In this document: positions 1 through 64,000 of the stretch, one piece after another
Numbering within the stretch: the first letter of the stretch is position 1
How the letters are laid out: each line of letters opens with the position of its first letter
DNA from: Sphaerolaimus hirsutus
Taxonomy: Eukaryota; Nematoda; Chromadorea; Monhysterida; Sphaerolaimidae
Reading direction: 5' to 3'
Assembly (NCBI GenBank): GCA_964036195.1
Contig: OZ038454.1
Span: 7,750,001 to 7,814,000, forward strand
DNA length: 64,000 nucleotides
Position numbers and translations under genes: made by a program
The notes under the pieces: generated by a model
What the model was told of the DNA's origin: nothing
Seen by the model: only the letters and a program-made list of their open reading frames with translations
Database searches by the model: none

Positions 1-2124
1 TGATGTGGTACTGTTGCATAAACACGACTTGTCTTGCTGTTGAAGCCATATTGAACATTTTTGGAATCAAGCCAGTCAATTTGATTGGCTGGTACATTAT
101 CTCCAGGTGATACCGTGACAAATCCGAGCTCACTTGCCAAATGTTCACTCATATACATTCGTGTAACCAGATTTGGATCGGGATTTTTTATCGCAAAACG
201 TCGCACACCAATTAGCGATGGTGTTTCCACACTTGATTCAAATCCCAATGTATTTGTACGTGCATTATCTCCAACTAATGGACGATTGTCTAGTGCCATA
301 TTTGCAACTACTATTGCGGCATCTTTAACGCTCATTCCACTATGAAATCCGACTGTTTCTTTAAGGTTTTTCAACAACCAATAGTCAAGTGTTGATGTAG
401 TTACATTATTTGCCCATCCTGATGGCATTTTGTATCCATTATCTATGAGAATTTGCTTGATTATGACAAGGCCTTTGTTCATTTCATGCTCATCATTATT
501 CAAATCAACATTTGGTGGCCTATTTGCCATTTGTCGTTTTTTAATTCGATACTTTTCTCTGGGTTTGAGCTGTCTTTTTGACCTTTGCAGTAGTAGTACC
601 TTTGTATGCTCATCCTGAAAAAAAGGAAAAAAATATGACATTATTCTTTGTGGTGATGGTGGCGTTCGTGGTAAACCAGTAATACTTGCACTACTAAAAT
701 TATCACCAACCACATTGGAAATTCCATCAATTTCATCATGAACAAATGTTTCAACAGCATTCGCTTCACTATCATTCTCATCATCATCATCATCATCATC
801 GTCATTGTAAAAACTGTCACTATCTGTTTCAAAAATGCTGTCACGATCATTTCTCTCATTACTAGCATCATCCACATTATCATTGATACCGTCATGTTCC
901 ATATCAATAACAATATCGTCATTCATGACTGTGTTGGTTGGTTTCCCATCGCTCCACCTGCCGTCCCATTCACTTTGCTCGTTGAGGCCACTTGTGCTGC
1001 TTTCGATGGTGCCACTTGGTTGATTGCCTGCGTCGCTGCTTGTAATTTCGCCACTAATTGATTGTTCCTCGGTCGTGGATATTTCCAGGTTGTGAAATGG
1101 GCCAGTTTGGAGCTGCTCCCTAATGCCATATCCCTCAGAGGGCAAATGCGACGATTCATTCTGCCCGACCCCGCTGTCAATGCTGGTTTTGTCCTTCTTC
1201 TTTCCTTCTCTATTGTTTTTGATTTCTTTGTCATCTTTTGGCTCCCCCCCATTTCCATTGATGCTATTGCCATTGGTCTTGGAGTTGTCAATAGATTTGG
1301 ATTTGACATGTCCAATGTTTGATTCATTTTCGGAAGAAACGGCTGTGCGCTGCTGCTCCTGGTTGACCTCCTTGGTTGTTGTAGACTCATTACGCCGAGC
1401 CTTTTTCTCATTACCGTTGTCGTTGGCAATCCCCCCTTCACCATTGCCTTGATTCTTTTTGGAAAAGGCGTTGTTCTCTTGGATTGTTCCTGTTGACCTT
1501 TTGTTTTTCGCCTTGTTTGCGCCATCCTGTAGCCAATTGTAAAAGCCGGGTTCCAATCGTGACAATAGAGCGGCAGTTGATTGATCCAGCTCCTTCAATT
1601 GACTGCCAAAAATCTCCAGTCTTTCATCACCACTTAAAATTGCATTCAACTCTTTTTCCACAACCTGTGCCCAATCCTCTGTGCTGTTACGTGGAAGTGA
1701 AAGTACACTTGATATGTCAATTTGGCACCAAATCAGTGAACCAGCACAATCGATAACAATGAATGCGGGTGTTGAATCTTTGCCTTCAAACACAGGAGAT
1801 CCCCACAACTCCAACTCAATAAGACTAATATAGTCTGCACGATTGTGCAAATCTGCACAACGTGTGAACGTTTCTTCTAAAACAACAGTGCTACCATCGT
1901 CAACAGGACAATATGATGATGAGTTTGTACTTGCAATTGCTGATGATATTTTGTCTGCTATTGTTGTTGTTGTTGCTGCTGTTGCTGTTGTTGTCGTTGC
2001 TGCAATAGTGTTGGTGATGTCAATTAATGGTGAGGAGCCTATAATGAAAATAAGAGAATGTATAAGAAAAAACAGGTGAGATTCAATTCAACAAAATATG
2101 AATGAATATGCATACCATCAGTAT

Positions 2125-2168
<44 letters not shown>

Positions 2169-2290
2169 GGCTGGTCCAGTTGTGAAATTGGTCGTTGTGG
2201 CACCGCTGGTGGGAACTTGGCAAAGAAATTTGCAGCACTTGTGCGCTCATTCCACTGACGATCAGAACTAAGATAGACAATTTGCCGCAT
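1..2290 (-). CDS. Large Maverick protein, possible penton-like minor capsid protein (partial)
   Basis: The frame stays open from an ATG at 2290 to the left edge, over 730 codons, with one GT-AG intron at 2039-2115 (exons 2290-2116 and 2038-1). The N terminus (MRQIVYLSSDRQWNERTS) is followed by a run of 14 Gln, a conserved-looking block (about codons 105-190), a long polar and acidic stretch with seven Asp in a row, then a basic segment and a folded-looking C-terminal region. The motif MSEHLASELGF near base 130 recalls the LA-x-LGF pattern of Polinton penton-like capsid proteins; that link is inference from a short motif. It is the first gene seen of the structural side of the element. Its C terminus lies outside the window, and another structural protein is possible. 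Confidence 0.6.
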
Positions 2291-3123
2291 AATTGTCAAA
2301 TTGATGACTATAATTATTATTGTTATTATTATTATTATTTCTGCTCTATGGACTTTATCTACAGGTGTTAACGACAACAACTGATTTTTATTTATTAATA
2401 TTATTATTATTATTAATCTATACAACAAACATAATAATAAGAAATAATTACAATAAAATAAAATGATAGTAAATACAAAAATAATAATAAAATGTAAAAA
2501 ATAGAACAATAGTAATAATAATGGTAATCTAATTGAAGAAAAAGGCAACGGGGGGAACAATTAAATGAATGAATGAATGAATGAATGAATGAACTAAATT
2601 CACAAGAAGTAGCGCAACGTTTTTATATGAGGCGGCCACCGCCGCCGCCGCCACTGATCATAGATCATCACTATTATGATTCATCATCATCACCATCATC
2701 ATCATTATCATGTCGTCATCATCATCATCAGTATTATTATTATTATTATTATTATTACTAATAATATAACCCAGTGGCGCAGCGTCAGTACTACATTTAT
2801 GGATCGCCCCCCCTCCGGGGGGGCGCTCCATAAAAGTAGAACTGAACGCTTGGGGGCGGGTCCTCTGTGGCGCGGTTCGCCGGGCTGCGGCGCCGAAGGC
2901 GTCGCGGGGGGGGGCGCGCGCTCTAAAAATTATTTTGAGAATTGTTTTTATTATTATTGTTATTGTTATTATTATACTGTCTACATGCATGCATGCATGC
3001 ATGATGCGTGGGCGTATGAATACATGTATTATGCATACATGTATATATGCATGCATACATGCATGCATGCATGCATGCATGAATGTATGTATATGGTGCA
3101 ATAATGTGCAATATTATACCACA
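2291..3123. repeat. Intergenic low-complexity block between integrase and capsid-like gene
   Basis: No credible gene is seen. The stretch holds AT-rich ATT/TTA runs (2310-2540), an AATG tetranucleotide repeat (about 2563-2592), GCC and ATC trinucleotide runs (2638-2760), a GC-rich hairpin (2782-2849), a GC-rich tract to 2925 and two GCAT repeat tracts (about 2984-3003 and 3057-3082). ORFs on both strands here are repeat translations. Confidence 0.8.
2782..2849. repeat. GC-rich near-perfect hairpin
   Basis: Arms of about 32 bp flank a TCC loop, with seven C facing seven G next to the loop and TTTATGGA facing TCCATAAA further out; only a few mismatches are visible. It stands out in AT-rich surroundings between two Maverick genes transcribed leftward. 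It could be a small foldback insertion, a 3' processing structure or a replication-related structure; nothing in the sequence decides between these. Confidence 0.75.
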
Positions 3124-4420
3124 TCATCTTGTTTTCCATCCTTTTTGTTGTTGAATCATTGTAATATCCTCTAGTGGCAGTATTTCAACACTTGATGGTG
3201 GTGCTTTGGTATCATTGGGCTGTGCAGCTGCAATCAACTCTTGTCGATAGAAATGACCTTGTAATGGTGCCAACTTTGGATCCATTGGGTCTAATACTAA
3301 ATATGTGTCTGGTTTATCTGGTTGTGTATAACGTCGCCCTAATGGAAACACTTCGCGTGTATATTTCTCACGTGCAACCAATTTAATAGGGTTACCATGA
3401 CTGGGAGGTGGTCTAGAAAGACGCACCCAGCCAGTGAGCATTGATAAGCGCTCATGTGCCAAATCAGCTGCTTCACGACTAGTCCCACTATAATTAGTAT
3501 TCGGCTGTGCACGCCTTCGTTGATGACGTAATTGTCGTGCAATTAACAATGCATGTGCATTTGCACTTTGTGGTTGAGACACTTCCACTGGTGCAGCTCC
3601 AAATAGTGCTCTTGTTCGAGTAGTGTTCATTTGTTCCTCAATTGCGGGAAGTATATTAATCCATCTACGTCCACCAACAACACTAGTATGACTACCATCA
3701 TTTTGTTCCTGCTGTTTTTCTTCAACTGTAATGAAATACATTTCAATACGTTTTCGAATGTTACGTATAAAACAATCAAGTTTTGGCAGTCGAGTCACAT
3801 CTTCAGCCGCTGGTGCAAAGGTACACTTTATCTGCATGTATATATGTATGTGGGGGGGAAAACAACAACAACAACAACAACAATAACAACCAACCTCATA
3901 GAGTGTCTTTTGAAAATGTAATGATGTGAAACATTTATCAAAATCTGATCGCAATCTCATCGGTGCTCGACCATTGTTTCGGGCCATAATTGTCTTGAAT
4001 GCATTGGTCACTTCAACACCAGTCTTTTGCTTTAGCGGCTCAAGCCAGACTTCATTTGTAAAGTCATCACAGCAAACAAAAATATAACGATAATTGTCAT
4101 TGGCAGACATATCCCGTTCAGGCATAACCATTAAATCAACAGACCAAAATCGATCTGGTCCACTCACCTATGCATGTACATATATAATTAATTGATTAAT
4201 TAATGAATAAATAAGTAGTATGAACAAATAAACTAACCAGTATTGGCAAACGTTCAAAACCACGTCTCCACGATGGATGCCCTTTCAAATAATATGCTGG
4301 CTCATTCAAAAGAACATGTTCTTTCCATGCCTCAGTAGGAAGATTGTGTTGTGCCCGTAACCACTTGTTACCACCAACATTTTCAGCCCACTGTTTATGC
4401 ATAATTTTTTTATTTTTCAA
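3124..4420 (-). CDS. Maverick integrase (rve/DDE family)
   Basis: Exons 4420-4238, 4167-3895 and 3831-3124 join in phase (387 codons) with GT-AG introns. The enzyme would insert element DNA into the host genome. The core begins with a W-x-V-D-L motif containing the first catalytic Asp, then CCDDF, then RSDFDKCF with the second Asp. After the second intron, the helix that normally reads ERF-x-R carries LDCF-x-R, so the third acid is Asp in place of Glu. The C-terminal part keeps the Polinton pattern: a VRLS strand, EVFPLG, Y-x-VLDP and GHFYRQEL. The frame ends at a stop soon after, with no chromodomain. The N terminus begins at the WAENVGGNKWL segment that precedes the core in this family, so a few upstream residues may be missing. 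Strand order matches the other element genes. Confidence 0.87.
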
Positions 4421-4497
4421 AAATTATTTATTTATTTATATTAATGATAGTGTAGAAATAGACATTTTATTAATTAATGTAATAATTTATAAATTGG

Positions 4498-5760
4498 TCA
4501 CTTGTGACCATATTGTCCCTTCATAACTTCAGAGAAGTTTTTTGGTACTTCTTCAACAGCATCTCGATTGCTTCGCGTTCCATGAGGCCATTCTCTGTGA
4601 GCATGACTAGCTAGAATTGCAGCCCCACGACCTGATAGTGGCTTTTTTCGTTGTTGCTGTGATTGTTCTGTTCCTTGTTGTCCTTGTCGCTTTACAGCAC
4701 CAGCACCGGCATGAGAAGTAGTAGTAGAACTAGCACCAACTGTAGTTTTTGAAGTCTGTCTTCTACCAAGTGCAGGAGGCGATGTAATCGAACGTTTCCT
4801 TTTCTTTGCACTAGGCTCAGCCGACGGCGGTGTTTTAAACGTTGATTCATTTCCATCATCATCTATTTCAGGTTTCTCTTCCGCTAGTGGACCTTGCCCA
4901 TCATCAACATCATCATCATCATCATCAACATCTACTTCCAGGTCACTGTCAATCACTATTGATGGTCCTCTTTGTTTTGCCGATTCTGAAGTCGCAGCTG
5001 TTTCAACCGGTTCCTGTTTTGATATATCTCGCTCTTTTTCTTGCTGTGCTGATGTAGAATCTGGTATAGTGCCTCCAGATGTAGTTGCTGTTTCACTCTC
5101 TTTTGCTAAGGTAGACTCTACACGATCTAAAAACCCTTTTAGGAAATGTTTGAAGCCAGCAGGTGGTGCTGATGGTTCCTCACTACTTGAACCAACAACT
5201 GAATGATGTATTGCATCAAACACATCTGCTCCTGGTTGATTACTACCTGGTATCTTCACTCTTCCTAGTGAATCCAAAAGTTCTGATGCAGCAGGTTCCA
5301 AATACTTTAGTATCTTATCAACAGCAGGCCGATCCTGGGGTGCAAAACTTGCACGGATTAGTGATGGTGAATAGGGTAGCGGAACTGCGCCTGCAGTATG
5401 TGGTACCGGTGCACCTTGAGCTTTATCCTTAATGTTTTCTTGAAGTTTATGTGCTTCCTCTAAAATAGCCTCTGGAGGTATGGCTGGAATAGAGGGGTCA
5501 ACAATGCCACGTAATTCTTTCAAATGTTGTCCACGATATTTGTGTGCAGCACCATGAAGGAAACGCTTCAATCGCTCATTGTCTTCCACTGTTTGAGCAT
5601 ATAAGTTTGACTCATTTGCTGCTTCGATACGTGTAGATTTGACAGAATCTTCTAGTGGATTCCGCTCTCGTTTACTTTTAATAAGTCCGCCTTTGCCGCC
5701 AAATTTCCACTTATCCTTTGGTGGTATATGAGCAGTATCCTTTGGTGGCATATTAGTCAT
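4498..5760 (-). CDS. Unidentified charged Maverick protein (420 aa)
   Basis: A single-exon frame starts at the ATG at 5760 (an upstream in-frame ATG at 5787 is possible) and ends with a stop beside base 4498. I do not recognise it. The first 150 residues are rich in Lys, Glu and Pro and look helical. The centre has a Ser/Thr-rich linker and an acidic run with six Asp. The last 120 residues carry a basic KKRKR cluster that would suit a nuclear signal, then a Gln/Arg-rich tail. It lies directly upstream of the integrase on the same strand. A spliced fusion to the integrase was tested and no in-phase GT-AG junction was found. A core, terminal or accessory virion role would fit its position, but that is guesswork. 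Confidence 0.65.
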   Translation of the reverse strand: MTNMPPKDTAHIPPKDKWKFGGKGGLIKSKRERNPLEDSVKSTRIEAANESNLYAQTVEDNERLKRFLHGAAHKYRGQHLKELRGIVDPSIPAIPPEAILEEAHKLQENIKDKAQGAPVPHTAGAVPLPYSPSLIRASFAPQDRPAVDKILKYLEPAASELLDSLGRVKIPGSNQPGADVFDAIHHSVVGSSSEEPSAPPAGFKHFLKGFLDRVESTLAKESETATTSGGTIPDSTSAQQEKERDISKQEPVETAATSESAKQRGPSIVIDSDLEVDVDDDDDDVDDGQGPLAEEKPEIDDDGNESTFKTPPSAEPSAKKRKRSITSPPALGRRQTSKTTVGASSTTTSHAGAGAVKRQGQQGTEQSQQQRKKPLSGRGAAILASHAHREWPHGTRSNRDAVEEVPKNFSEVMKGQYGHK

Positions 5761-5840
5761 GATAATTAACAAATAACAGAACTGCAAAGACTCTATAATT
5801 ATTTTTTATTATTATTATTAATTTTAACTGTCATTATATG

Positions 5841-5881
5841 AAAGCAAACAAACAAACAAACAAACAAACAAACAAACAAAA
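5841..5881. repeat. (AAAC)n microsatellite
   Basis: About ten copies of a 4-bp AAAC unit in the gap between two minus-strand Maverick genes. Confidence 0.95.
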
Positions 5882-5965
5882 TGATAAAAACATTACTATA
5901 ATAGACATAATGGTATAATGGTAATAAAATACAATGTCACTAATCGTATGTGCATGAGTCATCAA

Positions 5966-6460
5966 TTAAACATTGCGACGATTGCGTCTTTGCGTGGGTT
6001 GTATATATCGAGATAGAAACTCTTTCAACAGCGCTACAAGTGCCTGACCATTGCACAATGCTAAAAGGGCACGACGCAATGAATTTTCTAGCATATTACC
6101 AGATAAAACCGTCATGTATTTACGTCTGTAGCGTCTAAGAACCTTTTTACGTTGTGGGCTTAATTGTATTACACCAGACATTAAGTTTGCAATGACATCT
6201 TGTAAACAGCGTAATGCATCATCAGAAATGGTACGAATCATATTTTGACGTTCCTTTGTACTTTGGCTATGTGCCAATTTCTCCAAAATTAGCCAGTTTC
6301 GAGACAGTCGGCTTGTACTTTTTCTTTGTTTAACGACGCCTTGTTGTTGCTGTTGTTCTTCTTCCAGTCCCTGTTGTGGCTTGTTTGGCTGCTCCGATTG
6401 CTGTTGTTGTATAGGGGGGGTGATCCTGGAATGTCCATTTTTCATTGGATTGGTCATCAT
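5966..6460 (-). CDS. Small basic Maverick protein
   Basis: A 164-residue frame whose N terminus is Gln-rich, followed by a conserved-looking helical and basic part. The segment from ISDDALRCLQ through GVIQLSPQRKKVLRRYR to the LVALLKEFLSRYI end matches the layout of a small protein found in many Mavericks: helices with a leucine heptad, then a gly/leu 'LxGxVxLSxxQKxxLxxYK' core, then basic residues. Its function in that family is not established. The first 131 bases overlap the 3' end of the packaging ATPase in another frame. A run of seven C (minus strand) in the overlap means that one slipped base would fuse the two frames. The start may be this ATG or a nearby downstream Met. Confidence 0.7.
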   Translation of the reverse strand: MMTNPMKNGHSRITPPIQQQQSEQPNKPQQGLEEEQQQQQGVVKQRKSTSRLSRNWLILEKLAHSQSTKERQNMIRTISDDALRCLQDVIANLMSGVIQLSPQRKKVLRRYRRKYMTVLSGNMLENSLRRALLALCNGQALVALLKEFLSRYIQPTQRRNRRNV

Positions 6461-6997
6461 GTCTTTCCTTTGGTTTTTGACCTTTTTCTTCTTTTAGTCT
6501 TTGTTGTCGTTTCAAATCTGACCACTTTGCCTTTAACGGACCACCAGCTGTACAAATGTCTTTTCGAAATGACTCATCAGAATCACAAACACGTTCTATT
6601 GCAGTATCTGCGGGCACTGCAACAACCCTTCGTCCAAGTTTATGTGCACGTCGTGACAGGGGGGCAAATTTTGGCAATTGATCTTTTTCAATGTTTCCCG
6701 CAGTGGTGCTGGATTTGTCCACAATCCTCCGGCCTTGTTCCTCTTCACTACCGATATCTGTAGATAGTTTCTCCCACTGATAGAAAACACGATCTTTTTC
6801 CCAAGGAAATAATGAATTTGACAGCCTCAAATCGTCTGGAATTGACGGATCAGAATTAGCAAATAGATATCCAAAGTTCTTGTCAGAAATAGCCTGTTTA
6901 TAGGCCCCAATGAATAATGCAGGATCCTGCCACCGTTGGGCAAATGATTTTGTAGTCAACGCATCAGATGGAAAACTGAATGGAAAGTATGTATGTA

Positions 6998-7067
<70 letters not shown>

Positions 7068-7765
7068 CGTGCGTGTGTACATGTATATGTCTTTCACTTA
7101 CCTGAATAAAACAAAATAAACACTAGAACTACGGCTCTGTTTCAGGTTCTGTGTATCAAAAAGACTTTGTAATGTGGCGACAAGTGATATATTGTGATGT
7201 CTTGCTGCGCCTTGTGCCAGATCACGTAACAGTCGTGTTGGATTGCTACTGTTTTGATTTGATGAACGACTTCTTCTCCCGTCTCCGGCACTACCACCAT
7301 CGGTATCGTCAATTTCAATTGATGAAGCAACACTTGCTGAAAGATCATCCAAAACTAGTAGCAAGTGTGAGTTTTTAGTGTTTGATCGTTCATCCAATTC
7401 TTCTTTATATCTGACCACTGTGCGCCAGGAATCACAAAAATCTTCTATTCGTCCAAATTCAGCACAAGATTTCAATGCTAAATATTTTTCCTGCCAATAA
7501 CTGAAGAGAAAGAGACAATGATCTGGTGGTCGATCATAAATTAACTGCCGATTTTTAATTAACTCAATTAATAAGGTAGTCTTTCCGGAACTTGAAAATT
7601 TATGCAAATAAACTTAACACATACAATAAGAGGGAATATATATATATAAAGATTATATTTCATATATACATATTTTCATTTTTATTTGTGAAAAATGCAT
7701 TTGCATAAATTTATATCTGATGATCCAAAAATAAGCATGGGAAATGAGTGATGTAGTCTCTGCAT
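6330..7765 (-). CDS. Packaging ATPase, FtsK/A32-like
   Basis: Exons 7765-7718, 7592-7102 and 6975-6330 give 394 codons in phase. The protein would drive genome packaging. Exon 1 carries the beta strand and glycine of the Walker A loop, and exon 2 opens with its SGKT end. Walker B is LLLVLDDLS at about 7280. A Q-rich sensor region follows, then the SVYFVLF strand, and exon 3 gives the family C-terminal part with GYLFA-x-SDP. The tail is charged and Gln-rich, running to RRR-stop. The second gap is a normal GT-AG intron containing a (GT)n tract. The first gap, 7593-7717, lacks GT and AG ends. The 3' end overlaps the next gene by 131 bases. Confidence 0.82.
7003..7064. repeat. (GT)n microsatellite inside an ATPase intron
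   Basis: A long GT dinucleotide run lies within the 126-bp intron separating the last two ATPase exons. Related GCGT and GTAT variants flank it. Confidence 0.95.
7593..7717 (-). other. 125-bp non-GT-AG intervening segment in the ATPase Walker A loop
   Basis: This segment splits the Walker A motif. Removing it keeps phase and leaves a GxxxxGKT spacing, but its ends are GATATAAATT and ATTTTCA on the coding strand, with no GT donor or AG acceptor. A 14-bp inverted repeat (AAATTTATGCAAAT and complement) lies near the two ends, and TCA occurs at both flanks. It could be a small transposon copy, a stem-closed unconventional intron or an assembly error. Confidence 0.55.
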
Positions 7766-7952
7766 CTTTTCAATTAAACCTGAAAATTTTATTTTTATTA
7801 TTCAATTTGACCCTGTAAACAATTATAACAAATATTATAACAAATGAAATAACAATAACAATATTAAAAAGGGGGGTCAATAACAACATCTAAAACAAGT
7901 GAAATAATGTACTATATATACACACGCATGTGTTATAAATACATGATCATGA

Positions 7953-9919
7953 TTAATCACGCACACATTTTCCATGAGTGTGTATCATAGCTTTACTACC
8001 ACTAGCACCAGTCTCATTGTCAGCAGCAAAATAATCACGTTTACTCTTTGAACGATTCAATTCCGCTTGAGTTGGGTGTAGTGACATGGAAATTTCAGAG
8101 TTCACATCTGCACACTTTTGACATAGATCGATGGTCAACTGAAATGTAAATAAATTACTCAATATAAACAATTAAAATTTGAAAATAATACAATAACAAA
8201 CACGGCATCTTCCATTCACATCTCGAGTACATTGACGGTTAGATGTCAGAAGCCTGTAAAAATCAAAACAAAATAAAGTATAATTGTAATAGTAATAGTA
8301 TGAGTGAAAGGTTAACATACCTGCAATATTCACACATTACAATTGCCAGAACCTCAGTACGTGCCAATGTAAATGGAGCACTAGCCAATTTGGTATATTG
8401 TCCTGGATATGGAAACTTCTTATGTGCTGGTTTGATGTCATTGCGTGTCATTGTTCCATAAAGACGTTCTTGATCTTCAAAACAATCTCTCACTTCAATG
8501 TTGAGTATGCGGCATGGCTAAAATATATACGATTCATTATATATTATTACTATTACCAAATATATAATAAATTTACCCTGCACAAATCGACAGTAAATAT
8601 GACACGCCCATTGTTATAGCTCTTTCCCTTTGTTCTTTGAGAAATGTCTCGACAGGTTCTACACAACCAAATGATTACACCATTTGGGGGTGTCAATGGG
8701 AACGGTGGACCATCCAGCATATCTCGCTTTTCAAATGGAATATCGAACAGTTTAGAGTTTCCGGCTGTAAAACATGACAGTTGTTAATTTCATATAATTA
8801 ATTTGTTAATTCATTAATAAATCTATAGATAAAACAAACAAACGTGCGAGTGTTGAAGAACGCCCAAATGTATCGATTTTAGGTACCCCACGTTCAAACT
8901 CTGTTAAGCCAACATACTTTCTACCCGCAGCAGTGATATTGTCATCCCGAATTGCCTTCTTCTTCTTTGCTGGTGGTGGCTTAGTACTTTCCTTTTTATC
9001 ATCCATCTGCTGTGTACTATTGTCATATGCCTCATTAAAAAGATCATCATCATTTTCACTTTCCATTCCATCCTCTTCATTTGTTATTACCATAGCTTGG
9101 CTCCATTGTATGTTGTCTTTTTTTGCAGAGACAACAGATGGTTTTTTTGTCTTCCCACCGATACCTGCATTTTCTTGAATCTGGCTATTATTATTATTAT
9201 GTATGTTGCCATTGTATGGTAGACCAATTATATCCCCTTCAAGTCTTCTTGGCTTTGTTCTCTTTAACATTTGTAGGTCACTACCGATATATTCAAATTC
9301 TACCTCACTTGTATCACTCGGACTACCGACTATGTTGTCATCATCTCCCTTCTCAGACCCCTCTTCTTCTTCATCTTGATCCATTTCTGTCTCGGTTCCA
9401 GCTCTTGGTTTTGTCCCTGCAATTGTTGTTGTTGTTGTTGTTGATGATATGGTTCCTCCACTTGCATTTGCAGTTCCAGTCTTTGTTTTTCCATTCCCAA
9501 ATCCTCTGCTTTCGTATGTACTGCGGTTGTTGACACTGTTACCAATGGCCTCATTACTTCGCTCTGCTGTCTGTTTCTTATGAATGTTGGCGGCCTCGTG
9601 GGAATTGAGATATTCTGAAAATAATCAATTATAAAACAATATTGAATAAAAACAAAAATAATAATAATAATAATAAAAATATACCTGGGGGGATGGATTC
9701 ACCATCATCTGCTGAAATGTTGGACATAGGCTTTGGTTTATCACGTTTTCCACTGGTATTGAATTTCTGTTTTCCACCTCTTGTGACATTTGATCTGATC
9801 CCACCACGTCCACCTCTTGCCGATTTGTTTGTGTTGACATTGGGCGGCCTGGTGGATGTGTCATCATCACTGTTGATAACAATCTCGGAGTTGCCAGCAT
9901 TTGCGAAATTGCTGGACAT
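7953..9919 (-). CDS. Cys-rich putative zinc-binding Maverick protein
   Basis: Six exons (9919-9685, 9614-8844, 8764-8577, 8517-8321, 8253-8202, 8138-7953) join in phase to 542 codons with GT-AG introns. The first 300 residues are low complexity: Ser/Asn/Thr-rich, an acidic DEEEE block and a PPAKKKK basic cluster. The second half is compact and carries CxxC pairs (LCRTC, MCEYC, LCQKC) and further single Cys, as in a treble-clef or ribbon zinc module. I cannot name the family. Its neighbours are the ATPase and the polymerase, so a DNA-binding or transcription role is plausible but unproven. The first two exons are also open in a second frame. Confidence 0.65.
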
Positions 9920-10206
9920 TCTATGTGAGCAATAAATGACAATTATTATTATTAATTGAATAAATTTTAAGTAAATTGAAAACTAACTTTTCATATGATT
10001 CAACTGATTTTGACAATTAATCAGATGTTGATATTCACTTTCCTTGATTATACGAATTGAATCAACCTGGAAACTACTAAACGATTGTGGGCGTGCTGGA
10101 ATTGCTGGAATTGCTGGAATTGCTGGAATTGCTGGTGGCTGTCGTAATTCCCGTGCCACGCGTTCAGATGTTGATAGATAAGAATCAATTTTTAAATCTT
10201 TAAATG
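9330..10206 (-). CDS. Second open frame over the same exons (possible overlapping gene, partial)
   Basis: An exon ending at 9988 encodes a segment with four AIP repeats, and its phase-1 donor fits the exons 9920-9685 and 9614-9330 in a frame different from the zinc protein. That frame is open for 520 bases of shared exon sequence and stops at 9330 after a Gln-rich, then Lys/Arg-rich tail. No start codon is visible upstream; the open part begins about 10206. It may be a real overprinted gene, an alternative isoform or chance openness in Gln-rich sequence. Confidence 0.4.
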
Positions 10207-10288
10207 TTAGATGTAGTTAGATACCTGTATTTTTTATTTTTTTTATTAATCAAATAATGTAAATAACAATGACAATGAATACATCATT

Positions 10289-13200
10289 CTACAAACGATT
10301 ATAACCAAACGGATATGTGCGAACAACCTTAGCTCCCCCAACACCAGGTGGAATGAAAAAACGCTTATTAGATACCGGTTTGTACAACTTTTGTCGACCA
10401 TCTAAAGTCACATTAAAATCTTTAGTCAGTATAAAATTTAATTCATTTACACCAAGTTTTTTAAGTGGGGTTTTCTCCAAAAGTGAAGTGACAGCATCAC
10501 ACATATTTTCATATGTCACAGCTGGTTTTCTATTTCCATAGCCTTGTTCATCCACTTCTGCAGAACTTGCAAAACCACGTAATCGTACGGTTCTATAAAT
10601 TTCACCGGTAATGCAATGTCTAGCTGTATAGGCATACTGCTTCGGCTGAAAACAATAAAGATAATAATAATAAATTATCGAGGAAATTGTCAATCAATAA
10701 ATTAAAACAATCCAATAACTCACGCCAACAATGCAAACATGATCTAAATGATATTGATCCTTTAAAACAGGTGTTAATTGACCCAAGTAATGCCCACAAA
10801 GCTCTTGCATATTGGACCCATCCAATGTCATTATTGAGTCACTATAACAACAAATTTTCAAATTTTTAACATTAGTGATATATTGAACAAATGATACTAA
10901 CGTGTCTGTGTAAAGTAATGATTCCTCCGGCATCCTCAGCATAGCTTCATATAATTCAACTCTGGCATAACCAGTTACCAATGCTGTGATAATTGGCAAA
11001 CTAAAACCATTGTTTGGACCAACGTGTCCTAGACTTGAGTCCTGTTCAATTGAATGTTGTAACATGACAACTGATTCATCTCCCAATTTAGATGCATCTG
11101 CTGATCCAAAATGCTATAAAAGAGTTTTACTTTACACTTTTGACATGCTATTCATATTATCATTATTGTAAAATATAACATACTTGTATCCAATGTACAT
11201 TTACATTTGGATTTTCCAGCATTTGTAGAAGACTGGCACGATCATTGTAAAAATCAGTGTTCATATTTCCTTTCTTCTGAGCAAACTTGCCAATTAATGA
11301 GTTGATCATCAATTTAGCAACCGAACGTCTTACAGGATTTGGTTGAAATGATGTTGATGGAATTCTTATACCAAAACGTTCATCAATCTCATCTGAATAT
11401 TCTTCTGCAGTTTTGTTCGGCGGTATATCTATAAAACAACTATCAGTTTCCAAATATATCAATATAAATAAATAAATAAATCAAATAAACATACCACTTG
11501 CTTGACATTTCAACTTGTAAAATTCGAGCATGAATGCACTAATAAGGCCCGAGTGCGGACCCCTCTCCTTTGTCCACACACGTGGTTCGTAAATGTGCGC
11601 AGAAATAATCCGTATGACCTTCAAACCAGCATGCTTAATCGCAGCACTCAATTCAACCTAAATAATTAATAAATACTTTAATAATAATAAAATCAAACTG
11701 ATATTTTAATCATACAACATACTGTAGTCCATGTCCCTCTAAAAATTTGTTCATCAAATGAATGTGTACATTTGTGCATATTTTGTTCAATACAACAAGC
11801 TGCACATGTACTGTAGAAAATTTTCACATCACCATTTGGCAATGAAGCTCTAAATGGCAATGGCGGTATATATATATCACCTCTTGAATAGTGTACCCAT
11901 GCTTTTGCAACACCAAAATGATTCTGCAAATGTTTAAAATAATAAGAGTCTTGAATATAAAACGCTATTTAAACATTAAAAGTATAACAAACAGACCAAA
12001 ATCCACTCATTTAAATCACCATAAATTGCGCCTTCAGACCATACTTTGCCAGGTCCTTGTGCCATTGGTCTCATCAAACACATTGCTGGATATAGACTAC
12101 AAAAGTCCAAAAAATCTGCATTTGGCTTGCTTATATGCATGTTACTATACATCCCCACTTGAAAGGTATCAATTCGTCCACCTGAAACAAAATATAACAA
12201 AAAATAACCACTTTTTAAAAATCATAATTAAACATTTTAACTAACCAAAATTGGCATCATATACATTTAAAGGTTTATCCGTCAATGCGGCTGTGAAGAA
12301 CTGTTTCATTAATCTATTTGTACTCAAAATATTGCGACACTCATGTTCCCAGTAAATATCATAATGTATTGGCGAAACAGATTTTGCAATTTTATTTGCA
12401 CGTAAATAGTCCAATTCTCGAACTTGTAATGGAGTTTTGCCACCGAGCAATGTAAGTGGCCTATAAAAATAAGATTATAGTATATTATAAATAAATACTT
12501 ACTAAATGAAAATATGACAAACCTCATGGCAGGTATATGACTTGTACATGTTGGACATGCGTGCCAAAAACAGCCATGGATATCAATCAATGCTGCAATT
12601 CTATCGGAGTTTGGCTCAAATTCAACACCATCCACTTTGAAACTTCGTGAATTACAATTAACGATCATTTCACGACCATTGCCCGCATGTTGAACGTGAG
12701 TCTACAAATTGTGGATAATTCATTACTATCACTATAGAGTTCATAAAAATAGTAATGTATAAAGCTAACACCAAAATATCGGCCATATGCTGTCAAAAAT
12801 GCTGTTGCAAAACGACTATTGCGATCAACTAGACTTTCACCACGATAAATTGACAATGTATTTTCTTGTAGGTATCGTGCTGAAAAATACAAGCATAAAA
12901 CTCAATTTTGACATTAAACCATTTTCAAACTATTAACTAACTCTGAAAAACTCTAAGTGTCAATCCTGAAATTGTAAATGTGCCTGTCTCTGCAAAAAGA
13001 TCGATGCCAACTAATTTAATTAGCTCTTCACGAAATCTCATGGCAGCAAAGCTCAATGCATAGCTGTCTCTTTGGCAATAAATAGACATCTCCTGTGCCA
13101 CAGGAAACACTTTGTCATAGTGTTCATCGTGATATTTTTTAAATTCTTCAGTGTTTCTTCCATCAACAGGAAACTCCCATGCTGGTCTCAAATGACAATA

Positions 13201-15118
13201 TACATGTTGAACATTCAACTCGTTCATGTCATAGCAAAAAAACCTGCATATTTTATATGAAAAATAAAAAAACCATTTGAGTACCATCAATATCATTAGT
13301 AAAACTAACGATTTTGGAATTGGAACCTTGAATGATTTACACAAATTCGCCAATGATGTTGGTATGTAATTGGCCCAACAAATCATTCTAATTCCACATT
13401 TGAACTTGGCATATAAAATTCTATTTCCACGTGTAAAGGTTTTTTCAGGTATTTTACACTGACTTGCAAGTGCAGATAGTAAAAACTGAAAGTCAAATCT
13501 ACTTCCAAAGTGACTAATGATTGTGGCATCAGCATTTTCTGTAAATATATGACAATTATTATTAATGTCAATGTGATAATTTTACGTTATTAAAATTAAA
13601 CTTACTAAATGAAAAAAACTGTTCAACAAATTCTTGTACACAGTTTTCACCTTGCCATACAGAAACCCTTGCCTGACCACATTTTCGATTTGTACATGCA
13701 TCATACATGTCCTTGCTCCAGCATTTTGAACATGAACTATGTTGATAAATAAACTTAAGAATGATAAATATTTTAATTAACTTGATCAATCAACCTACGT
13801 TAAAGTGGTCAATAAGTTTGCCACATGTCGATTTGTCTCTTCACATATTCTTGTTTCCAGGTCCAAAAAAACAATTGATCGTGATCGTTGAACTTTTTTT
13901 GGTTTCAAAGTTGGCAAAAAACAGTTCAGATGTGGGATATCAATAGGAACTTGTTGTTTGCAAAAATTACAAGTATAAACCCGCTGTTCTGAACACTTGT
14001 GCGTATTAACAAAAGAATCTTCATGTTTCTTCAGACTATAATAACGGCCGCATCTAAAACAAAGACGTTGACTGTAACACTTTGGTACTCCCCATCTGCC
14101 TGTACCTTGCACATGTAAGTGTTGCCTATGAAATGTTCATATGTTTGCATTATGTGTTCAATAAAATCAAAACCTAAAATTAATAACCAACTCAAAACAA
14201 TCTGTTGAAAAAAATTTCCTCAAGCAATTTGAACATGATTTCTCCTGACCAGCAATCTTGGGACAATCTGCAATCAAACTGGTGTGGCCAACAGTAGATC
14301 CAGTTTTCACAAGTCCACAATAATTGCAACGATATGGACATATATGTCTGAATATGAATATTAATTAATTATTATGTAATAGTATATCATAATCTAAATA
14401 TAACTTACCGCTTCAAATTAAACAAAACCTCCTTGCAAGTCTCACAAAATCCTCTAGCACTCAAAAATGTCACAATACCCCATATCACAGCAAAAAATAT
14501 ATATCCACCATGATGATATAAACATAAATTTATCATGTGATCATTAATTGGAGGATTATCTCGACCCCATATCTGTTTTTTTGTCCCCTCCATATAAACT
14601 CTTATTGAAATGCCATCAAGCATTGGCACTCTTTCTATACGATCTAAAAACTCAATGCCTACAAAAACATTTGCTGGTGGTAATTCTGCCTCTATTCTAA
14701 GTTGAACAGCAAGACGTTCAAGTTCTATTGAAGGGCTTTTTTCACAGTGACGCCTCACACGACGCCAATAATTTTGGGATTCTTTTCCTCTGTTTGGATT
14801 AAATGCTCTATACTTAGCAACTGCCAAACATATGGCATAAATCAATGTCTGCTCTGAAGCAACAACATATTCACAATGCTTATTAGATTTACCCTTTAGT
14901 ATAGATTGACGTAGACGCGCAGTTGTAACATCCTGATAAACCGATCGACGCTTGCCCCCACTCAATCTACCGATTGTACCAAAATTTCTTAAATTACTTA
15001 AATCCTCTTTATCTGATTCACTTTCTGAAGTTGCCTGAATGGCCAAAATACCACTTTCATTTGGTCGAGTTGCTGTTGTTGGATAATGAGAACAACCTGG
15101 CTGATCAGACATATCCAT
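10289..15118 (-). CDS. Protein-primed family B DNA polymerase (Maverick PolB)
   Basis: Sixteen exons join in phase to about 1279 codons: 15118-14409, 14347-14192, 14125-13799, 13736-13606, 13538-13310, 13243-12942, 12879-12770, 12701-12523, 12460-12246, 12181-11997, 11923-11723, 11657-11495, 11428-11184, 11113-10902, 10841-10724, 10645-10289. It replicates the element DNA. After about 240 residues of accessory N terminus come Cys-rich finger-like motifs, then exonuclease motifs: Exo I (FLDLET), Exo II (HFGSRFDF) and Exo III (YCQRDSY). Polymerase motif A reads FCSLYP, motif B is KLMINSLIGKFAQ, and motif C (the DTD type) is divided by an intron at 10842-10901. All catalytic acids expected of the family are present, so the enzyme looks intact. 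Introns are short and AT-rich with GT-AG ends. Start chosen at MDMSDQPG; an upstream join to the next gene is out of phase. Confidence 0.93.
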
Positions 15119-15187
15119 TAGCGGTCTGAATAAAAAAAAAAATGGGATTAAAAAAGGATCTACATATATCATAATAACATAACTAAA

Positions 15188-15769
15188 CTAACCAATAACA
15201 TTCACAAATAAAAACATAGAATCATCCGTTAGATGAATTGTCTGATTTGAATTTAATAAATTTACAATGTCCTGTGCAGCTCCAATGCAACTGAATCTTG
15301 ACCCCAAACGAAAATGTTCAATGTATGCTGAGAGTATAAACAAAATATCACACTCCCCCAAAAAATGTTGCTCTATTAAAACAAACGAACATTCCGGCAA
15401 ATTCTCGTGCTGTAGTGAAATGCCAACATAAACAGTTGATGGATGACGATCTCCAACGGTATGCCTACAAAAAAGTCATTTGTCATGCTCTATTTATTCA
15501 ATGTAAAGATGGTTTAAAAGAAACCCTCACCTAAATGTACAATCAATTGCTTCAGAAAGAACAGTTGCTATGTTTGGATGGTTGTCCAAATTCTGAAAAA
15601 TGATTCTATACGCATCCAAACTTAGTTTAAACTTTTCTGTATATTGAGAAATTGGCTTGAATATTTTAAAAAACCTTCTGTCATATAGAACCCCTGAAAC
15701 TGATGCTGAATTTGCAATACCAGCTAAAAATCGTTTTCGACTATTGGCAGAGCTTGAAGCAGCAAACAT
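15188..15769 (-). CDS. Unidentified 171-residue Maverick-associated protein
   Basis: Exons 15769-15531 and 15464-15188 join in phase through a GTGAG donor and a TGTAG acceptor. The protein is mixed alpha/beta in appearance with no motif I can name; a central DILFILSAYIEHF segment is hydrophobic. The ATG at 15769 is only 6 bp from the ATG of the divergent plus-strand gene. A further splice toward the polymerase gene would meet a stop, so I keep it separate. It could still be an N-terminal part of the polymerase through an unseen exon. Confidence 0.55.
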
Positions 15770-15775
15770 ATTATC

Positions 15776-16901
15776 ATGGAAAATAGACAAGGCAATCCCT
15801 ATAATGAATTATCGCCTGCAGTGTTGCAGGTGATTAGAGGAAAACGAATATACATCCAAAAGGTAAATAAATTATACATTCTATCTATCATCATACCTTA
15901 AATCTGTTTCCTTTTCTTTACAGAATGAATATATGTACTTGCAAAATATAATGCAATATTTCAAAAAATCAGTGCCTATGGAAGTTGGTGCAGCTCTTCT
16001 GGCCTATGTACCCATCAGATATGTACTGGAACTTATCAATCATGTGGCAACAAAGAAAAGGCTATGCGATAATAGTGATGAACTTTACATTCGTAATAAA
16101 CTGACTCATTTACTAGAAAGTAATCATATGATAACTATCATGAAAAATAAGCTTATCACTCTAATTGAATTTCAAGCTAGACCCGTTTCAAGTATAGATC
16201 AACAACAACTTCAAATTAACTATTTTGGAAGTGAAAGTAGTGATAGTTTTAAGGTTACCATTTTATTTGGAGAAGATATACCTGGACATGTTTTAAATAT
16301 GATTCAATGGTGCCATAATATAAAAAGAGTATGCTTTGTAATAAGAGATGAAATGCTAAATGATTGTACACTCTATATGAAAATGCTATGGCCAATATTC
16401 GCCAAAAAGGAAAAAATGTGTGAATTGGCAGCATTTGCAGTAGGTTCCAGAACAACTCATGCATATTACTTTACACTTAAATATCTGAACACTATGCTTA
16501 ATCAATTCAAACCAAATCAATTGATATTGTCACTATATTGTAATAATGTAGTATTAGTGAGATCACTAATTTACATGTGTTTATCTCGTAATTACTTAAT
16601 CCCCATTATTGTAAAAAGTAAATGTACAACCATGAGTGTATACATCCTCAAAGATATACAATACTTTAACAGTCATTATAACCCAATCTTTAATTGGCAA
16701 AGCTGGATACTCAATTTAAAAAATTCTATACCTGATGAACATCAGAATAAATTTCGCTTTGACTTTAAATATGATACTTTAATGGATCCAAAAGCTAAGA
16801 CTATTACAGAAAAGTTCCACTTCTGTAGTAAGGTTATTATTCTTGATGATGAGACAGAATCTCATTCTTCCATGCTTTGTGCTGATATGAGAGAAAATTG
16901 A
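15776..16901 (+). CDS. Divergent cargo gene, possible F-box-like protein
   Basis: Exon 1 (15776-15862) and exon 2 (15924-16901) join in phase across a 61-bp GT-AG intron ending TTTACAG, giving 354 codons. It is the only plus-strand gene in the element. Around residues 40-75 the pattern PMEVGAALLAYVPIRYVLELI resembles the start of an F-box (L/M-P-x-E-x-x-x-x-x-L-x-x-L-P-x-x-x), followed by a long region of alternating strands and helices without zinc or catalytic motifs; nematode F-box proteins often carry such divergent C-terminal domains. This assignment rests on one motif. The frame is long and uninterrupted in AT-rich DNA, so coding is likely. Host-derived cargo at the end of a Maverick would fit. 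Confidence 0.65.
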
Positions 16902-18147
16902 ACAATTCCATGACCATTATTATTATTATTATTATTATATAGCCGTTGATTTTAACTGTTCTAATGTCATAAATAAAATAAACAATAAAAATATTGTTTC
17001 TTATCCATAATCTATCAAAATGTACGCACTGAAGAAGTGTAGGTTAGAAAACCATATTTATACAGCCTACATCGACATTCCTATCATAGCTCAATAACGT
17101 TTCAACTAAATACATTTTAAGATGTCACCAAGTCAACAGAACAATCATTACACATAAACATTCACACCCACACATTCACGCATATACAATGACATTCCAC
17201 GCATACATGTCTACATGCATTCATTCAAATGCTTGAAATGAATCATACATTCCAACATACACTCAATGAAATACAACATTCCACACTACATTCCAGCCAC
17301 ACATTAATGAAATACAACTATTCAAACAATAGACATGCATTCCAAACATTTGAATGTGTATATGTAGATGCATAACAACCCCCTCACACATCATTTCTTA
17401 GCAATATAGCATTGACATATAATTTCCTTATTTATCAAACTCTCTAGATTAAACTTCTTGCAACACTACATCATGGCATCCCAAATCCTCAACTCTCATT
17501 GTTATCACAAGATAAAATAACATAGGAATCCAAATCACTGATAAAACAACCACTCAATGACACATGGGGCATAGATCTTACAAATGGATACATAAATATA
17601 CAAGAACTTATGTCACCACAATTTCTGGGCATATTCCAGAAATCGGATACAAGTGTAGCACTCACAAAATCACAAGTAACACCTCTTTCGTTCCTTCAAT
17701 GACGTCATTGGAACAAGTGAGGTGTTCTAGGTAATGACACACTCGTACTCAAATGTCCGGAAGGTGTCCGCCAAGGTAATGTACTCGCTTATTTCCGTTA
17801 GTAAGTCCATGTGCTATGGTATACTGCTCTTTACTTCCCATGCCATACATAAATAAATATCAAATGTAAACAACAAATTAATGGCGAAAATATGCATAAT
17901 AGTATCAATAGTGAATGTAAAAAATGTGTCAAAAGTCAATGTAAAAAAATGTGTCAATAGTAAAAATAAAAAATGTGTCAATGGTGAATGTAAAAATCAA
18001 AAACGAACATAAAAAGTAGAGTACAAATTTAAAAGTAGAGTAAAAATTGTAAAGTAAAAAAAAATTGAAAAGTAAAGTAAACATTGAACATTACTCTTTA
18101 CTAGCCATTGGACATTTTACTTTACTATCCAATTTTTACTCTCTGAC
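16902..18147. repeat. AT-rich stretch right of the Maverick genes
   Basis: No gene is seen. Degenerate repeats of an ACATTC-like word fill 17150-17345, a palindrome lies at 17678-17726, and tandem copies of a unit containing AATGTGTCAATAGT fill about 17900-18100. The Maverick terminal inverted repeat may be here, but its partner is outside the window so the end cannot be fixed. Confidence 0.6.
17678..17726. repeat. Palindrome centred on TGACGTCA
   Basis: AACACCTC and GAGGTGTT form the outer arms, GTTCC and GGAAC the middle ones, and CAATGACGTCATTG the centre. The centre equals the CRE/bZIP consensus. It may be the junction of a small inverted repeat or a terminal structure of the element on its left. 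Confidence 0.8.
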
Positions 18148-18474
18148 TAGTGATGTAAAGGCACCGGGGCACCGGTGCCCCGGTGCTGGGCACCGAAGGG
18201 CACCAGCACCGGTGCTGGTGCGGTGCCATTGCAATCTTCAGAGGTGCCCTGCCGGTGCCGGTGCTATTTTTTCCAGAGTAGCACCGGTGCCGGTGCGGTG
18301 CGGTGCCATTATTTTGCTGGTGCCAAAGGTGCTAGCACCAGGGCCAAAGTAAAAGGCACCGGAAAGGCACCGGACAAGGCTTCGTCTGCTGCGCAATTTT
18401 GTCCATAGTATTTATGTGCTTATTCATATTTCAAAAAACAGCTATATATTTAGGTACCCCACCGTTTTTTGCTT

Positions 18475-18992
18475 ACCGTATTACCTCAAATTAACCCCCC
18501 CCCCTTGGATTAACCCCCACCTCGAAATACCCCCCCTAAAATTCGGCTGAGGAAATAATAACCCCCCCCTCGAAATACCCCCCTAAAATTGAGTGTAAAA
18601 AGAACGTACATGACAAATACCGTAGTTTGTGATCTGTACAATGCAGAACACACGTGAAANNNNNNNNNNNNNNNNNNNNNNNNNNNNNNNNNNNNNNNNN
18701 NNNNNNNNNNNNNNNNNNNNNNNNNNNNNNNNNNNNNNNNNNNNNNNNNNNNNNNNNNNNNNNNNNNNNNNNNNNNNNNNNNNNNNNNNNNNNNNNNNNN
18801 NNNNNNNNNNNNNNNNNNNNNNNNNNNNNNNNNNNNNNNNNNNNNNNNNNNNNNNNNNNGTATGGGGAATTTCCGAAAATTTCTGGCGAAATAATAGACC
18901 CCCCTCGAATAAACCCCCCCTCGAATTATCCCTCCTCAAATTTTGCTGGTGAAATAAAAAAAACCCTGGGGGTATTTCGAGGTAATACGGTA
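18475..18992. mobile_element. Foldback element with TACCGTATT ends
   Basis: Ends read TACCGTATTACCTC and GAGGTAATACGGTA, followed inward by C-rich and G-rich runs (CCCCCC with CTCGAAATA). It is nested in the GGTGCC hAT-like element and contains the N gap. Relatives lie at 27896-28342, 37365-37772 and 63114-63450. Confidence 0.75.
18660..18859. other. Assembly gap, 200 N
   Basis: Exactly 200 N, a standard scaffold placeholder; true size unknown. Confidence 0.99.
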
Positions 18993-19562
18993 TTTTGCAA
19001 ACATCCCATCAAATAAATATACCTTCTGATTAGGAATCTAAAATTTTGTTGGATTTTATGTCATATTTATATTTGTATTATATTTCTTACTTTTTTGTTC
19101 AAAAGTTGTTGTCAGGTTATGAGAGAGTATAGTTCCATTCTCTGTACAGCAACGACTCCGATCAGAGGCACTGTAGTGTATTAAACATTTTAACTGCCAG
19201 TCATCTGTAATCATTGTAACTGCTTCATAAAATTGATCGCCACATCATTCTGAACATTTTAAATGCTCAACCATCAAAATCGGTAGAAAATTCATGGAAA
19301 TATGCACTTCCAAAGGTGTGGTCACTGAGAAACTGCCGGATATTCACTTCGGTGCGGTGCCTTTCGGTGCTAGCACCGGCCACCCGCCGGTGCCCTTCGG
19401 TGCCGGTGCCATTTTTTTCGAATGGCACCGGTGCCGGTGCGGTGCGGTGCCATTTTCTGGCCGGTGCCCCAGGGTGCCAGGTGCCCTTTCCATGCGTTGG
19501 CAAAGGTGCCGGTGCGGTGCGGTGCCATTTTTCCCGGTGCCTTTAACATCACTATCTCTGAC

Positions 19563-20112
19563 TAACTGACTGAGTTAACAAATTGTTCAACTGGCTGTAC
19601 TTTCTCATTTCAACTTCATTTCGCTACCATATGTGCACCAAACTTCCCAACTCAAGTGGATTAAAGCCTTCAAAGGATTTTCTGATGCTAAAGCTCACAG
19701 ATGGCAACATATTGCACATTGTTACCTAATTGCTTTTAATGCACACCTGGTAAAATGTAGCATATAAAACATGTAAAGATATGAATGAAACAAAAAGGAA
19801 TGAGCATTTGAAGTATAAGGTGAAATGCAGCATTTGAAATGTGTAAAAAATAGGTATGAAACAAAAATCAATCAGCATTTGAAGTATAGCACCAAATGGC
19901 ATTTGAAGTGTGTAAAATGAGTGGTATAACAAAATGACATGATGGCATTTGAACTGTAGCACAGTAGCATTTGAAACAGTGCATTTCAGCATTTGAAGTG
20001 TGCTTTTTCATAGCATTTGAAACGGTGCACCCTCGCCGTTGGGGCGCGGTACCGTCCTTGTGTTTCGCCACGGCGCCATTTTTCCTGGCGCTGTTCCATA
20101 ACGGATCATGCG
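19563..20112. repeat. Degenerate GCATTTGAA repeat array
   Basis: From about 19730 to 20030 the word GCATTTGAA recurs roughly every 25-40 bp with GTGTAAAATG-like spacers. No gene is seen. Flanking DNA is unremarkable. Confidence 0.7.
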
Positions 20113-20350
20113 GACAGTCCCAGGCCCTCTAAAAGACCCAGTAAAATGACCCTGTACAATGCGATGTGTCATGAAAAAAAACCCTGTAAAAAAAATCTGT
20201 AAAATGTCATGTGTCATGTAAATGACTCTGTAAAGACACAGGGTCTTTTACATGACACCTGACATTTTACACGGTCTTTTACTGACACGTGAAATTTTAC
20301 GGGGTCTTTTACACTTTGCAGGGCATTTTACAGAGTCTGGGACTGGCACA
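20113..20350. mobile_element. Intergenic relative of the GTGCC foldback (introner) family
   Basis: Ends read CAGTCCCAGGCCCT and GAGTCTGGGACTGGCAC, and the interior repeats CTGTAAAATG-type words in both orientations. This matches the genic introner-like elements in organisation but is diverged and lies outside any gene. Confidence 0.6.
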
Positions 20351-20444
20351 TGATAACTCCCCCCCCATTGTCACTGACATAAATACTGACACTTATTTCG
20401 AATAGACGGCGCCGTGTGGGCAATGCGCATTTAGTGCAACCACT

Positions 20445-20724
20445 TAGTGATGGAATGGCGCCAAACGGCGCCAGCGCCCTGGCGCCATTGGCATGTGGCG
20501 CCCTTTTCAGTGGCGCCATATGGCGCCTGGCGCCATTATTTCGGATGGCGCCATGGCGCCATGACGCCCTTGACGCTTGGTGCCATTTTCGCTGGCGCCA
20601 ATTTTTGGAATGGCGCCATGACGCCTGGCCCCATTCTCTCTGGCGCCCTTTGGCGCCCGGCGCCAATTTTTTGAATGGCGCCATGACGCCTGGCGCAATT
20701 TTTCCTGGCGCTTTTCCATCACTA
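20445..20724. mobile_element. hAT-like MITE filled with GGCGCC
   Basis: Ends TAGTGATGGAA and TTTTCCATCACTA enclose a dense array of TGGCGCCA-type words. Flanking 8-mers CAACCACT and CACCCACA match at six positions, so the duplication is decayed. ORFs rich in APWR here are translations of the word. Confidence 0.8.
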
Positions 20725-20752
20725 CACCCACAAATCCCTAACTGATTGGGAT

Positions 20753-21634
20753 TAGTGATGGAATGGCGCCATGGCGCTGGCGCCATTTGAGGGCGCCAAA
20801 GGGCGCCGCGCCATGGCGCCATTGGCGCTTGGCGCCCTTTTTCTGTGGCGCCCTTGGCGCCTGGCGCCCACATTCTGAAAGGCGCCATGGCGCCCTTGGC
20901 GCTTGGCGCCCTTTTTCCGTGGCGCCCTCGGCGCCTGGCGCCCTGCTCAGCCGGGTTTCACGGTGAGTGCTGTGTAAACGAAAAAAAATGAAAAACGCAT
21001 CCGTGGATGATCTAAATTCGCCAGAAAAATGGACGGAGTGGTGTGAGTGGGTGGAAATCTTTCGTCCAACGGTTCATCAAATCTGTCTGACGGATCAGAA
21101 GACAAGAATGATGGACCGTATAACTTGCAAAATCATAAATAAACGGATTTAAATCGTTGCAATTAGGAAACATTGTTTGGAAAGGTCTATTTGTAATGAA
21201 TGGATTGTTGTCAAATGACAATTTCCATTGCGTTTGAATTCGTCATGTGGATTTTATTCAAAAATTTTTTGTTGCTAGCCTTGTTTTTGTTCATTACATC
21301 CTGGAGAACGCGAGTTAAGAAGTGAATGCGCGTACAATGGTACTGTAGAAACATTTTTAGCACACACATGGTGTTGTAGGCACTTTTTTATCCTGGCGCC
21401 CTTGGCGCCTGGCGCCCTATTTTCCAAATGGCGCCATGGCGCCCTTGGCGCTTGGCGCCCTCTTTCCGTGGCGCCCCTGGCGCCTGGCGCCCACTTTCTG
21501 AATGGCGCCATGGCGCCCTTGGCGCCTGGCGCCCTTTTTCTGTGGCGCCCTTGGCGCTTGGCGCCCACTTTCCGAATGGCGCCATGGCGCCCTTGGCGCC
21601 TGGCGCCATTTTGACTGGCGCTTTTCCATCACTA
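20753..21634. mobile_element. hAT-like MITE with GGCGCC arrays at both ends
   Basis: TAGTGATGGAA and TTTTCCATCACTA ends are flanked by a perfect 8-bp duplication ATTGGGAT (20745-20752, 21635-21642). GGCGCC word arrays fill about 200-240 bp at each end and surround about 430 bp of ordinary sequence with no coding capacity I can support. Confidence 0.9.
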
Positions 21635-21642
21635 ATTGGGAT

Positions 21643-22037
21643 GCATCGCATGCATACTTACTGCAGGTGGCAGTGGCGTCCGGCGCCCCAAATTAATCTC
21701 GTGCGCTCGCGTCGCCGGGGGTTTTAGCGCACCCGCAGTATTGTCTCTTTTCACTTTTCACGTGTCTATTTGGATATCATCTCTTTTGGTTTGTTTTGCC
21801 GGCGGTTTTTGTTTTTCGCCCTTACGTCCATTTTCAAACTTGTGCCCGTTTTTACCGAACTTTTCCTGAGTAGCCCCGCCCCTTCTGCTACCTAACACTA
21901 TTGATCAACACTTACTATTTTCCTCACCAATTCACTGCATGGTGAAGTGTGTATACTGCAGTGACTTTACACCTTGCTCGTGTGGTTCACGTTGGAAGCC
22001 TGCCAACGGTGGTTAATGCATGCAATTTTCATAAAAA
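21643..22037. other. Interval without a recognised gene
   Basis: Unique-looking sequence between the GGCGCC element and the start of duplication copy A. I see no gene or repeat I can support. Confidence 0.5.
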
Positions 22038-22483
22038 GACGAAAAAATTTATTGCTGTTATAGTGGTTTACGTTAACGTGTTCACAGCAACAATTTTTTC
22101 CTATTTTCACAGAAATCACATGCTTTAAGTATCACTGGCAAGGTTCCAACGTGAGACATAAAAAAATGCGCGTACAGAGTGTCTTGTCAGTGAACTATAT
22201 GTTCACAGAAACGCAAAATTTTCAACTGTCCATGCCACCAGGGCCATGTCCAACAGGAATGGAAAAAAATTGGAAATTTTTTTTCAACTCTTCAAAAAAA
22301 TCTTTTTATCGCTCGGTGTTGTGTGAACGATCTGAAACCAGTGTACATACCTATGTAAATACGTACAATTGACACGCAAGTATTGTTTTCAAAAACACAA
22401 TATTGACTTCATGTTTGTTTTTATTTACCCGTGCCCACGGCCCCACATTGATTCAAAATGCACGCGCCACAGAACATACGAAT

Positions 22484-22921
22484 ACCGTATTTTTTCTAAT
22501 AGAAGAGCGCCGTTTTATTTTAGCGTCAACTTTTTTAAGTGCCGTTCTATTGGAATTTGGGGGTACCGTTGTATTGGAGGCTGCCATTCCATTTTGTCAT
22601 CAATATTTTTCACACATTATACATTTGCACATGTATTTTTAATTAAACTTGAGCAACATTATCATATTAGAGCAATGATTGAAACCAAACTAGGTATGAA
22701 AAACAAAAGTAACCCAGAAATACTCGTTTCAACACAGTGGATGTTCTCAGTTCTCTTTCACCATACATTAAAAAATATTTTTATTGTTTTGGAAAGCTTC
22801 CAGTGTAATTTCTATCTGCCGTTCTATTTTTGTCGTGGGTGGAAGAAAGTGCAGAAACATGCCGTTTTATTGGAGGTGCCCTTCTATTGGAAGTATGCCG
22901 TACTATTCGAAGAAATACGGT
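22484..22921. mobile_element. Repeat with ACCGTATTT ends and internal TTCTATTGGA words
   Basis: Ends read AATACCGTATTTTTTCTAAT and ATTCGAAGAAATACGGT, with several internal copies of a GCCGTTCTATTGGA-like word on the same strand. It is shared with copy B (about 38493-38930). A long ORF through it is open in both copies but has no recognisable domain. Confidence 0.6.
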
Positions 22922-23349
22922 GTGTATATTTATTACCCAGATGTATCGAAAATGTTGAGATATATTTACCTGATTTGTGTAAGGTCAAATGCACATTTTA
23001 CACTTTGGCACGAATCTATAGTACTCAGAAACGAATACCTAGTCCAATTTTTCTCAGTGTAAAATAGGTTATTCCGCGACCCAAGATTCACGTGTTCTAG
23101 GTAAATATCGCAAATATTTTGTCTAAATTCCGAATGTCATTTTGATGTACGGAATGTCGGAACGCCGGATAATGTTGTACATTTTATCGACCGGAAATGT
23201 CAATTTTTGCCATGTCGATTATTGTCTTATGTAATTCATTATATTTCATACACAGACATATCGTAATTTTTACTAATTTTCTATTGACGTCTAATCTTAC
23301 ATCTTACATTGTCAACACAATCGTCCATTTTATTGTAAATATATTTATC

Positions 23350-26300
23350 ATGACTATTCAGGACAAAATCAACAGCGTGACAGAAAATTGCGCTGATGAG
23401 GAATATCAGACTGTGATTGAAAAAGTGAAAACTTATGTCGATGTGCAATTTGAATCCGATGATTCTGAATGGCAACTCTGCAAGCAAACTTCAGTTGGTC
23501 TTTTAACAAATATAAAATCTGCGCATTCAAATCACTACTCACTTTTATTGTTTTGTAAATAAATATGTATAATTGTCTATACTTTAACTCCAAAAATGGG
23601 CTCCTGGCCCCAATTTTTTGGAAGTAAAATTTCCTGCCCTTCCGACCCGACATTCGACATGTCCTGCATGCATGAAAAGTCAGGTTTCATCTAAACTAGA
23701 TTTTATTGCGTGATCAAAAAATAGGGTGCCGGACCTGACCGGGAATGTGTCTACAAAGTAACGATGGCAAACCCGCTGTAAAAAAGTATTTGAACTTTAA
23801 GTGTTTCTTTCTAAAACGACTTTTCGAATTTCTATTTTTTTCTGAAAATAGTTTTCAATTTTTCGAATTTTGATTTCGAATTTCCGAATTTTCTAATATT
23901 TTTTATTACTTTTTGAATTTTTCTGGTGAATTTTGAATACCTACACTTTCACGCTTTACAGCCTTCCGAGTTGTTAACGCAGACACGACTGCAAATTTTT
24001 TGTTCTGCAGGTACAAATATATGCATGTGAACATGATGTTTAGACAGCGTATCTACATTTTTTCACATTTGTTGCCAAAAAGAGTGGAAAAATTCGAAAA
24101 CGTGTTTGAATTTCCGAATTTTCGAATTTTTTTCAAAAAAATTGATTTTGATGTATTTTTTTCACCACATTGTGGCCATACAAGCTGGTTTTCAATGTTC
24201 CTTTTTGAAAACTCTCCTAGGCGACGCGTCACTGTATGGAATTCAAAAGTGTGCAATTTGCACTTTTATTTTTCAATAAGTGACAGCATATGTGAATATT
24301 GGTTTCGGCAAGTCACATTTGCCGTTCAAAGTTCACATTTGCAGAACATTTTTGAAAACCGTAGGGTGACGCGTCGCCTCTGTAGCGGCGACGCGTCGCC
24401 ACTATAATACTCTGAAGACAATTTTGAAAACTTAAAATTGAATAATGTAGTTTTCAAAAATGTACATTACAGTTTTCAAATTTGCAGAACATTTGTGAAT
24501 GTAGATATGTAGAGCAACGTACGGCGACGTCGCTGTACATCGCTGTACGCGCCAGTTTTCAATATCTGTGGAACAAATGTGAAAATGTGTCACCTCACAC
24601 ATCAAAAGTAGGAAAATCGTCGCCCAGCATCACCAGTTTACAAAATTTTGCCAACTTACTTCAAAATCCTTTAAAAACCACTGGATGAATGGGTTTATGT
24701 AAAATTGACACTGTAGATGCAGTATTTTTTGCTGCATCTGATGATAGGGTTGTAGAAAACTTGGGATTTATATAAAAAAAAATATTTTTTTTTTTAAAAA
24801 CGTCGCTGTGGCGACGTTTCAGGTGACAACTGCATATGTCACCTGTTTCCATAAGTTATTACCAATTTTGAAAAGTTTTAGATTTATGATGTTGTGAAGT
24901 GGGCGTTTTATTATATTGATTATGTCATATTTATGTGGGGTTGATGTCATATTTACGGTATTTATGTTGTTGCAACATGAGGTCGATACCAGCATCAACA
25001 CTCCAAGGTGACTAAACAACTAAACAGTATCTGGCCAGGTGCCAAACCTGATTTTCTGCATATTACATATGTCTTATTTTGTGCACTTCCACCTTGCATC
25101 ACATTTACTAAGCTGAGTTTTCCTGTGCAGCTCTAGATTTTCTTGCTTCATTGCACTGCTTCACAGCTGCACTGCTTGGCTCAGCTGGACTGGAGTTTTT
25201 GGTGTTTTTGTTGCAGGCTGGAGTGTTGTAATGGCCGCCACTGAGTGCTTGGTAGTTAATTTATACCCTTTGCACTGACACTTGGAAGTTGTGCACATAC
25301 AGTAAATAATTCTGAAAAAATCTCTGGAAACATAAAAAGACTATGTGATGTTTTCCAAGCCTTTTTTTGCATCTTTACTTTTCTTTTACAAGACTTTCAC
25401 TCAATTGCTCAATTCCATGGATAGATCTAGATAACTTTTGAGTTTTCAAAAAGGTTCATGTTTATGTTAAATTTCGTGACAGATTGTAATATTAAATGAA
25501 AACATTTCTGAAAACAATACAATAAAATTGTTTTTATTTTTTTGTGCTAGTGTATTGAATGTGACATTGTCGCAGTCAGTGTTCACTTGTTGTTCATTTT
25601 TTTGGCTTTCATTTACATACAAAATCAGCTGTTTGAATTGCACTTGTGATTTTTAAAAAAATTATAGAGTGGATTGTATAAAAATATCATTACTTGTTTT
25701 GCAGAAATGTTATTGAATTCAGTTTTTTTTGTTTGATGTGAAAAAATAAGGGCTTTTTACTGTGATAATGTGATGATTACAGATACAGGGATGTAATTTT
25801 AATAAATTATTTTATGTTTTGAGCATCACAACAATTTCTCCATCATCTTTGAACTTCTATCATGAAACATGGTATCAAATGAAAGAGAGAAAAAAACTGG
25901 ACATATATCTGAGGTGGATATCATATACAATGTAAAACCAAATTTTTAAAAATATTTATAGTTATAAAATGAATTATTTTTAAAAATATGTATAACAGTG
26001 CTAAAAATATACAATACAGTCCCAAAAATCAAGCATAATTTTCTGCATCACATGCTGCTTACAGCTTGTCCTACAAATTTGTACTTATTCGACAAAAAAA
26101 TTTTTGTCTGCAGCATTTTACCAGAGTTTTCAAATATGTGTTCTTCCGGAGGAAAAATAGAAAAAAAACAAAGATGGCGGCCGTTTGGCTCATTACACAG
26201 ACTGTTTAAATGAATTTGAAAACAAAATAATGGGTTTTCACAGAGGGAACCTTGAAAACCAGCTTGTGTGGGGCCATTCTCAAAAATTTGAAAAGTCCAA

Positions 26301-29169
26301 AAAAATCAAAAATTTAAAAATGTTTTCGAATCTTTTTGCCATCATTAGGGTGTCAAAAAATTTTTTTACGGAAAACGGAAACGGAAAATTTTTTTCAGCA
26401 GCCGGAAAACGGAGAAAAAAAATTTGCACTTGGCGGAAAACGGAAACGGAAAAAAAGTTCAGCAGCCGGAAAACGGAAAAAGAGGCCAGAAAAACGGAAA
26501 CGGAAAAATCAAATTTGCACGGAACTGGCAAAACTTGCTGAAATTTTGCCAGAAAATGAATAAAATTGGCTGAAATTTTGCTGGAAGTGGAAAAAATTTG
26601 CAGTAATTTTGCTGGAAACAGAATTTTTTTTACATCATTGACAATCTGCATGAATTTTTACCAGTTTGGCTGATCAGAAAACTGAAAGTTGAGCCAGAAA
26701 AAGGTAAAATGAGGCGGAAAAATGGAAAATTGAGGTGGAAAATGGTAAAAAAGGCAGAAAAACTGGAAATTGAGGCGGAAAACGGAAAAAAGGCGGAAAA
26801 ACTGAAAATTTAGCCGGAAAACGGAAAATGAGCCGGAAAAACGGAAACGGAAAAAAATGTTGCCCGAAAACGGAACAGAAAACGGAAAAATTTGCCTGCG
26901 GAAAACGGAAACGGAAAATGGAAAGCGGAAATTTGACACCCTAGCCATCATTACTATAAGGTTCTAATTTGTTATACACTACTGACCCTGTCATGCGCGT
27001 GCATTTTGGCTGTGCCTTCCTAAAAAATCACTAGAATCCAAATCTCTAAATTTTCACACATAATGGTAGCCAAATGGTAGGACCTATTCACAGATCTACC
27101 ATATACCCAAAATATAAACACCTTGGAAACATTTGCAGGACGGCATCAAAATCATGAAGCGGGACTCCACGCAGTGGGAGGGGCACATTTTCCGCAGCAC
27201 GGCCACCCTGCCGGTGAGCGCATCTGCGCTGGCCCTGCTCGTGCACCCCGGGGGGCCCTACCGCTGCGTGTGGGACCCCCTGCTCAACCAGTGCAACTGC
27301 TTGAGGAAGGTTGATGAGGTTTGTTTGTTGAATGGTAGTTGGTTCGATGTTCACCGTATTTGCTCGAAACACCCCGGGGGCAGGCTTGCATCTCCCAATG
27401 TCGGTGTGTGAATTATTGTGTGAATCTGGGAGGGTGTGAAAAATCTACTTTTGTCGGGCACTGTTCCTTGCATTTGTTTATATGCTTCGGAAATTCACAC
27501 ACAAATAAATGTCGGTAATTATTGCACGTGTGAAAAAGCTAGGTTCGCGTAGGGGTCAAATAAATGCACAGACGCAAATGCGTCCAATTTGTTTATGTGT
27601 GAATGCCGGGTGCTTTGACCACATGTGAAAAAATCGTGTGTGAATTGCCCGCCCACTTTTAGTCCTTTTTACTGTGTGAATGTGTGAATCTCAGACATTT
27701 TTTTAATTCAATAAATGTGACAAGTTTTATTATGTTGATATGACCACATTAATAAAAAGATTTTGTCGCAATTTTTGGCATTGTGGTAACACATTTTTTT
27801 TGTAGTGCAAATGTTGAGGGGTGTATTTGGGGGGGGGGTATTATTTCGTCAAATTCATTGTAACGAATATGCTTTTAAGTAGCCAAAACATGTAATACTG
27901 TATTTCCTTGAAATCCCCCCCCCTCGTTTGACCCCCCCCCCCCCCCTCTCGAGACCACTATGAAACAATCACCCCCCCCTCGAAATACCCCCCCCCCCCA
28001 GATTGAGTGTAAAGAGAACGTACATGACAAATACTGCAGTTTGTGTTCTGCGTAGTGCAGAACACACGTCAAAAAACAATGTCGTAATCACGTTACAACA
28101 GTGTTTATACCATCTACGTACTACTATTAGTCTACAGGAGTCTAAACATGTCAGTTGTTGATGCATTTTTCTACCCCAGTGTACATCACAAACGACGATT
28201 TTGTACTAGGATTTGAAAAAAATTCTGGCGAAATAATAACCCACCCCCCCCCCCTCGAAATACCCCCCCCCCTCGTTTTACCCCCCCCCCCCCCTCGGGA
28301 CCACTATGAAACAATCACCCCCCGGGGGTATTTCGAGGAAATGTAAATGTGGTCATCCAAATATGATATATTTTGACATATCAACGCACATCGCTAGTGC
28401 CAGTTCTGCAAGTGGCAGAGTTAACACAACAGTAAAGTTGAGAGTTGAAAATTTCTACATGCGGAACCAGGATTCGCATCTTGTAAAGATTTACACTTAT
28501 CAAGCCACAGTCACTTTTTCAATCTACAGAACACTGCAATCTACGAGCACATTTTGCCTCCCCTTTTTGCCGGCATGGTCTCTTCGCGGGTGGACATTGA
28601 TCTCGTGCGAGTGGCGAGGGAAGGACCTGTCCAAAAACTTTACGGTATGTGAACCATTTTGGTTGACATTTTATTCTGTTTGAAGGATTCGGGGACCCTG
28701 TGCCTGTAGACATGTAATCCCGTTTGACATGTAGACAACGGGTTGGGGATCTCCATGATTTAGACTCCGCGGGGGCTGGATCGATAGCAAATCTAGCTAG
28801 CTGGAGCGGTTGCTAGCTGAAAATTTTTCTGGGGGGGGGCGCGGGGCAAAATATATAGGCATTTTGAGAAAATAAGATAGCTGGCCGCTTTGGTGGGGGG
28901 GGGGCGCCCCTCTCCCTCATTGGAAACCCACACAACGGGTCTAGATGTCGAGCGGGTTCACATGTCTACGGCACCTTCGTCCATTCGAGTCCGGATGTTG
29001 GGCTCATACTTTTTCGGTCCAATTGCAAACAAATAAATGTTTCAGTAAATAAGTGAGAGTGTCTACATTCTACAGGTGTGTCAACCGAACTCAAGGACCA
29101 TGTGATTAGCGGCAAGCATGTCAGGGGCTGGATGTACCCTTGCGGGCTCAAGTTTGCACCGTCTTCAAG
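23350..29169 (+). CDS. START-domain lipid-transfer protein, copy A (3' end not found)
   Basis: Exons 23350-23493, 27139-27309, 28530-28644 and 29076-29169 join in phase with GT-AG introns (174 codons). START proteins bind sterols or phospholipids in a helix-grip pocket. The N-terminal helix ends DDSEWQLCKQTS, then DGIKIMKRD, a CVWDPLLNQC strand-loop, an LPPLFAGMVSSRVDIDLVRV segment like the family's 'ISPRDFVxxR', and KHVRGWMYPCGL like its 'xVRGxNxPxG'. The last strands and C-terminal helix are not seen; a possible tail ORF at 29605-29708 does not join in phase. The first intron is 3.6 kb and is enlarged by two transposons missing from copy B. Family membership is inferred from motif order. 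Confidence 0.72.
24171..26277. mobile_element. 2.1-kb non-autonomous element in START intron, copy A only
   Basis: Imperfect inverted ends carry ACAAGCTGGTTTTCAA and its complement. At the matching place in copy B (about 40024) the flanks meet directly, giving an empty site. No transposase frame is seen. Internal CGACGCGTCGCC words recur. Confidence 0.75.
26346..26943. mobile_element. hAT-like MITE filled with CGGAAA
   Basis: Ends TAGGGTGTCAAA and TTTGACACCCTA, an interior of repeated ACGGAAAA words, and a perfect 8-bp duplication GCCATCAT (26338-26345, 26944-26951). Copy B has the single uninterrupted GCCATCAT at about 40086, proving a clean insertion. Confidence 0.95.
27896..28342. mobile_element. 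TACCGTATT-family foldback element, copy A only
   Basis: A TACTGTATTTCC start, C-rich runs with CTCGAAATACCCCC, and a GGGGGTATTTCGAGGAAAT end. The interior AACGTACATGACAAATAC block is shared with the element at 18475. The corresponding interval of copy B is much shorter. Confidence 0.65.
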
Positions 29170-29237
29170 GTATATACATTACTGTGTTGATAAGTTTACA
29201 TGTGATGAAATATTGCAAATTTTTACGTGATGTCAGG

Positions 29238-29595
29238 CTAACGGGGGGGGGGGATTTCAAAATTTTCGGTTCCGTTTGTCAGTCACAAAAATTTTCGGTT
29301 CGAGTATCGGCTCTCTGTTCCTCAAAATTCGGTTCTCGGTTCGGTTATTGGTTCCGGTAAAGTTGTTTTGTTTTCAGAATGATTAAAATTACGGTTCCGG
29401 GTAGTGTAACTATCGGGTTTTTCGGTTAAAAAACAAACAAAGGAAAACGCAAAAAAATTGATGTTGAAAACCCGAGTCACAAGATTTTATGGAAATTCAT
29501 GGATCGGTTCGTTCGGGTCTTGAGCTTCGATTCCGGTTCTCGGTTCCAGAATAAGCTTGGAACTGCGATTCGTTGGTTCGGGTTCCCAACCCTAG
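29238..29595. mobile_element. hAT-like MITE relic filled with GGTTCGG/TTCCGGTT words
   Basis: Repeated TCGGTTC and TTCCGGTT words end at GGGTTCCCAACCCTA, a typical hAT-like terminus. The left end is obscured by a G run. It is shared with copy B (about 41489-41846), so it predates the duplication. Confidence 0.65.
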
Positions 29596-30642
29596 TGTCA
29601 GTTTCGCACGACGTTTCCATGGGGTTTCGTGAACTTATGAAATTTAAACCTCCTGCTTTAAAACATCGAAAAAAATTCATTGCAGAGGCAAAGGCCACTC
29701 GGAGCTAACCGTCCTGTTTCAAACGGACCCCCGTTTGCGTTTGGTGCCGAAATCTGTTCATGAGGCACTCGTACCGATGAACACAATCACTTGGATAAAT
29801 TCTATACGCTCGGAGGGGGCAAAAATTGAAATAGACAAAAATTTGGAGCTTTTGGGCGGCTGGAAGTTGGTGGAAGATGATCTTGAAAATTGATCTGCGT
29901 CGACGAAATTTTGTTCTTTTGAAAGTTATATATTTTTTTGGATATACTCGGCGGATCGCAAAGTATGCACCCAAAATTACTTATGTCTTAGTCGATAACG
30001 GGAGAGCATGATACTTATGTACGCACTTCGAGAAAAAAAGGAAAAATTTAAACGAAAAAGGCAGAGCGCGTACAAGAGACTACTGTTTTTTTTCCTGGGA
30101 CGTTTTTCCTTTTTTTGGAATAATGATGGTTTTATTAACGATGGCGTCATTTTTGAGTGTTTCCTTCAAAAAATGCATAGCATGCGGTCCGCCGTATGTA
30201 ATGATATCTTTTGTGATAAAAGTATGAAACATTTTTTTAATTTTTACTTTTTTCATTGGTCCTTGATTGCTATGCAACTGTATCTTTGTTGACGTTAATA
30301 TTTACAGATGTGAATAATACAACCACGATTAAGTTCTGAAAAGTGTTCGGACACTCGTCACAATATAAAAAAAACTTGAAAGATTTTTACGTTTTTCATT
30401 ACACATTGTTCCAAGTGAAGGTCAGACATTGTGATTTCATTACCCGCGCGCATTACACGAACCCTCTTATCAATTAGTGAGATCGGAGAATTTGAGTAAA
30501 TTGGTCATGCATTTTATATTTCCGGTTTTCAACGCTCTACTTTTTTGCCAACCAAACGCGAAAACTATTAACCGGGTGAAAACGGAATTATAAATATTTG
30601 TTTGTCACTCACTTTTGGGAGCTCTCTCGAACCGATAAAAAA
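29596..30642. other. Interval between START exons and the cuticlin gene
   Basis: Conserved between the two copies without an evident gene. A 70-codon ORF ending at 29708 is kept in both copies and could be a START 3' exon, but no splice phase supports that. The part just before 30643 would hold the cuticlin promoter; no clear TATA element is seen. Confidence 0.5.
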
Positions 30643-31282
30643 ATGGCCGCGCTTGTAAAGCTGTGTTTTATTGCTGCTCTTTTGGTGAGTGAAAAACTTC
30701 AGCTACGTGTGGATTTCGGTATTCTAGATGGACGATTTTCAATTTACATGCGACAAAAAAAATGTTTTTGAGGATTTTTACAAGTATAGAAAACATCTTC
30801 AGTAAATTGGTGGAACCATGATTGATGGACGAATGTAGAGAAGAAATGCGCCAAAAATTTACACCAAAAAGTAGTTTAAAGCACATTTGCATTTGCACAG
30901 TTTACAACATAGTGTTATTGGCAGAATATCCTCGCTTCTATAATGGGTAGATTCGATTTATCGATGCTTTGTCGTATTTACGTAACGCACTGGAAACTAG
31001 AATGTCTAGGAAGTTTTTGACTATGTAAGCACAATTTTATATTTTTAACATTTTAGCATCTCGCCCATGGCCATAGCAATTTATATCCTTGACAGAATAT
31101 TTTCTTTTGCCTGTGAAAAAACTTTCAAAACAATGCACCTACCTATGCGAACTTGCCTCTTCTAAATCTGCAAAAACAACAAAAAAACACGCCAAAAACA
31201 CCAGGCCCTGAGCAGCGCCATCCCAATAGACAACAGTCTAATCGGCTCACCAGAAGTTGCATGTCTCTCAGACTCAATCCAG

Positions 31283-31663
31283 GTGCCACTTCCAAACCGT
31301 GTAAAATGCCCTGTCAAGTGTCAAATGTCCTGTAAAATGTCAAAAGTCCTGTAAAATGCCCTGTGAAATGACAAATGTACGTTGGTAATTTTTCATGTCT
31401 TTTGACTAGTGATGGAAAAAGCGCCAGAACTTTGGCACCAAGGTCCAAAATAGTTTGGAGCTTTTCGAACACCAGCGCCAAGAGTCAGGCACTTATTTCC
31501 TGGCTCCACAGAAACATACCGCCAAGCGCCAATGGCACCCCAGCATAATAGCGCCAAGCGCCACAACGCTTTTTGCGTTGGCGCTTTTCCATCACACATT
31601 TTTTGACACCACATGACATTAGACATTTCACAGGGCATTTTACAGGGTCTGTGAGTGCCCCAG
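31283..31663 (+). mobile_element. Introner-like element forming cuticlin intron 2, copy A
   Basis: The intron starts GTGCCACTTCC directly at the exon end and stops GAGTGCCCCAG at the next exon. TGTAAAATG words run in both orientations. A younger TAGTGATGG hAT-like MITE (31407-31597) is nested in it. It is shared with copy B, so it predates the duplication. Confidence 0.85.
31407..31597. mobile_element. TAGTGATGG hAT-like MITE nested in the introner, copy A
   Basis: A TAGTGATGGAAAAAGCGCC start and a GGCGCTTTTCCATCAC end with internal AGCGCCA words. The equivalent insertion in copy B (43662-43903) retains a perfect CTTTTGAC duplication. Confidence 0.8.
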
Positions 31664-32313
31664 GTCAATTTGAACACCGAGGCAGCGTGGAGTGGCCATT
31701 TGTATGTCAAGGAGCACTTTGCTGACACCGACTGCAGGGTCACTGGCGATGGGCAGGGTCAGCTGGCTGCTATCAATTTGGGATTTAGCCAGTGCAATGT
31801 GAAGAGATTCAGATCGGTGAGTTTGGGTTAGGGTGGTGTTTTGGGTGAATGATTACTCCTTGAACAATCCCCCCTTAAAAAATTCCCACCCTTCGAAAAA
31901 ATATATAAATAATTTCCCCTCTGGGCGTTTGTTGTCTAATTTGAACAAAAATGGCAAATGGCAGCTCGGTTATTTGAGATTTTTAGTGCCTGCCTTTTGC
32001 TAGGAAAACGTTATTACCCTATTTTAGTAATTATTTTTATACCTAGTTACAAAACAATATGCTGCAAAAAAAAACGACAAAATTCCATTGAAATGTCAAA
32101 TACCCCCCCCCCCAATACTCATTTCCAGTTGGAACCGCGCGGCGTGTCCGTAGAAACCACCCTGGTTCTATCTTTCCATCCAATATTCCTGACCAAAGTG
32201 GACCGGGCATACCGCATACGCTGTTTCTACATGGAAGCCGACAAAACAGTCAGTTCACCATTGGAAGTCAGCGGAATTACAACTGGATTTGCAACTTTTA
32301 ATGTCCCCATGCC

Positions 32314-32934
32314 TAGGGTTCAAACGGGATTGACTTTTCGGGATCGGGATCGGGATCGGGATTCACTTTTTGAGATTTCGGGATCGGGATCGGGATCGGG
32401 ATTGGGGTTTCGGGATCGGGATCGGGATCGGGATTGGTTTTTTGAGATTTCGGGATCGGGATCGGGATCGGGATTGGCCGGGATTGGGGTCACGGGATCG
32501 GGATCGGGATTGGGATATGCATTTTTCCGGGATCGGGATTGGGTTCTAGGAATAGAGATTTTGGCCATTTTTATGGCATTCACAGTTGTTCATAAAGGTC
32601 TCAAAACACTGTTGGATGCCAGAAAAGTGGCATAAAATTGACGCTGCGGGTTTGCATCCACTTTTTTGCATGCAAAAACGTCATTATTTCACTTGTTATA
32701 ATTTCCACTAATTTTTCCGGGATCGGGATCCCGGACTTGGGAGTTTCTCGGGATCGGGATCGGGATTTGAAAATTTTCGGGATCGGGATCGGGATCGGGA
32801 TTGGTATTTTTGAGATTTCGGGATCGGGATCGGGATCGGGATTGGGGTTTCGGGATCGGGATCGGGATCGGGACTGGTAAATCCCGGAATTTCACGGGAT
32901 CCGGGATCGGGATCGGGATCCCGTTTGAACCCTA
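32314..32934. mobile_element. hAT-like MITE filled with GGGATC, inside a cuticlin exon
   Basis: Ends TAGGGTTCAAACGGGAT and ATCCCGTTTGAACCCTA, an interior of CGGGATCGGGAT words, and a perfect 8-bp duplication CCCATGCC (32306-32313, 32935-32942). Copy B shows the uninterrupted exon. RDRDRD-type ORFs across it are word translations. Confidence 0.97.
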
Positions 32935-34173
32935 CCCATGCCCACATGTGTGTATGAGATTCGAGACGGACCGGATTTCGAACAGAGTAACCCTGTGCAG
33001 TTTGCGTTGTTGGGTCAGAGTGTTTATCACCATTGGGTGTGTGATACTGACGTGGGTGAGTTCGAATCTAGTTGATGTTCATAATCAGGTTCTCATACAG
33101 CCAAAAATAGGTGTGTGTGAAGTGCCGTGAAGTGGCGTGAAGTGTCTTCGTGGCAATGGCGTGAAGACGCTTCACTATACCTGCAGATACGCTTCACAGC
33201 GCTTCCCGATCCATGTAGCGAAGTAAGGCAACATTGTTCGGGAGGTGCGCTTCAGAAAATTCCATATAGTCGTGATGATAGGTTAAGTGTATGAAAGACA
33301 CTTCATCTGAAACTTCATGAAGTATGTGGAAGCGTGTGGAAGTGTATTCTTCAGAGGCCGTTTCACACGCTTCCAGTCAGCTCCACAGCACATCACACAA
33401 TTTTCTGGTGAGGTTCCTTCGGACAGTTTGGTTTCATTTGCACCGATCCGGCAGTCCGAAAAATATTGCATCAGATTTTGACCTCACAAAAATGAATGAT
33501 CGATATAACCCTGTCACAAAAACACAAATCGCAAATTTTTCCAGCACATGACAGTACAGTCAATTGATATCCAAACTTTGCTTCCATTGGCAGACTGCCA
33601 ATTTCACCATGAAATTAGAAAAATTAACACCACTCTTCTATAACACCACCACAGATGATGTCTTCTGCATGGTTGTCTACGATTGCAAAGTGTCTGATGC
33701 TGCAGGCACTAGAACCTTGCAACTGGTCAATGAAAATGGCTGTGCAGTAGATAAACATCTGTTAGATAACTTGGAATATTCAGCCGACTTAAGAGCTGTG
33801 AAAGAGTCCCATGTGTTCAAGTTTGCTGACATGCCATCATTGGAGTTCAATTGCCAGATTGATATCATGATAAAAGACCCCGGATCACAGTGCGCTGTGC
33901 GTTTATTGAAAGTTTTTTTCATGTGAAAAAATGAGAAATAATTTTACGTTTTGAAATTTTACAGCGGCCGCAGTGTGCGCCACTTTTGCGATCAAAACGA
34001 GATGTAAATGCGAATGCAACTGAGTTATCAACACCAAAATGGAAGAAGTCAACTGATGATAATGTTGGAACAATCGATGTTGCTATAAAACATCCGATGT
34101 TGGTTGGCGACATCGAGTTGAAAGACAAAGGTTATTTTTGTCAATGATTTTGAAATATCTATTAGAATTGGAC

Positions 34174-34417
34174 TAGTGATTGAAAAAGCACCACTGCGCT
34201 TTTTCGAACCCCAGCGCCAAGCGCCAATGGCGCCATAGTAAAATGGCTCCAAGCGCCAGCGCTGGCGTTTTGTTCCTGGCGCCACTCAAAAATAGCTCCA
34301 AGCGCCATGGCGCTTTTCATTAGTGTGGCGCCACAGGAAGATGGCGTCAAGCGCCATAGCGACCTTTCCTTTTGTGCTAGCGTCTTGGTCGAGCGCCATG
34401 GCGCTTTTCCATCATTA
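34174..34417. mobile_element. hAT-like MITE with GCGCCA words in last cuticlin intron, copy A
   Basis: TAGTGATTGAAAAAGC start, GCGCTTTTCCATCATTA end, perfect 8-bp duplication AATTGGAC (34166-34173, 34418-34425). A decayed version sits at about 46054-46286 in copy B. Confidence 0.9.
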
Positions 34418-34681
34418 AATTGGACAATAATCTTGACAATTAATCAATCCACAGACATTCCCGCGGTGCTAAAGCCCACCCACAACGTGCAACAACAAGA
34501 AAAACAGTTCCACCAGACAGCTAAACAACTTTTCAAAGAACGGGGACACTCAATAGATTGTCCCAGATCACAGCAAATAATTATTGTGGCTGCGGTAGTT
34601 TTTTCGATTAGCAGTTTGGGTTTTATTGGACTTTTAGCTGTGGTTTACGGTTGGAAAAGAACGAAAAAGCAGGATATGTGA

Positions 34682-36038
34682 TTTCTGTTTGATTCATTCA
34701 AGTTTTCTGAACTGAAGAATATTTGAAAGATGTTTATGTTTGTTTCTGTTTATTTATTTATTTTCACCTTGAATGGGTCAGTGTGTGTGACTTGAGGATA
34801 CAAAATATCAGTTTTTGGAATTATCATATAATTTGCAAAATAAGTTCATCCTATCTTATAAAAATTTTAAAATCATTTATCATTGTTTTTACTATTGAAT
34901 TCTTTTACTATTGCAGCAATAAATTTTTTATCCTTAAGGATAAAGTGATAAACCATACGTCATAAATTACAGAGGATGTTACTATTGAATCAATATTAAG
35001 TTGTGACAATCTATGCACCAAATGGAAAAACTATTTTCCGATAGTGAAAACAACGCTATTGTACGTCCACAGACCACACGAACTACACTTATCAGAAAGC
35101 ATGACTATTTACCAATCACAATGGATCGCATGGAGAGCGGAGTTCTTCAAGAGATCACAGCTGACAACGGCGCAAAAAGCGTAGACTGACCATTGTGTCG
35201 ACGTGTTAATTCGTGTCCTCACATCTCCAGTTAAACATGTTAAAGTTTTTGAACGGTCGACCCAGACAGCTTGTAGTTGCCGACGTGTTGCGACGCACGC
35301 CGCCCGGAGCGCTGGAAAATGTTGATGATAGTACATTCAAAGAATGAGACCTGGGTCGACACTGGCATGAAAATGTGATGATATTGAGATTTGACTAGAA
35401 AAGTGTGATTTATTAAATTGTCTTACAATTGTGGGTGGAACTCGACAAAACCATTGAGTCAAATCAGTGGGTAGTTCTTGCTGATCATCTATTTGTGACG
35501 CGAAACCCGGAACGAAATAAATAAAAAATAAAAAAAATTTACGCTGGAATTTCAAAAAAAAAATTAAATGAAAAAAGATTAAAAGTTTTCTTCTCATCGC
35601 ATTACATTGCTGTTATTACGGCAACATTCGCTGCAGGTGACTTCATCCACTAAAACACAGTAACGTTCTTAATGTAGCGGTGAGTCGATCAGCATCAATG
35701 AGTAAAAAGTAAGGCCGTCTTTTAAGCTCCAACCGATGTCGGGGAGTATCCAACGATAGTTGCTCAGCAATATCAAAAACAAGTGTATCCAAAACATAAG
35801 TATCCAAATAAATTCCCGTATCCAATAATCACTATCATGTGGTGAGCATGGAAACCGTGTTTGCCCAATTTTAATTAACCAATTTGAGTCTCACTGAATT
35901 ATATGTACAAGTGTAAACCTACGTGGATACAACGTGCAACTAGTCAACGATAACTGTGAGCTGTGAAGCGACCAATCACAATCTGTCGATTAACGAATGT
36001 GTAGTATCCAAAACATTACATTACTAAAAAAAGAAAAA
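34682..36038. other. Interval 3' of cuticlin copy A
   Basis: AT-rich and largely conserved with copy B; no gene recognised. Copy A keeps a stretch (about 35040-35520) that copy B lacks. Confidence 0.5.
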
Positions 36039-36748
36039 ATGGCGAAGGGACGCTTGGACTCGACGGCGTCGCGGCCGCGCACGGTATTCGTTGTTGCGCG
36101 AGAACGCGCTGCAAACGCTCAGCCGAACGTCACGCACAGCGCGCCTTCAATGACTCAGAGTTTGTTCCACTTTCTTCTTCATTTCCTAACTCTAGATGGC
36201 GCAATTATAAAGTAAATTTCCCTTTCCAGCCTTTCTGCAACAGCCGCAGTACTCGCCGCCAGGTCTAGATTCATCAAATTATCCGAGCACTTCGATGGGG
36301 CACCCTACAACTTTACCTTGCTCTCCGCAGCACGGCGCCCTGGACTCGCTGCACACAAACCCTAGGTAGGCAAACAGTTTGTCAGTGCTCGTTTACTTTT
36401 TGGCTTTGGTATAAGTGACACTCGTTTTGGCACATCCTCAAACAAATCGTAAAAAGAATTAATTGAATCACCCCAAGGTATTTATGTTAAGATTTGTAAT
36501 GATTGTAATTGAAGTCGGGAATTTGTTGTGCAAAACTCGAATTATGAAAACAGAAATTCGAATTATTCGAAGAGAAAAACCCTGCCCGTCCCCAGGTACA
36601 TGCGCAACTACAACGTGTCCGACATGCGCTTCGGCGCGCCCGACACCGAGCGACTGGCTGCCGATTTGCCCCAGGCGTTGACCGTGCGCGCGTGCAGATT
36701 GATACAACCAATCACGCCGCCCAGTGCGGAAAAAGTGCGGTGGGATCA
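36039..36748 (+). pseudogene. 5' exons of an unidentified gene, copy A (truncated at the breakpoint)
   Basis: An ATG at 36039 opens a basic N terminus (MAKGRLDST), an exon near 36230-36365 encodes a Pro/Ser-rich segment (QQPQYSPPGLDSS), and another near 36594-36748 encodes YMRNYNVSDMRFGAPDTERL. Homology with copy B ends at 36748, after which no matching exon follows. I do not recognise the protein. The first splice donor is unresolved because the copies differ by a 10-bp indel there. Confidence 0.5.
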
Positions 36749-37853
36749 TAGGGGATTTTGGGGTTAGCATTTTGGGGGGGGGGGGTTCACCTGCCGGCGC
36801 GTGCTAATAACTCGGGAACCGCTTGGCGAAAAATGTTGAAATTTGGATATGATATAGTTAAATGTTGGGGCTACGCACAATTTTTACGATTTTTTTCTAC
36901 GACCCCCCAGACCGGAGATAGGGGGGGGGGGCAAAAAACACTGTCATTTGCGTTTTTTTTTGGGTGTCGCCGAGAACATTCAAACTTGAACATCAATAGC
37001 TCGGTCATTTGTGAACCGATTTTAGTCATGAAAATGTTAAAATGATCACAAATGTTCGGAGAGTTCATTTCTGAGGTCAAATCGGAGATACACATTTGTT
37101 TATGTATCGTCTTAGCCTGATTTCGAAATGCAAAATTTCCGCAAAAGTTTGCTTTTTGAACATGCTATCCTATTCTCCTGATCGAGAGAAACTCATTAAA
37201 ACAAAAATGAGATCGATATCTCTTTCCAATCAAAAGTTACAGCTACTTTTATCTGCGCGCTACACACACACTCACCACTACCACGCAGTACGCGGTCATT
37301 TTCTTCCGCGCCATGACCTCGCTGCATAGTGCCTTTTATTTAGCACTTTTCCGCTATTTTTGAATACCGTGTTTCCTCGAATTACCCCCTGGGGGTTTAT
37401 TTTTTCAGAGTGGAAATTTTGAGGGGGTTAGATGAGGGGGGGTTTATTATTTCGCCAGAAATTTTTTGAAATCCCAGTACGAAATTGTCGTTCCAAACGT
37501 ACGCAGACGTTGTAAAATGCAACAAAAACCATTGAGTATAAGACTCTACGGACTTCTATAAGTATTTACGCAGTATAAACCTTGTTCTAACGTAACACAG
37601 TAATTGTTTTCAACGTGTGTTCTGCTCGGACCACAAACCGTAGCTGTCATTTACATTTAAATGTCATTTACACCCAATTTGAGGGGGGGGGTATTTCGAG
37701 GGGAGGTTTATAAATTCATATTGCCCATTTTGAGGGGGGTATTTCTAGGGGGTATTTCGAGGAAATACGGTAGATAAATGAAAATGAATCCACCGCTAAA
37801 TCGGAGCAGAGTGTCAGCAGAAAAGTAAACATAAACGATTGTATAGACATAAG
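36749..37853. repeat. Copy A right flank with TACCGTGTT foldback element
   Basis: Unique sequence to about 37364, then a foldback element at 37365-37772 with ends TACCGTGTTTCCTCGA and TCGAGGAAATACGGTA and G-rich or C-rich inner runs. No gene is seen. Confidence 0.65.
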
Positions 37854-38053
37854 NNNNNNNNNNNNNNNNNNNNNNNNNNNNNNNNNNNNNNNNNNNNNNN
37901 NNNNNNNNNNNNNNNNNNNNNNNNNNNNNNNNNNNNNNNNNNNNNNNNNNNNNNNNNNNNNNNNNNNNNNNNNNNNNNNNNNNNNNNNNNNNNNNNNNNN
38001 NNNNNNNNNNNNNNNNNNNNNNNNNNNNNNNNNNNNNNNNNNNNNNNNNNNNN
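37854..38053. other. Assembly gap, 200 N, between the duplicated blocks
   Basis: Exactly 200 N. It abuts the left end of copy B, so the duplication junction is not observed. Confidence 0.99.
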
Positions 38054-39357
38054 AGACGAAAAAATTTACTGTGTTTTACGTTAACGTGTTCACAGCAACA
38101 ATTTTTTTTCTATTTTCACAGAAATCTCATGCTTTAAGTATCACTGGCACGGTTCCAACGTGAGACATTCAAAAGCGCGTGCAGAGTGTCTTGTCAGCGG
38201 ACTATAAAATGTTCACGTATCGCAAAATTTGCAACTGTCCATGCCACCAGGGCCATGTCCAACAGGAATGGAAAAAATTTGGAAATTTTTTTCAACTCTT
38301 CAAAAAAATGTATTCATCGCTCGGTGTTGTGTGAACGATCTGAAACCAGTGTACATACCTATGTACGTACAGTACAATTGACACGCAAGTATTGTTTTCA
38401 AAGACACAATATTGACTTCATGTTTGTTTTTATTTACCCGTGCCCACGGCCCCACATTGATTCAAAATGCACGCGCCACAGAACATACGAATACCGTATT
38501 TTTTCTAATAGAAGAGCGCCGTTTTTTTTTAGCGTCAACTTTTTTAAGTGCCGTTCTATTGGAATTTGGGGGTACCGTTGTATTGGAGGCTGCCATTCCA
38601 TTTTGTCATCAATATTTTTCACACATTATACATTTGCACATGTATTTTTAATTAAACTTGAGCAACATTATCATATTAGAGCAATAATTCAAACCAAACT
38701 AGGTATGAAAAACAAAAGTAACCCAGAAATACTCGTTTCAACACAGTGGATGTTCTCAGTTCCCTTTCACCATCCATTAAAAAATATTTTTATTGTTTTG
38801 GAAAGCTTCCAGTGTAATTTCTATCTGCCGTTCTATTTTTGTCGTGGGTGGAAGAAAGTGCAGAAACATGCCGTTCTATTGGAGGTGCCCTTCTATTGGA
38901 AGTATGCCGTACTATTCGAAGAAATACGGTGTGTATATTTATTACCCAAATGTATCGTAAATGTTGAGATATATTTACCTGATTTGTGTAAGGTCAAATG
39001 CACATTTTACACTTTGGCACGAATCTATAGTACTCAGAAACGAATACCTATCCCAATTTTTCTCAAGGTGAAATAGGTTATTTTGCGACCCAAGATTCAC
39101 GTGTTCTAGGTAAATATCACAAATATTTCGTCTAAATTCCGAATGTCATGTTGATGTACAGAATATCGGACGCCGGATAATGTTGTACATTTTGTCGGCC
39201 GGAAATGTCAATTTTTGCCACGTCGATTTTTGTCTTATGTACTTCATTATATTTCATACACAGACATATCGTAATTTTTACTAATTTTCTATTGACGTCT
39301 AATCTTACATCTTACATTGTCAACACAATCGTCCATTTTATTGTAAATATATTTATC

Positions 39358-41418
39358 ATGACTATTCAGGACAAAATCAACAGCGTGACAGAAAATTGCG
39401 CTGATGAGGAATATCAGACTGTGATTGAAAAAGTGAAAACTTATGTCGATGTGCAATTTGAATCCGATGATTCTGAATGGCAACTCTGCAAGCAAACTTC
39501 AGTTGGTCTTTTAACAAATATAAAATCTGCGCATTCAAATCACTACTCACTTTTATTGTTTTGTAAATAAATATGTATAATATTCTATACTTTAACTCCA
39601 AAAATGGGTCTACAAAGTAACGATGGCAAACCCGCTGTAAAAAAAGTATTTGAACTTTAAGTGTTTCTTTCTAACACGACTTTTCGAATTTCTGTTTTTT
39701 TTCTGAAAATAGTTTTCAATTTTTCGAATTTTGTTTTCGAATTTCCGAATTTTCTAATATTTTTTATTACTTTTTGAATTTTTCTGGTGAATTTTGAATA
39801 CCTACACTTTCACGCTTTACAGCCTTCCGAGTTGTTAACGCAGTCACGACTGCAAATTTTTTGTTCTGCAGGTACAAATATATTCATGTGAACATGATGT
39901 TTTGAACAGCGTATCTACATTTTTTCACATTTGTTGCCAAAAAGAGTGGAAAAATTCGAAAACGTGTTTGAATTTCCGAATTTTTTTCCAAAAAATTGAT
40001 TTTGATGTATTTTTTTCACCACATTCTCAAAAATTCGAAAAGTCCAAAAAAATCGAAAATTTGAAAATGTTTTAGAATCTTTTTGCCATCATTACTATAG
40101 GGTTCTAATTTGTTATACACAACTGACCCTGTCATGCGCGTGCATCTTGGCCGTGCCTTCCTAAAAAAGTGGGCCCAAATCACTAGAATCCAAATCTCTA
40201 AATTTTCACACATAATGGTAGCCAACTGGTAGGACCTATTCACAGATCTACCATATACCCAAAATATAAACACCTTGGAAACATGTGCAGGACGGCATCA
40301 AAATCATGAAGCGGGACTCCACGCAGTGGGAGGGGCACATTTTCCGCAGCACGGCCACCCTGCCGCTGAGCGTGTCTGCGCTCGCCCTGCTCGTGCACCC
40401 CGGGGGGCCCTACCGCTGCGTGTGGGACCCCCTGCTCAACCAGTGCAATTGCTTGAGGAAGGTTGATGAGGTTTGTTTGTTGAATGGTAGTTGGTTAGAT
40501 GTTTACTGTATTTGCTCGGAACACCCCGGGGGGGGGGGGTGATTTTTTCGTAGTGCAGGGTTTTGAGGGGGTAATTCGAGCGGGTCATTATGTCGTCAAA
40601 TTTATGGTAAAAATATGCTTTTAAGTAGCTGACTTTTCAGTTAAGTAGCTGACAGAAAACTTATCTACTGAACGGAACCGGCTCCGTGTTTGCATCTTGT
40701 AAAGATTTACACTTATCAAGCCCCTGTTCCGATTCAATCTACAGAACACTGCGATCTACGAGCACATCTTGCCTCCCCTTTTTGCCGGTATGGTCTCTTC
40801 GCGGGTGGACATTGATCTCGTGCGAGTGGCGAGGGAAGGGCCTGTCCAAAAACTTTACGGTATGTGAACCATTTTGGTTGACATTTTATTCCGTTTGAAC
40901 GATTCGGGGACCCTGTGCCTGTAGACATGTAAACCGGTTTGACATGTAGACAAAATTTCATTCAACATTCACAATTCAACAAAAGGACAGGGGTCTTCAA
41001 AATTTTGACTCCCACGAGGGCTGGATAGATAGCAAATCTAGCTAGCTGGAGCGGTTGCTAGCTGAAAATTTTTCTGGGGGGGGGGGGCGCGGTGCAAAAT
41101 ATATATGCATTATGAGAAAATAAGATAGCTGGCCGCTTTGGTGGGGGGGGGGGCACCCCACTCCCTCATTGGAAACCCACACAACGGGTCTAGATGTCGA
41201 GCGGGTTCAGATGTCTACGGCACCTTCGTCAGTTCGGATCCGGATGTTGGGCTCATACTTTTTCGGTCCAATTGCAAACAAATAAATGTTTCAGTAAATA
41301 AGTGAGTGTGTCTACATTCTACAGGTGTGTCAACCGAACTCAAGGACCATGTGATCAGCGGCAAGCATGTCAGGGGCTGGATGTACCCTTGCGGGCTCAA
41401 GTTTGCACCGTCTTCAAG
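39358..41418 (+). CDS. START-domain lipid-transfer protein, copy B (3' end not found)
   Basis: Exons 39358-39501, 40291-40461, 40745-40859 and 41325-41418 have the same lengths and phases as copy A. The protein differs at only a few sites, for example LPLSVSALALL in place of LPVSASALALL. The first intron is about 0.8 kb, without the two transposons found in copy A, so this is the ancestral arrangement. As in copy A the final exon of the domain is not found before the cuticlin gene. Confidence 0.72.
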
Positions 41419-42897
41419 GTATATACATTACTGTGTTGATGAGTTTACATGTGATGAAATATTGCAAATTTTTACATGATGTCAGGCTAAGGGGGGGGGG
41501 GATTTCAAAATTTTTAGTTCCGTTTGTCAGTTACAAAAAATTTCGGTTCGAGTATCGGCTCTCTGTTCCTCAAAATTCGGTTCTCGGTTCGGTTATTGGT
41601 TCCGGTAAAGTTGTTTTGTTTTCAGAATGATTAAAATTACGGTTCCGGGTAGTGTAACTATCGGGTTTTTCGGTTAAAAAACAAACAATGGAAAACGCAA
41701 AAATAAAATTGATGTTGAAAACCCGGTTCACAAGATTTTATGGAAATTCATGGATCGGTTCGTTCGGGTCTTGAGCTTCGATTCCGGTTCTCGGTTCCCG
41801 AATAAGCTTGGAACTGCGATTCGTTGGTTTGGGTTCCCAACCCTAGTGTCAGTTTCACACGACGGTTCCATGGGGTTTCGTGAACTTATGAAATTTAAGC
41901 CTCCTGCTTTAAAACATCGAAAAAAATTCATTGCAGAGGCAAAGGCCACTCGGAGCTAACCGTCCTGTTTCAAACGGACCCCCGTTTGCGTTTGGTGCCG
42001 AAATCTGTTCATGAGGCACTCGTACCGATGAACACAATCACTTGGATAAATTCTATACGCTCGGAGGGGGCAAAAATTGAAATTGACAAAAATCTGGAGC
42101 TTTTGGGCGGCTGGAAGTTGTTGGAAGATGATCTTGAAAATTGATCTGCGTCGACGAAATTTTGTGCTTTTGAAACTTTTTTTTTTATATACTCGGCGGA
42201 TCGCAAAGTATGCACCCAAAATTACTTATGTCTTAGTCGATAACGGGAGAGCATGATACTTATGTACGCACTTTTAGAAAAAGAAACAAAATTTAAAACG
42301 AAAAGGCGGAGCGCGTTCAAGAGACTAATGTTTTTTTCTTGAAACGTTTTTCTTTTTTTGGAATAATTATGATTTTATTAACGATGGCGTCATTTGGGAG
42401 TGTTTCCTTCAAAAAATGCATAGCATGCGGTCCGCCGAGTGTAATGATATCTTTTGTGATAAAAGTATGAAACATTTTTTTAATTTTTACTTTTTTCATT
42501 GGTCCTTGATTGCTATCAATTGTATCTTTGTTGACGTTAATATTTACAGATGTTAATAATACAACCACGATTACGTAAGTTCCGAAAGATGTCCGGGCAC
42601 TCGTCACAATACAAAAAAAAACGTGAAAGATTTTTACGTTTTTCATTACACATTGTTCCAAGTGAAGGTCAGACATTGTGATTTCATTACCCGCGCGCAT
42701 TACACGAACCCTCTTATCAATTAGTGAGATCGGAGAATTTGAGTAAATTGGTCATGCATTTTATATTTCCGGTTTTCGACGCTCTACTTTTTTGCCAACC
42801 AAACGCGAAAACTATTAACCGGGTGAAAACGGAATTGTGAATAGGTAGGTATTTCTTTGTCAGTGACTTTTGAGAGCTCACTTGAACCGATAAAAAA
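41419..42897. other. Interval between START exons and cuticlin copy B
   Basis: Carries the shared GGTTCGG-word hAT-like relic at about 41489-41846, then conserved sequence without a recognised gene up to the cuticlin start. Confidence 0.5.
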
Positions 42898-45800
42898 ATG
42901 GCCGCGCTTGTAAAGCTGTGTTTTATTGCTGCTGTTTTGGTGAGTGAAAAACTTCAGCTACGTGTGGATTCCTGTATTCTAGATGGACAATTTTCAATTT
43001 ACGTGCGACAGAAAAAATTTTTTGAGGATTTTTACAAGTATAGAAAACATCTTCAGTAAATTGGTGGAACCATGATTGATGGACGAATGTAGAGAAGAAA
43101 TGCGCCAAAAATTTACACCAAAAAGTAGTTTAAAGCACATTTGCATTTGCACAGTTTATTTACAACATAGTGTTATTGGCAGATCCTCGCTTCTATAATG
43201 GGTAGATTCGATTTATCGATGCTTTGTCGTATTTACGTAACGCACTGGTAACTAGAATGTCTAGGAAGTTTTTGACTATGTAAGCACAATTTTATATTTT
43301 TAACATTTTAGCATCTCGCCCATGGCCATAGCAATTTATATCCTTGACAGAATATTTTCTTTTGCCTGTGAAAAAACTTTCAAAACAATGCACCTACCAA
43401 TGCGAACTTGCCTCTTTTAAATCTGCAAAAACAACAAAAAAACACGCCAAAAACACCAGGCCCTGAGCAGCGCCATCCCAATAGACAACAGTCTAATCGG
43501 CTCGCCAGAAGTTGCATGTCTGTCAGACTCAATCCAGGTGCCACTTCCAAACCGTGTAAAATGCCCTGTAAAGTGTCAAATGTCCTGTAAAATGTCAAAA
43601 GTCCTGTAAAATGCCCTGTGGAATGGCAAATGTACGTTGGTAATTTTTCATGTCTTTTGACTAGTGATGGAAAAAGCGCCAGACCTTTGGCACCAAGGTC
43701 CAAAAGAGTTATGGTGCTTTTCGAACTTTGGCGCCAAGGTTCAAAAGAGTTATGGTGCTTTTCGAATGCCAGGGCCAAGCGCCAGGCATTTATTTCCTGG
43801 CTCCACATAAACATACCATCAAACGCCAGCCACATTATAATAGCACCAAGCGCCATAACACTGTTTGCGTTGCCGCTAGCGCCATGGCGCTTTTCCATCA
43901 CTACTTTTGACACCACATGACATTAGACATCTCTCAGGGCATTTTACAGGGTCTGTGAGTGCCCCAGGTCAATTTGAACACCGAGGCCGCGTGGAGTGGC
44001 CATTTGTATGTCAAGGAGCACTTTGCCGACGCCGACTGCAGAGTCACTGGCGATGGGCAGGGTCAGCTGGCTGCTATCAATTTGGGATTTAGCCAGTGCA
44101 ATGTGAAGAGATTCAGATCGGTGTGTTTGGGTGAGGGTGGTGTTTTGGGTGAATAATTACCCCTTGAACAATCCCCCCTCGCAAAATTCCCATCCTTTGA
44201 AAAAAACTTTAATAATTTCCCCTCTAGGTGTTTGTTGTGTCTAATTTGAACAAAAATGGCATCTTGCGTTGTTAATCAAACATTTCATGAGATAAGTTAA
44301 TAGAAACGTGTTTGAGAACTTAAAAAAGAACAATCCCCCCTCGAAAAGTACCCCCTCAGGAAAATTCCGATGAAAAAATAATTCCTCAGGGGAAAAAAAC
44401 GACCAAATTCCATTGAAATGTCAAATACCCCCCCCCCCAATAATCACTTCAGTTGGAACCGCGCGGCGTGTCCGTAGAAACCACTCTAGTTCTATCCTTC
44501 CATCCGATATTCCTGACCAAAGTGGACCGGGCATACCGCATACGCTGTTTCTACATGGAAGCGGATAAAACAGTCAGTTCACCATTGGAGGTCAGCGGAA
44601 TTACAACTGGATTTGCAACTTTTAATGTGCCAATGCCAACTTGCGTGTATGAAATTCGGGACGGGCCGGATTTCGAACAGGTGCCAATCCCAGACCCTGT
44701 AAAAAGCCATGTAAAATGTCAAATGTCATGCAAAGTGTCAAAAGTCATGGAAAATGCCCTGCAAAAATGGCAAACGAGTTGCCATTTTGCGGGGCATTTT
44801 CCATGACTTTTGACACTTTTCATGACATTTAACATTTTACAGGGCTTTTTACAGAGCCTGGGAGTGCCCCCAGAGTAGGTCGGTGCAGTTCGCGTTGTTG
44901 GGGCAGAGCGTTTATCACCATTGGGTGTGCGATACTGATGTGGGTGAGTTAGAGTTTTGTTGATGTTCAAACACAGATTCTGATACAGCAAAAATGGATG
45001 TGTGATGTGCCGTGAAGTGGCGTGATGTATCTTCATGGCAATGGTTTGAAGACTCTTCAGTATATTTGCCTATAGAGTGCGGTGACGCTTCACAGCGCTT
45101 CCCGAACCATGCAGAGTATGTCAAAACTGTTCGGGGGGTGCGCTTCACAAAGTTTGATTGTCGTGATGATAGGTGAAGTGTGTGGAAGACACTTCACCTG
45201 AAATTTCGTGTGATATGTGAAGCGACTTCACAGAGGCCGCTTAAAGCTAACTTCACAGCACATCACACAATTTTATACTGTTGGTTCCTTTCGACAGTTT
45301 TGCTTTTTATACCGATCAAGCAGTCCGAGAAACCCCCATGTGATTTTGCAATCACAAAAATGGACGATCGCTAGAACCCTGTAAGCAAAACACTAAGAAA
45401 ATTTCTCAGCAAACGATAGTGCTATCAATTGATATCCAAGCGTTGTTTTCATTGGGAGACTGCCAATTTCACCATATAATTAGGAAAAATTCACAGCACT
45501 CTTCCATCAACATTCTATGATACATACCACCACAGATGATGTCTTCTGCATGGTTGTCTACGATTGCAAAGTGTCTGATGCAGCAGGCACTAGAACCCTG
45601 CAACTGGTTAATGAAAATGGTTGTGCGGTAGATAAACATCTGTTAGATAACTTGGAATATCCAGCCGATCTAAGAGCTGTGAAAGAGTCCCATGTGTTCA
45701 AATTTGCTGACATGCCATCATTGGAGTTTAATTGCCAGATTGATATCATGATTAAAGATCCCGGATCACAGTGCGCTGTGCGTTTATTGAAAGTTTTTTT

Positions 45801-46553
45801 CATGTGAAAAAATGAGAAATAATTTTACGTTTTGAAATTTTACAGCGGCCGCAGTGTGCGCCACTTTTGCGATCAAAACGAGCTGTAAATGCGAATGCAA
45901 CTGAGTTATCAACACCAAAATGGAAGAAGTCAACTGATGATAATGCTGGAACAATCGATGTTGCTATACAACATCCGATGTTGGTTGGCGACATCGAGTT
46001 GAAAGACAAAGGTTATTTTGTCAATGATTTTGAAATATCTATTAGAATTGAACTAGTGATTGAAAAAGCGTCGTGATGACGCCTTTTCGAACCCCAGCGC
46101 CAAGCGCCAATGGCGCCATAGTAAAAGGCTAGCGCTTTGTTCCTGGCGCCACTCAAAAATAGCTCCGAGCGCCATGGCGCTTTTCATTAGTGTGGAGCCA
46201 CAGCAAGATGGCATAGCAACAAGCGCCATAGCAACCTTTCCTTTTGTGCTAGCGCCTAGGTCGAGCGCCATGGCGCTTTTCCCTTAATCAATTGGACAAA
46301 AATCTTGGCAATTAATCAAACCACAGACATCCCCGGGATGCTAAAGCCCACCCACAACGTGCAACAACAAGACAAACAGTTCTACCAGACAGCTAAACAA
46401 CATTTCAAAGAACGGGGACACTCAATAGATTGTCCCAGATCACAGCATATAATTATTGTCGCTGCGGTAGTTTTTTCGATTAGCAGTTTGGCTTTTGTTG
46501 GACTTTTAGCAGTGGTTTATAGTTGGAAAAGGACAAAAGAGCAGGATATGTGA
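42898..46553 (+). CDS. Cuticlin-type ZP-domain transmembrane protein, copy B
   Basis: Exons 42898-42939, 43460-43537, 43968-44120, 44453-44680, 44874-44943, 45536-45777, 45846-46011 and 46327-46553 join in phase to 401 residues. Cuticlins are secreted ZP proteins that polymerise into nematode cuticle. A 19-residue signal peptide (MAALVKLCF...) leads into the ZP domain. Family hallmarks are FHPIFLTKVDRAYRI, CFYMEADKTVS, GQSVYHHWVC, NENGCAVDKHLL, NLEY and CARPQC. A furin-type RSKR site follows the domain, then a linker, one membrane helix (IIIVAAVVFSISS...) and a short KRTKEQDM tail. Introns 2 and 4 are introner-like elements. A hAT-like MITE begins right after the stop. Length and domain order fit the family, and nothing is broken. 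Confidence 0.92.
43538..43967 (+). mobile_element. Introner-like element forming cuticlin intron 2, copy B
   Basis: Orthologous to 31283-31663: GTGCCACTTCC at the donor and GTGCCCCAG at the acceptor. A nested TAGTGATGG hAT-like MITE (43662-43903) has a perfect CTTTTGAC duplication on both sides. Confidence 0.85.
43662..43903. mobile_element. TAGTGATGG hAT-like MITE nested in the introner, copy B
   Basis: TAGTGATGGAAAAAGCGCC start, CCATCACTA end, and duplication CTTTTGAC at 43654-43661 and 43904-43911. Internal AGCGCCA/TGGCGC words. Confidence 0.92.
44681..44873 (+). mobile_element. 193-bp introner-like element, present only in cuticlin copy B
   Basis: It begins GTGCCAATCCCAGACCCTG and ends GGGAGTGCCCCCAG. 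CAG occurs on both sides. Taking it out as a GT-AG intron leaves exon length exactly equal to the uninterrupted exon of copy A (298 bases for the combined exon in both). The whole element folds on itself and repeats a TGTAAAATGTC-type word. Confidence 0.93.
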
Positions 46554-46554
46554 T

Positions 46555-46805
46555 TAGCGTTCCAAAAATCACTGGGAGATTTATATTTAAAAAATATAAT
46601 TAAATATTTAAAATATCTTATTTAATAATATTTTCTCTAGTTTTTTTCCCAGAGAGATTTAATTATATTTTATTTATGAGAAAAAATATAATCAAATCTT
46701 CCATTTATATTTTCTCAGCGTTTTTAGAGAGATTTAATTATTTTTTATTTTTTGAGATTATATTTAATTATATTTTTTGAAAATCACCCATTTTTTGGAA
46801 CGCTA
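46555..46805. mobile_element. hAT-like MITE just after the cuticlin stop, copy B only
   Basis: Ends TAGCGTTCCAAAAA and TTTTTTGGAACGCTA with a perfect duplication TATGTGAT (46547-46554, 46806-46813), which includes the stop codon. The interior is very AT-rich with TTTAATTATATTT words. Copy A has the empty site. Confidence 0.93.
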
Positions 46806-46813
46806 TATGTGAT

Positions 46814-47568
46814 TCATGTTTGATTCATTAAGTTTTCTGAACTATAGAATATTTGAAAGATGGTCTGTTTGTTTGTGTTTATTTATTTATTGCCACCTTG
46901 CATGGGTCGGTGTGTGTGACTTGCGGATACAAAATATCAGTTTTTGGAATTATCATATAATTTGCTAAATAAGTTCATCCTATCTTATAAAAATTTTAAA
47001 ATCATTTATCATTGTTTTTACTATTGAATTCTTTTACTATTGCAGCAATAAATTTTTTATCCTTAAGGATAAAGTGAAAAACCATACGTCATAAATTACA
47101 GATAATGTTACTATAATTTTATCAATATGAAGTTGTGACAATCTATGCACCAGATTGAAAAACTATTTTCCGATAGTGAAAGCAACACCACAAATTACAA
47201 GTAAAATTTACGCTAGAATATCAACGATTTTTAAGTGAAAAAAGAATAAAAGTTTTCTTCTCATCGCATGACATTGCCGTTATTACGGCAACATTCGCTG
47301 CAGGTGACTTCATTCACTAAAACCCAGCAACGTTCTTAATGTAGCGATGAGTCGATCAGCATCAATGAATAAAAAGTAAGGTCGTGTTTTACTCTCCAAA
47401 CGATGTCGGGGAGTATCCAACGATCGTTGTCCAGAAATGTCAAAAACGAGTGTATCCAAAACATAAGTATCCAAATATATTTGTGTATCCAATAATCACT
47501 ATCATGTGGTGAGCATGGAAACCGTGTGTACCGAATTTTGAGTAACCAATTTGAGTCTAACCGAAATA
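46814..47568. other. Interval 3' of cuticlin copy B
   Basis: AT-rich, matches copy A apart from a deletion at about 47190; no gene seen. Confidence 0.5.
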
Positions 47569-48865
47569 CACTACCGTGCAGAATAGTTGAGACTTTTTGT
47601 GCTGCGTGATTAATGTTGCCAGAATTTCAAAATGGTCGATATGCATAACATTTGGATACTGTACATGGGTTCCCTGGGGGGTTGACTACACATGCCCGGG
47701 ATGACTGCCCCTTGAGTTCAAATCTGCGTATATTCCTAGTGTACAAGCATATTCACTCAGTTTGTTCATGTTTCAGAATAGTTGAGACTTTTCTTGTTTT
47801 GGGCAGTAGCCACCCAGTATTTCAGTTAAAAGTCTATATCCAATCCCTATGTTCATTTTTTAACAAAATTTTCACCATGGCAACTGCTTGCCTGCATCGC
47901 TGAGCTCTGTGTGCAGCAAGAAACATTCTAAGCATGAACAGCATATGGCAATGCATATATGGAAATGTAGCATTTATTTATTTTCGCTGCAGTTTTGAAT
48001 CCATTGCCAGCAACTCAGAAATGGGAGTAGGCATACTACTGAGTGGGGCTATTTGGTGTGTAAATTTGAGGTTTTGGCTTTGCTCTATTAGGGAGAAGAG
48101 TTGGCCCAACTGTGAATGAGTAATGTGCAATTATTTTGGATGGAATGAAGATGGATGTTTGTGAGTGCTATAACTTTTGATTGGAAAGAGATATCGAAAA
48201 GACATAATTGTCATATTACTTCTCTCTGTCTAAAGTAGGTTATAGACTGTTCAATAACAAAATTTTCTGTTTTCACAAAATTTCAATAACAAAATTTTCA
48301 AAATGCTGCAAACCCCAGTAAAATAAGCATAAAGTATTTAGACACCATTGAAAACTTTGAAGTGCCATAACTTTTGATTGGAAAGAGATATTGAACTCAT
48401 TTTTGTTTTAAATGAATCCTCGTTATCTAAAGTATATGATAGCATGTTCAAAAAAAATAATTTTTCATGTTCAAAAACTGGGTCAAATTGACATACGGAG
48501 TTTAGACATCACTAAACCGACCACAAAAATAGAATCTGCAGGTAATCGCGATCATTTTAAGTGTTGAATCATTCAAATCAGCCCAGAAATGGTTGAGTTA
48601 TTCAGCTTCAAAGACACTCATCCAGATTGCCCATTTTCTGTAAATTTATTGACCATCATTTTACAGACCCCCCTTATCTCGGGCCTGGGGGATTATTTGA
48701 GCAAACAAAAATTTTTCATAGGAGCCCCAGCATCAAACCCCGACATACTCAAATGGCATCAAAATTGGGCAAAGGACAAGAAATTGGGAAGCAAAAAAGT
48801 GTGCTGGACCCCCATCCTACTGTTTCTCTATGTGTGAAAAGTCTCAACTATTCTGCACGGTAGTG
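47569..48865. mobile_element. Tc1/mariner-like non-autonomous element, copy B only
   Basis: Perfect terminal inverted repeats CACTACCGTGCAGAATAGTT and complement, flanked by TA. Copy A is uninterrupted here (about 35898). No transposase frame is found in the 1.3 kb. The phrase AACTTTTGATTGGAAAGAGA recurs inside. Confidence 0.85.
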
Positions 48866-49004
48866 TACTATGTACAAGTGTAAACCTACGCGTATAGAAC
48901 GTGCAAGTAGTCAACGATTACTGTGAGCTGTGAAGCGACCAATCACAATCTGTCGATTAACGAATGTGTAGTATCCAAAACATTACATTACTAAAAAAAA
49001 GAAA

Positions 49005-50632
49005 AATGGCGAAGGGACGCTTGGACTCGACGGCGTCGCGGCCGCGCACTGTATTCGTTGTTGCGCAAGAACGCGCTGCAAACGCTCAGCCGAACTTCAC
49101 GCACAGCGCGCCTTCAATGGCTCAGAGTTTGTTCCACTTTCTTCAAATGAAAACTTTTTCTTTTCCTAACTCTAGATGGCGCAATTATAAAGTAAATTTC
49201 CCTTTCCAGCCTTTCTGCAACAGCCGCAGTACTCGCCGCCAGGACTAGATTCATCAAATTATCCGAGCACTTCGATGGGGCACCCTACAACTTTACCTTG
49301 CTCTCCGCAGCACGGCGCCCTGGACTCGCTGCACACGAACCTAAGGTAGGCAAACAGTTTGTCACTGGCTCAGTGCTCGTTTACTTATTGGCTTTGGTCC
49401 AAGTGACACTCGTTTTGGCACATCCTCAAACAAATCGTAAAAAGAATGCCGATTAATTGAATCACCTCAAGGTATTTATGTTGAGATTTGTAATGATTGT
49501 AATTGAAGTCGGGAATTTGTTGTGCAAAACTCAAATTATGAAAACTGAAATTCGAATTATTCGAGGAGAAAAACCCTGCGCGTCCACAGGTACATGCGCA
49601 ACTACAACGTGTCCGACATGCGCTTCGGCGCGCCCGACACCGAGCGACTGGCTGCCGATTTGCCGCAGGCGTTGACCGTGCGCGCGTGCAGATTGATACA
49701 ACCAATCACGCCGCCCAGTGCGGAAAAAGTGCGGTGGGATGTAGGGTTCAAACGGGATTGACTTTTCGGGATCGGGATCGGGATTCACTTTTTGAGATTT
49801 CGGGATCGGGATTGGGGTTTCGGGATCGGGATTGGTATTTTGAGATTTCGGGATCGGGATTGGCCGGGATTGGGGTCACGGGATCGGGATCGGGATTGGC
49901 TTTTTTTCGGGATCGGGACTGGGGTCTAGGGATAGAGATTTTCGTCACTGTTCTGGCATTCACAGTTGTTCATAAAGGTCTCAAAACACTGTTGGATGCC
50001 AGAAAAGTGACATAAAATGGACGCTGGGGGTTTGCATTCACATTTTTGCACACAAAAATGACATTTTTTCACTTTTTATAATTTCCACCATTTTTTCCGG
50101 GATCGGGATCCCGGACTTGGAAGATTCTCGGGATCGGGATTTGAAAGTTTTCGGGATCGGGATTGGTATTTTTGGATTTCGGGATCGGGATTGGGGTTTC
50201 GGGATCGGGATCGGGATTGGCTTTTTTTCGGGATCGGGACTGGGGTCTAGGGATAGAGATTTTCGTCACTGTTCTGGCATTCACAGTTGTTCATAAAGGT
50301 CTCAAAACACTGTTGGATGCCAGAAAAGTGACATAAAATGGACGCTGGGGGTTTGCATTCACATTTTTGCACACAAAAATGACATTTTTTCACTTTTTAT
50401 AATTTCCACCATTTTTTCCGGGATCGGGATCCCGGACTTGGAAGATTCTCGGGATCGGGATTTGAAAGTTTTCGGGATCGGGATTGGTATTTTTGGATTT
50501 CGGGATCGGGATTGGGGTTTCGGGATCGGGATCGGGACTGCTAAATCCCGGAATTTCACGGGATCCGGGATCGGGATCCCGTTTGAACCCTAGTGGGATG
50601 TCAGTTTGTGCGAGGTTGTTGAGGTTTATAGA
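49005..50632 (+). CDS. 5' exons of an unidentified gene, copy B
   Basis: Same exons as copy A: ATG at 49005, Pro/Ser-rich exon near 49211-49345 ending at a GTAGGC donor, and the YMRNYNVSDMRFG exon from 49590. That last exon is followed at 49742 by an 851-bp hAT-like element, after which sequence resumes. If the exon ends at the GTGCGG donor at about 49727 the element is intronic; if it continues, the element interrupts it. The Arg/Pro-rich protein is not recognised. It may be the N terminus of the coding exons at 51065-53098 and perhaps of the SET gene. Confidence 0.5.
49742..50592. mobile_element. hAT-like MITE filled with GGGATC, copy B only
   Basis: Same ends as 32314-32934 (TAGGGTTCAAACGGGAT), perfect duplication GTGGGATG (49734-49741, 50593-50600), CGGGATCGGGAT interior. 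A 321-bp internal unit is present twice in tandem. Confidence 0.95.
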
Positions 50633-51064
50633 GTCATACCTACCCTACCCTAGCGTTCATGGCTGCAAGTGAAATTCGGCATGGAATAATGCTGTACAGT
50701 GCACACTGTACAAGTATGTGGGAGGATATTGGCTGGATTTTACACCAACACATCATGGCTTATTATTACAATACAATAGCATGAACAAATGGAAGCTTTT
50801 ACATCAACAATGTCTCAAATAAAAACAACCACGAATGGTAATAGTATGTGAAAGTGGTATATGCGTTCAAAAAATTGCAAAATACCTAGTGCATAATTAT
50901 AAAAACGTTTGCTGTTTAAAAAAAAGAAAAACTGCATAGATGCTTGCGTTTTTTAATTAAAAACCTAAGTTTTTAAACATTTTTGAAAAACTCGGCGATA
51001 CCTACCAGTAACATCTCCATTTGTGAGTTTACTCATTTAAATACAATCCGAATACACCCCGCAG
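50633..51064. other. Probable intron or intergenic interval
   Basis: AT-rich and gene-free, ending in a possible acceptor CCCCGCAG at 51064. Confidence 0.5.
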
Positions 51065-53098
51065 CAACCGCCGCGCGTCCAACTGCCGTGCGCCATGCGT
51101 CGAACGCCCAAAAAGCGCCGCCTGGGTGTTTTAATCCACCCGCCTCAACCGCAATACATCAACGTTATGGAGCCGCTCAAATCCGCACAAACTTACGCGT
51201 CCGCGAATGAACGCTACATTTGCCGATCCGGATTTCGATGGTTCAGTAGTTTCGGATGCTCAAGGACATCGGGTGCCAATTCCAGACCCTGTGAAGTGTC
51301 CTTTAAGATGTAAAATGTTATGCAAAGTGTCTGAATTCATGTAAAATGTCCTGTAAAATGGAAAACGTACGTGGGTCATTTTACAAGGAATTTTACGTGA
51401 TTTTTGACACTTTGCATGACATTTGACATTCTACAGGGAAATTTCAGGGTCTGGGACTGCTGCCAGGATACATGTGGAACTCTTGCGCCAGATCCGAACA
51501 GTTCACATCAAATGTAGTCGTCGAGAAGAATTCTACGCAAATTGCGGCGGCGATTGAAAAACTACCCGCGCCCAGAACTTTGTGGAGTTTTCCGCGCGGG
51601 TCCACGCACGTGTGCAAGAAAAAGAAAATTTATAATCCGCTGAACAAATTGATGAGATCCGTGCAAAGTTATGATCCGTGTGGAAATGCGCAAATGTGCG
51701 CTACTACTAGTGCGGAAGTGAAAGTTGATATTGATGTGAAGGAACACGGCAAAGTTGAGGTTCGTTTATCAGCAGAAACTTCGAATTGGGTAGGAGGATT
51801 AAACTCACCAACTATTATTTTATATTCAGTAATTCAGGAATTTTCAGTAATTTGAATTGTTTATTAACTCTGTTTATCTTAACGTTCACCTAACTTATTT
51901 TGCTTTTTTTGTTCTACCACACAAGAAAAAGTTATTTTGGACTATTCTTTAGACACTCACTGCTTTGCAGCTTTTTGAATGAGCAACAAATTCATTAAAC
52001 CCCAAACAGCGACCAAATATAATCGACCTACCTATTTTGAATGCTATTTAAACTTAAATAAAAAAACGAAATTTCTCCCAACTCAGCTGCCGCCAATCAC
52101 CGACTCCACACTCAATCGATGGTCGCAATCACTGGACGATGAAATCAAGTACGCTGAAGAAATTCTCAAACATCCATTGAAAGAGTATACGAGACCGTTG
52201 AAACCTCGTTTTACATTCAACGGTGTTTACAAACCTTGGACGCAAGTGTGTCAGAGAGTTTTGCCTTTTGGATCGTGGGCTAACAGCTGCGCTAGGTGCG
52301 TTTTTGAGCTCGTTTTTCCATTTTTAAACCCTTATTGCGGTGTAGAAGTCTCGATCTTAGTCTCGATTCTCAGTCTCTATACCGATAATTTTCTGGATTT
52401 TGCGATCCCGAAGTCCCGATACCGAAAATTTGAAAAGCCAATCCCGAAAAATATCTCTAATCCCAATCCGGGAAAAATATGCAAAATTATATGCAAATAT
52501 ACCAGTTCACGGCCATCTAAATGTGTTTTGAGACCTTTTTATGAAAATCAGAGAAAACCCCTGAATAACTTCCTCCGAAGTTCCGATCTCTAATCCCGAT
52601 CCCAAAAAGTCGATCCAGTTTGTTCGTAACTGCACAGAAGGAAGGCATAACTTTTTGCCGTACAGATATTTATGTCATTTTCATTGTTGACTTTTCCAAA
52701 CCTGGTGTGCATATGCCAATTTAAATGTGAGCTTGTGAGCTCAAATCAGCCATTTCAAAAACTGATAAATTCAATTCCGCAGAGTCAACGTGCCCTACAG
52801 CGGGTCGCCGCGGCGCGCGCACGATCCATTTTCATTCCTGGCGCACAAAAATCGCTCAAATCTGCGCTACGCCAAAAATCACTGGCTTTTATTGCGACGG
52901 AAACAAAGGGAACTGAGAAAAGTGGCGGTCGGCTGCAACAGGTCGCCGAACAGAATCAGGATGAAGTCGCCCAATGGCAAGGGGGTCAGGCAGAAAAGAA
53001 ATGCAGTGATGGATGATAGAGTTTTGGCTTGTCTGTCGCTCGAAACTCAGTATCAATGGTGGATTAAGGGCGATCGGTTAGATTGGTTCGGGGTTTAA
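51065..53098 (+). CDS. Unidentified gene, internal and 3' exons
   Basis: Exons 51065-51272, 51467-51759, 52087-52295 and 52783-53098 join in phase and end at a stop. The protein is basic (RRTPKKRRLG, KKKKIYNPLNKLMRS, LRYAKNHWLLLRRKQRELRK) and has no domain I can name. The gap 51273-51466 is an introner-like element. The last exon might instead use an internal donor (CAG/GTCGCC at about 52940) to reach the SET exon at 53528 in phase, which would make all of this one SET gene; I cannot decide. Upstream it probably joins the exons at 49005-49740. Confidence 0.55.
51273..51466 (+). mobile_element. 194-bp introner-like element in the unidentified gene
   Basis: GTGCCAATTCCAGACCCTG at the donor and a GGGACTGCTGCCAG end at the acceptor. 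Spliced out, the frame continues from the SRTS codons to YMWNS without a shift. TGTAAAATG words run in both orientations. It is more diverged than the COG8 and cuticlin copies. Confidence 0.85.
52340..52620. mobile_element. Decayed GGGATC-word hAT-like relic
   Basis: Scattered ATCCCGA and CCCGATACC words in an intron, without clean ends; probably an old relative of the GGGATC family. Confidence 0.5.
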
Positions 53099-53527
53099 TC
53101 CGGCATTATTTGATCATCTTTGGTGTAATTAGGTTTGTGCCGGTTCGACATAAACAGTAATGTGTCATGTATGTACGTACATGGGAAATGAAAATCCCGA
53201 TCAAACTGCAAATGCATATTCTTAGATAACTTCTGATGTTGCATTTATTGATAATTATTCTCTCTCTTGAAAGTTGGTCACACGTGCCAAGCCCAGTGAC
53301 ATTCACTTTCCTTACTGCGCAAAATTTATGCTGACCATATTGGCATTATGATCACTTGTGATAAAAATGAGAGTGTCACGCACATGATTGACTCAGTGTG
53401 ACTCAGCTAAAAATACAATGCGCGGTATTCGAAGCAAGCCGACCGAAACAGCATTAATGACAATATCGACAAAAATTACTGCAAAATGATCACACTACGC
53501 ACTATAAAAAAATCAAAAAATTCCCAG

Positions 53528-54493
53528 GCCACCCCTTTCCCTGGGCGTATCGTCAATCGACCGGGTTGGTGTGTTTGTCGCTGATTTCGTGCCCAAAGGA
53601 CGCCTACTGCTCGAATACGCCGGAGAAGTTGTCAGAAAACATTTGGCTGACATCCGGGAACAGCAGTATGCGAAGAAGGTTGGTTTGGTGGTTTTGTGGT
53701 GGGTGGGTGTAAATGTGAGGGGTAGAAAAGGGGTGGAGATATTTGATAATAAATACTTTAATATTTTATGTATTGACTAGGGATGGCCGGTATTTTTTCA
53801 CCGTTTTTTATATAAAAACGGTCGTTAAAAAAACATTTTTTTGGTCATCCCTAGTATTGACATTTTAATCAAGCGGTAAAATAGATTTTTCGCTATTTAG
53901 GGATGGAAAAATGTGTTGTTGTTTTTATCACCTACTCCATTAAAAAAATATTGCACAATACCTCGTGAATTCGTACACAAAATTTTGTTTTTTTTAAACT
54001 ACTTTTTAAAAAACGCCGGCCACCCCTACCTCCACATCCGATGACCTGTCATTTCTGTCGTTTAAATTCCCCGATCCGTAAAAAGACTAAAAAATCCTTT
54101 ACCTTTCCCTCTAATTAGATTTTTTTTACACAGACCTGCATGTCCGACGGCAGGACCTACATGTTTGCGCTCGACGACGATTTTGTAGTCGATGCCACCC
54201 GATTTGGAAGTTTGGCTCGATTTGCGAATCACTCTTGCCAACCGAATTGTGGCGCTAAGGTCGTCACGTTTGATGAAAAGCGCAAAATATTGCTCTTCGC
54301 GAATAGAGAGTAGGTTTCGGTGTTTGGGTCGATTTGACATTTTGTTCAATTTGACATTTTTGTGTAATTTTGTCACTTTTGCAGCATCGAGGCCGGGGAG
54401 GAGTTGACATATGATTACAAATTGCCATTTGATAAATCTGATCGAGTGGCGTGTTTTTGTGCTGCGTCAAATTGCAGGAAGTACCTGAATTGA
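53528..54493 (+). CDS. SET domain plus post-SET, SET1/MLL-like histone methyltransferase (N terminus unresolved)
   Basis: Exons 53528-53678, 54134-54309 and 54385-54493 join in phase. SET enzymes transfer methyl groups from SAM to histone lysine. Visible motifs are GVSSIDRVGVFVADF at the domain start, LLLEYAGEVV, YMFALDDDFVVDAT, the pseudoknot motif RFANHSCQPNC, and ELTYDYK. The end CFCAASNCRKYLN is a post-SET zinc motif (CxC and C), which points to SET1/MLL enzymes and away from E(z) types, although DDDFVVDATR resembles the latter. The exon at 53528 begins in phase 2, so more exons lie upstream, perhaps those at 51065-53098. Two hAT-like MITEs lie in the first intron. C. elegans homologues would be in the set-2/set-16 group. 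Confidence 0.85.
53778..53853. mobile_element. 76-bp minimal hAT-like MITE in a SET intron
   Basis: Ends TAGGGATGGCC and GGTCATCCCTA, perfect duplication GTATTGAC (53770-53777, 53854-53861). Among the shortest hAT-like elements here. A second TAGGGATGG-type end at 53898 and GCCACCCCTA near 54028 suggest a decayed neighbour. Confidence 0.93.
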
Positions 54494-55132
54494 AGTGATT
54501 GGAAATGCGATAATTTAACTTTGAATGTGGCCATTTCTTCAGCTGACCAGTTGTTTTTTGGTCATTATTTTCTAAATTCTCAGGGATTTTCTTTTACAGT
54601 TACTGATTTTACTAATAATTGTAATTTCAAATTAGTTATGGAAAAATGTTTTCTTCTTTTGAAACTTTGTTTTTGTTTGAACCACAACAGCTTTATTGCA
54701 CTATGCATTTCGTAAGCTTCCGCTGTGTATCTCTTATTTATAGTCCAGTTGCATTTTGGTCTCAACTGTATATATTGCACATGTTTTTTGTCTGCATTTT
54801 GTTCAAAGATTCAACCTTAGTTTGTTAACACTTTTCGCACTGCTGTCTTTATTACTTATTACATAAGCACCTAGGCTTCCCTTCATTCAACGGCTGATAA
54901 AAAATAGACATGTAAAAGCTAATTTATATCCGCCGGCAGACATGTCCGCGAACCACGTCGTTGCATTACTAAAAATGAACAAAAAAATCAGATTTGAAGA
55001 ATCACTTTTATTTCATCATATTTACCGGTCGATTCATCACACCAATTGTTTTCAATTATCATTAAAATGGTAAAAATACTCTAACTAGCATACTCTCAAA
55101 TTGTCTTCAAGTCAAGAACTTTCACCAACTGG
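54494..55132. other. Intergenic interval between SET gene and COG8
   Basis: AT-rich, no repeat or gene recognised. It must hold the SET 3' end and the COG8 promoter. Confidence 0.6.
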
Positions 55133-58100
55133 ATGGACGAGTCTATGGCCAGCGAGCAGGGCAGCGTGCCCGACCTGGGCACCGACCTGCCCGACGCGCT
55201 GCAGTGTATGTTTTTAGGTTTTGGTTGAGGCTTGTGTTCGGGCTGATGACTTTGCTTTCTTCGCATTCCTCGCATGGTTTCGGTTGGACCATTGAAACTG
55301 AAAATTTCTCGCGCCCGGCACGCGAGAAAGCACATGCAGTAGGGCATGCACTATTCGGCATGTAGACCCGGAACTAATTTAATTATACCTGACATGCTGA
55401 AAATAGGTTATGAAACACATGGCCTAGTTAAGCACATGACCTAGTTATTTTGAAGGTGAAAATCTATCTGAGGTATGCAAATTAGCGATTTTGGGTGAAA
55501 ATTAAGGTAAAATTGCTCAAAAGTGCTCCAGATAGCTAGGAAATTTTCGGGGGGGGGGGTGTTCAGGGGAATGTAGCCAAAAATTGCCCCAGGGATAGAT
55601 AGATAGCTGGGCGGTTTGGGGTGGGGTTACCCGCCCCCTTTCTTACCCCTGCGGGTATAATGGGTTTATATGCGTGATGGGCTTACATGCGTAATAGGCT
55701 TGACCCCATTCAGCATCAACTCACTGTTGTGCGCCTGGCGTTCTGATTTTGGTAACTGCAGCCGTGCCCGTGCAGGCATGGAGTCCATGGCCGCCGACGC
55801 GACTCTGTGCGCCCACGTCCACGAAGTTGGCTCGCTCAGCGCCGACGCGCTTCGTTAGTTGATGCAATTAACACATTTCAACCTCCCAATGCGAAATGAA
55901 TTTGCATAAGATAATCATTTGCACACGATGATTTTGCACAGTGGCGGAGCCGGCGCGGCTGCGTTCCGAGCTGCAGCGCGTGCGGCGCGACACCGAAGCG
56001 ACCGTGTTCGCCAATTACAGCACTTTTATTGGCGCCGCCGATTGTTCCAAGCAGATTTCAGCGCATGTTGGTTTTGAAGTGGTTGCGGTCGTGCGCATTT
56101 GAAAAGTTGATTATCCTTTCAAATACAAATCGTATAGTTGCGAAATATATGCCTAAATATAACCAATGTAACAACCTCCTTTTATAACCTTGTTTGATCA
56201 CTATTCCATGCCAAACTTTACCTGAAGTCACAAACATTCGACTATAAGGATATACGAACATGTCGACAAAAAAGGGATATTTTTGACACAAATAACCACT
56301 TATAATGCTATCCCATGGCTCCACAGCCATTATATGGTCATATATAACATCACAGAGTATTGCCACTGTCTGATATACCTATATATTTATGTTGGCACAA
56401 GGTCGTATCTGGGAGCTTTTAAAAACGTTTTTTATTTTAAAAAAACATTGAGTTAAAAAATGTTTTTTTCCAACCCTTCACCTGCCCATTCCCAATTGCA
56501 GTTCTCCGAAGTGTCGACGCACATGGAGGCGCTGTGCGGCGACTTGGGCACCGCCGGCGACCAGTGCGCCCAGTTCCAATCCGGCGTCGCTGGGCACGTG
56601 GCCGAACAGAGCAAACGGCTGCACAACGCGGCCGGCAAACACCAGCAACTTTTGGATGTGCTCGAGATGCCGCAGGTGGGTTGGGTTGGGTGTGCGTGTT
56701 TTTTGACTGTCATGGAAACGCTGAATTCGATATCCATTAAATGGTTTACAAATTAAAAAGCGGAAGTGACAGGAATAAATATGGAAATTATTACAAATGA
56801 GCTGGTAGAATTCTATATGGCATTTCTGGGTATTTTTGCGCTATACCGCAATTTTTGAAATTTTGGACTATCGACGTTCTAGCTAAAATTCGCTTTTTAT
56901 CGGGCAATTTAAAGAATAGATTTTCGTCCAACCCCAACCATCCACAACGAAAACTCAGACACGAGTGTGTCCAAAAACATTACCTCACCAACCCTCAGCT
57001 AATGGAAACGTGCGTGCGCGCCGGCTACTGGGAGGAGGCGTTATCGCTGTGCGCGCACGCGGCCCGATTGAAACGGCGCCTGGCGCACATCGCGCTGGTG
57101 GTCGACGTGGCCGCGCAGGTGGACGCCCTCCGCGCCATGCTGCTCGCCAACCTCCTCAACCAGTTCAATGGCAGTCAGGTGGGTTGGGGGGGGTAATGTG
57201 GATGTTTTTGGTGGATTGTGATTGGTTGATGGATTATGGTGGCTTTTTGATGTCTGGAAAGCGGAAGGAAGATTGGGTGAAAACGTGGTATTAACACATA
57301 TCTAGGGATGGCAAGCGCTTTTTTTTTAAACGCCGCTTTTTTTAAAAAAAAGCGCTGGCAAAAATTTTAGTACTCATGCACTAGGTATTTTGCAAAAATT
57401 TTTGCGCGCAAGCGCATAATTTCACATGCAAATTGCCATTGGTGGTTGTTTTCATTGGTTTTGTAGCATTTTAGTGGCATTGCTTCTATTCCTGCATGGT
57501 ATCATGTAATAATAAGTTGAGGAGATATGTCAGTGTAGTAAATAATATCCAGCCAATTTGCTTCCACTTTTATACAGTGTGAAACATCACTGTCATGTAT
57601 TAGCCATCTTTTATAGCCAAATTTAAGCACTATTCCATACCTAACTCCACTTACAGTCAAGAAACATTCAAAAACGGCGATATACATAATAAGTCGACAT
57701 AAAATTGGATTTTTTTTGGCAGAAATCAGCACTTATAATGATATCAGATGATTACATAGCCATTCTATGGTTATATATCATCACAAGTACTGCCACTTGT
57801 CTGATATACCTGTATATATTGACTCAGGACCATATTTGGGAGCTTTTTAGGTAACGTCTTGACAATTTTCGAAAAAAAGCGAAAAAAGCGCTTTTTTAAA
57901 AAAAAGCGGGGCCGTTAAAAAAAGCGCTTTTTTCCATCCCTACACATATCCATCTAAGTCATAAATGATTGGAAAATTTCTAATAACGTACGAGAATTTG
58001 CGAGTTTGGAGCTTAAAATGACAAAACAGAATAGCGCTTCTGAATAAAATTCAAGCAAATCGTTCAACGTTGCCCAGCAGTAGATAGAGGGAGTGGTAGC

Positions 58101-61100
58101 CAAACTATACGCCATATTTTGTGGCGTGTCCTTACCGGATGGCACTAACAAAATTTTTACCCATTCTTACAGGTCACGCTGCCACAGGTTCTCAAAGTGG
58201 TGCCTTTTCTGCGGCGTTTGCACGTTTTCGAGGAGCATGAATTGCGTATTCGGTTTTTGATGGTGAGTTGTCGTTCACAGGCTTATCCAATTTGATCATT
58301 GTATTAATTGCTTTCAAGTGGAAATCAGCTGCCAATTCCGCACCTTTTCGCGTTGCAAAAATGGCAAGTCACTTGTCAAAATAATACCAACTCAGTTCCA
58401 CAGTATGCTTTGTCCACTCAATTTCGCAATTGATTCCTAAACGCGCAGGCACGCGAGCGCTACCTAGCGCCTATTTTATCAAGCATTCCAACAGAAGACG
58501 CATTCCAGCACTGTTCCAAGTACATGGAACTCGCCCGCGTGCATTTATTCGACATCGCCACCCAATACAAGGCTGCATTCGCGTCCGAAATGCAAGATTT
58601 GAGCCACTATGACGTCACTGGAATGGCAGACCGCGGATTTGGCGTGTCTGGACAAAAATTGGCCCCCGTGAATTTGCAAATGATTTTCAATCAATGGCTG
58701 ACTGCCAAAGTGGAGGCGAGTTTTTTTTAGTTGACCGGCAGTTTTGGAAATGGGGAAACAATTGCTAATAAAAAATACGCTATTTTTGTCGTGTGGTAAT
58801 TAATTTAACAGCACCGGAAAAGTGTAAACATTCCTTTTTCTTCCAAAGGCAAAGTTTTCCTTTCCGTTTTCCGAGAGCTGAAAAAATTTTACATTTCCGT
58901 TTTCCTTTGACCTTTTCCTTAGATAAGGAACTGTTCCCCAAGGTGCAAACTGTATTGACTTTTCCGGATCACGATTGGCATTAGAATTTATAATGAGATT
59001 GAAAAAGTGACAAGGTGTTCTTGTGTCAGTTTGTCCTTGTGACATTTCGGGCTCTGACCAATTATCAGTGACACAGCGTAGTGTGACAAAATGCCCTGTG
59101 ACAAATTGTCCTAACGTCACCCAGGAAGTTCTGTCGGTCATCTCAACGGACGCGTGCCGCGCGGCGGCGCTGGGCCCGTCGGGTCGCCTGGATTCACTTC
59201 TTACGCAGGCAATGTATTTCGGCGCGTCTTTCGGTAGACTCGGCGCCGATTTTCGGCCCAGTTTGGTGCGCATTTTCACCAAAGCCGTCACTGATGACAT
59301 GGATAAGCGTTTGCATAGGGCAGAGGAAAAGTGGGTTCTTTTGTGTTGTGAGGATTTTGGTGTCTGGATTTTTAATATGGCATAGCCACATTTTACAGGA
59401 ATCATACTAAAGCCCTGCCCGTGTAGAGTATTCTATGTGTTTTGCGTCCAAGCCCTGATGGCACTTCTTGAAGTCTCGCTGAATTTAGACACTCATGAAA
59501 TTTGACTGATTACAAAAAAATCAGCACGCCCCTTCCATATCCGAATCCCATGTCCTTTCCAACCATCTCTAAAGCGCAACGCAAAATGAACTAAAACGGA
59601 CATCAAATGCACATTCCCCACCCAGGATGCTATCGTGCGTGGGCGACGCGAAGACGTTCAGCCAGGTGCCAATCCCAGACCCTGTAAAAAGCCCTGTAAA
59701 ATGTCAAATGTCATGCAAAGTGTCAAAAGTCATGAAAAATCCCCTGCAAAATGACAACTCGGTTGCCATTTTGCAGGGCATTTTCCATGACTTTTGACAC
59801 TTTGCATGACACTTGACATTTTACTGGGCTTTTTACAGGGTCTGTGAGTGCCCCGAGGTGAACTCTGGCCACGGCATGGACCTGATGCTGCCGCAGGCGG
59901 GCGGCGGCGCTCGCGCCCTGCTCTGCTGGCCCACGCTGGCCGCCTACACGAATGCCGTCGCCGCAGCGTTCAATGCGCACAGGAACTTTTTGCCGCTCAA
60001 TTGCGCCGTCGGAGTGGCTGGCAAGTTGAATGCCGGCCTCGGGAGCGTCGCTGAGGCCGTGCTGCTTGTGGCCAGGTGTTTTTTTTGTGGGAGATTAGTG
60101 TTTTCCGCAGATAATTGTGTGGGAAATGGGTATTTGTATGCTTTGCGATGAGAGGGGCCAAGTACACATCTGAACCCATTACACATCTAGACCTGCCGCC
60201 CATCTAATATTACCCATTACCCGTCTAGGCTCATTACACATGTTGTAAGCCCATATATTTAATTCAAGATTTATTTATTTCACTTATTTATCCCTGTAAA
60301 ACCCTGAATAAATGGTTATACAGAAAGATTGAGCAGTTTGAGAAGATTGACCTTAAAACGTGTTTTATTTCTAACAGAAAATCTGGAGTAGAACACAGGG
60401 GTCTCGAATGGGGGGGGGGTTACCCCCCCCCCCCCAAACCGCCCAGCTATCTATCTATCCCGCAGGCCGCTCAGCTATCTATCTATCCCGGAGGCAAAAT
60501 TTTGGGCTACTACCCCCTAACCCCCCCCCCCCAAATCGCCCAGCTATCTACCTATCTGGAGCGATTTTTCAGAAACTACCCAAATTTTCGCTCAAAATCG
60601 CCATTTTTCATACCTATATATATATATAGATTTTCAACTCCAAAATCACTAGTTCATGCATCTAACTGCCTATTTCAGCTATTTTAAGTACTATATGCTC
60701 TTGTATACCCATTTTGAGCTATTTTACACCTACTTTTAGCGATTTTTCTCCCTTTTCGTCCTCCTATCCCCCGCAAAAGCCTATATATCGGACCACCACA
60801 ACCCCCCCAACGCCCCCCCCCCAGAAAATTTTTCAGCTATCTATCCCTCCGGAGGAGCGATTTGCTATCTATCCAACCACCCGGAGGGTCAAAATTCAAG
60901 ATACCCCTGGTAGAACATCTTACACCTTGTCAAACGTTTTTCACGCTTCACACCATTCCCATCGATAATCTGATGCCATTCACAGCTTTCAAGGACCCCT
61001 TTCCTATCCAGAAATAGGCCGCCAACCGTCACCGAGGCGCAAGTGCGCACGTGCTGCGAGTTGTTGGCGAGCTCGTTGCCCACCTCACTGAACGCGATGT

Positions 61101-61559
61101 TGGACAACGCGTTCCCCGAAAAGGCGATCCGAACACAATTGGGTCTGTCGGCCACCGGTGGCTGGGACGGGGCCGCTGATAACGCTGTTTTGGTTGGTGA
61201 ATGTAATATTTGGGCCTTGCGGTTGAAGAGACGGTTTTTTTGCCATGGCCTCTTATTCGATTTTTTTTCGTGTTTTACCGCTTTTCCCGGCAAGTGTTAG
61301 AAAAAATTATGGACGCACTGCGTTCCATTTTACAGCGCCGAAGAACTGAAAATTAGCGATTTTCACAAACATTTTTTTTTCATTTCTATTTCGCAACATT
61401 TTTCAGAAATGCCGCATCGACAGCGACAAAATTCGTTCGATTCTATGCGACTATCTACCCGATGTGCCAGTGGGGGAGGAAGACACTGGTGACGTAAGTG
61501 GCGACAATGTGTGCAGCGACGATCACGGCGAAAGTGGCACAGTTGAGCAGATTCAATAG
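55133..61559 (+). CDS. COG8: Conserved oligomeric Golgi complex subunit 8
   Basis: Twelve exons join in phase to about 592 residues, close to the usual size of about 600: 55133-55205, 55776-55853, 55942-56066, 56502-56675, 56999-57178, 58173-58262, 58449-58715, 59125-59330, 59626-59665, 59858-60075, 61018-61192, 61407-61559. COG8 is part of the tethering complex for retrograde vesicles at the Golgi. Family segments are LAEPARLR, NYSTFIGAADC, LLDVLEMPQLMETCVRAGYWEEAL, LPQVLKVVPFLRRLHVFEEHELRIRFL, ELARVHLFDIATQYKAAF and LLTQAMYFGASFGRLGADFRP. Exons are much richer in G+C than introns. Exon 7 ends at a GC donor (GAG/GCGAGT). Intron 9 is an introner-like element. The first exon is the least certain. 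The tail is acidic and unrelated to other COG8 tails. Confidence 0.93.
57303..57942. mobile_element. hAT-like MITE with AAAAAGCGC words in COG8 intron 5
   Basis: Ends TAGGGATGGCAAGCGC and GCGCTTTTTTCCATCCCTA, perfect duplication CACATATC (57295-57302, 57943-57950). Runs of A or T plus GCGC make up the end regions. Confidence 0.95.
58793..58985. mobile_element. Decayed CGGAAA-word element relic in COG8 intron 7
   Basis: Repeated TTTCCGTTTTCC words without clear ends, resembling the hAT-like element at 26346-26943. Confidence 0.5.
59666..59857 (+). mobile_element. 192-bp introner-like element forming COG8 intron 9
   Basis: GTGCCAATCCCAGACCCTG at the donor and GTGAGTGCCCCGAG at the acceptor. 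Its first 28 bases are identical to the cuticlin copy B element. CAG and GAG flank the element. Removing it continues the COG8 frame from KTFSQ into VNSGH. The interior is one long foldback of TGTAAAATG/CATTTTGCA words. Confidence 0.93.
60396..60909. mobile_element. hAT-like MITE filled with AGCTATCTATC words, in COG8 intron 10
   Basis: Ends CAGGGGTCTCGAAT and GATACCCCTG, perfect duplication GTAGAACA (60388-60395, 60910-60917). The interior repeats CAGCTATCTATC and C-rich runs. Related, decayed stretches occur at about 28780-28925, 41027-41167, 55530-55650, 62310-62490 and 63460-63660. Confidence 0.93.
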
Positions 61560-61837
61560 ATATCTAGTGCCTTGCTAAAATGCCCGAATACTCATTTGGT
61601 GGCAGTCTCAGAAAAAATAACATTTTAGTCAAGAATTAAATTATCCCTTATCGCTGTGATAAATTTTTAGCTGATTCTGAGAATTTTTGGTGAAAGCATA
61701 ACTTATTATCGATGGCTTGGAACATTGTGTTTTGGATCTATGGAATGGGTATAGGTTTAAATAATTTTGTGTCTTTGAATTTTGTTTATCTGTTGTTGTT
61801 GTTTTTTACCGTAAAGCGCTGATCAAGCGAGGGTGAA

Positions 61838-62013
61838 CTAATACGCACATCTGCCCGTTACGCACATCTGCCTGGTACGCACATCTGCCTGATATGCACA
61901 TCTGCCCGGTACGAACAGAGCATCAGCCATGTGCGTACCGGGAAGATGTGCGTACCGGGCACAACTTTGTGCAAAACGGGCAAATGTGCGTAACGGGCAG
62001 ATGTGCGTATTAG
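61838..62013. mobile_element. Foldback element made of a 16-bp word
   Basis: The word ACGCACATCTGCC(C/T)GT recurs several times and then in inverted form. The outer arms CTAATACGCACATCTGCCC and complement are almost perfect over about 29 bp. Small size and no coding capacity suggest a MITE. Confidence 0.8.
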
Positions 62014-63113
62014 GCCCCCCTCGATCAAGCCCCACCCCCTTTAAGCCCAACAGTGGTTGTGAAAGATATTTTCAAATGTTAAATCTTATTTTTGGTTTAC
62101 AGTGCATCTGCAAAGTAGAAATTATCATTTTCACATATCACATCATTTCGCCGTTTAACAAAAAGTTGAGCGAACTTGTCTGCGGCTTCCAAAAGATTAA
62201 GATACATTCTAAATCATCCAAAATGTTCGAAAATTTGGAACCTTGTAGGAAAATATTCGAGAAAAAAAACATTTATGTGAAAAAATCGTAATTATCTTGT
62301 GATTAATCGTAAACGCCCAGCTATCTATCTTTCCCGGATGCTATCTACTTTCTCCATTTTCTTCCATGTACACCCTATATTGAGTCCCTGCGACCCTCCC
62401 CCAAATATTTTTTTAGCCATCTAACCCTCTGCAGGACCGATTTGGTATGTATCCAACCCCCCAGAGGGTGAAAATCTAGGATACCCCCTGTACAGGATTA
62501 ATTTGACTACCGGGTAGCGCAGGATGAGCACCGGGTTGAGATGAGCACCGGCACAGTGCCTCTGTAATAATATCAACATCATTGTGTAAGCGAGAAAAAA
62601 AACATGAAAATTTTAACACGAAACATTGAGAAAATCTTCCAAGTGTCGCTGATCGGCACTTTTCGGTATTTGCATGATATCGGTGGTTGTCTGTGATATA
62701 AAGGTATTATTGCTATCTGATACGTGACCGAGTCTATTCAGACGTATTCTATTTGAAAGCGGTGTGTAAATTTACACAGACGTCAGAAAAATGAAGAAAA
62801 AAAACGTTGTTTTTTTCGATTGCGTATAGGAAACTCGCTAAAACGGAACGGAGATGTTCCGATACGAAATCACGTTTGAATCACAGAACTTATGGCGAAA
62901 CATACGCAGGGCGTAAACGGTAATAAATCAACCACAGAGCGACTTCTTCATAATTTTTTTTGCAGATACCTAGATCGTAAACACTATTCCACCAATGGGC
63001 AAAACGAGTTGATTGAATGGCGCCATTTTTGTTTGAACCCACATTTCCGTTCGGTGCTGACGCTTGGCGTTATTTCCGCACAATTTTGCTCTGGATAGCG
63101 CCGCTGTGTTACC

Positions 63114-63450
63114 GTATTTCCTCGAAAAATCCTCCCTCAAATTGACCACTATGAATTTATAGACCCCCTCGAAATACCCCCCCCCCCTCCAAATTGAGTG
63201 TAAAGGGAACTGAAATGACGAAAGCTGCGGTTTGTGGTCTGGGCAATACAGAACACACGTTAAAACAATGACTGTATTGCGTTAGAACACGGTTCATGCC
63301 AGCTAAATAGGTAAGCTGTTACAAACAACAATCAGTTCTGTTCTGTGAATTCAAGAAAATTTTGGCGAAATAATACCCCATCCTCTCAAAATACCAACCC
63401 CCCTCAAAATTTCCACTATGTAAAAATAACCATCTGGGGGGGGGGGTATT
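63114..63450. mobile_element. TACCGTATT-family foldback element
   Basis: A TACCGTATTTCCTCGAAAA start, C runs, and the family's AGTGTAAAGGGAAC and CAGAACACACGTTAAA inner blocks; the right end (GGGGTATTTCGGGT) is degraded. Confidence 0.65.
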
Positions 63451-64000
63451 TCGGGTCAAGCCTATTTACGCATGTAAACCCATCCCGCATGTAGACCCAT
63501 TATAGACACGTTATACCGGTAGGCTACCGCCCCAAACCCAGCTATCAATACCTGGCACAATGTTTTGGCAACTTTCCCCTGAACATCCCGCCCACGCGAA
63601 TTGCCTCGCTGTCTAGCTATCTGGAGCGCTGTTGAGCTATTTTCCTTAATTTTCACCCAAAATCTCTAATTTTCATACTTCTTATAGATTTTCACCTTCA
63701 AAATCATTAAGTCATGTGTTTTATAGCCTATTTTCAGCATGCCGGGTATAATTAAATGGGTTCCGGGTCAACATGCGGGATGGGTTTACACGCGGAATAG
63801 TGCAGTGCGGTATAAATATACTGTTTTACTTTCATGGCGTTGTGCGCCAAATGTTTGACGCCTGTCCGTCCCTACTATGTTTATTTTCCAAAACTGATTA
63901 CCTAGTTTCCACGACAGCAGCGACCGCACGAAAAATTTGCGATATCATTGAACTATCAATCGAATTTCATTATCACGTTGTAAACATAGCCGTGTCTGCG

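Follow-up and report, generated by a model that had tools for sequence, protein, structure and literature searches.

The 64-kb window of nematode DNA analysed here (the whole stretch, 64,000 nucleotides) contains two copies of a cuticlin gene, A and B, and a coding exon of copy B holds a 193-bp foldback element that fits exactly as a GT-AG intron (44681-44873, + strand). We propose that this element is a MITE-derived introner that brings its own GT donor and for which the duplication of a 3-bp target provides the acceptor AG, a reading that we consider very probable. It is based on the element itself and its family, the ends of the copies, one empty site, the reading frames that are restored when the copies are removed, and purifying selection around an element-derived intron, and from these sequence features we infer that the element is actually spliced.

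A preliminary description of this DNA had reported a 193-bp foldback that begins with GTGCC and ends with CCCCCAG inside a coding exon of copy B, with CAG on both sides, and had given GAACAG followed by AGTA as the empty site in copy A; all three of these claims were confirmed. Specifically, the body of the element spans 44681-44870 and is followed by the right copy of the target CAG (44871-44873), and the left copy forms the final bases of the upstream exon (44678-44680, + strand). The coding exon of copy B thus consists of a 5' part of 228 nt (44453-44680, + strand) and a 3' part of 70 nt (44874-44943, + strand). Copy A has no foldback element at its empty site (GAACAG|AGTA, 32985|32986, + strand). 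An inverted-repeat search placed the foldback arms at 44680-44766 and 44785-44871, each of 87 nt and 90% complementary, and this search together with the comparison of ends showed that the element has terminal inverted repeats, a trait of MITEs. Folded as RNA with short flanks, the foldback at 44681 reaches -131.1 kcal/mol, compared with -53.2 +/- 4.7 kcal/mol for 200 shuffled sequences (z -16.6; 0 of 200 as good), and its structure is far beyond chance. Such a foldback would place donor and acceptor side by side at the base of the stem.

The corresponding exon of copy A, which had been described as uninterrupted, is in fact broken by a hAT-like element of 621 bp (32314-32934) with the ends TAGGGTTCAAAC and GTTTGAACCCTA and with 8-bp direct repeats CCCATGCC, the right-hand one of which ends 43 bp before the empty site. 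In its assembled form, copy A is probably disrupted by this insert. The exact agreement in exon length that had been claimed, 228+70 nt in B versus 298 nt in A, does hold, but only after the 621-bp element has been left out of A. With the hAT-like insert omitted, the foldback shows a trait of most introner families, namely that insertion and splicing together leave the length of the mRNA unchanged (228+70 = 298 nt). The hAT-like insert was itself considered as a further introner and was rejected by eye because its ends lack GT...AG. It has a relative at 49742-50592, flanked by GTGGGATG, and both are filled with simple repeats of the GGGATC type; we take the 8-bp repeats and such ends of these two inserts to recall hAT elements.

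The gene is identified as a cuticlin by the CUT_C (E 4.1e-44) and CUT_N (E 5.9e-12) domains in a 189-aa part of its protein. The model of copy B was made by hand, with exons at 43460?-43537, 43968-44120, 44453-44680, 44874-44943, and 45536-45806 and with provisional outer limits, and removal of both element introns gives a single frame of 266 codons. If the 44681 element were retained in the message, translation would meet a stop after 41 codons. Of 439 candidates, 102 proteins matched 258 aa of the copy B protein at E <= 0.001; the top match, an unnamed metagenome protein, is 58% identical, and the cuticlins of Plectus, Onchocerca, and Aphelenchus are 56-57% identical. In an alignment with 10 of the 102 matches, the intron 1 junction is gapless in all 10 homologs, and all 10 also align across the 44681 junction (FEQ|SRS), where they are shorter by one (n=1), two (n=8), or three (n=1) residues. 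Since copy A, which is without the 44681 element, has the same length as copy B, this difference of one to three residues was not made by the element.

Intron 1 of the cuticlin gene is an older copy of the same element in both gene copies. In copy B it spans 43538-43967 (+ strand) and includes a nested short inverted-repeat element at about 43662-43890, and in copy A it spans 31283-31663 (+ strand) with a related nested insert at about 31407-31590; the nested element shows GATGGAAAAAGCGCCA near its end. The element in intron 1 is common to A and B and is therefore older than the A/B split. Over 800 nt of coding sequence, 78 nt of which precede intron 1, and with the 621-bp insert left out of copy A, the two copies differ by 37 synonymous and 5 non-synonymous changes (dS 0.248, dN 0.008), a dN/dS of about 0.03. 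The cuticlin coding sequence is thus under purifying selection between A and B, both of which carry the element-derived intron 1, and selection on the coding sequence downstream of intron 1 is hard to explain unless the element is removed. This argues that the intron 1 element is spliced and, by analogy, that the younger copies may be spliced as well.

Searches of the 64-kb window by Blast and nhmmer assigned the copies to one family with five independent insertion sites. A 24-base pattern of the 5' end of the element, allowing three or fewer mismatches, had four matches in the window versus 0.00 expected (100 shuffles). Besides the two cuticlin sites, there are copies in the COG8 gene (59666-59857, + strand), where the element forms an intron, and upstream of a SET-domain gene (51273-51466, + strand), where it forms a probable phase-1 intron. 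The fifth site holds a diverged, longer copy outside recognised genes (20109-20349, minus strand), with no acceptor AG at its end, and a repetitive open frame of 209 aa (20328-20957, minus strand) extends into the left end of this copy. The 44681 and 59666 copies are 90.8% identical from end to end, and the likeness within the family runs up to both splice sites at the three sites read as introns (44681, 59666, and cuticlin intron 1 in A and B) as well as at the probable intron at 51273. Four of the five independent insertions in the window are genic, that at 51273 only probably so, and all four lie in the sense direction with GT on the left and AG on the right. The probability that at least four of five insertions fall in coding sequence is 4.6e-4 at an assumed coding fraction of 10% and 0.03 at an assumed 30%; as the coding fraction is an assumption and one of the four is only probable, we put no weight on these figures. 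A pattern scan of prokaryote genome contigs gave no matches, and the one match of the pattern scan in a viral contig was taken as chance, as only about 27 bases are alike and the remainder appears, by its open frames, to be a phage contig. Rfam and tRNA scans of the window returned 0 and 0 matches. Another foldback, of about 196 bp (61828-62023), is built of repeated TACGCACATCTGCC-like units.

By reading frame and homology, three of the sites read as introns, namely cuticlin intron 1, 44681, and COG8. COG8 is identified by its Dor1 domain (E 8.6e-71, residues 1-338 of the assembled protein), and its exons join in frame across the 59666 element, while retention of the element would lead to a stop inside it. 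The junction corresponds to residue 353, which is beyond the Dor1 model and in a linker that is variable in the six homologs compared, with homology picking up again beyond it. The nearest of the six matches, from a search limited to scoring the 7,999 candidates with the most shared words, is from Plectus sambesii (40%), and a PDB search with part of COG8 gave no matches. The host is most probably a nematode that has no near kin among the proteins searched. At the 51273 site, the exons downstream of the copy encode a SET domain (PF00856, E 1.5e-24; gene region 51000-54500), and the frame directly to the right, which is the best by codon usage, reads SCARSEQF, which resembles the WDR5-binding motif of KMT2/SET1 proteins. 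To the left of the copy, the three frames differ little in codon score, and the one with the slightly higher score would not be continuous with the frame on the right, so the 51273 copy is only a probable intron upstream of the SET-domain gene; four variants at the 51-kb position had no Pfam match above the cut-off.

The triplets just outside the ends of the element are CAG/CAG at 44681, CAG/CAG at intron 1, CAG/GAG at 59666, CGG/CAG at 51273, and CAT/CAT at the 20109-20349 copy. The pair at intron 1 requires an element that is one base shorter than the others, as strict register gives AGG for the right triplet. The 3-bp repeats are therefore exact and in register at two of the five sites (CAG and CAT), exact with the one-base-shorter element at one, and carry one mismatch at two. 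It should be noted that CAG on both sides is also expected from the splice consensus, in which an exon ends in CAG and the acceptor is CAG, so that CAT/CAT is the only independent evidence of a 3-bp duplication. Hence the claim that the acceptor AG stems from the target duplication finds its support mainly in the CAT/CAT copy, and it is weakened by the imperfect repeats at COG8, 51273, and intron 1. Target duplications of 3 bp are found in the PIF/Harbinger and CACTA superfamilies, and in our judgement the termini GTGCC and GGGGC combined with the targets CAG and CAT offer no clear match to the hallmarks of either.

An AG is present on the right in the four genic copies and is missing there in the 20109-20349 copy. 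Of the AGs no more than 60 nt from the right end, none but the terminal one keeps the frame at all three well-supported sites. The frame is broken in both cuticlin B and COG8 by TTTTTACAG, which lies 19 nt upstream of the right end, but is kept in intron 1 by the corresponding TTTTACAG with its AG at -18. At individual sites other AGs are in frame as well, in cuticlin B and in COG8 at 9 nt before the right end and in intron 1 at 18 and 30 nt before it. The acceptor of the element is C-rich, and the few other acceptors compared in these genes (CACTTCAG, CACCACAG, and CCCACCCAG; n=3) are no more T-rich.

In the mechanism that we put forward, a non-autonomous foldback DNA transposon (MITE) acts as an introner. 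The element would be mobilised by a transposase and would insert at a 3-bp target that, as a rule, is duplicated upon insertion. The left end of the element would bring the splice donor GTGCC, and where the target is CAG, the right duplicate would give the acceptor AG while the left CAG would give a good exon end (CAG|GT). With the donor in the element and the acceptor from the duplicated target, an insertion in coding sequence would make an intron, and removal of this intron would restore the original mRNA. The same arrangement means that only correctly oriented insertions at NAG targets would become introns. The original suggestion that the insertion of a transposon had made a GT-AG intron in copy B is supported further by two more independent sites that read as introns (cuticlin intron 1 and COG8) and by the shared sense orientation of the four genic copies (one only probable).

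This mechanism must be weighed against other readings of the same ends and sites. The element may carry both splice sites, including its own terminal CAG, and insert without any target duplication. The 44681 site is equally well explained by GTGCC...CCCCCAG inserted between ACAG and AGTA, unconfounded evidence of a duplication comes from a single copy, and at three of the five sites a mismatch or a shifted end has to be allowed. Nevertheless, the 20109-20349 copy ends in CAT and not in CAG and has CAT on its other side, and the inverted repeats of the 44681 element stay in register as far as the base that precedes the CAG triplets, and we regard an insertion without duplication as unlikely. 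Very unlikely, in our view, is an ancestral ordinary intron at 44680 that copy A lost precisely, for instance through recombination with cDNA, and that was colonised by the element in copy B. The empty site in copy A is the one found in the window, and a single presence/absence pair cannot polarise the change; moreover, in the available text of a survey of 104 nematode genomes, intron losses are far above gains (PMC9169325). Yet the element spans the entire intron from GT to AG with no older intron sequence left, the same end-to-end fit is seen at COG8 and, the nested insert aside, at cuticlin intron 1, and copy A retains the neighbouring intron 1, whereas cDNA-mediated loss is described in the same text as often taking neighbouring introns too (PMC9169325). 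It is because element and intron fit end to end, and not from an outgroup, that we infer the direction of change to be a gain in B and not a loss in A. That the copies are plain gene-disrupting MITEs, their carrier genes pseudogenes and the GT...AG ends coincidental, we hold to be highly improbable: the hAT-like element in copy A does show that gene-breaking insertions occur here, but the dN/dS of about 0.03 was obtained with the element-derived intron 1 in both copies, the frames are restored at three sites, and cuticlin and COG8 are otherwise well conserved.

A different question is whether A and B are duplicates at all, as they may be two haplotypes of one locus that were scaffolded end to end, in which case the element would be an intron presence/absence polymorphism. 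This reading alters the history and not the mechanism, and we give it serious weight while leaning slightly against it. Two gaps in the window, 18660-18859 and 37854-38053, each measure exactly 200 N; the homology of B to A sets in at roughly the base that follows the second one, and that of A ends 1.1 kb before it, an arrangement that would be expected of uncollapsed haplotypes. The cuticlin dS of 0.248, on the other hand, is high for alleles, an argument that is tempered by the existence of hyperdiverse nematodes such as Caenorhabditis brenneri. Since copy B starts exactly at a scaffold gap and A and B may be alleles, the timing that had been claimed for the gain, after the duplication, is not established. 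For the introner proposed here, we find it somewhat more probable than otherwise that it represents an active or recently active nematode family that makes introns in numerous genes, that is still polymorphic for intron presence or absence between chromosomes or recent duplicates, and that has its acceptor derived from a duplicated CAG.

A mechanistic parallel is offered by the introners of Micromonas and Aureococcus, which were reportedly described by Huff, Zilberman and Roy in 2016 as inserting like DNA transposons, with the target duplication giving one of the splice sites; those introners are from other hosts and are said to have a longer target duplication, and we liken them to the present element by description and not by sequence. 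A broad survey found introners in 175 of 3,325 genomes, with copies ranging from 5 to over 2,000 per family, and its available text names only two groups with introners among animals and land plants, both of them animals (PMC9860276; Gozashti et al., 2022). As here, the similarity of the introns in that survey runs to near both splice sites, and many families have terminal inverted repeats and short target duplications; the present case differs from those described in the text in its nematode host, in an element that is a foldback in its entirety, and in a target duplication that is likely of 3 bp (PMC9860276). The string "nematod" has no occurrence in the main text of that paper. In root-knot nematodes, Tm1 (Mutator/foldback) is likewise foldback or MITE-like and has paralogous loci with and without the element, but its target duplications are mostly of 9 bp and intron formation is not described in the available text (PMC3169594); this comparison, too, is by description and not by sequence. 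New introns in nematode genes were also reported from the 104 genomes mentioned above, where, according to the text available, the source sequences of the gains detected in Caenorhabditis were not found (PMC9169325), whereas in the present window the source can be recognised in a repeated element.

A literature search of open-licence PubMed Central papers found no nematode introner in a title or at the start of an abstract, which agrees with the earlier remark that no nematode family had been described. The element seems to be of a known kind in an apparently new host lineage, and going by the two animal groups named in the available text of PMC9860276, it may extend introners to another animal group. 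The origin of new introns is an old question, and the local record is unusually clear: within 64 kb lie the source element, several occupied sites, one vacant site, and a copy that lacks an acceptor, which would make the mechanism directly testable in an animal. The window also includes a Polinton/Maverick-like region (3124-14136, minus strand), in which a possible ATPase-like frame noted by eye (7098-7613) had no Pfam match above the cut-off and in which the genes encode an integrase core (PF00665) and a type B DNA polymerase (PF03175).
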